A DNA stretch of 64,000 nt from Lagopus muta (Eukaryota; Chordata; Aves; Galliformes; Phasianidae). The translations under genes were made by a program, and so were the position numbers. Below, piece by piece: positions 1 to 64,000 of this stretch. The stretch's first letter is position 1; each line of letters starts with the position of its first letter. The stretch spans positions 5,693,598-5,757,597 of the forward strand of contig NC_064471.1 in NCBI RefSeq assembly GCF_023343835.1. The letters run 5' to 3'. Below the pieces are notes generated by a model. The model made no database searches. It was not told where the DNA came from and worked only from the letters and a program-made list of their open reading frames with translations.

Positions 1-1015
1 AGCGAACCAACCAGGAAACAATACTTTCATTCAGGCGCCGTGTGAACTCCTTTCTTGAACCTTGGATTTCAGTCATCTTTAGAGGCCGGCGAGTAGTAAT
101 AGAGACTTCCTCTTCATCACTCTCTTCTGCATGTCTCTTAGTTTTCGCTTTTGCCTTTCGCGATGGTGGTGGTTCTGAGGAGGGCCCCTCGCCTGGATCT
201 TCCTCCTCCTCCTCCTCTTCTTCTCTTTTTCGTTCAAGACGCGAAGACACTCGTTTCCATTTCTTGCCCTCCACAGGAGCAACTGGTATTGTTACTGGTG
301 TCTCCCGTGATTGATTAGATTTGACTTGGGGATTTTCCCCTTTGGCTTGAACCTCAGCTCGGAAACTCTCTCTCTCCAGAATGGTATTATATAGGGCACG
401 GTAAGCACAAGCCAAACCCCAAATAAGTTGTACCTCCTTAGATTTATGTAAGCCGCATAGTCCCTGACTCAAATACTGGCTTAGTTTCTCAGGATCCCAC
501 AGGTGTTCAAGAGTAAAATCCCATGACACTGCGGGTCCCCATGCTTCTAAAACCTTTCCTAAACCTCTCCATATTCCCTGCCAATCATCATTCTCTAGTT
601 TCAGAAGAGACTCCTTTCCCTTATTATGAATGCTTAGGAATACATTCAGGAGAATTGATGACACGAACAACAACATGAGTATTAATTCAAGATTCGAAAA
701 ACGTTTCACAAACCGAGAAGAAAACCCGGAGACTGGTCTGAACATCGTGTTGTTTGTAAAATTAGCTATTCCATTTGGGATGTAGTTGTTTGAGAAATTA
801 GCCATTCCTTCTGGGATGTAGATGTCAAAGTTCAAATCATACCACATTGCAAATAGGTAAAACATAGGTGTCTCCATCAGTGCCCTTAGATAGTTATATA
901 CGGATGCAATTCCAAAACACACAAGTGTGAGATGGATTATTGGCCAGTAGGTTGTGACTAACACCATTGCTTTAAATCCTTTACCCAGCACCCCCACGAT
1001 AACGAGTGGGTTCAT
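1..1015 (-). CDS. gag, partial (inverted copy)
   Basis: The reading frame opens with ATG at 1015-1013 on the minus strand and stays open to the window edge, about 338 codons. It is identical to the first part of the gag gene at 11799, so everything said there about two membrane segments, a sequon-bearing loop and an acidic/basic linker applies. The plus-strand open frame at 42-314 is an antisense shadow. The 3' end lies outside the window, so it cannot be said whether this copy is intact. Confidence 0.85.
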   Translation of the reverse strand, partial: MNPLVIVGVLGKGFKAMVLVTTYWPIIHLTLVCFGIASVYNYLRALMETPMFYLFAMWYDLNFDIYIPEGMANFSNNYIPNGIANFTNNTMFRPVSGFSSRFVKRFSNLELILMLLFVSSILLNVFLSIHNKGKESLLKLENDDWQGIWRGLGKVLEAWGPAVSWDFTLEHLWDPEKLSQYLSQGLCGLHKSKEVQLIWGLACAYRALYNTILERESFRAEVQAKGENPQVKSNQSRETPVTIPVAPVEGKKWKRVSSRLERKREEEEEEEEDPGEGPSSEPPPSRKAKAKTKRHAEESDEEEVSITTRRPLKMTEIQGSRKEFTRRLNESIVSWLVR

Positions 1016-1269
1016 CACTGGTGCTTGCTAAAAAGGGGTTAATGAATTGAAGCTAACAAGAGGAGGGAAAAAAAAAAGAAAAAAAAAACGCACTACCCAG
1101 ACTAAGTAGTGCTCAAAGTTTACAAATATCCCAGAACACTGGCAGTACGCCTAATCTTTCAAGGTCAGGTTTTCCAGCACAGAAACCTGAACTACTGATA
1201 ATGCTCCCTAACGAAGCTCTCTAAGAGCAGAGAGAAAAAGAGATTCGTTCAAAAAGCTAAAAAGCAGTC

Positions 1270-1287
1270 GCCCCACGTTGGGCGCCA
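1270..1287 (-). other. Primer binding site (tRNA-Lys), inverted copy
   Basis: The minus strand reads TGGCGCCCAACGTGGGGC, the same site as at 11527-11544. Confidence 0.85.
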
Positions 1288-1294
1288 AAAAATC

Positions 1295-1782
1295 TGTCAC
1301 GGATTTGACCAGATCAATCTATGTCCGTGACAGGGGCGACAGGCCTCTGCCCTCCCCCCCCACCCCAGTCCCACAAAAATGGGAAGGAAGGAAGGGAGGA
1401 AAAGAACAGCGGCAACAATCTATGGAGGAAAACTTATTTTACTATAATATCGGAATACAAGATAACACAATAGATACAATTTAATTGAAATTGAGATTAA
1501 TAAATCAGACGAGATGAGAGAGAGAGAGTTCCCGGGACCGATTCAAACCTGAAAAGCTTGGAACGGCTAGGAAAGCACCCTCCAGCACCCACTGCCAGGC
1601 AGCAAGAGAGCGCCCCCCCCACCCGGAAGGGCCAGATCCCGTGACTTCTGTAATGTACAGGGATAGGTAGCTGGGATTGGGCAGTGACACTTTAATGCCC
1701 CGTACACTACATGATGTTTTGATGTGGAATACTGAAACCCAAAAACAAAAAAAACAAAAACAAAAAACATAGAACCATGACA
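1295..1782 (-). repeat. 5' LTR of the inverted provirus copy
   Basis: This is 488 bp, with TGTCA/TGACA ends on the minus strand. It matches the LTR at 11032-11519 and not the longer 3' LTR at 17016-17510, which confirms that it corresponds to the 5' LTR of the complete copy. Confidence 0.93.
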
Positions 1783-4137
1783 AGTGTCCATCATTGCCTT
1801 CTTTCCTTTATCTGTGGAATGACGTTGATGATGCAAGTTGCTATAATGCTTGAATACATACCAAGCAGGTGACCTTGCAGGTATTTCAACTGTATGCAAG
1901 TACATTTTAGTAGCATCCTTTGTTCAAGTACAGACAGAAGTGAGGTAAATGTAAGAAATGGGTGGTATTGGCAGCATTTTGTTGACTTGTTGAATGGACC
2001 AAAAGTGGCAAATTGTTTTATATCGTACTTAATATAATACATCACGTAAGAAGGCTGTTTTGCCTACATGTCCATTATTTATTTGGATTTCTTTCTGTTG
2101 TGTAGATCTGCATATAAACAACTCTTTATCACTTCATACACTCTTTCAATGTAATGTACAGTCTGGTAATACTAAATCTCTTTTTTTTTTTTTTTTAAGT
2201 TGACTTGTGGCTTCTTCTACGCAGACAAAAGAGTTGTACTAGGCAGAACTGATAGTTGTTTCTTGCTTGCATCTAGAGTTTTGTTTTACTGTGTAATTTA
2301 CTTCTTTCTCTTCTCTCTAATGGATAGCATAGCAATGATTTGTGTGGCATAATATATTACTATTTGCAAGAATATGGAATGCTAAGATTCCTTTTCTGCC
2401 CTCTTTATTTTCTGGCAGCCATAAGGTGTAAGCCCTTCTTACTCCCTTTACATTGGCAACTTTAGCTCTTCTATCAATATGCATGGTTTGGCTTCAATGA
2501 AAATTGTGCCTGTGTACATCTGTGGCTTAGTGTATACAGTGAAGGAGTTCCTATGTTTGATATTGATATCATAATCACTTTTTTGGCAGTACATGCAAAG
2601 ATTTGGAAAGCTTGATTTAGCTTGCATATTTCTTTTCCACGTTTTCAAGTGCTGCTGTATGGAAGGACTGCTTTAGAGGGTGAATTTGACCACTTTTTGC
2701 CATAAATGTTTTTATTTTTCAGAAGCTCTTTTTCATTTTTAATTGTAAAATAACTTGATATCAAAACATGACATTGCTTTGTTTCTTATTTAAGTTGAGG
2801 TGACGTTGGAACCCGTGCTTTAATACCACGTTATGTTTCATTTTTGGAGTTCCTTGTAGGAGTAACAGACTGCAAAGTGCGGCTTTTTCTGGATTGTGGC
2901 TTGGACCTTCAGATTATCTGAGTGTCTGTATGTCATACATGGTTCTCTAGGTTTGTAGTGACATTCTCCTTCACATGTGGCGATGTTCTCTAAGTTTTGA
3001 AACGAAAATCGAGAATCAAAATAGATGCATTCTAGAATACAGAGATTCTACTCTGATCTACCTTATGAAACAAAACATCATTGTAAAATGCTTTGTATTC
3101 TCATAACAGGAAAGAAATATTTGTATACTAAAGCTTAAATAATATTTTCTGTTAAATTGCAGTGTTATAAAAAGATCCTGATTAAGAATGCTGGAGTATC
3201 TTTGACCTCTCATTCCCTTCCTTCTAGGATAATTTCTCTTGTTTGCATGTGGGTAAAGCAAAATATGTTATATATATATTTTTTTTTTCAGTTGTGGTTT
3301 TAAGTGTGTGTGTTTTCTTAACTTATTTAGAGAAGCAGTAAAACCCTTCCAGCATTTCTCTAAAAGTAAATTTCTCTACTAAGAAATCTTTATGATCCCA
3401 AGAATGACTTTTATTGTATGTCTCACTGTGCCAACATTTTGTTAACAATCAGTTTTATTTAAAATAATGTTAAAAGCCCTGCCTTGTGGCAGTCATATAA
3501 TACAAGTATGCCTCTTGAATTTTTTTGTATATTTAACATGAATCAAAGACATAAAATAAGTTCTTAGGTAGTTGTATGTAAACAGATACAATCCTTACTC
3601 TACATGATTTGTCCATGTGTATATTAGGCAGTGGTAGGTAAAGTAAACAGATTCAGGTAAACTGGGAGGAGGAAGGACCCTTATCCATCTCGAGTCAAAA
3701 TTTGGATCAACTGAAGAGTAGTTTTCTCTGTAGAACTGGGAAGATTCATTGATAAAATGTACAGAAATTTGCTTGGAGCTCATCAGGGCAGGCAGTTAGA
3801 CTTTTCAAATTAGTCTGACGTCCTTGCTAAGTGGCTTTTGGAAGCTGCACGTCTTTTGGCTTACATGAAGTATGTTCTTTCAACAGATGGCAGCCTTTCT
3901 AGTAGTAAGAGAAGAAAGACTTGTAGAAGTCTTCTCATGGGTAGTTGTTATCTGCTGGTACTTTGGTGACTGAAATGCTGACATCATGGAGAAAAATCAC
4001 GGAGAATAAAAACAAACAAACAAACAAAAACCAAAATAGAACTCGTGGGATGAGATGAAGCTATTTACTAATGCAGAAAAAAGAAGTATAATAGTAATGA
4101 CTACATATATATCTGAATGTATGTAACAAGTGATACA

Positions 4138-4290
4138 CAAGCAACTGCTCATCACTCACTGACCGATGCCCTGCTAGCCCCCAGTAAGCGGAAGAGAGCC
4201 ATTTCCTTCAAAACTCTCCATTTGTGGGATATGATACAGTATGGAATATCCTTTTGGCCAGTGTAAGTCCACTGTCCTGACTTCTGGTTT
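4138..4290 (-). repeat. Degraded avian ERV LTR remnant
   Basis: The plus strand contains ATGGAATATCC with flanking sequence resembling the central part of a common avian ERV LTR read in reverse. The piece is short and diverged, and its ends are not definable. A better preserved relative sits at 36400-36775. The family call is from memory of avian LTRs, so confidence is moderate. Confidence 0.4.
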
Positions 4291-7082
4291 TTCTAAAACA
4301 AGCAGTTTTTGAGGAACTGTGCAACACGTGTACCCTTATTGCAACCAGTTCAAGTGAGCCTACCAAAGAGCCTACCAAAGAGATGCTCTACACAGGCATC
4401 CACAAGGATGCAAGATCAAAAGAAAAGTATTTTCACTGACCTTCTTAGAGAAAGCCTTGTTTTAAATTTAGATTGCCAAAGTACATACAGATACAACTGT
4501 TCAATAGGTTTACCAAGGCAAGAATTTCACAAGTACTGTTATAATTCCATTTTGGATAAACAGCTCAAAAAACTAAACGTAAGTAACGCTTTGAGTAGTG
4601 TGAAGCTGAAGCAGCAGATTTTCAATCTGCCTTTTTATAAGCTCCTCTGGTAGCATTATTTATTATTAATAAAATATCCATAATCTTTCATTGAAAGATC
4701 CTGTTTTCTGCCACCTGGAAGTCCCAACTAATCTTAACAATTGGAGCCTGAAATTTTCCAACATCAGCAGCAAGCTCTTAAGCCATTGGGTGGTGGGAGA
4801 GGAAGTGAGTTCTCAGCCATTTCCCTGGAGAGAGAAATACAGGATACTGCAGATTTTCAAACTCCTACAGGAATTCTGCCATTGTACTTCACGGAACTGA
4901 TATTTTGCAGCTCTGGAATAAAAAAGGGTAAGTCAGTGGGAAGGTAATCCTGGGAGGAAGACCATTCCATTGCTATTCTTGTAAATCTCCCGAAACATAA
5001 GTTGAATTTAAAAGCAAGACCTATCTGCCTGTTGTTCCTTCTGAATGCTAGGGCTATGATGTCAGAGCTGCTAAGCACGGGATCTTAGAAAAGGCAGCTT
5101 CTCTTCCTCCCTCAGACAACACTGTGATAGGTCCACCACAGAGGGAGCAACCAGTTTGTGCAAGTGTGGATAGGAAGTAGAGAACCAATACATGCAGTTT
5201 GCTGAGAAGCCCTGGATCAACAAACACAGCACTGTTTCTCAAGATGCCAGGCTGTTCACAACCATCTTTAGCTGCAGCTGTGCATTCTTCATCCTATCTT
5301 TGTACTGGCCCAATTGTTACAGGTTGAATCAGCTTCTCATTTGTCTGAAAAACAACAGCAGGTAAAATAGCAGTTTTGGTATCAGCTCATTCCGTGGCTG
5401 TACAACCAATCAGAAGAGCAAGAAAGGAAACTAGAACATATGACCAGTCAGCATCAGGCAAAGTACTGCAGTCTGAAATGCGTCAAGCCACACCAGCTTA
5501 GAACAAGCAAGAAACCTGCAATTAAGAATAAAAGCTAAGTTGGAACAACTACCTACCAAAGAGCCTTAAGGGTATGGCTTCACAGATGCTAATCCTTGGA
5601 GGAGAGAGGAAAGAGTTCTACATTAATTTCTCATACACAAGTCTTCCTGCTTCTAGTGCATTTCTCCCAGCACTGGTGCTGACATCCATATGCCGATTTA
5701 CCTTACCAGCACAGCATAGGAAAGCAACACCAAAGAAAAAGCTGTAATGCTTTCTGCAGCTGTGTTTAACTGGCTTGCCAAGCTGTCAGCAACACAAAGA
5801 GATAAAGATGCATGGGGAGCAGCAACTCACTCTGGCAATTTACCTGTTCATGCAACCATGACCTAGACAGCCTGGTTCTTCCAGCAAACTCTTTAGGAAT
5901 CAACTCCTTCAGCTTTGGGTTTTATTTCTAAAGGCTAAGCGATGCTGGAAACTGCAATACCAATACTGTAAGAAATGCGCTCAGTTTACAGATGAGCACT
6001 GAAACCTCAGCCACACAGTTCCCGTATGCTGCTCAGGAAGTCACTATAGCATACAGGTAGGTCACAGCACTGGCTCTTTCTCCTGGCTGCCAAGGAAGCT
6101 CTAGATCTGCTTCCCAGACATGCTATGCACTCACTACTCTAAGTGGATGTCACTCCAAAGCAATAAACCAAATGCTGAATTTGAAGGAAGAGGCATTCCT
6201 GCTTGGGCACCCAAAGATTCATACAGAATTTTGATACCAATGGAGCCATAACTAACTTCTTTTAAAAAAAAAGTAGTAATAATACTGTTACCTTAAGGTC
6301 AGCTATAAAGATAAATTCTCAGTAATGAATTGAATGAATATATCTATGAAGATAAATGTAATAGCTATCCATGAGTAACTCAGATGTTGTAAGGATGTGA
6401 TTCATGATGCAAAACAAAATTCAGCATTCAAGACAGCATTTGAATAGTGAACACTAAATAAAGACATGTGGCCTTGGACAAGAACTAAAGAAAATAAACA
6501 GCTGCTTATTCACACAGCACATTCTGACTATGCCCACTTTAGCAGGCCAGTAGAAAATTCTTGAGCAGCAAAACAACAGTTGTGCTAAAAACAGTCTCGT
6601 TAATCTATAATTTTGCTTTATTTCAACTTAGAGCTAGCAACCAGCAGTTCCTGCAGCAAAGCAGTTTACATAGGGATTACAAAAAAATATAGAAACAACT
6701 GACGAAACCTGGAAAACCTCTCAATACCACAAAAAATGAGTTGTTAGTTATCCTCTGCCAGGATCCTCTTGTTCAGAGGGAACAAGAGTTTCATCCTCAG
6801 ATATGAGATTTACTCCCATTTAGAATCAAGTTGCAAAACGCGTCTGTTATTCTCTGTAAAGAAAACAAGCGAACAAAAACCTTACAATTGTGAAACATTG
6901 CAATACAAATTCTTGACAAAGCACATTGCATGAAGCATCACAGCTCTGAGATAAACTAATAAGTTCACAGGTTATCTGACAACTTTTACACAGGGAATCA
7001 CTTGGATGATCTTCATGCAAGTAACTGCTTTTCCCTAGACAATTCCCAACAGAACCTGACTCAATTTCTCAAAATTCTTTTA

Positions 7083-7102
7083 CACACACACACACACACA
7101 CG
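7083..7102. repeat. (CA)n microsatellite
   Basis: About ten uninterrupted CA units lie in the spacer between the inverted-repeat arms. Confidence 0.9.
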
Positions 7103-7712
7103 GATACCACTTAAGAACCACTTAAGTATATTTAATCCATCTCAAATAATCTGCAGGGTTTTTTTGTGTGCACTAAAGTCAGTCATAATGGCATAATAAC
7201 AGTTTTTAATATACCAATACTCAGATTGATATAGATAATACAGTCAGAGGACAAAAATGATACGTACTGTGCCCAGATCTATTTTTCCCCACACACTTGG
7301 TTTAATATGTCTCGTTACATGATATGCCAGTCAACTTCTCATCTCTTGGCAGAGTTGAGATTGGATGTAAAATAAAACATAAAATGCATGCAATGCAATT
7401 TTTTTTCTCCCCCTTAAGCCTGTGACTGTACAAACAACACTTGTTCAACTGGAAACCAATGGTCAGACCAGCAGTTGTATAAATACAGTGCTGAGTTTTA
7501 AAAAGTTTGCTGTTTTTGTTTATTTTAATGTATTTGTTAGGAAAAAAAAAACCACATATGCACAGAACTATTGCAAAATCAAAAAATCATCTTAACTGCT
7601 GTGATGCAGTGGAATAGAAAGTGCAGCAATAACAGCAGATCAGCAAGGTTCCAGGCTGCAGCAAGCTAGGATTTACTCGAATGCAAGATCCATGGGCACA
7701 GAAATAAAAGAA

Positions 7713-7885
7713 AGCAGCTGCTTACCTTCAGAAGGCCTCAGGTACACAGGGACAACCAGCAAGACACCATTACCTCCACTGCCAACCCTTGAATGAGGAT
7801 CCCGGCCCCCTCACTGAATGCAGCTGACGTCCCCTGGGGTGGCCCTGCCTTCCCATCAGGTGCTCAATCAATGCTTCCAGCCCTG
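7713..7885 (+). repeat. Dispersed repeat, copy A (family not identified)
   Basis: This aligns over most of its length with 25275-25490 (plus) and with the reverse complement of 63150-63365. Shared blocks are a start like CTGCTTACCTTC, then CCAGCAAGACA, then CTGCCAACCCTT-AATG, and an end like GTGCTCAATCA. On the opposite strand the start reads AAGGTAAGC, a good splice-donor match. No coding potential is seen. It could be part of an LTR or a non-autonomous element. Confidence 0.55.
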
Positions 7886-10800
7886 CTTAGCATTTCCATT
7901 ACAAGTGCTATGTATTCTTCTATAAACCAAGAAAGCTGGTCAGTATTTTTGTTTCAGAAATCCAGAATGGCGTTTATGTCTTCAGTGTTCCAGATCGAAT
8001 CTGTCTTTTATCAGTAACCATATAACATAGATTAAGACACACTCAAAACAGCTGAAGAAATCCATTAAGGACAATTATAAAGCCAAAGGTAAATTTGCAG
8101 TATGTCTTACCAAGAAGAAATTAAAGTAGTACAGCAAATCTTGATTATCTACAATGTTTGCAGGTTTCCTCAAGACAGGAAGTACAGCCCGATCATGTCA
8201 CCACAACAAAACAATCTAGATGAGTTTGCAAACACTTTATAATGCCTTAAAACATCACAGTGAGTCACATCTTGGACATCATCCCAAATGATCTATGCAA
8301 TATAAAGGAATCCCACTAGTGTTATAAAATAGCGGTATATTAGAAAGCTCCCTAAAAAATACTATATTATTCAGAAAGAATTAAAAAAAGAAAATACAAG
8401 TAACTAACAGAAGTTCTGCTCAGGCAGGAGTTTACTACTTGAGAAATTAGTAGAATGTAAACCTCCTATAAGACCTTTTCAACAAGATACAATTTCCCAC
8501 TTAGAAGAGGTCACTTAGTCATTTTTATGCCTTCCCCAGGTGAGTGCTTGCTTACAAATTCAAGACCACCAAAGCAGTTTGTATTCAGTCACTTCATTCT
8601 GCACTGAAAGCAAACAAATATTCTCTACTCAAACAAAACATATACCACTCTTGCTCATCTTCGACTTCACAGCAGTAATCTTTCTAGTTTCAGGGAACAG
8701 CATCTGTCAAAGACTTACCAAGTGTTTAATCAGATCATGGTTCTGGAACTGTCAGAAATCTAGAACTATCTCTGTTAGGAAGCAAAAATATTGATTAAAA
8801 AGTGTTATGAGTTTGAGATTTTTCTCCATGATGTCAGCATTTCAGTCACCAAAGTACCAGCAGATAACAACTACCCATGAGAAGACTTCTACAAGTCTTT
8901 CTTCTCTTACTACTAGAAAGGCTGCCATCTGTTGAAAGAACATACTTCATGTAAGCCAAAAGACGTGCAGCTTCCAAAAGCCACTTAGCAAGGACGTCAG
9001 ACTAATTTGAAAAGTCTAACTGCCTGCCCTGATGAGCTCCAAGCAAATTTCTGTACATTTTATCAATGAATCTTCCCAGTTCTACAGAGAAAACTACTCT
9101 TCAGTTGATCCAAATTTTGACTCGAGATGGATAAGGGTCCTTCCTCCTCCCAGTTTACCTGAATCTGTTTACTTTACCTACCACTGCCTAATATACACAT
9201 GGACAAATCATGTAGAGTAAGGATTGTATCTGTTTACATACAACTACCTAAGAACTTATTTTATGTCTTTGATTCATGTTAAATATACAAAAAAATTCAA
9301 GAGGCATACTTGTATTATATGACTGCCACAAGGCAGGGCTTTTAACATTATTTTAAATAAAACTGATTGTTAACAAAATGTTGGCACAGTGAGACATACA
9401 ATAAAAGTCATTCTTGGGATCATAAAGATTTCTTAGTAGAGAAATTTACTTTTAGAGAAATGCTGGAAGGGTTTTACTGCTTCTCTAAATAAGTTAAGAA
9501 AACACACACACTTAAAACCACAACTGAAAAAAAATATATATATATAACATATTTTGCTTTACCCACATGCAAACAAGAGAAATTATCCTAGAAGGAAGGG
9601 AATGAGAGGTCAAAGATACTCCAGCATTCTTAATCAGGATCTTTTTATAACACTGCAATTTAACAGAAAATATTATTTAAGCTTTAGTATACAAATATTT
9701 CTTTCCTGTTATGAGAATACAAAGCATTTTACAATGATGTTTTGTTTCATAAGGTAGATCAGAGTAGAATCTCTGTATTCTAGAATGCATCTATTTTGAT
9801 TCTCGATTTTCGTTTCAAAACTTAGAGAACATCGCCACATGTGAAGGAGAATGTCACTACAAACCTAGAGAACCATGTATGACATACAGACACTCAGATA
9901 ATCTGAAGGTCCAAGCCACAATCCAGAAAAAGCCGCACTTTGCAGTCTGTTACTCCTACAAGGAACTCCAAAAATGAAACATAACGTGGTATTAAAGCAC
10001 GGGTTCCAACGTCACCTCAACTTAAATAAGAAACAAAGCAATGTCATGTTTTGATATCAAGTTATTTTACAATTAAAAATGAAAAAGAGCTTCTGAAAAA
10101 TAAAAACATTTATGGCAAAAAGTGGTCAAATTCACCCTCTAAAGCAGTCCTTCCATACAGCAGCACTTGAAAACGTGGAAAAGAAATATGCAAGCTAAAT
10201 CAAGCTTTCCAAATCTTTGCATGTACTGCCAAAAAAGTGATTATGATATCAATATCAAACATAGGAACTCCTTCACTGTATACACTAAGCCACAGATGTA
10301 CACAGGCACAATTTTCATTGAAGCCAAACCATGCATATTGATAGAAGAGCTAAAGTTGCCAATGTAAAGGGAGTAAGAAGGGCTTACACCTTATGGCTGC
10401 CAGAAAATAAAGAGGGCAGAAAAGGAATCTTAGCATTCCATATTCTTGCAAATAGTAATATATTATGCCACACAAATCATTGCTATGCTATCCATTAGAG
10501 AGAAGAGAAAGAAGTAAATTACACAGTAAAACAAAACTCTAGATGCAAGCAAGAAACAACTATCAGTTCTGCCTAGTACAACTCTTTTGTCTGCGTAGAA
10601 GAAGCCACAAGTCAACTTAAAAAAAAAAAAAAAGAGATTTAGTATTACCAGACTGTACATTACATTGAAAGAGTGTATGAAGTGATAAAGAGTTGTTTAT
10701 ATGCAGATCTACACAACAGAAAGAAATCCAAATAAATAATAGACATGTAGGCAAAACAGCCTTCTTACGTGATGTATTATATTAAGTACGATATAAAACA

Positions 10801-11026
10801 ATTTGCCACTTTTGGTCCATTCAACAAGTCAACAAAATGCTGCCAATACCACCCATTTCTTACATTTACCTCACTTCTGTCTGTACTTGAACAAAGGATG
10901 CTACTAAAATGTACTTGCATACAGTTGAAATACCTGCAAGGTCACCTGCTTGGTATGTATTCAAGCATTATAGCAACTTGCATCATCAACGTCATTCCAC
11001 AGATAAAGGAAAGAAGGCAATGATGG

Positions 11027-11031
11027 ACACT
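11027..11031 (+). other. Target-site duplication ACACT (5' side)
   Basis: This matches 17511-17515 directly after the 3' LTR. Five bases is the size used by ERV-L integrases. The complementary flank is also present beside the inverted copy at 1783-1787. Confidence 0.85.
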
Positions 11032-11519
11032 TGTCATGGTTCTATGTTTTTTGTTTTTGTTTTTTTTGTTTTTGGGTTTCAGTATTCCACATCAAAACAT
11101 CATGTAGTGTACGGGGCATTAAAGTGTCACTGCCCAATCCCAGCTACCTATCCCTGTACATTACAGAAGTCACGGGATCTGGCCCTTCCGGGTGGGGGGG
11201 GCGCTCTCTTGCTGCCTGGCAGTGGGTGCTGGAGGGTGCTTTCCTAGCCGTTCCAAGCTTTTCAGGTTTGAATCGGTCCCGGGAACTCTCTCTCTCTCAT
11301 CTCGTCTGATTTATTAATCTCAATTTCAATTAAATTGTATCTATTGTGTTATCTTGTATTCCGATATTATAGTAAAATAAGTTTTCCTCCATAGATTGTT
11401 GCCGCTGTTCTTTTCCTCCCTTCCTTCCTTCCCATTTTTGTGGGACTGGGGTGGGGGGGGAGGGCAGAGGCCTGTCGCCCCTGTCACGGACATAGATTGA
11501 TCTGGTCAAATCCGTGACA
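11032..11519 (+). repeat. 5' LTR
   Basis: This is 488 bp, bounded by the inverted ends TGTCA and TGACA. It contains a T-rich 5' stretch, a CCAAT motif (GCCCAATCCC near 11132), a G-rich block, CT repeats near 11285-11298, an ATTAAA polyadenylation-type hexamer near 11331 and a run of 8 G near 11453. It should supply the promoter for gag-pol. No clear TATA box is visible. It differs from the 3' LTR at 11182 (G here, T there) and in three homopolymers. Confidence 0.95.
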
Positions 11520-11526
11520 GATTTTT

Positions 11527-11544
11527 TGGCGCCCAACGTGGGGC
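11527..11544 (+). other. Primer binding site for tRNA-Lys
   Basis: TGGCGCCCAACGTGGGGC matches the 18-nt site known to be complementary to the 3' end of tRNA-Lys1,2, the primer used by spumaviruses and several betaretroviruses. It starts 8 nt after the LTR end, leaving an unusual 7-nt gap (GATTTTT). Confidence 0.9.
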
Positions 11545-11798
11545 GACTGCTTTTTAGCTTTTTGAACGAATCTCTTTTTCTCTCTGCTCTTAGAGAGCTT
11601 CGTTAGGGAGCATTATCAGTAGTTCAGGTTTCTGTGCTGGAAAACCTGACCTTGAAAGATTAGGCGTACTGCCAGTGTTCTGGGATATTTGTAAACTTTG
11701 AGCACTACTTAGTCTGGGTAGTGCGTTTTTTTTTTCTTTTTTTTTTCCCTCCTCTTGTTAGCTTCAATTCATTAACCCCTTTTTAGCAAGCACCAGTG
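11545..11798 (+). promoter_or_regulatory. Retroviral leader with predicted hairpins
   Basis: This is the untranslated region between primer site and gag. Three inverted repeats are visible: TCTCT/AGAGA near 11581-11596, the 8-bp stem TCAGGTTT/AAACCTGA at 11624-11649, and the 7-bp stem GCACTAC/GTAGTGC at 11702-11724, followed by a T-rich tract. Their position suggests packaging or dimerisation elements. That role is inferred from location only. Confidence 0.5.
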
Positions 11799-13715
11799 AT
11801 GAACCCACTCGTTATCGTGGGGGTGCTGGGTAAAGGATTTAAAGCAATGGTGTTAGTCACAACCTACTGGCCAATAATCCATCTCACACTTGTGTGTTTT
11901 GGAATTGCATCCGTATATAACTATCTAAGGGCACTGATGGAGACACCTATGTTTTACCTATTTGCAATGTGGTATGATTTGAACTTTGACATCTACATCC
12001 CAGAAGGAATGGCTAATTTCTCAAACAACTACATCCCAAATGGAATAGCTAATTTTACAAACAACACGATGTTCAGACCAGTCTCCGGGTTTTCTTCTCG
12101 GTTTGTGAAACGTTTTTCGAATCTTGAATTAATACTCATGTTGTTGTTCGTGTCATCAATTCTCCTGAATGTATTCCTAAGCATTCATAATAAGGGAAAG
12201 GAGTCTCTTCTGAAACTAGAGAATGATGATTGGCAGGGAATATGGAGAGGTTTAGGAAAGGTTTTAGAAGCATGGGGACCCGCAGTGTCATGGGATTTTA
12301 CTCTTGAACACCTGTGGGATCCTGAGAAACTAAGCCAGTATTTGAGTCAGGGACTATGCGGCTTACATAAATCTAAGGAGGTACAACTTATTTGGGGTTT
12401 GGCTTGTGCTTACCGTGCCCTATATAATACCATTCTGGAGAGAGAGAGTTTCCGAGCTGAGGTTCAAGCCAAAGGGGAAAATCCCCAAGTCAAATCTAAT
12501 CAATCACGGGAGACACCAGTAACAATACCAGTTGCTCCTGTGGAGGGCAAGAAATGGAAACGAGTGTCTTCGCGTCTTGAACGAAAAAGAGAAGAAGAGG
12601 AGGAGGAGGAGGAAGATCCAGGCGAGGGGCCCTCCTCAGAACCACCACCATCGCGAAAGGCAAAAGCGAAAACTAAGAGACATGCAGAAGAGAGTGATGA
12701 AGAGGAAGTCTCTATTACTACTCGCCGGCCTCTAAAGATGACTGAAATCCAAGGTTCAAGAAAGGAGTTCACACGGCGCCTGAATGAAAGTATTGTTTCC
12801 TGGTTGGTTCGCTGTTGGGACAGTGGGGCCCATAGCTTGTCTCTGGATGGTAATGAAGCTCGCCAACTAGGTGCCATTGCCAGAGATCCAGCTATTGATA
12901 GAGGAATTAGTCGATGTTCGGATGAGGCTGCCTCCCTCTGGGAGCGAGTGTTAACAGCTGTGAAGGAAAAGTATCCCTTCAAAAATAGCTTGAAGATTTC
13001 AATGAAAAAATGGGATACAGTTGAAAAGGATATCCAGTATTTGAGGGAAATAGGCGTGGTGGAAATGTTGTATGACCCTGACTTTGTTCCTAACCACCCA
13101 CAACAAAACCGCGACCCTGAAAGAGTGAGGACAACGCCTGAGATATGGCAGAAAATCGTGACAACAGCGCCGGACAAATATGCCACTACACTAACATCAG
13201 CGTGTGACAGATACCAGGAACAACAGAGAACGCCCTTAGTTTATGAATTAATTGTTACGCTCCAAAACTACGAACAATTGCTGTCCCCAATTCATTCTGC
13301 CGTTGCTGCAATATCAAGAATGACGGAGCAAGTGTCTCAACTGATTAACCGTGACAAACCTGTAGCAGTATCAGAGACGCTTGATGAAGATCAGGATAAT
13401 CAAACAAGTCTAGCGAAGGATGTGAAGGAGATGAAGGAGATGATGAGACTTCTGCGAGCCCACCTAACTAAAGACGATGAACCTTCCTTCTTACGTGCAC
13501 GATCAAAAATCTCAGCTGTTAGAGGCAGACGCTCTCCGGCTCAAGTAAGGAATAATACACCGCGAATTACCTTATGGTATTACCTACGTGACCATGGAGA
13601 AGACATGGGGAAGTGGCACGGTCAACCTACTCCTGTACTACGAGCCCGGGTGAAAGAATTACAAGGCAGATCTACCACCAGTGCAGTTGCTCCAGTTACC
13701 ACAGGTAATGAATAG
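11799..13715 (+). CDS. gag polyprotein (638 aa), intact
   Basis: This is the structural polyprotein of the provirus. The start is the ATG at 11799; an upstream in-frame GTG at 11796 is not needed. Residues about 17-40 and 109-128 are strongly hydrophobic and look like membrane segments. The loop between them carries a 12-residue tandem repeat (YIPEGMANFSNN and YIPNGIANFTNN) with N-glycosylation sequons at N73, N85 and N88. A linker at about 255-300 has eight consecutive Glu and then a basic stretch. The following region, about 315-480, resembles the ERV-L capsid (a RLNESIVSWLVRCWD-type segment, LWERVLTAVKEKYPF). The C-terminus is basic (RGRR) but has no CCHC zinc knuckle. It ends with UAG at 13713. 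The first ~340 codons are duplicated in the left arm. The membrane-type N-terminus is unexpected for Gag. Confidence 0.88.
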   Translation: MNPLVIVGVLGKGFKAMVLVTTYWPIIHLTLVCFGIASVYNYLRALMETPMFYLFAMWYDLNFDIYIPEGMANFSNNYIPNGIANFTNNTMFRPVSGFSSRFVKRFSNLELILMLLFVSSILLNVFLSIHNKGKESLLKLENDDWQGIWRGLGKVLEAWGPAVSWDFTLEHLWDPEKLSQYLSQGLCGLHKSKEVQLIWGLACAYRALYNTILERESFRAEVQAKGENPQVKSNQSRETPVTIPVAPVEGKKWKRVSSRLERKREEEEEEEEDPGEGPSSEPPPSRKAKAKTKRHAEESDEEEVSITTRRPLKMTEIQGSRKEFTRRLNESIVSWLVRCWDSGAHSLSLDGNEARQLGAIARDPAIDRGISRCSDEAASLWERVLTAVKEKYPFKNSLKISMKKWDTVEKDIQYLREIGVVEMLYDPDFVPNHPQQNRDPERVRTTPEIWQKIVTTAPDKYATTLTSACDRYQEQQRTPLVYELIVTLQNYEQLLSPIHSAVAAISRMTEQVSQLINRDKPVAVSETLDEDQDNQTSLAKDVKEMKEMMRLLRAHLTKDDEPSFLRARSKISAVRGRRSPAQVRNNTPRITLWYYLRDHGEDMGKWHGQPTPVLRARVKELQGRSTTSAVAPVTTGNE

Positions 13716-13760
13716 AGGGGCCCTGCCCTCAGTCAGGGGGGGGAAAGGGATAATAGAGTA
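13713..13760 (+). promoter_or_regulatory. Candidate gag-pol stop-codon readthrough site
   Basis: gag ends in UAG, and the same frame is open from the very next codon through pol. Directly downstream, GCCCT near 13725-13729 can pair with AGGG at 13735-13738, followed by a long G run. This gives a GC-rich stem as found after the readthrough stop of gammaretroviruses. pol has no in-frame ATG near its start. Readthrough is therefore the simplest expression route; splicing as in spumaviruses is the alternative. Confidence 0.55.
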
Positions 13761-16700
13761 TATTGGACTGTGTGGATTCGATGGCCTGGCACATCAGAAC
13801 CACTGAAATATAAGGCCCTGGTGGACACTGGTGCACAGTGCACTCTGATGCCCTCGAGTCATGAAGGGACAGAATCAATCCATATTTCTGGAGTGACCGG
13901 GGGCTCTCAAGAATTGACTGTGTTGGAGGCCGAGATAAGCCTCACTGGTAAGAACTGGCAAAAACATCCTATTGTGACAGGCCCAGGGGCTCCATGTATA
14001 CTAGGTATTGATTATCTCAGAAGGGGGCATTTCAAGGATCCTAAGGGGTATCGATGGGCCTTTGGAATAGCTGCTGTGGACGCAGACAACATTAAGCAGC
14101 TGTCTGTTTTGCCTGGCCTGTCAGAAGATCCATCTGTTGTGGGGCTGCTGCGAGTAAAAGAGCAACACGTACCGATTGCTACAAAAATGGTGCACAGGCG
14201 TCAGTACCGCACCAACAGGGATTCTTTGCTCCCCATTCATAAGTTAATTCGTCAACTAGAGAGCCAGGGAGTGATCAGCAAAACTCACTCGCCTTTTAAC
14301 AGCCCCATATGGCCAGTGCGTAAAGCCAGTGGAGAATGGAGGCTGACGGTGGACTACCGTGGCCTGAATGAAGTCACACCCCCACTGAGTGCTGCTGTGC
14401 CGGACATGTTAGAACTCCAGTATGAACTGGAGTCAAAAGCGGCCAAATGGTATGCCACCATTGACATTGCTAATGCCTTCTTTTCCATCCCTTTGGCCAA
14501 AGAATGTAAGCCACAGTTTGCTTTCACATGGAGGGGCATTCAGTATACCTGGAACCGTTTGCCCCAGGGGTGGAAACATAGCCCGACCATTTGCCATGGG
14601 TTGATTCAAACTGTATTGGAACAGGGCAGTGCTCCTGAGCACCTGCAGTACATTGATGACATCATTGTGTGGGGCGATACAGCAGAAGAAGTCTTCACAA
14701 AAGGAGAGAGAATGATCCAAATTCTTCTGAGTGCTGGTTTTGCTATTAAGCGAAGCAAAGTGAAAGGACCTGCCCAGGAGATTCAATTCCTAGGTATAAA
14801 GTGGCAAGATGGCCGTCGTCACATCCCGACAGACGTGATTGACAAAATCACTGCTATGTCTCCACCCACTAGCAAAAGAGAGACACAATCTTTTCTGGGT
14901 GCAGTGGGCTTTTGGAGAATGCACATTCCAAACTACAGCCTTATTGTAAGCCCCCTTTATTATGTGACGCGAATGAGAAATGAGTTTACATGGGGCCCTG
15001 AGCAGCAGCAGGCTTTTGAACAGACTAAACAGGAGATAGCCCGTGCCGTGGCCCTAGGGCCAGTACGGACTGGACAGGGTATAAAGAACATCCTCTACAC
15101 CGCTGCTGGAGAGAACGGTCCCACTTGGAGTTTGTGGCAAAGAGCCTCAGGAGAGACCCGAGGCCGACCCCTGGGATTCTGGAGTCGGGCATACAGAGGG
15201 TCTGAAGAGCACTACACTCCAACTGAGAAGGAGATCTTAGCCGCTTATGAAGGGGTTCGGGCTGCTTCTGAAGTAGTCGGTACTGAAACACAGCTCCTTC
15301 TGGCACCTCGACTGCCAGTGCTGAACTGGATGTTTAAAGGAAAGGTTCCCTCCACCCATCATGCTACTGATGCCACCTGGAGCAAGTGGATTGCACTGAT
15401 TACACAACGAGCACGGATGGGGAACCTCAGCCGTCCAGGAATCCTAGAGATCATCATGGACTGGCCTGAAGGTAAAAAGTTTGGAACACCACCGGGAGAA
15501 GAAGTATCACGTGCTAAAGAGGCCCCACCATACAATGAACTACCGGAGAATGAAAAGAAATATGCCCTGTTCACAGATGGATCGTGTCGTATTGTGGGAA
15601 AGCATCGCAGATGGAAATCTGCTGTGTGGAGCCCCACACGACAAGTTGCAGAGGCCACTGAAGGGAAAGGAGAATCAAGCCAATTTGCAGAGGTAAAGGC
15701 TGTCCAACTGGCCTTAGATGTCGCTGAACGGGAGAGGTGGCCAATGCTCTATCTTTACACTGACTCATGGATGGTAGCAAATGCCTTATGGGGGTGGTTA
15801 CAGCAGTGGGAGCAAAATAACTGGCAAAGAAGGGGTAAACCTATTTGGGCTGCTGAACTGTGGAAAGACATTGCTGCCCGAATAAAGAATATGATTGTAA
15901 AGGTGCACCATGTAGATGCTCATGTGCCCAAGAGTCGGGCTACTGAAGAACAGCAAAATAACCATCAGGTAGATCGAGCTGCCAGAATTGAGGTGGCTCA
16001 AATAGACCTGGACTGGCAGAACAAGGGTGAATTATTTCTGGCTCGGTGGGCCCATGAGACCTCAGGACATCAAGGGAGAGATGCAACATACAAACGGGCT
16101 AGAGACCGAGGGGTGGACTTAACTGTGGATGCCATTGCACAGGTTATTCATAACTGTGAAACATGTGCCATCATCAAACAAGCCAAGAGGATGAAACCCC
16201 TCTGGGAGGAAGGGCGATGGCAAAAGTACAAATATGGGGAGGCCTGGCAGGTTGATTATATCACCTTGCCACGATCTCGCAATGGTAAGCATTATGTGCT
16301 TACTATGGTGGAGGCAACCACTGGGTGGCTTGAAACATATGCAGTACCCCATGCTACCGCCCGAAACACCATACTGGGTCTCGAGAAACAAGTCCTGTGG
16401 CGACACGGCACCCCAGAAAGGATTGAGTCAGATAATGGGACTCATTTCAAAAATTCTCTTGTAAATACTTGGGCCAAAGATCATGGCATCGAGTGGATTT
16501 ACCATATTCCCTATCATGCTCCAGCCTCTGGTAAAATTGAACGATACAATGGATTGTTAAAAACGATGCTAAAAGCACTGGGTGGCAGAACATTTAAGCA
16601 CTGGGAGAAGCATTTGGCAGAAGCCACCTGGTTGGTCAATACCAGAGGATCTATCAATCGTGATGGTCCTAACCAATCCAGTTCCCTACATACCGTAGAG

Positions 16701-16901
16701 GGAGATAAAGTCCCTGTTGTACATGTAAAGAACATGTTAGGAAAGGCAGTTTGGGTTCTTCCAGCGTCTGGAAAGGGCAAACCTCTCCGTGGTACAGTTT
16801 TTGCCCAGGGACCAGGATCCACTTGGTGGGTAATGCAGAAGAATGGGGATGTCCAATGTGTACCACAAGGAAACTTGATGCCGGGGGAGTGCAGTTACTA
16901 A
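13716..16901 (+). CDS. pol polyprotein (protease, reverse transcriptase, RNase H, integrase), intact
   Basis: The frame is open from just after the gag UAG to TAA at 16899. Numbering residues from the GTG at 13770: protease active site DTGA at 19-22; reverse transcriptase with LPQG near 263 and catalytic YIDD at 294-297; RNase H beginning at TDGS (D603); integrase with an HHCC zinc site (H762 in a WAHETSGH motif; C796 and C799) and catalytic D829, D888 and E924, the last two spaced as DX35E. A short C-terminal region of about 65 residues after the integrase core carries no recognised domain, and the dUTPase known downstream of integrase in mammalian ERV-L is absent. No frameshift or stop interrupts any enzymatic domain, so the protein looks functional. 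Open frames on the other strand here are shadows. Confidence 0.93.
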   Translation, partial: RGPALSQGGERDNRVYWTVWIRWPGTSEPLKYKALVDTGAQCTLMPSSHEGTESIHISGVTGGSQELTVLEAEISLTGKNWQKHPIVTGPGAPCILGIDYLRRGHFKDPKGYRWAFGIAAVDADNIKQLSVLPGLSEDPSVVGLLRVKEQHVPIATKMVHRRQYRTNRDSLLPIHKLIRQLESQGVISKTHSPFNSPIWPVRKASGEWRLTVDYRGLNEVTPPLSAAVPDMLELQYELESKAAKWYATIDIANAFFSIPLAKECKPQFAFTWRGIQYTWNRLPQGWKHSPTICHGLIQTVLEQGSAPEHLQYIDDIIVWGDTAEEVFTKGERMIQILLSAGFAIKRSKVKGPAQEIQFLGIKWQDGRRHIPTDVIDKITAMSPPTSKRETQSFLGAVGFWRMHIPNYSLIVSPLYYVTRMRNEFTWGPEQQQAFEQTKQEIARAVALGPVRTGQGIKNILYTAAGENGPTWSLWQRASGETRGRPLGFWSRAYRGSEEHYTPTEKEILAAYEGVRAASEVVGTETQLLLAPRLPVLNWMFKGKVPSTHHATDATWSKWIALITQRARMGNLSRPGILEIIMDWPEGKKFGTPPGEEVSRAKEAPPYNELPENEKKYALFTDGSCRIVGKHRRWKSAVWSPTRQVAEATEGKGESSQFAEVKAVQLALDVAERERWPMLYLYTDSWMVANALWGWLQQWEQNNWQRRGKPIWAAELWKDIAARIKNMIVKVHHVDAHVPKSRATEEQQNNHQVDRAARIEVAQIDLDWQNKGELFLARWAHETSGHQGRDATYKRARDRGVDLTVDAIAQVIHNCETCAIIKQAKRMKPLWEEGRWQKYKYGEAWQVDYITLPRSRNGKHYVLTMVEATTGWLETYAVPHATARNTILGLEKQVLWRHGTPERIESDNGTHFKNSLVNTWAKDHGIEWIYHIPYHAPASGKIERYNGLLKTMLKALGGRTFKHWEKHLAEATWLVNTRGSINRDGPNQSSSLHTVEGDKVPVVHVKNMLGKAVWVLPASGKGKPLRGTVFAQGPGSTWWVMQKNGDVQCVPQGNLMPGECSY

Positions 16902-17015
16902 TTCTATGTATATGTATATAGCCATGTGTGCATTTTAATCATTTTTTGTTTGTTTGTATATATGTATATATATCTATATTAAGCATGATGTAATGATGTA
17001 GAATAAGGGGTGGAA
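16902..17015 (+). other. 3' spacer and polypurine tract of the provirus
   Basis: This is an AT-rich spacer ending in GAATAAGGGGTGGAA (17001-17015), purine-rich apart from two T, directly against the TG of the 3' LTR. It should prime plus-strand DNA synthesis. There is no room for env. Confidence 0.8.
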
Positions 17016-17510
17016 TGTCATGGTTCTATGTTTTTTGTTTTTGTTTTTTTTTTTGTTTTTGGGTTTCAGTATTCCACATCAAAACATCATGTAGTGTACG
17101 GGGCATTAAAGTGTCACTGCCCAATCCCAGCTACCTATCCCTGTACATTACAGAAGTCACGGGATCTGTCCCTTCCGGGTGGGGGGGGCGCTCTCTTGCT
17201 GCCTGGCAGTGGGTGCTGGAGGGTGCTTTCCTAGCCGTTCCAAGCTTTTCAGGTTTGAATCGGTCCCGGGAACTCTCTCTCTCTCATCTCGTCTGATTTA
17301 TTAATCTCAATTTCAATTAAATTGTATCTATTGTGTTATCTTGTATTCCGATATTATAGTAAAATAAGTTTTCCTCCATAGATTGTTGCCGCTGTTCTTT
17401 TCCTCCCTTCCTTCCTTCCCATTTTGTGGGACTGGGGTGGGGGGGGGGGGGAGGGCAGAGGCCTGTCGCCCCTGTCACGGACATAGATTGATCTGGTCAA
17501 ATCCGTGACA
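17016..17510 (+). repeat. 3' LTR
   Basis: This is 495 bp and is the partner of 11032-11519. The 7-bp length difference is fully explained by three homopolymers (T8/T11, T5/T4, G8/G13). It follows the polypurine tract directly and is followed by the target duplication ACACT. Confidence 0.95.
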
Positions 17511-17515
17511 ACACT
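17511..17515 (+). other. Target-site duplication ACACT (3' side)
   Basis: This is the second copy of the 5-bp duplication bordering the provirus. It shows that both ends of this provirus are original. Confidence 0.85.
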
Positions 17516-18351
17516 ATATTTCTAAGCACACATCAATCGTAACCAACAACCTCAAAATTAATTTAAAATATATTTTCTTCATGAGGGTCTGATCTGATTG
17601 CAGCTACATACAAACCAGGAATTTCTTAGGGAAGATACTCCCTGCACTTATGAAGATTTCATGTATCAAAGCAAAAAGTCGCTTTTACTCTTAATTCTTC
17701 ATTTCTCATCTTGATTCTCCAGAACTAGAAAATTTCACCTGCAAATATATACAATTTGTCTTATAATTCCTTATGGCTTCCTCAGTCATCAGCCTCATAG
17801 ATCTTTCACAGAAGCCCTGCAAGATCCTATTAACAGAAAACCACCCTTACTCTCAGAGGTTTAACCTTGGAAGCAGAGGGAGATGTGTTCCAGAACTTCT
17901 ACTGTACACCCAGAAGCACTCCTAGCCTCAGTGCCAAGTCATACATGCCTTGTAACTGAGTGACACATCCAGAACTATGAGCAGTGTGGTCACATAGAAG
18001 GTACTCCTGCCTACAGCAGGGCTCTTTAAGTTATACAGTCTTTAAGGTCCCATTTGTCAGTGCAACAAAGCATAAGTGAGACCTTACCTTTCAAATCAAG
18101 CAGACAAAAAAACTGCCACCACCTGGCCCTTGCCACCTGCTTTTAGAGAGTTCAGATAGGCCTCCCTTCAACGTGCATTATTTACTTTACTCATTTCCCT
18201 AAGAGTACTGATGTGTGGAACGAAATTTAATAATATTATGACTCAAGCACATCATTATTAACATTTCCATATGAAATTAAGATTTCAATCTCTGAATGAC
18301 CTCAGCTAATCATTAGACTTAGAAAGATAGTTGATTTCCTCAGCTACATCT

Positions 18352-18382
<31 letters not shown>

Positions 18383-18554
18383 GTCAATTATAACAGAAGA
18401 TATTTAAGATGCAATAAGAATTTTACAAAGACTGAATTGCAAATCTAATCTTTCCTAACATATTTAGGGTCAGCAAACCCAAGACACGTACTCATACTTG
18501 GTATGTCTAAGCTGCCAGATACCGACAGTAATTTTACAGTAGGTAATATGCGCA
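17516..18554. other. METTL15 intron 2, no feature recognised
   Basis: AT-rich intronic DNA downstream of the provirus. It contains a poly-A tract at about 18352-18378. I see no coding exon and no repeat I can name. Confidence 0.6.
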
Positions 18555-18999
18555 CTGTCCCAGAAGTAATGCCTCCTGTTTTATTCCATTGGCCCACAAT
18601 ACCAGAGATGATGTTGATGATATGGAAGTAGAGGTTGAAGGTTCCCACCAATACTCCATTTTAAGTTATTGCCATAAGGCAGATGGCAGCAGAAGGGCAG
18701 TTTGACAAGGAACCAAAGTATGAAACAAAGAGGTGCCATCGATTTCCTCCATGCAGGAAAAATTGTAGCCACTGACATTCATCAATGCTTGCTGAACATT
18801 TATGGAGAACAAACAGCAGATGCGAGCACAGTGAAGTAGCGAGTGCTACGTTTTGACAGTGGCAACACCTCCACTGGTACAGATTTTTACAAGAGCAGCA
18901 TGCAGGCTCTTGTTCTTGCTCTACCAAACAGTGTTATTGTCATCTTTGTATCTGTTGTAATTCCCATGGAAATAAATAAGAGGCATTATTTTCAGAGCA
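18555..18999 (+). mobile_element. Galluhop-type mariner transposon remnant
   Basis: The element is 445 bp with imperfect terminal inverted repeats that share TAATGCCTC and a TTCCATKGG block (left end near 18555, reverse-complemented right end at 18999). The inside, from about 18721, encodes a degraded mariner transposase N-terminus in frame: MKQRGAIDFLHAGKIVATDI begins the helix-turn-helix, and the frame hits a stop about 39 codons on. Most of the transposase is deleted, so it is inactive. Confidence 0.75.
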
Positions 19000-21104
19000 A
19001 CATACATATGAGCTAAATCAACATTTTACAAAGAGAGAGCCTGAAGCAATATTATTTCAGTGATTTTAAATCAACATATTTACACTTTCAAACAACTTTG
19101 AAAAGTATTCTTGCAGAGTGCTGAGCCACCAGTAAACACCAACAGAATGATGTGTGCTCAAACTCTGGGAAGAAGAAAATAATAAAAAAAGACTGTACAT
19201 TTTGATGATTGCAGATACCCATTAATTTCAGACAGCAGATTTGGTAGTTTATATCTGAATTATTCCTTTATACAGAACAAGCCTAGCACGAAGCTGCTCA
19301 GAACTGGATTACCTTAAAGAGAAACGCACGACAGCAAGAAAAACCTGCAGATATTTCCCACAACACCATTATGATATTAAACCCCTAGTAATATTTTGCG
19401 GTAAAAACTCTGTACTCCTGTTTGCAAACCAGCATTCAAATATTTAATAAGAAAGTTTAACCAAAAGGCTGACTAAATAAGGCACACAGTACTAGATGGG
19501 AAGGAGATGAGTAGCTACATATATTAATTATCACCCTTTATGGGATCACAGGCTTACTCAAGTTAAAATTTAAAGGGCTTAGATTACTTTCTGGTGAATT
19601 TTATTAGTTTTCCCCAAGAGGTGCAAAGACTAATGCTGTCACAACAGAATAGGAGAGCGTATACAGCGTCATTACAAGCTGAGTCACCCAAAAGCATTGA
19701 AGCTTGCTTTATTATAACACAGACTCTTAAATAGTCTCCTGAAACACTATCATTTGTTATGCCATAGAGTGATAACAGCAAGCTGACTTGGTATTACAAT
19801 AAAATGAAATCTGGTGCATCTGCAGAGTTGTTCTCAGTAGGCAGACCAAGCTCCCTTGCTGGTCTCTTTGGAGATAGCAGATGCAAGCTTCTCTTCCCCT
19901 ACTGCAATAGAGAAAGATGCAGAACAAAGTTGCTGAGAGCTGTCTTGTTGTTGCTGATGACAGTGTTTAGATTTGCCTTCTGAGAGCAATGCTGCAGGTG
20001 GGAAGAAGAGGTGGCTGGGCAGACGCCCAAGAATTATAACCAAAATATTCTTCCCTGTGCAGATGTAGCCATCAGCCCACTCTTCCCACCCCAGCTCCTT
20101 CAAGTTTTAGAATTACTATCTCTCTACAGCACAAAAATGTTGAAGTTCCATAAAAACTAAACTCCTAAGGGATTCTTGACCGTGCCCTGTTCATACGTTG
20201 CCATTTTGGATATCCAATATGATTACTTATTTCTTGCTACCAAGGGTCTAAGCATATAGCGAGTAGCAGCTTCAAAACAGAACAGATGCGCAGTGCTCTC
20301 AAATAAATCCTATTAATAAGTTAATAAATTTACTCTACAGAAGACAGAAGCAAAGCAAGATACTTCAAATTAAGAGCATGACTGGATTTTGTCCACCCCC
20401 TCAATTAACAAGCTGTTCAAATATCATCTTCTGTCGTGTTTTCTTTCCTGTCTCCATTTTCCCCTCTCTCATTTCATGATGGAACCTCTGTAAAAACAGA
20501 TATTGTTACTCAATAAAAATAGGTATGAGAACCTTGTGTGCATATTATATGAAACAATTTCACAAAACATATTTCTTTCTCATACACTGTCTTCAAAATG
20601 GTTTTTAGACGAAAACAACATTTTAAAGGATTTTTACTTTTTCAAGTATTTTTGCATTTTCAATTTTTTTTTTATTTTTTTTTTTCTACTTTTTCAAGTG
20701 CGATTGTAATCAAATATTTTACACAGCCCCCTTCAGTAAAATTCCACAGCCCTCCATCCCTCCTCACCCCTCTGTGCCCAGTGCTGAGCAAAGGCCATGC
20801 CCACAGCCTGCCAGGCTGCCATGTGCCCAAGCCCCTTCCTAAGGGGCAGAGTTGCTCCTTCTGGGGAAACAAACCCAGGAAACTCAAGGCAGACTCTGAA
20901 GTACCAAAAACAGTAAACTTACTGGCTCTGTTTCAGAAAAAAAGAAACAAAGTTTTTCTTATCGTTGTTATTTTGTATTGTTCTTTTAAACATTGTCCAG
21001 TTTTGAAATAGAAGTCCTTATGGAGCAACTGGAATTATGCTGAACTTGAGTCCTTCTTCCTGTCCAAATCAAAGTCTGCTGCTTCTCCAACAGAAAGCTG
21101 CCTC
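19000..21104. other. METTL15 intron 2, no feature recognised
   Basis: Intronic DNA with T-rich tracts at about 20660-20690 and a GC-richer segment at 20725-20890 that I cannot assign. The open frames at 19834-20103 (minus) and 20598-21011 (plus) have no recognisable domains or splice context. Confidence 0.55.
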
Positions 21105-21745
21105 TGTACCTTCTCTGATGCTGCCTGAAGGCCACAGGGAGCTTGGGGCTGCCTAATTGATTCCTCCTGGACCTGACACAGCAGCTTAGAAGATGCTATT
21201 ACCAGTCCTGCTCTCTTCCTCAGGGCTTTCCTAGAGTCCACTGAGAGCTTGGGGCTGCCTGCTGGACTATTCCTATTGTGCCAACACAGCAACTCAGAGG
21301 ATGCCGGTCCCAGTCGCGCCTTCCTCTTTAGCACTTGCATCAAGGATCTCAGGGCCATCTACTGGACTCCTCTTGTCCCAGCACAGCAGTTTTGAGGACA
21401 CCAGATCCAGTCCTGCTTTCTTCTTCAAGACTGCCTACAGGCTGCAGGGACTCAGGGCTAGACTCCACATGTTGTCTTTACACAGCAACTCAGAGGACCC
21501 CATCCCAGTCCCAGCCTCTTCTTGAGGGCTCACCTAGAGGCTGCAGGGAGCTCAGGGCCATCCACTGGATGCCTCCCATTGTCGTGGTACAGAAGCATAA
21601 CAACACCAGTCTCAGTCCTGCCCTCATCCTTGGGACTTGCATGGAGGCCACAGAGAGCTGGGGGCCATCCACTGGACTCCTGTTTTCTCTGTGCAGAAGC
21701 TTAGAGGACACCAGTCTCAGTCCTTCTCTTTTCCTCAGAGCTTGG
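21105..21745. repeat. Minisatellite, about 6 diverged units of ~100-107 bp
   Basis: A motif like GAG-CTCAGGGCCATCCACTGGACTCC recurs near 21139, 21246, 21343, 21444, 21547 and 21654. Each copy is followed by a CAGCACAGCAGCTTAGAGGA-like block and CCAGTCTCAGTCCTGC-like block. The long open frame at 21335-21889 follows from the repeat structure and is probably not a gene. Confidence 0.7.
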
Positions 21746-22459
21746 GAAAGAAGAGGTGAGAGGTCTCAAGGAAGGATGAGGACGGGGGACAGAGGAAAAA
21801 AAAGGACTCTAGAGAGCAGAAGCTCTTCGGCGACTCTTCAACACCAAGATAGAAATAGAGAGCTCCTGCTGCACCACCAATGGATATAGAGATGTTTCTG
21901 GGCAAGCATGATGTGCTTGCCCAGGCCTGATAGCGATAGATCTACTTTCATCTGTTCACCCTGTGGAGGTAGGTACACCTCCATGGGCTCAACATTGCCC
22001 TCCAGTGGGTCTACATGCATTGGCTTGAGCTTGCTGCTGCTCTCTAGAAGCTGGAGCTTCTTCGGTGGAGAAGAATCCATCCTCCTCCACAAAAATTCCT
22101 AGAATGGGGGGGAAGGATCTAGGTAAAAAGCTCCTGGTCTCAAGCATGTGCTTCCCAGACAAAAGTCAGTCAGCAACTGGTGTTCTGTTGTCAGCACCTC
22201 TGTATTTATAGTGGTTGGCAGGGATGTGACTTGTGATATCGTAAGGAGACGGTGATGAGACCCAACAAGTGTTCCATGACAGCCAAAACAGGGCTGAGTT
22301 GGGTAGGAGAGGCCATGGCCTGAGAGTTCAAGAGTTAACGCTCCAGTTCCAGAGGGCTATAAGGACTGTGAAGGGTCTTGAGGGCAAGACACTGGAGGAA
22401 TGTCTGAGAGCTCCAAGTTTGTTGCTCCCAGAGCAAAGTAGGCTGTGAGGAGCCCTCAA
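21746..22459. other. Unassigned segment with inverted repeats
   Basis: A purine-rich block (21746-21830) is followed by sequence containing a perfect 9-bp stem with a 5-nt loop (GGGCAAGCA/TGCTTGCCC, 21900-21922) and a 6-bp stem GGAGGT/ACCTCC near 21964. 22110-22459 may be the 5' continuation of the adjacent CR1. No coding region is supported. Confidence 0.4.
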
Positions 22460-22714
22460 GGCAGCTGCAGCTCCTCACAGGGAGCAGAAAGCAGTGCTGA
22501 GCTCTGCTCTCTGGTAGCAGCTACAGGACCCTAGGGAACAGAGTTGTATCAGGGGAGGGTCATGGAAAGGTTCTGCACTAAAGGGCAGTGGGCATAGCCC
22601 CAAGCTGCTGCAGCTGAACAACCATTTGCATTGGAGTGGTCCCTTGTGGAGTCAGAGGTTGGACTTGATCATCCTTGTGAGTTCCTCCCACCTCGGGATA
22701 TTCTATGATTCTAC
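22460..22714 (+). mobile_element. CR1 LINE 3' fragment
   Basis: The segment shows the CR1 3' pattern (GGCAGTGGGCATAGCCCCAAGCTGCTGCAG, then a GGTTGGACTTGATCATCCTTGTG-like block) and ends in GGGATATTCTATGATTCTA, the characteristic CR1 tail. It is 5'-truncated. Confidence 0.8.
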
Positions 22715-23989
22715 AGTTTCAATATTTGTCTTGTTATGTAATTAATATTCTGTGCCGAGGTTGGTATTTTGGCTGCACCCTACAAAATGCCTCACACAAC
22801 CTGAGAACTCAAAATACATCTTTTCAGGTGCTTTTTCAAATTCCTATTTATCTTGAAGACAATGTAAAACACTTCAATTTTGAGAGCCTTTACCGTAAAT
22901 GTATTGTACCAGTCCAATCATTTGCAGATAGCTTTGGAAGCACTATGGCAAGCACACTGGCCACCAACATAGCCACATAACTATTTATATGCTATGATAC
23001 TTGGAAACCCTTCTCACAAAACAGAAGTCCATGCTGCAGGGCACCATAGAGAGGAAGGCTATTTTTATCCTTAAAAGCTTACATTCACTATAAGGCAGAA
23101 AAAGTAAAGGAATACTGACATATGGACAAAGATATAAGGAAACTAAGACAATATCTTCACAACAACAGACTATGCTTTGGAACACCAGCAGTTCATCTCA
23201 GCTTCATGTGATTATCACCTTGACTAACCAGCTCCACCCAATAAGAAGGGAACATTTATGCTCTGAATCAACAACACCCAACAGTGGCAACAGACCTTCA
23301 GGAGGTAAAAGACTGTCTTCAAACCAATGACTCAAGCAAGTCACAAAAGATCAATGTGAGATTGTCAGCAGTAACTTATGTTTCCTTCTGTTACTTTGGA
23401 AGGCCATACTCATACTCTTTCTGCTGAAAATGAATCTTTCATTTGACATGAATGAAAATGCAATTCTTACAAGAAGAAGGGAATAAATAGTCTCATTCAT
23501 TCATCTTCACCACCATCTTGATCACTTATTTATAGACATTTAAAAGGAAAAACTTCCAGAATGGCTATAAATCAAATACTACTCCTAGAAATTACTTTAT
23601 CTACAATCCTGTCCACGCTAGGCAACCATATTTAATGCAAATAGTATACATCAATACCTTCTGTTTGTGCTGGAGCACTATTAAAATAGTTTCCTAGAGG
23701 CCTGCACCTTGTAAGAACCCGTGTTAGAAAATCCTCATGAAAACAATTAAATTTCAAAGTTTCATAGATCTTAATGCCAGTGAAGTTATATTTTCTTTTT
23801 TATCACTATATAACACAAAAGAGACCAGCAAAAAGACAAGTGACTGATGCAAAGGGGGAAAAAAAAGAAAAAGTAGAGTGAAAATAAGGAAAAATATACT
23901 TGGGGATGCCTGAAGACATTCGTTTTGAAAAGGTATGGCTTGGTTCTTTCACTGTTTTTGAAACTCAAGAGAAGAAAGAAAGAAGGAAA
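22715..23989. other. METTL15 intron 2, no feature recognised
   Basis: Intronic sequence with no recognisable exon or repeat; a GAAA-rich stretch lies at 23965-23995. Confidence 0.55.
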
Positions 23990-24219
23990 GAGAGAAGGAC
24001 CTGGGGGTCCTGATGGATGAAAAACATAACATGAGCCAGTAGGGTGCTCTCACAGCTTGGAAAGCAAATGGTATCCTGGGCTCTATCAGAAGAGGGGTGG
24101 CCAGCAGGGACAGGAGGTGATTGTTCCCCTCTACTCTGCTCTTGTGAGGCGCCATCTGGAGTACTGTGTCCAGGCCTGGAGCCCCCAGTACAAGAAAGAC
24201 AGGGAGCTGTTGGAGAGTC
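23990..24219 (+). mobile_element. CR1 LINE internal 3' fragment
   Basis: This is CR1 sequence running from GACCTGGGGGTCCTGATGGATG to GGGAGCTGTTGGAGAGTC. Translated, it gives the C-terminal end of the CR1 reverse transcriptase ORF ([19 protein letters not shown] type) in frames broken by stops. It is truncated at both ends. Confidence 0.8.
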
Positions 24220-25274
24220 AATGCAGTAGACTTAAAGGGGGAAATTACTTGCATGTGGATTTATTGCAACAGACTTTTCATTGAGGAAAAAAAGGAGATC
24301 AGTAAAAGCTAATTTGTACAATGTGTTTTCAAGAAAGGACTACCAATGGGACTTTGTAGAAATAGGTTCTAGAAATAATAAGAGGAGACTCGAAGATGAG
24401 CAGAACTGTTATTGCTTATAACCCTGACAGATTCCAGAGATGTCAATCAAATATTCAGTGGGAGGGCACTAACACCTTGCTCTCAGCTGTGACTCACTCT
24501 GGAAGTAACATTTATGTTCTTAGCAACCTCATTCACTAGAAAGTTATCTTTCTAACTGGATTTTCTATATACTGGCAATTCATTGTCTTGGGACACCAGA
24601 AGAGATAAAGGCCCCCCCCTCGTTATTTTATTTAATAACGGGGAACATAACTGCATTAAAAACGAGTAAAGGAAACCTTTGCGTACACAGGAGAGAAGGT
24701 AGAAAAAACAAGAATTTATGCTTCCTGTTCTCAAAAACAATTTCAAAAGAAACAAACAGCCATTTCAACACCAACTGTAACACGCAAAGAAGAGCAGTCT
24801 CAATTGTAGTTTAAAATTTCACCAATGATGCTTTCTCTAACAAAACTTGGTTAACACACCACATCTTTCAACACGCTTACTTTCAAAACTTCAGTCTTCA
24901 TAAAGTGCTGTAAATGCATGATTTACTATAGTTTATACACCCTGTAAATGCTTCTGCTCAAGATGATGCTCACTCTTATGTCTGACATTAATGGTTCACC
25001 ACTAGTACAGGAATCTCTACAAGACACATGGATCTGAAGAAAAATCCCCCTCCACTAACACGCTGCTTTACAATCATAAGTATTTGAATCCTTAAAAAGC
25101 CTTCAGAGACCAAAGTTACTTCCCACAGTTTAGAATCAAGAATAGATCCTTTCGCAAGTTCTGGCCAAAAAGGTTTTACATGTTGCATAATCAAAGAATA
25201 TACAGGCGTTATAGCTAAGAAACATACCAGAGAGTTCGGCTAAACAGATTACTACACCAAAAAATGATAGAAAA
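24220..25274. other. METTL15 intron 2, mostly featureless
   Basis: Intronic DNA. One 10-bp stem-loop (CCTCGTTATT/AATAACGGGG with one wobble) lies near 24617-24642. Nothing else is recognised. Confidence 0.5.
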
Positions 25275-25490
25275 CTTACCCTTATCCGGGGCTTGCTAGA
25301 CAACTCCAAAAGGAGGGATCTCCAGAAAGAGATCCTTCCCCACTTGTAGCCAGCTCTTAAATGGGGTTTAGGAGAGGTGCAGCCAGGCTCCACCCCTTCC
25401 AGCAGCACAGCTGAATTGCCTTCCCCTGTGCTCCTGTGGCTGACTCATTGCTCCATCAGGTGATCAATCAGAGGTTCAGGCCGTGATTCA
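25275..25490 (+). repeat. Dispersed repeat, copy B (family not identified)
   Basis: Same family as 7713-7885 and 63150-63365. Diagnostic blocks are ACTTACCCTTATC at the start, GGGATCTCCAGAAAGAGATCC, AGCTCTTAAATGGGGTTTAG, and CATCAGGTGATCAATCAGAGG. The reverse strand begins with AAGGGTAAGT, again donor-like. Confidence 0.55.
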
Positions 25491-26483
25491 GCAGTTCCCA
25501 TATATGTATCAATGACCAAAGTTTAATAAACAGTCCCCCACATCAGCCCGAATTCTTAATTAAGTAGAAACTTACACAACTGAAAAAAACCCTTTACATA
25601 CAGTCTCACAATTTATATATTCACCTCCTGTGCGCAAATGTCATGATAGTTCTGAAATGCAAATGAAACCTGAACTTTAAGTTCGGCATGTAATTCATCA
25701 TTTGGGTATTTTCAACAAAAAAAGTGTGCTACAATAATTACGGCTACTCTGATTCTCACTGGCTTTCAAGAAATTTAAAATATACGGTGACTTCCAAACT
25801 AAGGAAGTTCTTACAAGGCAACGCAATAAAACTAGACTACATCACTTTGATCCTCCAAATCCATCTCAAACTTGCCACATCCCTTTGCACTGTCAGTTGA
25901 CAGCATTTCAAGTATATATAAGTAGCTGCACATCTTGAACATAGTACTTCATATACAATTTCATTGTTTTAGTTAAAACTTATCATTGATCGACAAATAT
26001 AGTAAGCCTGTATGAAGCTAACATAAAAAGCACTCAGTTTGCAGACAAAAGCATCTGACAGGTGAAAACCACTTAACCACTGCATATGAAATTCCTTCAA
26101 CTTAATATCATATGTAAGATCTCCCAGATGCAAACAATTTTACCACTTAAGTTTTGTAAAGAGAGCGTGAAACAGTATACCTAAACTGCATATAACACAT
26201 GTAGTGCAGACATACCAATGCTACAGCATAGACAGATGTGAGCAAATCCAGATTACCAGAAGGAATCTTTTCACAGTACCTTGGCCAAACCAGGCAGCTT
26301 TGCAATACTTGTCCGCCATTGATACAAAACCGTTTCTACATGTTGCCATTTGTAACTACAGCACCTCCACACCACTCCATGCAGTATAAGCACATCCTAA
26401 GGAAACACCGGACCTCAAAACCACTGAAACAGTGACAATGACAACGAGGAGGTTTTGACTGAATATAAAAAACAATTTCTTTA
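25491..26483. other. METTL15 intron 2, no feature recognised
   Basis: AT-rich intronic sequence; no exon and no repeat seen. Confidence 0.5.
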
Positions 26484-26665
26484 GATGTCGGTCAAGCACT
26501 GGAACAGGCTGCCCAGACACATGGTAGAATCCCCAGCCAGTGTATTTGGCACACACGGACATGACACTAAGGGGCACAGTTCAGTGATTGGACTCAGTAG
26601 GTCAGGCTAACAGCTGGATTTGATGATCATGAAGATTTTTTTCTAACACAGTTGATTCTACAATG
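26484..26665 (+). mobile_element. CR1 LINE 3' fragment (old)
   Basis: GGTCAAGCACTGGAACAGGC is followed by a diverged CR1 3' UTR with TGGATTTGATGATCATGAAG and a GATTCTACAATGATT tail. It is older and more diverged than the other CR1 copies. Confidence 0.65.
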
Positions 26666-27076
26666 ATTTTTTACCCTACTAGCTCTTACACAAAACAAAG
26701 AGAGCTCTTCACAAATTGATGACATAACCACACATAACTCCCTGCTACTGTTAGTAATTAACACTACTTAACACCCTACAAATGCACAAGAGCAGTCTAG
26801 AAAAACAAGCACAAAAGCAAGAGATTGCTTCAATGCTACAGTTTTAACCAACAGATTACTCAGGATTTGTTAAGGTCAGACACATAGATAGGAGATTTCT
26901 ACTATCTTAAATATAAAACCTTAATTTGGATGGCAAAATAATTTAGAAGTTTTAAAAGGTGGAATAGTCTCAAAGAACAGCCCTTATTTCTCTAAAGGAG
27001 AGTTATCACCACACTGCACAAACTTTTCTGCTGGATAGATAGTAAATCATAGGTGTCAACCAATTACTTAACTCAC
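26666..27076 (-). other. Start of METTL15 intron 2
   Basis: The donor GTGAGT (27076-27071 on the minus strand) follows the coding exon. Intron 2 then continues leftward through the provirus and beyond the window, since no downstream METTL15 exon was found in 1-27076. Confidence 0.75.
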
Positions 27077-27355
27077 CTGGCCTGACTGAGGGGATAAAAA
27101 ATTAATGACCTCCTCCACCATCACTGGTATGTGCAATCTTCCAAAGGTTTTGTTTTCTGTACTGTGAAGCAACTCTTTAGTTTCACTTTCCTGTGTAGTT
27201 TGCTCCGTTAAATCATATTCAGAAAGCTGTTTTACTGAAGAGTAGATCCTTCTGGCCAAAACAGCTAACTTGTCTGGATTCAGCTTTAAGTTGCACAGAA
27301 GCAGACACTTGTTAACTTGGCACAGACTCTGATATAGCATTTTGGAGTTGATCAT
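27077..27355 (-). CDS. METTL15, first coding exon (partial gene)
   Basis: METTL15 is the mitochondrial SAM-dependent methyltransferase that makes N4-methylcytidine in 12S rRNA, the eukaryotic relative of bacterial RsmH. This exon gives 93 codons from ATG at 27355: a poorly conserved, basic N-terminus that fits a mitochondrial targeting region, then the conserved start of the methyltransferase fold, LHIPVMVEEVINFLSPQ. The acceptor CTAG lies at 27360-27357 and the donor CAG|GTGAGT at 27077/27076; the exon ends in phase 0. The SAM-binding loop and catalytic region would be in later exons to the left, outside the window. The gene is head-to-head with KIF18A. Confidence 0.88.
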
Positions 27356-28134
27356 CCTAGAAAAAACAGATGTTGGGAATTACTTTGATAACTATTTAAA
27401 ACATTAAGTGTTAAAAAAAAAACAAAACATACACACACACAAAGCGCAAATGCTGTAAGTACATTTCACAAGATAGGAGGCTTTACAGAAATGCCATCTC
27501 AGCAAAAACGCTCTGATAATTTAGCTTCTTTTCAGCAATTTGAAGGCCATCTAACAATCAATCACATCTAAGTAAATAGAGCTTTATTTTCACAAGCAAT
27601 ACCTTCATTTCCTTTACATCACTAGGACTCTATCAATGTTCAAACATCTTGAGAGAAGCCCCTATTAAATTGCTCTGGTTGAGCACAACCAGAACAGTAG
27701 CTCAGCTTTCATTTTGTTCTCCTACGTCCTGCCACGCACAATGAGGCACTTGCTCTGAACGGCAGCACTTGGGTTGCCAAGTTTCCTGTATTTCTAGTTG
27801 AAATGGGAAAAGACAAATTGTGCCACTGGGTTTTTAACACGGTTATGATTAGTGTTACAACCTACATGTGCGTTAAAATTACAACAGAATAATTCAAAGC
27901 AGATTAAAAAAAAAAAAAAGCTGAAGAAAGCTGAAGGTTAACATAAGTAAGATGTTATTTGCATTTTTATGAGCTCACACCTGTTGCTGTGTCATATTTC
28001 ACACTCTCTCTTGCCACACAAAAAGAATGCATACTTTAGCCAAAGGCCCTTTGAATAAAGGCTATCCTACTTTTATTGCATCGCATTTGTAAGCATGTAT
28101 CATCTTCTAACCTTCAACAGAGGACCTCAAGTCC

Positions 28135-28205
28135 TTTTGCAAGTCCTTTGGGGGGTTGGACTTGATGATTCCTGGAGGTCCCCTGCCAACTCCTACAATT
28201 CTGCG
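28135..28205 (+). mobile_element. CR1 LINE 3' terminal fragment
   Basis: This is a short CR1 end: GGTTGGACTTGATGATTCC, GGAGGTCCCCTGCCAACTCC, then ATTCTGCGATTC. Confidence 0.7.
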
Positions 28206-28384
28206 ATTCCGCAACAAACCCCAACACCTCTATAGAAGCTAACACAGGGGTGGGGAGAAGATCAGTGATAATCTAACTCACACTGCCTTGCTCTACGACC
28301 CCGGGAAGCATCTTCCTTACCCAGAGCACGGCTCACAATCACTCATCTATGAACTGAGGAAACTTTTTGTGTGCTTTCAGTCGC

Positions 28385-28489
28385 AGGATACAGCAGAAGG
28401 CTACAAAAACGATTAAGGGCCTGCGGCATCGCTCTTACGTGGAAAGAGCTGGGGCTGTTGAGCCTAGAGAAAACCGAAGAAGGATCTTA
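28385..28489 (+). mobile_element. CR1 LINE fragment beside the promoter
   Basis: ACGATTAAGGGCCTGCGGCA to AGCTGGGGCTGTTGAGCCTAG matches the CR1 segment that precedes its 3' UTR. The open frame at 28367-28615 runs through it and is not a gene. Confidence 0.6.
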
Positions 28490-28594
28490 TATCGAGCAGG
28501 CCTAGAGGTCCGCGGCTCTCCCCTCACGCAGCTCCCGCCCACCAGCCCCGCACAGCACGCAGAGCTACAGAAACCACCCTCGCCACGCGCTTAC

Positions 28595-28620
28595 CCGCTC
28601 GCGCCGTCGCTTTGACGACG
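28595..28620 (-). other. METTL15 exon 1 (non-coding), 3' part
   Basis: The minus-strand sequence upstream of the donor GAGCGG|GTAAGC at 28595/28594. The 5' limit is unknown; the interval is indicative. Confidence 0.5.
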
Positions 28621-28635
28621 TCACGGCGGCGGCGG

Positions 28636-28676
28636 CCAATGAGGAGGCGAAGGGGGGGCGGCCGCTGGCGTTTGAA
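28636..28676 (+). promoter_or_regulatory. CCAAT box plus CHR-like element (G2/M control)
   Basis: CCAAT (28636-28640) and TTTGAA (28671-28676) are separated by 30 bp. NF-Y sites plus a CHR (TTTGAA) bound by the DREAM/MMB complexes drive many G2/M genes at about this spacing. KIF18A is expressed in G2/M, so the arrangement fits. Function is inferred. Confidence 0.55.
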
Positions 28677-28679
28677 TTC

Positions 28680-28722
28680 GGCGGCCGGGCTGGGCGGTGG
28701 TTGGCTCGGCTGCGGCGCTGAG
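28680..28722 (+). other. KIF18A exon 1 (non-coding)
   Basis: The exon ends at GCGCTGAG|GTGAGTGG (28722/28723). The 5' limit is uncertain. No start codon in the KIF18A frame is used here; translation begins in exon 2. Confidence 0.6.
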
Positions 28723-29171
28723 GTGAGTGGCCGCCCCAGCGGCATGGCGGGCGGGGCTCGGGGGCTTACCGTGCGGTTTTGTCCGCGATCTGTGTATGTT
28801 GTCGGCCCTGGGATATCTTTTTTCTTTCTGAGGTGAAGAGCGAGGCCTGGAAGGGCGGTCCTTCGTTAGTATCTGAGCGTTGTGGGGCCTATAATCAAAA
28901 GGCCCCTGAACCCTCCTGCAGGACGAGAGAGCTGCCTGCTGCTGTGTGAGTACTCTGAAGTAAAGGAGAACTGCAGGTGGAACGGTAGCTGTAGTCGGAG
29001 GAATCAGACTTTGGCTTTCCCAAGGCAGGCCTGCTTAGCTGTGTACTGTTAAGTCGTGTTTTCAGGCCAGTTAACAGTGCTTCTCAGAGCTTTGTGATGG
29101 TTCCTACAGCTGACTGAGTGTAGGGCAGGGCTAGCACAGGTGTGTAGTTTGACTTAAACTGCAAACTGATG

Positions 29172-29543
29172 GCTGTGGGGTGACCTCATTGCAGCCTTTC
29201 AGTATTTAAAGGAAGCCTACAAACAGGAGGGGACTCAACTCTTTGAAGGGGCTGATAACTTCAGGACAAGGGGAAATGGTTTGAAGTTGAGGGAGGGAAG
29301 ATTTAGGTTGGGTGTCAGGGGGAAATTCATTACTATGAGAATGGTGAGGTATTGGAACAGCTGCCTAGAGAGGCTATGGATGCCCCATCCATTCCTGGCA
29401 GTATTCAGGACTGTGCTGGATGGGGTCCTGGGCAGCCTGGTCTGCTATGAAATGTGGAGGTTGGTGGCCCTGCGTGTGGCAGGGGGTGGGAGATTCATGA
29501 TCCTTGAGGTCCCTTCCAACCCGGGCCGTTCTGTGATGATTCT
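29172..29543 (+). mobile_element. CR1 LINE 3' fragment in KIF18A intron 1
   Basis: A typical CR1 3' region: GGGGTGACCTCATTGCAGCC, GCTATGGATGCCCCATCC, GATCCTTGAGGTCCCTTCC and GTTCTGTGATGATTCT at the end. The open frame at 29281-29592 comes from this repeat. Confidence 0.85.
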
Positions 29544-29651
29544 AATGAGGAAATTATGTTTCAAGTTTAAGGCCTTTTGCTTCTATTGTTGATTGCAGGG
29601 AAGATTCAGCTGCTTGGTCTGAAGGAGCCCTGGAAGCAGAGAAGAGAGAGC

Positions 29652-29979
29652 ATGTCTGCTGCTAAAGAAGATGATGTCTGTAGCCACGTGAAAGTGGTTG
29701 TCCGCGTCCGTCCAGAAACTCAAAAGGAAAAAGATGGCAACTTTGCTAAAGTTGTTCATGTTGTTGACCAGCATATATTGGTGTTTGATCCAAAGGAAGA
29801 AGAATTTAGCTTTTTTCATGGAAAGAAACTGACCCACAGGGATATTAATAAAAGAACAAAGAAAGACCTTAAATTTGTTTTTGATGCTGTTTTTGCTGAA
29901 AATTCAACCCAGTTGGAAGTTTTTGAGCATACAACCAAAGGTGTACTTGATGGCTTCTTAAATGGATATAATTGCACAG
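29652..29979 (+). CDS. KIF18A exon 2 (residues 1-109)
   Basis: The exon begins at 29599 after TTGATTGCAG; translation starts at 29652. It encodes the first motor strands ([11 protein letters not shown]) and the KIF18-specific insert around [16 protein letters not shown], ending in NGYNCT. Donor ACAG|GTATCT; it ends one base into a codon. Confidence 0.95.
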
Positions 29980-32050
29980 GTATCTTTGCTATGTGCCTCT
30001 TTTCATTCACTAAATTCTTTGGAGGATCTACACTTGTATCTGAATGCTGCAGAGGCCTTAGGGATCTATGTTTGAATAACTACTTGTAATTTATAGTTAT
30101 GACCATCTTGTTGTATGTGGAAGGTAGACTAGCTACGTTATGTGTTGAAGAAGACTTTGTGATAGGGTTGTAACAAGCTTCAGAATTTGATCTGAAATAC
30201 ATGTGCTTATGAAGAGTATTCAAGGAAGAGTTATTCAGCCAGAGGTAGTTTCATTGAGTGTATTAATCTATTTTGTCAACTTAAGCTTTCAAAAGTTTGT
30301 TTTTAACTGTCAAATATACCACTGAGGTAATGCCTTATGTATCTGCAATGAGTTGATAGTCCAGGGTTAGGAGAGTAAAGAAATATCTTTTACTTCAACT
30401 GCTTGTGAATTAACTTGGAATTAAAAACTTGAAAATATGTGACTCTTGAGATAGCTTTCTGATTTCTGTTGTAGAAAGAGAATAATAGGTGAGAAAGTTA
30501 AATAGTTTGTGAAAACAGTGGTATCATATGATGGGGGATGTGAATGTCCATTTGAAGTTTGTTCTTGTTTGGCCTACTGATACCAAGTGTATGTTTTCTG
30601 GTTTTTTTTTCCTCTTAATGTAGTGCTAGCATATGGTGCAACAGGAGCTGGAAAGACTCATACAATGTTAGGCTCCCCTGAAGATCCTGGAGTGATGTAT
30701 TTAACCATGATGGCACTTTATAATTGCATGGATCAAATAAAAGAAGAAAAAATATGCAATGTTGCTGTGTCTTATTTAGAGGTAAGTTAGCTCCTGGATT
30801 TAGTATGCTGCTTTTAAGAAGGCATAATTTTATAAGTCAAGTTAAACTTTTTATTTCCTCTGTCATCATACTCATTATGAACTATTCTGGGGCTTTAGAA
30901 ATGTATCCTTGATGGGACTGTAACTGAATAGTGCTCAAATTTGATGTTACTAATAGATATCTGTTACTGTCTTGTATCTTCCAAAAAAGGCCAATCTCTT
31001 CTAACACATTCATTTCTCATTCTAGTAATACCTGTCCTCCAAATTAGTTAAGTTCCTTGCTCCTTAGTTAAGTTCCTTCTATCTGTTAATGGGTACAGGA
31101 AGATACTTTGTCAGGGATGTCAGCAGTAATTTCCTGTTAATACTGAAATTGCACAACTAAAAGATGGTTAATTCCAGTAATATTCAGTTTGGTTTTACTG
31201 TGTCTCAAGTTAAAGAAATGCTTCTGTGAGGACTGCTATGGTACTGTTTAGCTCACTACAAAAAATTATTTTGGTCTTTGCTGCCGGCTTCTCTTCTCTT
31301 TATCTTTTTGGCATTGCTTGTCTGTTCTTGCTAGTACCTATCTTTGCATTGCTGCAAAGCAGCAGTAGTATAATGACTGTTACATTCTAGCCCCCGTTAA
31401 GTCAAGTGGAATAGTAAATCACAGAATGTCACTTTGTCTTAAAATAGTAATGAAGAATGATGTTGCCATTCAAATCCAATCCTGTCAAGTACGACAGGGT
31501 AACTTTTCTAAAGAGATTTTAAATTCCTTCTCAAAGGTGTACAATGAACAGATCCGTGATCTTCTGGTCAACTCAGGACCGCTGGCTGTTCGGGAAGATG
31601 CTCAGAAAGGGGTGGTGGTTCAAGGGCTAACATTACATCAGGTATGTAAATAGGTGCTCAAACTCAGGAGGCTCCACATTATTTGAGGTCAAATTTGCTT
31701 GTGATTGCACAGTGAAGTTGCTTGTGACTTAGTAATTCTTGTGGGTTTTGTTTTGTTTGTTTTGTTTTTTGCAATCATCAGGAGTAACGTAATAACCTGC
31801 AAGCCTACTAAATAATTAATGCACGTTCTGAAAAAGCTACTGGTGTTGTTAAATAGAAATTGATAAACATTTGTCTTTGTTACCCAGCAGACACTGCTGG
31901 TTCGATGCTTACCTTCAGGTTGTGGAAAGCTTGTTGTTTTGAGAAATAATCTTAGTATTTCTTAAAGGACGTCACTGTTTTCAATGTTATGCATGAGTGT
32001 TCAACACTTCTGCAAATCTTGTGCCTAGAACTTGAGTTTTTCTGTTTGTT

Positions 32051-32087
<37 letters not shown>

Positions 32088-32609
32088 GAAGACACTAAAA
32101 AAAAGTGCTGTTTCCAGACAAGCACAGCAACTTCAAAGTTGTTAATGCAACCTCATTTCCCAATCTGATAATTAATGTCATGGACCTAACTTTTTTCTTC
32201 CTGCAAAATTTTGGAGCCTGTTAAATGCTATGTAGCTTCCAACTTCGATGTGCAACAAACAATGAAGGCAGGAATTGGGTTGGTTTGGCTCATCCTTTAA
32301 AGGCCTGCTCTTCCTATGCTTGAGTTTTGCCTGAAAACAGTACTATATTCATGTTTGAAGCATTAATACAACAAAGATTAAGGCGTTCTTAGGATTTCTA
32401 ACTATGGATAGCACTTGCAGATTTAAGGGTTTTTGTTAGGTTTTGTTTTGGTTTTGGCTTTCAGAAGTGTTTTCAGTTTCTGAAGCTCTTAAGTACTTTT
32501 CATGCTTTAACGTTTTCAGCTGAAAGTGTTTGAAGGGCCTCAATTCCAAAACAGCAATTACTATTAACTCTATTTTCAGGTACCTTGGTTTTCCTTTAAG
32601 GTGATTGTT

Positions 32610-32651
<42 letters not shown>

Positions 32652-35600
32652 ATTTTAATATCTATATATATATAGATAGATAGATTATATAGATTATATA
32701 GATATATAGATAAGAATCGCTGTAAAATCTTTCAAGTCTTATACAGCTAATGAGAAAGAGGGGTGAAAAAAAGTACTTACCCTGTGCTCTATTTTTTAAA
32801 GCCAAAATCAGCAGAGGAAATCCTTCAAATGTTGGATTATGGGAATAAAAACAGAACACAACATCCCACAGATGTGAATGCCTCCTCTTCTCGTTCCCAT
32901 GCAGTCTTCCAGGTAAGATGATACAGCAGATGTACACCAGTATTTCTATAAGTTTTACTTGTTGCCTAAATTTGAATACAATGGAAGCTTTTAAATGTAC
33001 GTCTATATGTCTCAGACCTTAATTTTAGTGCTCAGAGCTAAAAGTCTTCCAGTTCACTGTTCATACTGAATAGAGTTGGAAGCAAACACGAGGAAAAGCT
33101 TTCTAATCCCAACTGCAGTCTTTAGAAATATCTTTTCTCTAAAACCGTGGTTTTGAATTAAGGATATGCTTCGATATTGTAGATTTACACTTTGGAAGGC
33201 CTTTGAGTGCTTTCTGCTTTTATGCTTCTCTAATGTTGCTCAGCATTCTTGTATGAAAAATATTTTACAGAATGTCATTATTCTTTCTATGAAGTGAACG
33301 TTTCGAATGCTACTTTTCTGTTATTTGGTTTTGCATTGATTCAGGTTTTCTTTGTATTTGAGCGTGTGGCCTGTTTTAACACAAACTAGGATTTAAGCAG
33401 ATACATGCTTGAACCATGAAAATGAAATGCATGTTTCTAGTTTCTGTAGGTAAGGTTTTTACAGACACTGTACAAATGTGCTAGTATTTAAGAGTTCTCC
33501 AAAGATTACTGCTGCTTGCACACTATTACAGTGTCCTTCCAACTGCAATACAAACTGGTACCAAAAAAAATTATTTAAAAATGGGTCCTGTTAGCTAAAG
33601 CTTCTTGATACATTGGCTGCTGCCTATGGCAAATCACATTATCTTCTATTATGTACATGTTGCTCTTCTGGGTTGAAAAATATTACAAAGCAACTTGAGC
33701 TCTTGTCCTGGCATTACAGCTCTATTATTATTTAACTGTTAGACAGTTGTTAACTGTACCTGCAAACTGAGGCCATGCTTAATAATGATAGGCAGAAGTT
33801 GACATTATCATTTAGATGATGCAAATACCAATAGCTGTAAAATAAGTACTCCAGATCTAAATTTCAGTCATTATTATTGACAATAAATAACAATAAATGG
33901 TTGACGTATTTACGTATTTCTGAAGTACCTAACAGTAAAATTCCCTCACTAAAAGTGTTGGTTTTCCTCTAGCTTAGGCTTCTGTTTCAAATTGTCCTTT
34001 CTCATTTCCTCAGATTATGTGCCTATGGTCATCAGTTCAAAGCAATGAATTCGTACTGAATTGGGTGGCTTGATTGCTGCATGGTCACCCATGTGTGCAG
34101 CTTTAATAAGGCACAAAGCGCACTGCCACAGACTGAGGTCAGAGCACAAACAGCTGATTTCCTTGTTTACTTGGGGCTGGAGTGTCTTATCCTCACTTTT
34201 ATTTGACAGCAAAGAGTTCAGATTTGTTTCATCAGACAGGCTTTGCATTCATCTCAGTTCATTTCTAAAAATGGCAAGCAATTAAGTAAATTAGGTAGCT
34301 GTTGCAGTCTAGTGGTATTTTTAACAGGAAGGCAAGCAATTAAGTGACTAGAGATGCTGGAGTGTTCATCTTCTCCAGCCTGCATTCTTTGTTTACTCTG
34401 GCAAATTGATCTCAGTGTAGGTATATTTACTCATTAGCAAAAATTGCTTAAGTACCCAATGAAATAAACTGTATTGACAGAATGAGTATGTTTGTACTGT
34501 ACTGTAATTTTGTTGGAATGTATGACCAGAAGAAACATCCTGTGTGGAGACTTGATCTTTCTTTAAATGCGTTGTTGCAGAGTAACTCTCCTTAGAGAAC
34601 AGGTTGGAACAGAAGTGCTTGAAGGTGAATGGGTTGTTAATTATTGGCAATAAAGTAAAAACATGATGAATTGAAAGATCCTATTGAATCTACATGTTGT
34701 AGGAACAAAAAATTCCATTTCTGTGGATGTATGCATAAAAAGCAAGGTAGGTACCATTCGGGTACCTACAAGTATCTTTCATTTTGAATGTATATGAATA
34801 TACTCTAAAATGGTATGGTGCATCGAAGAGCGCAAGTAACACTGAAAAGATAGTTTACAAAATACTTCTAAAGAAAGCATTTGACTTGAAAGAAATAAGA
34901 GGTAGTGTAAGCTTATGCAGCTCACGTGTATGGTTTTTCTCCAAATCCATTTGCAAGATGGTTATTGCTAATAGCTTTCTTATGACTTCTAAAACTAGTA
35001 TAGTATTTCTCTGAACTCGAGAAAAGGGACAGATTTATTTTTTAACTAATCTATGTGGGTTCATCCTCTGTTTGTTTTTTCCTGGTGTCCTGGTGCTGGT
35101 GGTGGCGGGCAGAGCAGCCATGATAGCATAAAATGCTCTGGTTGTGTCTTAGTCCCCATAAGCCACTGCAGTCAGCTAGGTGGAATGCTTGACAGAACTT
35201 AATATTCCTGGTTAAATGTCTGGATAGTCTGACTTCCTCACAAAGTGAAGCATCTCAATATGGAGACTTGACATTGCCATGTCATGGCTCTACAAGCATG
35301 TTCAGCAGTGTAATCAGAGGCACAATTCTTTCACAAGAACAGTTTGATTCTATTCAAGGGTGGTGTCAACAGGTTACTGTAGGTAGCAAGACTGTGTGTG
35401 TGTGCGCGCGCATGCTTGGTAGTGTTCCTAATACGCTTCTTCTCTATAGTGAGATAATCCTGAAATTTTACTAGCTATCAATAAAGACACTCAATTGCTA
35501 ACTAGGAAAGCTTTTACCTTACTGCTGGAAGTCATTCTTTGTTTTGTTAGATAATTGTGTATCTCAACGGTGTGATTTAAGTAAATATCTACTATTGTCG

Positions 35601-38600
35601 GTTTTCATAGGAAGACATAAGGCATTGCAGCATTGGATTAGTTGTTCATTTAACAATGAATGGCCTTTTTCCACAGAAGTGACTTGATGCTTGAGGTTGT
35701 GAGGGGGAATATGTCATTTATACAAATGTGTGTGTGGGAAATAATAAAAATAAGTTGTTTAATCTTAATACTACATTCTGCACGTGACACTTAAATGGGA
35801 TAATGCTGTCAGGAGCTACATTGATACAACATAACTGAAAGTTTCAAGTTTAAACTAATGAGTATTGCTTTAAGCTAAGTAAATTCAGAGCCGTACACTT
35901 CTTAAATTTAAAGGGGGGATTTTAGGTACTTTGTCTACCTGTGGTCCTTATTAGCAGTTCTGGCATCTCTAAGAAATCAGTACAAACTAGTCAGCCCGTA
36001 CTGTAAGTAATTGCTTATGTCAATTTGCAGCTATTTCCTTTATTTACACAACACTGAAAGGGTTCTGTTGATGAATGAAGAAACAGGGAGGATTGTGCTT
36101 TGGGGCATTTCCTGTATCTTTTGGATTTTTATAAAAGCTTGAGTCATAGAACATGATTTGGCTGTCACTCCACCTTTCTCTAGTTGACTAATGGTTGTTA
36201 ACTGTATATTGTTAGAGTGTTACCAGCCTGGAATAGCTCCTTGACAATAAAAAATACAGAGAAATGGCTTTTCTCTCTTGTTCTATGTTGATCTCACTAA
36301 AATGGTACAATGGGTCTTGATTGTATTGTTTGATGCAGAAATATTTATATTTGGTATAGACTTGTTTACTCCCCCACAGTGCAATGTGACAGAAAATATG
36401 AAGGGCAAAGAGGGGTAGGTTGGGAAACCATGTGGTTCAAAATAAAGGCAGTCGAAGGGGGACAGAAAAAGTTACTGCTCTGGAAAAATGCAACCAGTTC
36501 TGTCACTGGGTAAGATGTTCCATGGAATATATCACTATTTGGGTGAGGTCTGCTCTCTGAGTCGTGTCCCCTCCTAGCTTCTTGCCCACTCAAGCTGGCT
36601 GGAGTTGGAGCAAGGGCTGACTGAGCAATGGAGAAGGCTTTCATGCTTTGTCAGTACTACTCAACAATATGAAAACATTAGTGTTCAACTGTCCTAAATC
36701 TGAAAGACAGCAACATAAGAGCTTGTACGAAGAAAGTTTACTACTTCTCAGCCAGATACAGTATACAACCATACTCAAATTTTTTTTTTTTTTCCTACCT
36801 GAAGCAGGTGAACTTGAGGAGTCAGAAATGATGTTCCACTAGGACAGATTGCCTGTTGATGAGTATGGAAAGGCTTAACTTAGAATGCAAAAGGATTCCA
36901 ATGAGAATTTCTGGTGATGTTAGAGTAATAAGACGCTGCATAGTGGTCAACTAACTTTTTTTTTTTTTTTTTTTGCCTTGTAGATTTACTTAAGACAGCA
37001 AGACAAGATAGCTAGCATTAGTCAAAATGTTTGCATCGCCAAAATGTCCCTCATTGACCTCGCAGGATCTGAACGTGCCAGTGCTACAAATGCTAAGGGA
37101 GCTCGTTTTAGAGAAGGAGCAAACATTAACCGCTCCCTGCTAGCTCTTGGAAATATCTTTAATGCCTTGGCAGATCCTAAGGTACGTGGTGCTTTCCCAA
37201 ACCGTCTTCGACTTCTAGTCTTGTGGAAATGTTTTTGTACATGATAAGCATTAAGTGTTGCATCTTTTTGACTCTTATTGTTTGTTTGTAACTTCCTCAT
37301 TGCCTGTCACCATGGAGTATATCAGAAAATGTATGTAATAGGGCCTTTATTCTCTTAAGAAATAGAGCCTCTGTAGACTCTGCTGAGGGGTGGGATAGGG
37401 AGGGAGTTGTTTTGTTAACTTTTTAGTTACTGAATCATCTGATGTAGCTTAATTTTAGCCACGTGAGCTTTGTTGCTGACAGTAACTTCCATATGAAAGA
37501 GAAACAATGTGTTTTAAGTATCCTAATTTCATATCTGATTATATCGATGATTGGAATCATTATCCCATGGATTGCCTTAAGGTTTACTTAGATAAACTAA
37601 AGGTTTAGGATTTTCCTTCACAAGAAGAGTGTTGAATGAAAATGTCCTATACTGTGTTGCTTAAAATCAGAGCAGAAATCCTAAGGTTTTAAACTGTTAC
37701 AACAGTTAGGGATTCTGCCCATCATCACAGAATCGCAGAATGGCCAGGGTTGGAAGGGACCTCAAGGATCATGAATCTCCAACCCCCTGCCACACGCAGG
37801 GCCACCAACCTCCACATTTCATAGCAGCCCAGGCTGCCCGGAGCCCCATCCAACCTGGCCTTAAACACCTCCAGGGATGGATGGGGCATCACAGCCTCTC
37901 TGGGCAGCTGTTCCAGCACCTCACCACTCTCATAGCAAAGAACTTCCCCCGTTATCAACCATGTATGAGTCTATTAGGTTTGGTGACGTGCATCTGAACT
38001 GTTTCTTGTTTGTTTGTTTGTTTTTTTCTTACCTCCTAATTCTTTCCATTTTGTGAAACACACGTTTTGCACAGTAACAGAAATTAATGGATAACTTTCT
38101 AACCAGTTCATCATCATAATGGAGATTCATTTGAGAATTCTTTTTATTGATTTGGTAAAAGGGCAGTATGTTTTGTACATGGAGACCACCTTACTAATCT
38201 TCAACTTTTAAAGTGAAAAATCAGAAGTATCCTTTTGTAGAAGGAAAAAAGAATAGCTACTTTCTGTAATGTGTTTTTGGAGAAACTTATTTCCTTTCTT
38301 TCCACCTCAGTTTGTGGTTAAACTCATAGACATCATCTGATTGAATGTGTGTTGTACTGTCAATGGCATGAGAACTTCAAATAAATGTTGAAAAGCAGAA
38401 TTGAAATGATACAATTATTTATCAACTGCTTTTCAACAAGATGCTGTTTTTTGTGCATCAGGAAAAGCTTTCATGGACATGCTTGCTTTCCTGTTTCTTC
38501 TGTAATTACTTTTTTTTTTTTTTGTCTTTCTGTATATTTGACTTGATTATTGCAATCCATTTCTCCCCTCCTATTTTTTTTTTTTGTCAAGATTGCTTCC

Positions 38601-39322
38601 CTAAAGTATTTCATACTGCTGCTAATGTTCCCACCTGTCTTTAAAGAATACTTTCCTTTCTAGTGTTGTCATCGTACCTTGTATATGTCCAAACCTGTCT
38701 TGTCATTAAATCTCTTACTAGAGATTGTTGCTGTGTACTTATTTCCTGCATTGCCTGGGAGGGCCTTGCATTTCCATATCTACTTTTCTAGTGAATGCTA
38801 CGTTCTCATCTTTGTTTCTCTTATCTTCTGGCTATAAACTGACTTTCAAATAGGCCAGTCAGAATCGTTGTATTTCCTTTGATCTTTTCAAAGTATTATC
38901 CTGTTTCAACAAGCTTTTTTTATTTTTAAGCTTTGTCCCTATTCTAGTATTTTGTTGGGTGGGGTCTGTAAGGTATATTTGCTCTGTATGCAAGATGTTA
39001 CCTGTTAGGTACAAATGTCCAATAGAAAAAAGTATAGGTATTTAATAAAACAGTTTTAAGATAATTGTAACAATGGATGTAGTTAAGGTACTATAAGGTA
39101 CTTTTAAGGTACTACGTAGGTAAGGATACTATATATAATACTTCCCTTCAGTTACTTTCCATTATAGTCATACGAGGCAGAAAAACAAGAATCAGAGTGT
39201 GTCTTCATTACTCCTATGGATAGGGAATGAATTTGTTGTCTAGTCAACACGATATTTTCAAGAAAATAAACTGCCTCCTTTCTCATCTCCAGAATAATAT
39301 CCTGCACTGAAAATTTGATATT

Positions 39323-39362
<40 letters not shown>

Positions 39363-42300
39363 CAGGAAAGCTTTATTCCCTATTCAGGAATGGCTGCCAA
39401 AAATACAACTTTACTTACACAGAGCTACTTCTAAATTTAAAGGGGTTTAATGAATTTTGTTTGTTTTTTACCCTATTGAGTGTTTGCTGGTTCAGTTATT
39501 TGTGAGGACTGTTAGCAGAGATTTGAAGAGCAGGGTAGTATGCCCTTCTAGTCAGTAGTAAGTTGTTAAATCTCAACTGATCAGTTAAGGGGGTTGCCCT
39601 ATCAGGCTTTCCTGCCTTTGGCTACAAATGTTCTCTACCTTGCTGGCTGCAGGGTCTTGTTTCCCAGATCACGAAATGCCTTTTTTGTTTTGGGTTCTAT
39701 ATCCCAGTGTTTATTTTGAAGGGGGAGACAAGGTGTGCATTATGGATTTGATTGGTCTTTTGTGCTCTTTCGCCCACCTTGTTTGTGGCAGTAAATTATT
39801 CTCTTGATCTGGCTCAGCAGCTCAAGGGAAATGGCATGAACAGTTGTGTGAGAGAGGGACAAAACAGTCTGAATTTTTGCCAAACTCAAATCCACAGCTT
39901 GCACCTCTTGGTCAGCTAGCAATTTCTCCTTTCAAATAGGGTAAATGATCAAAGCTTTTATTTCCTGTTACGCTGCCTGGCAAAGCTGCAGACTTCCCCT
40001 GCCGTCTTGTTGGGGTAAAAGGCAGAATTTAGAACCTGTACCATTTTATATAAGTAAGATAATTCACGTTGACGTATTCAGTATGGGATTGGGGTACTAA
40101 TTGCTTCTGTACTATGAGATGGAGAGTGTAAATGTAATGAAGGAACAAGCTTTACTGAGCAAACTCAGGCAGCTGAGTTGCTTGGAGAGGTGGTTGAGTC
40201 AATATCATTGCAGGTAATCAAAACTCAACTGGACAAAATTCTTGGCAGCTTGCTGTAGCTGAGAATGCTTTGAGTAGAGGGATCTCGAAAGGGACTTCAA
40301 CCTCAATCACTCTGAACTGAAATGGTTTGCATAGCCTACTTTTTTATGTTAGTTGCTCACACCATAAGAATTTTTGTTATATTTTCGGACATTGGGAAGT
40401 AACCTGAGCAACAATTCTGCTATAGGGGTATTAAACAATTCTGAGAGGTTTAAAGCAGATTGTAAATGTGATTTTGAGGAAGTTGATTTATGTAAAAGAG
40501 ATATTGTAAGTCTATTTGTCATGTTTGGTGGTATTCCTGAAAGGGTAAGCAAACACTGAAGCATATGTAAAGTACAGCTGCTTAATACATAACAATGTTT
40601 TCTTTATAGAGCAAGAAACAGCACATTCCTTATCGAAACAGCAAGCTCACTCGTTTGTTGAAAGATTCCCTTGGAGGAAATTGCCGAACAATAATGGTAG
40701 CTGCTGTTAGTCCATCCTTTATGTTTTATGATGATACCTATAATACTCTTAAATATGCAAACCGAGCAAAGGATATCAAGTCTTCCGTGAGTATATTGGC
40801 ATTTACTGATCTTCTGTCAAAGTGTAGTAATATCTTCTTAGGAGAAGGGTTATTTCTTTCAGAGGACTATTTTCAATTTACTTACCTGTTTTTCCTCAAC
40901 ATTCTTTTGTTGTCTCTTCTTTCTTCATCTTGGTGTTTGTTACTGAGAGTGAGCTGAAAAGATTTTGTCTTCTGAGCCTCAGATTTAGAAATAATCTTCA
41001 ATTGGTGAAATCCACAGCCAGTTTCAGTGTCTTACCATTCTGTATTCAGAGCTCAGTAAAGCACATGAAAGAAGTATCTGAACAGTTGTGCTCGAGCCAG
41101 TCCAGCTCTGTCACAAGTAGGATTCAACTGGAGCTGACAATCTGAATGAGCTTCTATTGACAAGTGGAAATCCGTTGTGGCTTCCTGTCTTCTGCTCTGT
41201 AGTATCTATTTAGACTGTTGTGATTTTTTTTTTTTAAGTGACTTTTTAATAATCCTTTGTACTGTGATACCAAAATTTCTTTTACATACTATGGAATTTT
41301 ACTGTAATTTCCACTTTTGCATAGTTTTTTATTTTTAATATTTATTGCTGTTGTAAGGAAAACTATATGCAGCAGATGACATCAAAAGCTAAAAAGTTCA
41401 TTTTTGTGGCCAAGCCAGAAATATATTCATCCCTTTCCTCAGAGTATAGTGCAAATGTAATTATGTAGTACTTAAACACAGTCTGTTTTTATGCAGGGAA
41501 ATTAAAAAAAATCTCCTTCATGAGTTATAATTTGTTTCATTTCTTTAACAGTTGAAGAGTAATGTTGTTAGTTTGGACAGCCACATAAGCCAATATGTTA
41601 AAATCTGCAATGAACAGAAGAAAGAGGTACGTTATGACAACATTTTAACAATAGATTATATAACTGCTACAAGCTTGAATTTTAAAATAAAGTTAATGTG
41701 ATTGCACCTACAGGGCAAATATTGTCCTAATAATTCTGTGTTAAGTTAAGGAATGTTCTTTTTTTTCAAAAAGGATATCACTTAGTGCTATTTGTAAATG
41801 TGTTGAGACAAATGCACAGAAGGATGGTTTCAAAAATCAAGGGAAAAAATCCAGCTAAAAGGTACCTCTTTTGTTTAAGATCATGATGCTGAAGGAGAAA
41901 TTGCGAACATACGAAGAAAAAGCAAGCATCCATCGAAGCCAGGATTCTTCTGTAATTTCAAACCATCAGCAAGTGGAAATACAAAGGTAAATTGATCACA
42001 TGAAGATTTTTTTCTTCAAGACTGGGGTTTTCCTGATTATAAATAATAAATATGTAGTAAAATAATGTGTAAGCAATATAAAATAGATAATAATAAAATA
42101 ATAAAAATATCTGTAGAGTGAAACTACTCTTTCAGTGTTGGTTTTGTAACTCCTAACATTGTTTTACATAGAGTAGTGCAGTACTGCCACTCCTGTTCAG
42201 AAAAGCTGAAAAGGTGAATTCAGAAGGCAACAAGTACTTGAGGAAGTGTACTTGAGGAAGTATTTTAACTTACTAGGCAAACTATTCAACAAAATCCTGT

Positions 42301-45300
42301 GAGATAATCATGTAGCCTGACCATCAAGAAGCTGATATGACTCACTGACATCATGAATTAGATCTATGGTGAAGGTCTTATATCTATAACTACTTTCTTG
42401 TGAAGTGTTTGCTGATAATACTTCTGTCATGTAGATATTATGGTGTGGATTATATTGATACCCATAAAATTTTTGTTTAACTGCTGGTACCAAGAATTTT
42501 TGTATGTATGATAGGAGATGGAATCTAACTGGAGTTATGAGCTTTGAGAAGTAAGCATATGATTATTAAAATGTTTCCGTGATGGGATTTGTTAAGCTTA
42601 TCTTTGCCTTCGTTACTGAAATGAAGCTATTTCATTGAGAAGTTAGGTATTTTTGTCCCAAAGCTACCAGTAGTCTTCTGTATAACTGTGCATATGAAAT
42701 TGTACCACTGGCAATACAAAAGATGTTTAGGACAAATGTTCTCCTAGAAGCTCCTGTTACTCTGTAGGAGTAACAAGTTCATTCTGAGTACCAAAACCTA
42801 AAGACTTTGAGGGGGAGGAAAATAGCAACTTTCTTCAATCTCAGATGTATAAACTACTATATTGTATTAACTACCATATTATAACCTCAGTTTTGAGATA
42901 AAATTTACATTTCCTTTTCTCTTGAGTCTTACTCTATTTTGAGCCTATACTTAGCAATGTTGCTGTGAAGTTATTTTACCTTGCCTTTAGTTTGGATCTT
43001 ATTTTCTTATTGTATTAGTGAAAGAACCAACACCTGCAAGTGATGTCTTGCTAAAAACTTTTTAGAACTTGTGTGCACATATGTATAAAAAAATGTATGT
43101 TTGCAGACCTGGTAGTGTCCTACTATACAAAAATGAGATGACATTAGTGAAATATTTTCAACTTACAAACAAGATCTGTCCTGAGCATTTTGTCTGTGTG
43201 GGTAGCACAGAGCTGGCTTAGGGTTGTTCACCGAGGTGTTGTTATTCACAGTGAAAAATCACTTCATCTGCTAATAAGATATAACTAACAACTGCCAGCC
43301 AGATAATCAATAGGAGGGAAAAAAAGGCTGGGGGAGGGATGGGGTAGAGAAGGAATAAATCGAGCAACTATTAAGTATACGTAGGCTGCACAGGAGGACA
43401 GAAAAAGAATGATAAATGTAACAGTATAGGTTAGTGTTGCATTTGAGTGCTGTGTAATAAAATAACACAATATGCTTTAGGAAAGGGAAAAGCGTAATAG
43501 AAAGCTTTGTGATAAATCACTGTGGAGTAATCTTGTGGGGTGATGCAAGCCCATTCTGTAGGACTTGGAAAACTAGACAGTCCTAGAGTAAGAGAGAACA
43601 GTTATTTTTTGTTAATGGGAAACTGATCTTCGTAACCTAAAAAATGGGAAAATAACTTTCTTGTAAGGTATTATAGCTTTTAAGTTATATTATCAATAAA
43701 CTGGTTAAGCCTAGACTAGTAGAGATAGTATGTTTCTGGGAGAGGTATAGTAGAGTTTCTGTAAGGTTCGGTTTGTAGATTCTAGGAACATGTTATCGAA
43801 TGGAAATTGATACTCTACTGCATATTAAAAAAATAACAAATCTATATGCAAGTTCTAATGCTGTTGTTTCTGCTCACCGCCAGGTTAACTGTTTTACCAG
43901 TAACCTTTCAGGGTGAGGAACAGAGGGACGTATGAATGCCAGCTTTCAGCAAAGCCACTTAATTTGTTTTTGTGGGCTGACAATGTAGAATGCGTAAATG
44001 ACAGCAGATGCTGTTATGGCTGACAATTATTTCATCAGTAGTACCCTTCCTGTGCGATTTGGATGGCAGGAACTGGAATTATTCTTTCACATGGAAACTC
44101 AGTCACATTAGTAGGCTGTTCTTTCCTATTGCTTTTAGATTTGTCAACCTTCAAGATGACTTCATGATGTTCCTACCGATCTTTCTGGTGTGACAAGAGA
44201 ATACTTAAGATATTTATATGTATTTGTTACACAAGTCAGTATATCTATACCTTGAGAAGGTTAGGTTTTGGTTTGAAAGTCTCACTGGGTCTGTCCCTTC
44301 ATATCTCATCATATATTCATATCTCATCATATATTCCCGACATTTATCCACCTACTTAGTTCAGTTAATACTTTCACTGGCCTCTTGAATGTGTTTTCTA
44401 CCTGGGAAAACCTTCTGAGATAACAGTAAAAATCCATTTCTTCAAATTGCAGAAATTTGAAAATGTTTACTAAAGTAGTACCCAACAGGATTTCATGGGA
44501 ATTGAGCTAGTATTAAAATCTTCCACACTCTTAGGGCAGACTTGACTGTTTAGCAACAGATTAGGATCTTGGAGATTTTTCAAGGAAAGGAGGTAATTTT
44601 GTTACATTTGTTTGGCTAAACCTAAGCTTGTGAAGGTTCATTGTGTATGTGTTTTTTATCTGCTGAAGGAGAAGAAATTTATTATATATTGTTTAGAGAT
44701 GTATTGTTAGCATCAAGTGTCTGGATCAAAACCAAAGAAATTACAGCTGTTAGGTATCTTTGGCTGTGCTTGTGAAACCTCTTCAGAAAATAGTTAAGAA
44801 ATTGTGTAGGGGGAAATGCTTTTACTTACTGGATATTGGCTGTCTCTTCATTCATCATAAAGTACAAGTTTGATATTTTATTGGAAAGAGATGGTAAAGT
44901 GTCATTCTTATCTGCAAAACGTTAGCAGTTTGGACGAGTTCCTTATTTAACTGTAAGTTTAAGGGGTCATTTAATGGATTACTTTGTCCTGTCTAAATAT
45001 TACCACTTTTCTACCGTGGCATATATACTACAGTTCTGTGAAGAACATTCTTTGTTTATCTATATTCTTCTCTCTTCTATCTAAATCAGGGTTTTGACTG
45101 CTATGGCTACACCAATTCACAGATCCCTAAATTAAGGGTATTTGAAAAATTTTATTAAAGCATACTAAGTAATAGTATTGCATGATGAGGATTTTGAGGC
45201 TAAGCCTCAAAAAAAAAACAACCAACAAAGATATCTTCCAGTGTGATCTGAAAGGGGTTTAGGCTCACTTAATTACTCTTCTTGCTCTTTCAAACCTAGA

Positions 45301-48300
45301 AGTCATTCCTGTGCTTTCTGTTGACTAAAGCTAGGATACGTGATGTCTGCCAAACTTTCAAGTCTTCAGCCTATTGATGCAGACCTTGGACACTGACTTT
45401 GGTACTGCCACCCATGCGTAGGTCTGTGAGCTCTGAAAGTAGGTAGTCCAGAGATGATTATATCCTGCATGTGCTTACAGGTTCACTCTAACATTAAGTG
45501 AAGAATAGGAAAGATTCTTTCACAGAAATAAAAGTATGCTTACTGAGAAATCCCTCTCAAAGCAGGAGTTTTGCAGAGGCTTCTCTACTTGATACTGTAG
45601 CTGGGACACTGATCCTTATCTACACAAAAGGTTCATTTATTGGTACATAGTGATAATAGTTCCTAATAATTACAGAGTGCAGGAGGAGATTCTATTCTGT
45701 AGCTTCACTTAAACTGTTTGCAGAATTTTACTGTTGTTAAAATAATAGAATTTGCCATCACTTCTCTGCTGCTGTATTTCCAAAGCAGGTGGGAGGGACT
45801 GTGTTTCTATGGATACTGTGGAGGCAAAAAAAAAAAAAAAAAATTTCAGCTGCTTGTGCAAACATTCACTCATAGGGTGACTGTATAGATAGTAATAGTG
45901 TAAAGTAAAAGCAGTCATGTTCTGCAGGAGAATATCTTACTCCTTAAAGAAGTTTTTCTAAATTCACTGTGTCTGTACAGATCTTTACATCAATACAGTA
46001 GCGTTGTCTGGAGAACTTTGGGCAAGACTCCTGGGTTTCTGAAACTATAGAAAAAAGTTACCTGTTCTTAAAATGCAAGTAATAAGACAGTTTGGGCTGT
46101 TCAGAATTCAGATTATGAAATTGCTGCTTCTGAAATGTGTTGTTTAAAAGTTAACTTTATGGCAAGAATGTCTCTTCAGCTTGTTCTCTACTTCGGCCTA
46201 TGCTCAATTTTATAGTAACTGTACAGCATTTCATGATGCTCTGTAACAAACACTGTATAGCAATCTAATTTTGCATATCTTTAGAATGCTTGCATGTTTA
46301 ACTGTCACCTTATGTGAGTATTATCTTGGTGTCATGATTGAATCTTTTTGACTATTCTGGACTGCTCTTGCAGTATCTAGGAATGAAGGGTGAGAATACC
46401 ACCACAGAAACTTACATTGCAATGTGATAATCTTTCTAGGCTTTCTCCTTATGCTTGTTACTCTAATTTGCGTTGCAGACTAGGGATAAGCAGATTTTTG
46501 AGTCCATTTAGACATTAGTCTAGTTGGAGTAACTTCTAAGTATCTTCCATCACTGTTTCCCCTATTAGCCTGAAAAGCGCTAAGGTGTGATGCATGTTCT
46601 GATTTACAGCTTGGATTGGAGACTTTCCCAAAGTAAAGGATGGCCTGTGTGTGTGCTTGCATGTAATAGTAAAGTACTAGTAGCTCACTTGCTTATCTTT
46701 GTGATACTTCACTTGTAATAGATACAAAGAAGTTCTTAAAAATGTGTTTGCAAACCGTGAGGAAATCAGAGAAGAATACCTGAAGCTGGAAATGCAGCTG
46801 AAAGTCAGTACACTGAAGGCTTATTATCAGAAACGGTATCATGAACAAACTCAACTGATATGCTCTGAAGAAAGAATAGAGAAGGTGAGTTGTCTAAAGT
46901 CCTAAAGTATTTATGCAACTTAAACAATTAGCTACTGCTTTGTTATTTATGCTGTTGATATGGGACACTCTGATTAACACTCAGATAACGTTCTCTGTAT
47001 TAAGGTTAGAAATATTATTTTAATGCCAGTCAGGCTTTTTCCCCATGCCACATAAGCTGTGTGTTTCTGCTCATTACTGTTAACTGTGAAAACTTTTTTC
47101 AGCTGAACCTTCTGCAGGTTGGAGTGTGTCATAGTTACTTAATGCCTTGGGAGACTCACGGTGATCTTGTCCAAAAACTGTGATAATGTATGGATGGTAC
47201 AGCCACAGAGGCTGTTATGAAGCTGATATAACCATGTGTTGTTACTAATCCTGTTCATAAGGAGAAACACTGACATTGTGCTAAACAAGACAGATTCTTA
47301 TTGTTTCCACTAGTCACCAGAGCCATCTCTGAATAGCTGTTTATGGGCAAGGTCACGTGAGCCAAAATCATGTTTAATTGCCATGAAATATAACTCAAGA
47401 GTATGAGGCTAATTATTAACAATTGATGTTGCACTGAATGCTTGCTTCTTTCTAGAAGATCAAGGTAACATCTAGTATTTTAATTTCTCTGATACAATTT
47501 GACTTAAATGCTTTATGTACTCATGAAACTAGGGGTGGGGCTGATTTTGATTAGTGACAGTAACAGTCTGCGTTGAGCTGAAGGTGATAATTTGCAAGCT
47601 ACTATTTTTTTTCAGTAATTCACAAGGCATTTGGTCCAAATAGAAAAAATGTCGCAAGTTTTTGGTTGTCATTAAGACATTTCAAGTGACTAACGCACTC
47701 TAAAATTCTTTCATGTCATAGAAACTCTGAAGTAATGCTTTTGTCCAGTGGGGCGCAGTTGTTGTGTTCATAGTGGGGGTTATGTGCTCACGCACAATTT
47801 CATACAAATGTTTCTTAAGAGCAGGCTTCTGTGTTGGATCTTAGCAGTACTGCACTGAAATGCTCCAATGATTTTTTTTTTAGCCATTAGGTAACTTACA
47901 GGGTGTGCCTAACAGTCAAGCATCACTGGTTCTATAAGTACAATAAGTTTCTAACAAGAGTAGGCCATAATAATGGTAAAATTAAATGAGTATGGGGAGG
48001 TTTACATGTGGTTCAGTGATGCTCCATAAGAAGAATGAGCTATTTTACTTTTATTAAACTAGTCAAAAATGTGAAATATTTGCTGTGTAAGTATATAGAA
48101 TTATTTTATAGAGAGATGCTAGAAAATATCAGATGAAAGTTGCCACTTTCAACGCTGTGTCTCTTTCAATTTTAGGCCACTTGCAAGCGGGATCATATGC
48201 TTGCAAGGCTTAGAACCTACTGTGCACATGTACAGAAGAAGAAAGAGGAGAAGATGGAACATTTTGAGGAAAATACCAATTGGCTGCATCGCGTTGAAAC

Positions 48301-50296
48301 CAAAATGCGCCTCCTGGATCAAGGTGGCTGTATTCCAAAGGTAAAAGGCCTTTCACTTCAAGGGCAGATTTCATGCGCTGTAAGCAACATGTGACTCAAG
48401 GGTAGATTTTTCTTCTTTCCATCTCCCTTGTGGTTTTGACTGTGACTAATTCTTTCCGTGTGGTTTCAAAATCTAGTGTTAAGTATTTTAGATTTTCTAC
48501 CGTAATGGTATTGTGTTGTTTGTACAATCATTCCGTGTAAAAGTGTATAATTACCTGTAAAAACACATTCTAAAGGTAAATAAATGGTATGGCTGAGCAC
48601 TTGAGACAGCTGCTTGAGAGTTGATCCTGCTTCTTGCCCTACACTTCTGTTCTTACCTTCACAGTAGGTCTTAATGCTTGTCTAAGCATGCCTAATCTAG
48701 TTTTTATCTTGGCAAAAAAAAGAAGAAAAAAAAAATTCATTTCAAGGTTGCGAGAGAGGTGAGAATCAGGGAAGAAATTGTGTTAAGCTCTTTTCCAAGT
48801 TTTAGCAACTCGAGCTTGATGCAGTCCCAAGTGAACACCTGAGCTGGCAGAAGGGGAGGGATGAAAGCATGTACAGGAAAAAAAAGATGAGGAAAAGAAA
48901 GGGTTAGGATTTTCCTCTCTGCCTTTTGATTTCAGTTGGCAATTAGGCTGGCTTGAATTACATTGTGCAATGAGCACTTGTATAACTCAGGTAATGGAAT
49001 ATTTATATTAGGATGACTAAAATTTTTTTATACAGTAAGAGTCAATTTTAAAGTATTTCAAATAAAATATTGGCATCACAGGAAGATAACTGAATATGAG
49101 GGAGACTTGTTCTAGTCAGCATCACTGAAATCCAAATATGGAGCAAGTACATAGGAAAAGAAGCAAGTGTATCTTTGGCCATGCACATGTAAATACATGT
49201 GTGCCTGCTGGACTCCTAGAGCTAATTAGAGCACACTCATCTTTTTGTCAATTAACAAAATATTTATGCACGTAAATTAAAATCAAGCAATTCACAATAA
49301 ATTTATTAGAATACTATTGATCCATTTTAGCTTTACATTTCAATAGATCACCTATTAATATGATTATTTTTCATTTTATACTTCAGTTTCTCACTTATAA
49401 TTTGATCTACTGTTGTTTGGTTTTTTTTCCATTGCTAATTTCCTAAGGAACTGCATGAAGATCTTCAGTGTTGCCATTTAAACCTAGAAGTTAAGGACCT
49501 GAAAGCCCAGATTGAGCACATGCTGTCTCTATTGTCCTTTCAAGATCAGCACTATAAGCAGATGGAAAAGTAAGTACAATTTCAGTACAGGAGGCCTCTT
49601 TAAAACTTCCTTTTTGGCATTTGTAACTTTGGGATGTCTATAGAACAGACAGTTAAAACAGAAGCATGATTTTTCTCACTTTTATCTTAAGATTAGAATT
49701 GTTTTCTTCTATAAAAAGGTAAGGAAAATAATAGCTTGGTAAATCTTGCTTTCTGTCATTCTTTGTTTATCTGAAACTGTGAGCACTGTGTCCATCACTT
49801 ATTTTTACTTCATTTTTCTCTGCATAGCTTTAAGGATTTGTTAATAGGCTACTGTATCTTTTTTTTCACTTTTATGTTGAACAGTACTGATTGCAATTTG
49901 TGCGTTTGTGTTTGTGTCTACAGTGCAGGAAATTAAATGCTTCTACCTGTACTAAGAATGTTATAATTAAACTGGTATATATGTGGTCAGACTGCAAAAA
50001 AAAAAAAAAAAGCTGAATTTGAAGGTAAATATCAGCTCTGTCATCAGTCTCTTGAACCTGTTGAATGCAGACCTTCAGGGTGCAAGATATGCAATGAGAA
50101 GTAATCACAAAGGTCTTCCATAAATAGATGTAAAATGTATATAATGAAATAATTCCAAAATGAAATAACTGGCTGCTAGTCATCATTTGGAGAAAGGGTA
50201 TTTAGGATAAGCTTTACAATAACAAATACACAAACCTTCAAAGCTGAAAGCCAAACACTTAACATTCCATTTCTGTAACTTCAAGTTTCTCATTTG

Positions 50297-50327
<31 letters not shown>

Positions 50328-53300
50328 ATGCACATCCCCTTGGCTACTGTTTGAACCTAGAGCTTAGTCTTGCAACCAAGGCAAGAGCTAACAAATTCCT
50401 TTATTCATATACATTTCTGAAACTTCTCTCATTTGAATTTGTTTTGCAGTTGTGCGTGCATCTTATCCTTAATTTTAGAAAGTCCAAATTCCGTCAGGAT
50501 ATGACAACTATTTTTGCACTGATTGAGGGATCTTAGAAACAGTGAGGAAAAACTGAGACATTAAAGAAAAACTATACTTGGAAAATTCTTATACTGAAAT
50601 ACTTGATTTTGCTAAAGAGAAAAGTTACTCAGCTTAGTCAAGAATGTTTTTTCCTAGTTGAAATTTTGTGGAATGACATAAAACAGATCTCCAGGGTGGA
50701 GGAGGACAAGGAAAAACCCTTGAATTACTAGTGGTGGCAGCAGTGCTAGTAGAGACCAGATTGTGATTTAGTCACATTTGTCTTGTTTTACAGAGTTCTA
50801 AATGCTTTGCTTCCAGTTCTTCGCAAGCAGTATCTGACTTTGAAAGAAGCTGGGTTGACAAATACTTTAACTGAGGCTGAATTTGGAGAGGTAGAACAGC
50901 TGATTCAAAGACAAAAATCAGTAGTTTGGGCTGACCAGACTGGGGATGATGAACAGAAGGAAAACCGTGAGCTAGACGTGTCAGCTATCTTTGCATTCCC
51001 ACAACTTGTGAACAAGCAGAAGACCCCATGCTGTAAGTATATAACTAATTTTTTCTCTGTTGGAAATATTTAAGTATTTCATGAAAAAGCTGCATCTCAT
51101 TAATGTGTAGTGGTGGATGCACACTTCTGCTAATATTGAGGGTGAATGTGAAACTGAGATTCAGGGCCACTTTCTGTACAGAGAAAAAAGTGAATGCCAT
51201 TCCTTATTAGATACTCTTTCAGTGGCCAGACACTTTTAGGAGCTCAGTTCTAACGAATAACTCCCTTTTATCTTGTAACATGGCCCGTACATCAGTGTTC
51301 CTAGGTACTTTGTAGCATTACTAATCTATTTCAGTCTCTCAGGTGATGTTGATGTTGATGGAAAAAGTTCTGGTGTCAATTGTACTATAATTATTTCAAA
51401 GTGATTCTAAAAGTTAAGCGGCTACTACAGTTACTCAGCTTGAAGTTATATTTGAGCAGAATGAGCTTTCCTGTTAATTGTGAGTTTACCTGGAAACGAT
51501 TTAGTACAACATCTTATAAGTTTATTTCTCGAAGGATCAAAGGTTCTATTGTGAAATTGGCTCTTTTGCAGTGTGATGACGGGCACATGAATTCCCCATG
51601 GCTCTAGACAGCTGTTTCTTCTTATTTAGATTTTTTTCCCAGAAAGCAAACAAGTTGCATTGGAGTATTTGTCCTGAGGGATGGTGAATTGGCATCTCAG
51701 AGCTGCTGTGGTGCAATGCTTGAATCTTCTATTCTGGATAGGTAACACTCAGCACACTTTAGCTTTCTGGGTAAAGCTAATAAATTGTAATAGTGAAAGA
51801 TATCTATAGGTAACAAAAAGGAAGCTTTTAATAATTGTTGTGCTTCTCGAAAGGTGGTTGACATGGAGAAGCAGTAAGCCCTGGAGCACTGTGCAATTAG
51901 TTCCTTGCTTTCTTTAGCTTTCTGTTATTCAGCTTGCTCTGGGATAGAGAATTGCTCTGCTCAAGTTCTTTTTTCTCAGTTTTCATCAAATGCATGCATG
52001 ATTTTGACACATTAATACTGCTGTTGATCATAACCAGAGCACTGACCTGTTTATTTTGCTGTATGCAGCATAATGTCAGATTGTATTGTGTGGGCTGTTT
52101 CTTTAAGATACAGAATCGTTTGTTTTAGCACTCGAGAAGGAAAGAGCTGTTGCACTTAGGGCTCTGCCCATGCTAGTCAGAGGCTCAGCAAGGTTAAAAG
52201 CAGTTAGTGGCTTACGTGGTTGTCCTTCTTAGAGTGAGGGCAGCAGATCTCAGTGGGAGGCAGCATTCTTTCACTCTGCTCCAATTATATTTCCAGTGCA
52301 GAAAGGAATTGGATGTATTATCACAAGTTGCTGGCAGTCTTTGGCAAATTACAGTAGTCGTGATAGAATCTGCATTGCTTCTATGATAGGATACTAATGA
52401 AAATCTATTTTGCAAAGCTTTATGAAATGATTTTAGAAAGTTGCTTTCTTGTTCTAGTTATCTGTTTATAAACAAAGAGAATACAGTTTAAAGTTAGTTT
52501 CCTAGTCTGTTTATTCTGTCACAACAAAGCACATTTGTTTAGTGAAAGAGTTGAAGGTGTTCTTCTGTTTTTTGTCAAAACTCCTCTGAGAATTTAACCA
52601 CTGTAATATCTTGATTCCAGTGCTAGAACTAGAATTCTGGGTATTAGCAGTTTAGCTCACAAAAAAAACTCAATTCAGATCATGTTTTGTGTATGTATCC
52701 AGAGAAGTGCACTTGTGGAGAGAATGGAAGAGGCTCTTTTCCCTCATAATTTTGATTGTGATTATCTGCCTGGAATTTGTATGTTCAGCATAATTTCATT
52801 TTCTATAGTATTTAAAATAATGGTGGGCTTGTGGAAGTGTTAGTCTGACTGTGGAAGGAAAAATGTGAATTTCTTTAAACCTTTTATATAATGAGAACTC
52901 AAGATTTGCACAGAATGAGTTTTCCCTTTGACCTCTGTCTTGTAAATGTGCAAGGCAAGCGTGAAGCAGTGCTGCTAGCTAGTATTCATGTTGAAGATGC
53001 ATTACTGATACACTAAGGCCCAAGACTGGAACTCTTCTTTTTTGCTTGGGTGTTAGGGGGAGAGTGTGTAAATAGATCCAAATACCATTTCTGTGAACTC
53101 TGTAAACTGTAGCTAAATATTGATTGTAGAGATTGTCTTGTCATATGTGGGATATTGTCATAAATTTAAATTTCTGTAGCTTACTTACACTAGTGCAAGC
53201 TTCACTGTGGAGTTCTGGTTCTGTTCTGCCTTTCATCAAATGCTACACCAGATCTATTCTTGCTCAGAAGCACTAAAATCATTATACGAATGCCTACAGG

Positions 53301-56196
53301 AACTTTTAAGGCATAAACTACTCACTCTTGTAGAATCATAGACATAAGTTGAAGGGTTGTATTGCAAATCTGCATGAAGTAGACATTCTCCAGTTCTGAA
53401 TGTTCAACTTATGGCTTTCTAAGTAAATGGACACATTATTTTTGAGCAAGACAGATTTTTCTCTCCAGATGTAAATGGTGTCTTTGCCTAAAGATGTTCG
53501 TAGAAATCCTTATTGTGTTTTTATTTTTGTTATTCTGTGTGGAAATAGGAAAAAAAAGTTTCATGTGCTGCTTGTACCACAGGCAGGAGAAAAGCAGTTA
53601 GGAAAAACTGTCTTTCAAATGGAAGTTATGTAACATGAAAGGATATGGTAACCAGGCACATCACGTTTTTTCTCGTAATCTAATTGTGCTCTTCCTGTTT
53701 GCTTTGAGCTTGTAGAAATGCATTATGATGCTCCTAGGCTCACCAATACCTGATATTCCTCATGAAGAGTCTACCTCTCTCTCGCATTCTTTCTCATTGG
53801 CAGCATTAGTTGGTGGGCTAACATGAAATAAGTTTTCTTGAGCAGCTTTTTCCTCGGGGGCAATTCTTACTGTAAAATTTACTGCTCAGCAGGTAGCCAT
53901 CATTCTACAAAACCTTGTAGACATAACTGTATGGGATAACAATTTCTACCAGGTACCACTGTATTGAGAACTTGACATTTGAAATGGAATTGGAATTGAA
54001 ATGACAATTGACTTTGCATAATGGAATTTTTAAAGTTCTAAAATGGAGGACTGTGATCAGAAAAACAAAGTTTATTAACATATTTATAATTTTTACATTA
54101 TTTTAATCTTTGTGCTCTTTCTAAGAGCACAAATCACGTGTGTTTGCACAGTCATTTCTTACACGTTGGATGCTGGAGGTAGAAAATAAGTAGTCCATTT
54201 CAGCTGAAAATAAAGTGACTTAAAAAAAAATTCCAGTGGAGCACAAAATAAACGCAATGAAATAGCTCTACTTCAATTGTTTTTTGAATTCACTTGAAAA
54301 ATACTTGGAAGTATTACCTGATGTTATGCTATGGAAATAACTTCTCTTTTGCAGAAAAAACTAATAAAACTATTAAGAAAAAAAAACAAAACACTGTAAA
54401 TCAAAAAAAGAACATATGAGCATGGGAAAATGTGAAGAAGCAGAAAGGCAGCATCCTGATGAGAAGTAGGAAGGATGTAGTAATTTTTTTTCCTTTAAGA
54501 TAAAATAAATTATTCAGAAATCCAGTTCCTTCTCCCTTAAGTCATTTCAGAAGTATGCTTGGCAGTTGTTAGCAGGAGCTGACCTAAGATCTTAGTGAAC
54601 AAATGAAAAGGAAGATTTTTACAGATCCTCCCCACACCTTTAGCACAGTGTTATTTCATTATTGATATCACTTGTTTAAGGTGTTGGGAAGGAAGCAGTG
54701 TTTTTGCACAGAGACAAATATATATATATATATATATATGTAAAGTGTGTGTATATACATAGTGTGTATCTGTGTTACACGGCAGTTACTTTTTTTGTAT
54801 GAAAATCCATATTTCACCTATGATATAACTGCACAGACTTCAGCTTGTCACGGGGGAGGAGCAAAACAGTTAATTTTTTGAGATTTTATTCTTACTTTCC
54901 ACAGTGTGAGTAGGGAGCAGCGATATTTTTCTCTTCTGTTTCAAATAAATACATTACTTAGAGAAGGAACTTCTGAAATACTCCAAGTGATTAATTGTGG
55001 AGAAAAGGCTAGCCAAGTTACTAGGTGGCAATTAAATGATTTGTCCCAATGAAACATGCTTCTGTAGCAGAAGGGAAGGGTCTGTAGCAAAGGAAGAGTT
55101 TGTGCTAGGTCAGCTGAGAAGAAATGATGGCTTTTTCTTGAACCTACATTTGCATGAAGGCTTTGGAGAAGATATTGGGGAAAAAAAAAAGTGACTGATG
55201 TTAAAAACTACTGATGTAGTACTTTTGGAAAATATAAATTTATCTTCATCTAAGCTTATGGAGTCAATTATTACGTGCTTGCTGAGGTTTAAGGATTGTA
55301 TGCAACATCCATGCACTATCCACATTTACGTATAGAAACTACATTTTCAGGATAACATTACTCACATACATCTGTGCTTTAAGGAAACCACTTAATTCTG
55401 CCTATCATAAAACACGAGGCACTGATTGCAGGCACTCAGTTTTTAGTGATACATTTATCTTTTGCTGACAGCTATTCTGGAGGGAACCACGACATTTTTG
55501 AAATGCAAATTGTTGATGAGTGTTTTCTCATAGATTGGAATGCTTCAAGTCAAATAACTTATTGGATTATAATCACTGTCTCCAGAAATCCAATGCAGCT
55601 GAATCAGTTCTGTAAATCAAGAAAAGTTATGAAAGTGGGACCTTAAGTTTTGAGTTACTCCATTAACTGTGTATTTCCATTATCTGCTTCTGAAGAAGTA
55701 AGTCAAGCTAGTAAATGACTTAAGAATAAAGAACAAAAATGATGCTAAAGGTCAAAGTAAGGATCTTCATTCTCTTGTTCAAGGTGAATCACAACAAGAA
55801 GTATTTTGAATTTCTTTTCCAAAACACTGACTTCATTGGCTAACGGTTTCAATATGATCTTAAAAGACGCCCTTTTCTCTATCAGGAGTTTAAAAATGAT
55901 GTAGAATTTAAGCTGAGTTCTAGTAATGCATAGAACTTAAAGAATTTCTTACGTGGAAAAGCTCTCCTGTGTTTTAAATGCTATAAAGCTATGGGGGAAA
56001 GAACAAGATCAAAAGTCTGGCTATTCTTTCAACGTGTTTCTGTGGTCAAGTTATCAAGACCGTTAATTCTCTGCACAAGCTAATTAAAGCTTGTTGGCTT
56101 TGCCACAGTTTATGTAACTTTTCACGCTAACGCATTGTATGTATAGCATTTCAAGGAATGTTCTGTACAGGAGAATCTGTCTCTAATTTCTGGTTG

Positions 56197-56230
<34 letters not shown>

Positions 56231-59200
56231 ACTCCAGGATTTTTGAACATAACATGAGATTGCTTCAAATTTACTCCCGAACAACACACTTTGATTTAAT
56301 TGCCAATTGTTCGATTTAAATAATTCAGGAACGCTTACAAGTATTTTCTATGTTACTTGATTATACATCCTTAGCAGTTTGTGTTTTCTTAAATAAAAAA
56401 ACCTTCCTATAACATGACCAGCTTAGTGGCATTGTGGGGGACAGGTTGATGGTTGGACTAGATGATCTTTGAGGTCTTTTCCAGCCTTAATGATTATAGG
56501 ATTTTATTCTGTGACTGGAAATTCTTTAATTTCAGAACCTCTACTCTTGCTTATGTTCATTTTGAAGCCTTAACATGCTGTTTCCATAACATCTGAACCT
56601 ACTTATATACTCTATTAATAGGTGAGATCTTTTAAAAACAATTATTTTATGAATGTACATTCCTGAGTTTTATTCATATTACTTTTAGCATTTTATTTTA
56701 TCATTTTATTTTTAATTATATGCTACAATTGTTTTTTGTGAGTCCAGAATGTGTAACTTTATGAGCAACTCAACTATTTCCATCAAATGAAATAACACTA
56801 GGAAAACCTCATGTTAATGTAAATGTAACCTCATTTAAAAGTGAATTTAGACTGGTTTTGGCTGTTTAATGGAGAGTCACACAGGATTCAGAGCATAAAC
56901 TGATGGGTAGAAAGCTATGATTGGTGCTTGCAGTTATTTCTGTGAATAGGAAGGATCTTGGCATCGTTTCAGGCATCCCATTTCCGGAAGCCTTACTTAG
57001 ATTAGCAATGAGAGAATGAAATTGATTTACAGTAGGAAAAAAAAAGTATCCATTACTTCCCCCAGTGACAAACATCCAAAAGTGAAGTCAATTTATTATG
57101 TGGGATGACAGGAAAAGTTGGGATGTAGTTGTATATAGGAGGAAAATCATTAAAAACTGAAAAAGCATGCTGCTTGTATATAGGAGAGATTCCTCATATA
57201 TTGAACAGCTTTTTCATGCTTGTCTTGTATGACTGAGTATTTTTCTCATGTGATGTGAAATGGTATTCCTGACCATTGGGACCCACAACTACGTAGCCTG
57301 AATTCTAGCCTTTTAAGTTCACAGCTGTTCTGTTTTCTGGGGGGTTGTTTCCTTGATTTCTGCAAAGCAATTGTTGAACTCACCTTCACAGTGAGGTGCC
57401 TTTGGGTCACAAGCAGATTAAATAAATGAAATTCATTCACTAGACCTCATTTGCAATGCGGAATTCCGCAAGTCAGTTGTTAGAAGAATCAAAATGTATG
57501 ATTAGTATAGTAATTGGATCAATCATTGGTTGCTCAGAAATGTTTATTGAAATGAATACATTAATATTTGATTTTGCTTTAGCAGAAGAACCTGGCAGAC
57601 TTAATTTAGAGTGTTTCCAGAAATATTCCCCTTATATGCATGTATTAACATCAGTTCCAGAAGACTTTTTTTTTTTTTTTTTTTTACTTTGTCCTCTGCA
57701 TCAATTAGATCTAGCCCAATTTATCATTTCTCTTGTCATTAATTCAACTTGCTTTTGTTGTGACTCATGTTCTGTAAATATTGCATTCTGTTTTTCATAT
57801 TAGCTTGCGTTTCATTTCTGCAAATGTCTAATACTACTTTTTCTCCTGATAAATCTATTCTTCTAAGTAGCCTTTTGAAACAGGTAGTAAAAAGTTAAAG
57901 ACAAAAGCCACCTCATACTGTTTGGGTGGTTGTTGCTCAGTTAGGGATGATTTTTACTTTTAAATTGAGTGAATTTGGGAACAATACACAGAAGGAATTA
58001 TGGCAATTACCTTTAAACTGCATTTCAGTCTGGGAAGGGTGAGCCCATCTACTCTGCACTGGTGAGAACTCGTTCTGGAGTTCTTCATCCAGATGTGGAG
58101 TCCTTAGTATAGAACAGACATGGACCTGTTGAAACACATCCAGAGGAGGGCCACAAAGATGGTCCAAGGGATTGAACACCTCCCCTCCCCTTTGAGGATA
58201 GGTAGAGCTGGGGGCTGCTCACCCTAGAGAACAGGAGGCTTTGGAGAGACCTGGTAGTGGCCTTTCAGTATCTAAATGAAGTTATAAGAAAGAAGGGGAA
58301 CAGATTCTTTAGCAGGACTTGTTGTGCTAGGAAAAAGGAGATGGTTTGAAACTAGAACAAGGCAGTTTAGTTTGGATGTAAGAGGTTCTTAGGATGTTGC
58401 TAGTGAAGTACTGGAACAGATTGACGAAAGAGGTAGTGGATGCCCCATGCCTGGAGATATTGCAGGTCAAACTGGACTGGGCTCTGAGCACCTGATCAAG
58501 CTGTAGGTGTCCCTGTTCATTGCAGAGGAGTTGGACTAGGTGACCTGTAAAAGCCCATTGCAACTCTAAGGATTCTGTCATAAACATTTAAGTAACAGAA
58601 GCAGGCCGGCGAGCACTGTAAAACTTAAGAAGATAGCTGGGAAAAAATCTCAGACTTGTCCTGAAGGAATGTGGAGGGGCTCCTCTAAGAAGGTAATGTC
58701 AACCAGCAGCCCAGGTGAAGTTCTTCTACACCCATGCAAACAGCATGAGAAGGAGAGCAGGAGGGCTGGGGGACCACAGTGGATTTGGAAAACTATGACC
58801 TAATTGATATTGCAGAAATGTGGTGGGATGAATTGTACCACTGGAACATTATGATGGAGAACTACAAGCTTTTTAGAAGAGGTAGGACATCCACCCCACC
58901 CCAGGGAATGCCTGTGCGTTAAGAAATGGACAACTGCCTTTGAGAAAGAGCCACAAACAGGCTGGGACTGGATGAATAAAGGACATCTGGTGGTTGGGCT
59001 CCTACAGTAGGCCATTTAATCATGGGGAGCCTGTGGATGAGGCCTTCTTGCTTCATTTTCACAGGCTCTCATCCTGATGGGGCATTTCAACCATTTGGAT
59101 GTCTCCTGGGAAAACCTTGTGGCAGTTTCTGAGTAATCCAGGAGACGGTGAAGTGTGCTGAGGATGACTTTCTGGTTCAGGAAATAGAAAAACTAACCAG

Positions 59201-62200
59201 AGGAGTGGTAGTGGACCTAGTGCTCACTGCAGAGGAGATAATTAAACAAGTTAAGACTGAAGGTAGTCTGGTCTGTAGTGACCGTGCTGTAGTTGAGTTT
59301 GTGATCTCAAGGAATATGCGCCTGGTAAAGAACAGAGTAAGGCCCCTGAAAGTAAGAAGAGTGAACTTCTGGCTGATGAAGGAATTATTGAGTGGGATCC
59401 TTGGGAAGAATCTGTTCTCTGGGACAGAGGTATGGAACAGAGCTGGCAGCTCTTCACGGATGCATTTGTGATAACAGGAGCTCTCCATCCCCCTGTGTAA
59501 GAAATCCTGCAGAGGAGGCGGGAAACTAGCATGGCTGAACCAGCATTTGCTGGTCAAGCTGAAGAACATAAGAAGGGACCTAGACAGACCTGGAAAGCGA
59601 GGCCGTGTAAATGTAGAGAGGTTGAACAGAGGCTTTGGATTGGTTGGTCTGGACAATCCCTATGTGTACAGTCTGGGAAAAGAACTTGGTGAGAGCAGCC
59701 CTGCAGAGAAGGACCGGGGAGTCCAGGTGGGCAAAAGGCTGGACACGAACCAGAAGTATGCACTTGCAGAACATCAACAGCATCCTGGGCAGCATGGAAC
59801 AAGGTGGCTGGCAGCGAGAGGGAAATGACTGTCCTCCTCTGCTCTGCCCTCGTGTGGCCCCATCTGGAGAACTGCATCTAGATCTGGGGCCCTCAAGAGG
59901 CAAAGGGGCATAGAGCTTTTGTTGAAGCTGTCCAGAGGTGGGACCGTATGCCACAGAGATTATCAGAGGTCTGGAGCAGCTCTTATGTGAAGACAGGCTG
60001 AGGGAGCAGGCTTGTTGAACCTGGAGAAGAGAAGATGTTGCTAATAATGTTTTTGTTTACTTTTTTAGGAATGACTTAGTGCTTTCACAAGAAGCTTTGA
60101 GAAGGGACTTTTCTTGAATATTTAATATGTTCTCCACTTAACTGTGGCCCAAGGCTTTTATTTTTTTAAAACTACTTCTTGCTCTGAGTTTAATTCCAGA
60201 AATAATTAGATTTTAAAATCTAATCTGTCTGTGAAACTCATCTCATAAGTAGCTTAGCTTCACTTAACCTACTTTATTGTTTAGGAATTGTTGGTTAAGA
60301 TTATGTTCTTTGTTTAAACATTTTTCACTGAAAATGAGCCCTTGAGTGTGGGATAGTTGTTTGTTTTATTTTTAGGTGGTTTCATTATTAAATGTTGGTG
60401 ATATAGAATAGATTTGTGCCGTATCTCTTGCATCTCATTTACTTGCTGCTTTGACATGCTTTGGTACTACCCATTCCATCTTCACTGAACATGTCTAGGC
60501 TTCATGGTAGTTTTTAAATCCTCCTCTACTTCCTCACAGCTCTGATTTATATCTTCTAATTGGCTATCATCTCTAGATGGTCATGAAGTGCCTACCATAT
60601 ACTGTCTAGTTTCAAAGTATGTAGTGACTGCCTAGGAAATGTATGTTTGTTTGGTTTTTAATTAAAAAGAAAGATGCTGAGATCTTCCTTCAGAATGCTA
60701 TTCTTCAGTGAGGCTCTTATATACTAGGGAAAAGGCCCAGATGTGATTTTAAATAAACGGTATTCTTAAGGCTTCTTGTCTATAGTAGATTGGATTTTAA
60801 CTGTGGCTTACACCAGTAATGAGAAGTGGTCAACAGTCAGAGAAAGATTCATTCACGCTTCTGTAGGAAGTCAAACTTGGGCAGGTAGGAGGTAGATGCA
60901 GTATCTTGATTCAGTTTTTCTCCTATTCTAAGCATTATTATTGAACTACTAAAATAGCACATTAATGAATGAATTGAAGTTAGGCATTCTGAGGAGTTTG
61001 AACCAGTTCTTATTCTGGGGCAGAAAGAGCATGGAGTTTTAGGAGAAATAAGTATTTCCTTTTTTTGCACTGTTACGTGAGTACTGTGGTGAATTCCTGA
61101 GTAACTGCGCAATTTAAAAGTAGGAGTGTTTTCTACAATTTAGTTACTCCTAGGAATGTAGTAGGTAATGCAGAAAGGGGAGCTGATTGATATGATGGCT
61201 ACAGGCTGAAGTGGGGCCAGTCCATGTAAGTGTTTAAGGATGGTGGCCTTTTTCTTGTTCTGTTCACGCAAAGTTACATGTAGGAGCACTTTGTTTTCTG
61301 GCAGGTCTCTGCAGCCCTTGATTTGTGTGTCTGTCTCCCTCCCTCCCTCCCTGACACTTAATTTTCTGCATTTAACTGCGTGTGGTTGACTTAAGTCACT
61401 GCTAGCCTAGCTGTTTGAACAGTGCTGTCTTGAAATCAGCCTCCTTCACTGGAAACTTGAATAAAAGAGGGACCTTTTCTCTTTTACTTTTAAGATTGCT
61501 TTTGTTTTCAAGTAGGTGGCAATACAAAATATTGGGACGCTTCCTGAAAAATCAGGATGAATCACAACAATGGCCAATTGGTGCTGTATTGCTTAGCCTT
61601 AGCTTTTGATTTCTAAGCGTGTTTGGATTAGTTGGTTGTTTAACAGTTTAGTTTTCTGGAGTAGATATATCAAGATTAACAAAATTCAGATAGCTGTTAT
61701 CTTTGCCTTTTTCCGAAACACTACTGCCTCATTGGCAATGTTAAAGGATTTCTTTCCCTCTAACAGATTCGGTCTCATTCTTGTATAATAATTGCTCATT
61801 CTCCTGCATGATACTTGCTAGGACAAAATGACCATGTTTAGGAGGCAGCTGTAGATTACTGGGATGATACCATCTTAATTTAAGAGTTGTCATGGTAATG
61901 CTATCATTTTCAGTGCTCTTACTCTTCCATTCCCTGTTGTAATGTCTCATCTCTTGCTTGTGATTACTTGTAATATCTCTGGGATTAACTATATCAGTCT
62001 ATGCATATTTATAATACTTGGAGTGCCACAGAACAAATGCTGCCATCTGGACAATACTGCATTAGAAGTAATAAAAGTTACATGATCTAATTAATATGTA
62101 GATGAAATAAATAGTATTTTTGCTAACTTATGCTAATATCTTCTGCTAATAAACATGTTTCAGAAGGGAATAGAAGGGAAAAGCATTATTTAGGTGCTAA

Positions 62201-63122
62201 ATGTAGGTGAATGTGCTAACCAACTGCTGGCCATTGCACAGGTTCAACTTCTGGCACACCATCACAAGAAGCGAAGAGAAATACGCAACTAGTAGAATTT
62301 GCAGTAACACCACGGAAACAAACTAGACGAAAGCTAATGGATTCTCCAGTCAAAACTCCGAGTTCTGCTGCATCCAAGCACTTCAGCCTCTGTCATTTGG
62401 AGGATTCTCTCAGCAAGGAAGTTCGACCTATTGTATATACACCAGAATCTTGCAGAAAACCAATGCAAAGCAGCTGTTCACAGACTGTGGTAAAACAAGC
62501 ATTACACCTGACAGGCCTTCAGGAAACAAATGAATCTAATACAGGTTTTCAGCTGAGAAAGCCCAGTATTACAGACTCTGTGTGTGATGTTATCCTAGAC
62601 TGTGATGAAGATAGAATGGACTCAACAGTAATTCTCGGTGAAGAAACAAGTGAAACAAATGCAATTTCTATTGACTCATCTGCAAAGGAGTCACAACCAT
62701 GCAGCGATAGAATTCTTCAAAGGTATTTTTCCATTTGTTTGGGCAAGGAGTGTTATCTGTTGGTTTTTTGTTTCTATTTCCCAAACATTTTAATATTACT
62801 TATCTTTAAGAACCTTTTTGTCATTGATGTGGAAGTTACAAGTAAAATTAACTAATGTTTTGAAAATCAAACCTTCAATTTTAATTAGTATCAGATACAA
62901 TTTTGCCATTATTTACAATCAATGATATGTTAGTAATAAGAAATGAGGATAACGAGAGCAGTTTTATTTGCCTTCTATCCAGAATACATTTCATAAAGTA
63001 AAATCACTTTACTTCAGGTTTGGTCTTTCTTCCTTGAAAAACAAAAATCCTGCTTCAGTACTTGAGAAGCCCTCGTATATGGCAATGATTTCAGCTGCTG
63101 AGAGAAAACGGAAGGTATTAAG
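29652..63122 (+). CDS. KIF18A, kinesin-8 motor (14 coding exons, C-terminus incomplete)
   Basis: KIF18A is a plus-end-directed, microtubule-depolymerising or capping kinesin-8 that accumulates at kinetochore-microtubule plus ends and damps chromosome oscillation at metaphase. The coding sequence is the join 29652-29979, 30624-30781, 31537-31641, 32802-32912, 36984-37181, 40610-40786, 41552-41626, 41880-41986, 46722-46884, 48176-48340, 49448-49569, 50794-51032, 62242-62722 and 63018-63122. All junctions are GT-AG and the reading phase is continuous: 2,534 nt, about 844.7 codons, against 898 in human. The N-terminal motor (about 1-360) has GATGAGKT at 114-121, SSRSH at 226-230 and DLAGSE at 259-264. 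Coiled-coil stalk, a PP1-binding KSVVW at 611-615 and a Ser-rich tail follow. The start ATG at 29652 lies in exon 2 and matches the human start in alignment. About 50 C-terminal residues are not found with certainty. Confidence 0.96.
29980..31536 (+). other. KIF18A introns 2 and 3 (around exon 3)
   Basis: Introns at 29980-30623 and 30782-31536. Both are AT-rich with nothing recognised apart from a small tandem duplication TTAGTTAAGTTCCTT near 31046-31080. Confidence 0.7.
30624..30781 (+). CDS. KIF18A exon 3 (P-loop)
   Basis: Acceptor AATGTAG|TGC, donor GAG|GTAAGT. It encodes the ATP-binding P-loop [10 protein letters not shown] (residues 114-123) and YLE before the split with exon 4. It ends in phase 0. 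Confidence 0.96.
31537..31641 (+). CDS. KIF18A exon 4
   Basis: Acceptor TTCTCAAAG|GTG, donor CAG|GTATGT; 35 codons including [12 protein letters not shown], a highly conserved kinesin segment. An extended open frame upstream (from 31426) is intronic. Confidence 0.95.
31642..32801 (+). other. KIF18A intron 4 with two long T tracts
   Basis: It contains T31 at about 32054-32084 and T37 at about 32612-32648. The second is followed by TATA/GATA-type repeats to about 32720, only 80 bp before the exon 5 acceptor. Confidence 0.8.
32802..32912 (+). CDS. KIF18A exon 5 (switch I)
   Basis: Acceptor TTTTTTAAAG|CC, donor CAG|GTAAGA; 37 codons. It contains [12 protein letters not shown], switch I of the nucleotide pocket. 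Confidence 0.96.
32913..36983 (+). other. KIF18A intron 5
   Basis: 4.07 kb. It contains an LTR remnant (36400-36775), a TG/CG tract near 35394-35412 and T tracts before exon 6. The remainder, 32913-36399, shows no recognisable repeat or exon. Confidence 0.7.
36400..36775 (-). repeat. Degraded avian ERV solo-LTR remnant
   Basis: The plus strand reads, in order, ATGTTCCATGGAATATATCAC, GTGTCCCCTCCTAGCTTCTTG, AATGGAGAAGGCTTT, and TCTCAGCCAGATACAGTA. These correspond to blocks of a common avian ERV LTR in reverse orientation. There is no internal retroviral sequence beside it. The family name is not given because it rests on recall. Confidence 0.55.
36984..37181 (+). CDS. KIF18A exon 6 (switch II)
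   Basis: The acceptor CCTTGTAG follows an 18-T tract; donor AAG|GTACGT; 66 codons. It contains [12 protein letters not shown] (switch II) and the microtubule-binding loop preceding NRSLLALGN. Confidence 0.97.
37721..37950 (-). mobile_element. CR1 LINE 3' fragment (reverse)
   Basis: On the minus strand it runs from the middle of the CR1 3' region (GCTGTGATGCCCCATCC) to the terminal CCATTCTGCGATTCTGTGATG. It is diverged only moderately from the copy at 29172-29543. Confidence 0.85.
39325..39355. repeat. (TA)n microsatellite
   Basis: About 15 TA units in KIF18A intron 6. Confidence 0.9.
40180..40330 (+). mobile_element. Possible old CR1 fragment
   Basis: AACTCAACTGGACAAAATTC and GGGACTTCAACCTCAATC resemble the end of a diverged CR1 subfamily. 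Weak. Confidence 0.35.
40610..40786 (+). CDS. KIF18A exon 7 (end of motor core)
   Basis: Acceptor TTCTTTATAG, donor TCC|GTGAGT; 59 codons from [20 protein letters not shown] to [11 protein letters not shown], the last motor helix leading to the neck linker. Confidence 0.97.
40787..41551 (+). other. KIF18A intron 7
   Basis: No repeat or exon recognised apart from a short T tract at about 41225. Confidence 0.6.
41552..41626 (+). CDS. KIF18A exon 8 (neck)
   Basis: Acceptor CTTTAACAG, donor GAG|GTACGT; 25 codons, beginning [20 protein letters not shown], the neck region after the motor. Confidence 0.95.
41880..41986 (+). CDS. KIF18A exon 9
   Basis: Acceptor TTTGTTTAAG, donor CAAAG|GTAAAT; 35 codons plus 2 nt. 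It starts the stalk ([14 protein letters not shown]), charged and heptad-like, then a less conserved linker. Confidence 0.93.
41987..46721 (+). other. KIF18A intron 9
   Basis: 4.7 kb. It has an 18-bp tandem duplication (TTCATATCTCATCATATA, 44299-44334), a 14-bp duplication near 42233-42262 and an A tract at about 45826-45842. No exon or transposon is recognised. Confidence 0.6.
46722..46884 (+). CDS. KIF18A exon 10 (coiled coil)
   Basis: Acceptor CTTGTAATAG, donor AAG|GTGAGT. It encodes [17 protein letters not shown], a coiled-coil stalk segment matching human KIF18A, and returns the reading frame to phase 0. Confidence 0.95.
48176..48340 (+). CDS. KIF18A exon 11 (coiled coil)
   Basis: Acceptor CAATTTTAG, donor AAG|GTAAAA; 55 codons, with a Lys/Glu-rich helix and the conserved [12 protein letters not shown] motif. 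Confidence 0.95.
49448..49569 (+). CDS. KIF18A exon 12
   Basis: Acceptor ATTTCCTAAG, donor AAAA|GTAAGT; 40 codons plus 2 nt. It encodes [20 protein letters not shown], aligned with the human stalk. Confidence 0.94.
50794..51032 (+). CDS. KIF18A exon 13 (PP1-binding motif)
   Basis: Acceptor TGTTTTACAG, donor TGCT|GTAAGT. It encodes [18 protein letters not shown] and, at 50915-50929, KSVVW. That fits the RVxF consensus and aligns with the known PP1-docking site of human KIF18A. The exon ends one base into a Cys codon. Confidence 0.95.
54718..54740. repeat. (TA)n microsatellite
   Basis: About 11 TA units, followed by GTGTGTGTATA. Confidence 0.85.
56418..56512 (+). mobile_element. CR1 LINE 3' terminal fragment
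   Basis: TTGATGGTTGGACTAGATGA, GAGGTCTTTTCCAGCCTTAA and an ATGATTATAGGAT end match a CR1 3' terminus. Confidence 0.75.
58030..58580 (+). mobile_element. CR1 LINE 3' fragment
   Basis: A 5'-truncated CR1 running from the end of the reverse transcriptase ORF (TACTCTGCACTGGTGAGAAC, CATCCAGAGGAGGGCCACAA) through the 3' UTR to AAGGATTCTGTCA. It lies just upstream of a second CR1 segment in the same orientation. Confidence 0.85.
58640..60045 (+). mobile_element. CR1 LINE: endonuclease region joined to 3' end
   Basis: Between 58780 and 59470 the plus-strand frames encode a degraded CR1 ORF2 endonuclease: an EMWWDE segment, a YKLFRRGR segment, then an [20 protein letters not shown] ... [12 protein letters not shown] stretch in the open frame 59148-59471. 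From about 59715 the sequence is the 3' end of ORF2 (GGGGAGTCCAGGTGGGCAAAAG onward). The intervening reverse transcriptase core is missing. Open frames on both strands here are products of the repeat. Confidence 0.75.
62242..62722 (+). CDS. KIF18A exon 14 (C-terminal tail)
   Basis: Acceptor CATTGCACAG, donor CAAAG|GTATTT; 481 nt, the largest exon. It encodes a Ser/Thr-rich tail with [12 protein letters not shown] and [12 protein letters not shown], both recognisable from human KIF18A. The rest of the tail is poorly conserved, as is usual for this protein. Confidence 0.93.
63018..63122 (+). CDS. KIF18A exon 15 (C-terminal tail)
   Basis: Acceptor TTTACTTCAG, donor TTAAG|GTAAGA; 105 nt, encoding [15 protein letters not shown], which aligns with the human basic tail segment. 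It ends two bases into a codon, so at least one more coding exon must follow. Confidence 0.9.
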
Positions 63123-63149
63123 GTAAGATGTAGCAGGAATGCTAAGTCA

Positions 63150-63365
63150 TGACCTGAAACAGTGATTGAGCTCTTGGTGGGAGATCAGGGCCAACGCAGG
63201 GGAGCTCAGGTGCAAGCAACATACCTGAGTGACCACAAGGGCTAGAGCCAGGTTCCACCCCTTCCCAGACTTCATTTAAAGGTTGGCAGCAGAGGCGAGG
63301 ATGTCTTGCTGGAGATCCCTGCCTAAGTGAAGCCTTACGAAGGTGGGCAGCTTTTTTCATTTGCT
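63150..63365 (-). repeat. Dispersed repeat, copy C (family not identified)
   Basis: Read on the minus strand it follows copies A and B: CTGCCCACCTTCGTAAGGC, GGGATCTCCAGCAAGACATCC, CTGCTGCCAACCTTTAAATG, then GAGCTCAATCACTGTTTCAGG. It inserted directly after KIF18A exon 15. Confidence 0.55.
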
Positions 63366-63533
63366 TCTGCATCTGTGGCTGCTGCACATGGGTTTCTCCT
63401 CTCTAACTGCAGCCTGGGACTCTGCTACCCTGCTGTCATTGCTGTATTTTCCATCACATTATGGTGTTACATAAGGTTAAAGTTGACTCCTGTTTAAATG
63501 AGTTCATATACGTTTCTCTTGTTCTTACTACAG

Positions 63534-63615
63534 TTTTGGTGTTCTTTCAAATTCAAAAGCATCTTATATAAGTCATCCAAATCTGCACATGAGATGTTCT
63601 GACTCAAATCTTTGA
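63534..63615 (+). CDS. Possible KIF18A terminal exon (weak)
   Basis: A good acceptor (TCTTGTTCTTACTACAG) is followed, in the phase left by exon 15, by 26 codons and TGA at 63613. The sequence shows no similarity I can see to the human C-terminus, which is basic, and no AATAAA follows. The real last exon may lie beyond 64000. Confidence 0.25.
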
Positions 63616-64000
63616 CAATTCAAGTTTTCTCTTGACAAATGGAGAAGAATGGTTTTCAGCTAGCTTTTAGTTTAGAGGCTTCTGTTATTTTAATAGAATA
63701 AGTACAAACGAGTGTATCTTCCAAATCTGCTGTCGTCTCAATAGAAAAACATCATATAATTCTGAAAAAATGTAATTCTGTCATCATCCAAAAATCTAAT
63801 TTATTTGGAAATGTTGTGCTTTCACTGGAAGACATAAGACTGCCAAAATGGGAAGTGGAGAAAATGTCTGACAATACTCGTGGTCATTTCCTTTGTTTTT
63901 CTAATAATTCACTTCTGCTCCGAGTTATGTCTAAATTCTTGTGTTTCGTTCTGTGAAGAAAAAAAAAAAAACACCCTTGCATTTCATCAGTTCTGTATTT

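Follow-up and report, generated by a model that had tools for sequence, protein, structure and literature searches.

HINTW is an old gene of the avian W chromosome with a relative on the Z. It was named the sole ampliconic gene of avian W chromosomes in a 2015 paper, and its multiple W copies undergo concerted evolution, as described in the cited part of that literature (PMC4468903). On the human Y chromosome, palindromes such as P6 possess arms that are over 99.9% identical, a likeness attributed in the cited text to gene conversion (PMC3723533), and the portion of the duck study cited here describes 38 W palindromes of 15.2-345.5 kb that are rich in lineage-specific repeats (PMC7787181). Additions to the W of songbirds by DNA-based transposition have been described, and for a crow, a NARF retrocopy of autosomal origin is mentioned (excerpts of PMC7692361). 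The Kindr genes of maize Ab10 encode a multi-copy minus-end kinesin-14 with shown drive (excerpts of PMC8437031 and PMC10618873). In the sections cited, a review of the subject had no example of a co-amplified family from a ZW species, and proposed that any such family might behave like Kindr (PMC10618873).

Here, we describe a 64-kb stretch of DNA (the window) from contig C57 (6.80 Mb) of the rock ptarmigan assembly (165 contigs, 1.027 Gb), a contig that looks like the W chromosome of this bird. With arms of at least 97 kb, more than 99% identity and a short spacer, the inverted repeat in this stretch has the build of a sex-chromosome palindrome. Like the human Y palindromes, it is a large, near-identical repeat (~99.9%) on what appears to be a non-recombining sex chromosome, but that chromosome is apparently female-limited and the repeat holds an autosome-derived kinesin gene, KIF18A-W, and a provirus inside its arms. 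An apparent location on an avian W is shared with the duck palindromes; whereas those are reported, in the cited part of the study, to be without robustly expressed genes (PMC7787181), the ptarmigan arms hold a complete open gene, known from sequence. KIF18A-W is multi-copy, as is HINTW, but appears to be younger and to have come from an autosome with its introns. A DNA-based transposition to the W would liken it to the songbird additions, but these came from the Z via DNA or from an autosome via retrotransposition, and the cited excerpts report no amplification of them (PMC7692361).

The giant, near-perfect inverted repeat of the original prediction is present in the assembly: positions 1-3998 align with the reversed 8817-12813 over 3998 columns at 99.925% identity (E 0). 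A single homopolymer difference had been given as the sole mismatch; there are three differences, comprising two substitutions (C/T, 2073 vs 10741; T/A, 3280 vs 9535) and one indel in a T run (2181 vs 10634). The homology leaves the window, as had been proposed, and in the parent assembly reaches from at least C57:5600001, which is the end of the compared sequence and makes the left-arm extent a lower bound, to at least C57:5803412. The proposed minimum arm length of 4 kb and the 4.8-kb spacer both hold, but each arm, at 97.6 kb or more, exceeds the length first given at least 24-fold (Table 1). Between the arms there are 93 substitutions over 86,670 aligned bp (0.107%), 69 of them transitions (74%) and 43 inside a single nested-ERV block of ~5.7 kb, and the alignment has 29 gap openings. 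The left arm also has a deletion of 7.5 kb and an insertion of 10 kb. The window and the other loci compared are free of Ns, and neither Rfam families nor tRNA genes were matched when the window was scanned for them.

Table 1. Features of the palindrome and of KIF18A-W, in window positions unless a contig coordinate is given.
Feature	Position	Strand	Remark
Left arm, innermost 4 kb	1-3998	-	continues left to at least C57:5600001
Left-arm provirus copy, 5' part	1-1782	-	LTR 1295-1782 identical to 11032-11519
Spacer	3999-8816	.	4818 bp, C57:5697596-5702413
Right arm, in-window part	8817-64000	+	continues to at least C57:5803412
LTR-to-LTR provirus, right arm	11032-17510	+	LTRs 11032-11519, 17016-17510
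Segment without counterpart in left arm	21507-29004	.	7.5 kb; includes METTL15-like exon
METTL15-like exon, open frame	27071-27379	-	match to human METTL15 query
KIF18A-W exon 1	29652-29979	+	ATG at 29652
KIF18A-W exon 2	30624-30781	+	
KIF18A-W exon 3	31537-31641	+	
KIF18A-W exon 4	32802-32912	+	
KIF18A-W exon 5	36984-37181	+	
KIF18A-W exon 6	40610-40786	+	
KIF18A-W exon 7	41552-41626	+	
KIF18A-W exon 8	41880-41986	+	
KIF18A-W exon 9	46722-46884	+	identical among 5 copies compared
KIF18A-W exon 10	48176-48340	+	identical among 5 copies compared
KIF18A-W exon 11	49448-49569	+	identical among 5 copies compared
KIF18A-W exon 12	50794-51032	+	
KIF18A-W exon 13	62242-62722	+	open, 7/7 C57 copies
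KIF18A-W exon 14	63018-63122	+	
KIF18A-W exons 15, 16	beyond window		exon 15 from C57:5759724, exon 16 C57:5760212-5760360

The arms were also expected to carry a provirus, and they do. Between its paired LTRs lie two long stop-to-stop frames (11787-13712 and 13716-16898) and Pfam matches to RT, RNase H and integrase domains; four of the seven pieces searched matched no Pfam family, and an envelope domain was found in none of the seven. ACACT flanks the element on both sides, which reads as a target-site duplication, and a TGGCGCC stretch past the 5' LTR is presumably the primer-binding site. The provirus occupies an identical site in the five near-identical C57 copies examined, including the window's own two.

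The palindrome had been placed within an intron, and a position in the intron of a working gene finds no support; it is itself gene-bearing and appears to be part of a sex-chromosome amplicon, with a lone METTL15-like exon nearby. Its residence within an intron of a live METTL15 was rejected on the finding of this single exon in the window and 20 tiles. A tblastn search with a human METTL15 protein as the query, which short or diverged exons may escape, found no further METTL15 exons in the window or in these tiles, and the exon itself had no Pfam match; it is evidently the lone remnant of a neighbour gene. The inner arm lies beyond this exon. Because 27615-29004, the tested part of the segment missing from the left arm, is present on contig C9, the left arm underwent a deletion in which the METTL15-like exon was lost.

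Each arm contains a complete KIF18A-W of 16 exons and 930 codons (2793 bp) whose sole stop is terminal, in a model with exon 16 set by comparison with the L. leucura protein, and all 16 exons are letter-identical between the arms. The kinesin motor domain (PF00225, E 1.4e-111) is nearest to that of KIF18A, a kinesin-8, with P-loop and switch motifs retained, and the closest PDB chain to an 894-codon version used as the query was human KIF18A (E 7e-200). DLAGSE is among the stretches of the translation that represent these motifs. An intron probe had eight matches in the genome, seven on C57 that lie within 0.74 Mb and one on C9, presumably chromosome 5; an exon 13 probe found the same seven plus one, every one of them open. 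Provided that C57 is the W, these are at least seven near-identical copies on a sex-limited chromosome, as in an ampliconic family. Neither probe matched C59, the presumed Z, and the ZW co-amplification of the conflict model in PMC10618873 is thus not seen with them.

The seven copies apparently comprise two palindromes and one extra copy, the second palindrome apparently having its centre close to C57:6062750 and a pair of KIF18A copies in each arm; the mirror centres of K3/K6 and K4/K5 coincide within 21 bp. Five of the seven, compared over 5.5 kb, differ by one substitution and five small indels, and at three small indels K1 and K2 share alleles not found in K3, K4 and K6, a pattern that fits gene conversion and also recent duplication. 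Noncoding divergence between the C57 gene and its C9 parent is 2.26%, with 125 indels, over 40.65 kb aligned. Introns are present and are 94-98% alike on C57 and C9, which rules out a processed retrocopy.

We are inclined to believe that selection has kept at least some copies functional, given an open frame of 930 codons and a dN/dS below 1, W-specific changes at conserved sites notwithstanding. Neither of the two copies, among the seven, that were read over the full coding sequence has a stop, a frameshift or a splice-site loss. Neutral expectation for the W branch, computed on a coding length of 2685 bp, is ~3.4 frameshifting indels (half of 6.7, the halving being our own step), with a chance of zero of ~0.035, and ~1.1 stop gains. 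In the comparison of KIF18A-W with C9, dN is 0.0115, dS 0.0238 and dN/dS 0.484 (Fisher p 0.047), a borderline, pairwise value in which the constraint is partly owed to the autosomal branch. KIF18A-W could instead be a dead passenger in a real palindrome, carried in a TE-rich segment that was amplified neutrally and with decay pending; this reading, which disputes only the retention of working copies, is a real possibility, though we lean against it. It is consistent with the young age of the gene, with the left copy's loss of 7.5 kb upstream, METTL15-like exon included, and with the duck W palindromes, reportedly without robustly expressed genes in the cited part of that study (PMC7787181). 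There are also 14 amino-acid changes on the W branch (13 without the weak M13V) vs 7 on the autosomal branch, and I293F, I330V, E517K and T834I fall at sites unvaried across up to 120 aligned homologues, changes that also fit decay. Codon 251 likewise carries a W-only variant. Against it stand the intact state of both fully read copies, an exon 13 that is open in all seven, coding sequence that is identical from arm to arm, and the dN/dS of 0.48. Mouse KIF18A acts on the meiotic spindle. If copies are retained, as we favour, their likeliest use would be to provide the female germ line with more KIF18A or with a modified form of it.

The origin of the structure is, with high probability, the copying of an autosomal segment to the W, where it gained a provirus and multiplied as palindromes whose copies were kept alike. 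A C9 segment with all of KIF18A, introns included, and a 5' METTL15 exon would have been copied to the W; the homology is observed, and its direction and date we infer. The provirus, judging by its placement, would then have inserted into the transferred segment, which would have multiplied as inverted copies into the two palindromes and one copy seen in the assembly, in an order that is our reconstruction. The likeness of the copies may reflect recent origin, arm-to-arm gene conversion, for which mammalian Y palindromes offer a parallel, or both. Of the three origins offered in the original prediction, recent duplication and arm-to-arm gene conversion both fit the similarity of the arms, whereas a fold-back is disfavoured by the arm differences, the seven gene copies and the absence of Ns. 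It is very unlikely that a fold-back or duplicated haplotype mimics inverted copies of a single locus: hifiasm and purge_dups could misjoin near-identical copies, and the palindrome is described here from the assembly, but a simple fold-back is improbable because the arms differ by 93 substitutions (74% transitions) and by two large indels, the deletion of 7.5 kb and the insertion of 10 kb. The stretches read without Ns, and the three indel alleles that set K1 and K2 apart, also argue against such an artefact.

The bLagMut1 assembly paper reports a female bird with Z and W assembled. The best CHD1-like_C matches fall on C59 (45.07 Mb) and C57, followed by C13 and C23, and those on C57 and C59 both run over stop codons; of 41 ERV-end matches scored, 29 are on C57, which makes up 0.7% of the genome. 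Germline-restricted chromosomes are, to our knowledge, confined to songbirds. That C57 is a different small chromosome rich in ERVs, or an element of the germline-restricted kind, as the CHD1-like matches on C13 and C23 and the two stop codons crossed by the C57 match might suggest, is highly improbable given that C57 and C59 are the top two CHD1-like matches, as expected of W and Z, that ERVs are enriched on C57 and that a W is reported as assembled.

Kindr, in the accounts cited, resembles KIF18A-W in being a cluster of several kinesin copies whose chromosome could gain from female meiosis, but is a kinesin-14 with demonstrated drive (PMC8437031, PMC10618873), whereas KIF18A is a kinesin-8 and would be a candidate at most. 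By this analogy the grouse W might have captured a kinesin-8 and amplified an altered version to bias its segregation to the egg, or to counter such bias, in a vertebrate parallel to Kindr; we consider this doubtful. Of the two sex chromosomes, the presumed W alone shows amplified KIF18A. Genomic evidence of ZW co-amplified genes is absent according to the cited part of the review (PMC10618873), and KIF18A-W bears on that subject. Since every generation takes the W through an asymmetric meiosis, a kinesin carried on it would be a concrete, testable candidate for sex-chromosome conflict in a ZW vertebrate. If our reading is true, the W would be able to acquire and amplify genes, as the Y chromosomes of mammals and flies do.

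The window, at C57:5693598-5757597, opens within a large palindrome on its contig, C57, as the original prediction had proposed. The two mirrored stretches are 99.925% identical over 3998 columns, a match too long to be due to chance. The predicted homopolymer length difference is present, in a T run, but it is not the sole mismatch, as two substitutions accompany it. The homology also continues past the left edge of the window, as anticipated, to where the fetched sequence ends, in a comparison of the window and the surrounding twenty 10-kb tiles (left unjoined). The two arms differ by 93 substitutions in 86,670 aligned bases (0.107%) and by 29 gap openings; this value leans low because alignments under 800 bp or 98.9% identity and one off-diagonal ERV alignment were excluded, so that of the left arm's 97.6 kb some 10.9 kb, mostly a 10-kb insertion, goes uncounted. 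Transitions account for 69 of the 93 substitutions, and 43 of the 93 fall in one nested-ERV block. A 7.5-kb segment of the right arm is missing from the left, which we read as a deletion since part of it occurs on C9, the autosomal contig carrying the parent KIF18A gene, and the 10-kb insertion is absent from the right arm. An assembly fold-back had been one of three origins offered for the arms; these substitutions, the 7.5-kb loss and the 10-kb extra sequence argue that they are not the product of folding back one read or contig. The window and the 37 fetched loci contain zero Ns.

Coordinates of features in the window and elsewhere on contig C57
Feature	Window	C57	Remark
Left arm, matched stretch	1-3998		arm traced to C57:5600001
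Spacer	3999-8816	5697596-5702413	
Right arm, matched stretch	8817-12813		arm traced as far as C57:5803412
LTR	1295-1782		minus strand
LTR	11032-11519		
LTR	17016-17510		
Diverged direct repeat	21129-21737		~100-bp offset, 66% alike; overlaps edge of putative left-arm deletion
Segment absent from left arm	21507-29004		27615-29004 occurs on C9
METTL15-like exon	27071-27379		
Inverted 220-bp repeat	29318-29537		just upstream of KIF18A exon 1
Inverted 220-bp repeat	37732-37950		KIF18A intron 5
KIF18A exons	29.6-63.1 kb		
Left-arm-only segment		5604587-5614565	10 kb
Nested-ERV block		5623396-5629255	~5.7 kb
Tandem ERV block		5780126-5792152	fetched loci L026-L027
Tandem ERV units		5780126-5783988, 5786138-5790000	100% identical, 3863 bp
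Apparent second provirus-spacer-provirus core		6034017-6046841	
Mirror centre, copies K3/K6		6062741.0	
Mirror centre, copies K4/K5		6062761.5	

The provirus predicted within the repeat is confirmed by three LTR copies, whose positions show it straddling the outer edge of the stretch matched in the right arm, its mirror image leaving the window. Its two LTRs are one substitution and three short indels apart. Five of eight fetched provirus-end loci, all near-identical C57 loci and two of them the window's own, share a flank over 1.2 kb, indicating that the provirus multiplied together with the segment; the other three family members lack that flank.

The palindrome carries KIF18A. Exons were located by tblastn with a human KIF18A query, and the final model comprises 16 exons (the last two just beyond the window), 2793 bp and 930 codons, with one terminal stop and GT-AG boundaries at every intron. 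Human KIF18A motor domains are the best solved relatives of its product (E 7e-200), which is 98% identical to Lagopus leucura KIF18A. All 16 exons are letter-identical in the left arm. The putative deletion there takes the METTL15-like exon and part of a GC-rich stretch upstream of KIF18A, leaving ~650 bp before the ATG, and promoter strength may differ between the two copies. The 220-bp repeats are 87% alike, and both have counterparts on C9.

A 2.5-kb, mostly intronic probe around exons 9 and 10 gave eight matches in the assembly (1,026,658,476 bases, 165 contigs), seven on C57 and one at C9:2546817 (96%). An exon 13 protein probe found the same eight, all open without a stop, at 100% identity for K1 and K2, the palindrome's copies, 99% for K3-K7 and 96% for the parent. 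Every candidate was scored in both searches (8 and 15); for large families, such counts are lower bounds. Neither probe, searched against the whole assembly, matched C59, the presumed Z. K3/K6 and K4/K5 have nearly the same mirror centre, which suggests that these four copies make up a second palindrome, each arm holding two; K7 stands apart. The first palindrome's core seems to recur on C57, with a spacing of 12,825 rather than 12,813 bp; no mirror image of this core about 6062750 appears among the provirus-end matches listed.

The assembly matches bLagMut1, which is described as that of a female, built from PacBio HiFi and Hi-C data, and as including both a Z and a W chromosome (PMC10320755). 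CHD1-like_C gave four matches, on C59 (45.07 Mb), C57 (6,802,803 bases), C13 and C23, those on C59 and C57 reading over stop codons. C57 holds 29 of 41 provirus-end matches (40 of 1862 candidates scored), in line with a W loaded with ERVs. We infer that C57 is the W and C59 the Z.

Introns are common to the W copy and C9 (~94-98% alike), which rules out a retrocopy and points to DNA transposition to the W. In noncoding sequence the two differ by 2.26%, and 125 indels separate them over 40.65 kb. At an avian rate near 2 substitutions per billion years per site, the split would date back on the order of 5 million years. In a 5.5-kb comparison of five of the seven W copies, the only differences are one substitution and five small indels, and three of these indels set K1 and K2 apart from K3, K4 and K6; copying or homogenisation, perhaps by gene conversion, is thus far more recent than the transposition.

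The W and C9 coding sequences differ by 14 synonymous and 25 nonsynonymous changes (dS 0.0238, dN 0.0115, ratio 0.484, Fisher p 0.047). At the noncoding rate ~6.7 frameshifting indels would be expected in 2685 bp on both branches, ~3.4 of them on the W branch, where none was observed (chance ~0.035). Using L. leucura plus seven further sequences as outgroups places 14 amino-acid changes on the W branch, with another two probably there, and seven on the autosomal branch, leaving two unplaced; the imbalance (16 versus 7) is not significant (p 0.09). At the seven derived positions of the autosomal gene (C9 loci L033-L037) the W copy is ancestral. Compared with the best 120 out of 7862 listed homologues (118 with species names, all birds), the W-derived changes I293F (119/119), I330V (120/120), E517K (120/120) and T834I (113/113) fall at unvaried positions, and at R251C 116 of 119 homologues have R and the other 3 have H. 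M13V is W-derived against the nearer outgroups, a weak assignment because V is the most frequent residue across the wider set (109/120). The overall pattern is consistent with a working gene on which selection has changed or relaxed, although KIF18A-W may instead be in early decay.

In the open-licence literature searched, KIF18A and "W chromosome" gave one paper, on tumour chromosome instability to judge by its abstract; no paper turned up on KIF18A in Galliformes or on a KIF gene transposed from an autosome to a bird W, and one, on a rattlesnake, for grouse W genes duplicated or amplified from autosomes. A W-palindrome paper on New World sparrows is cited in PMC7787181. The analysis establishes the structure, the copy number, the intact frame and the parentage; W linkage, gene conversion, function and the sequence of events are inferred. 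The boldest reading would be a selfish role like that of Kindr in maize, a tandem array of eight or nine kinesin genes (PMC8437031), against which stands that neither probe found a co-amplified copy on the presumed Z. Mouse studies describe disrupted spindle organisation and chromosome alignment in oocytes after Kif18a knock-down (PMC6234775) and germ cell loss in Kif18a mutants (PMC11642851, preprint), suggesting that a W bearing seven KIF18A copies could alter the female germ line.
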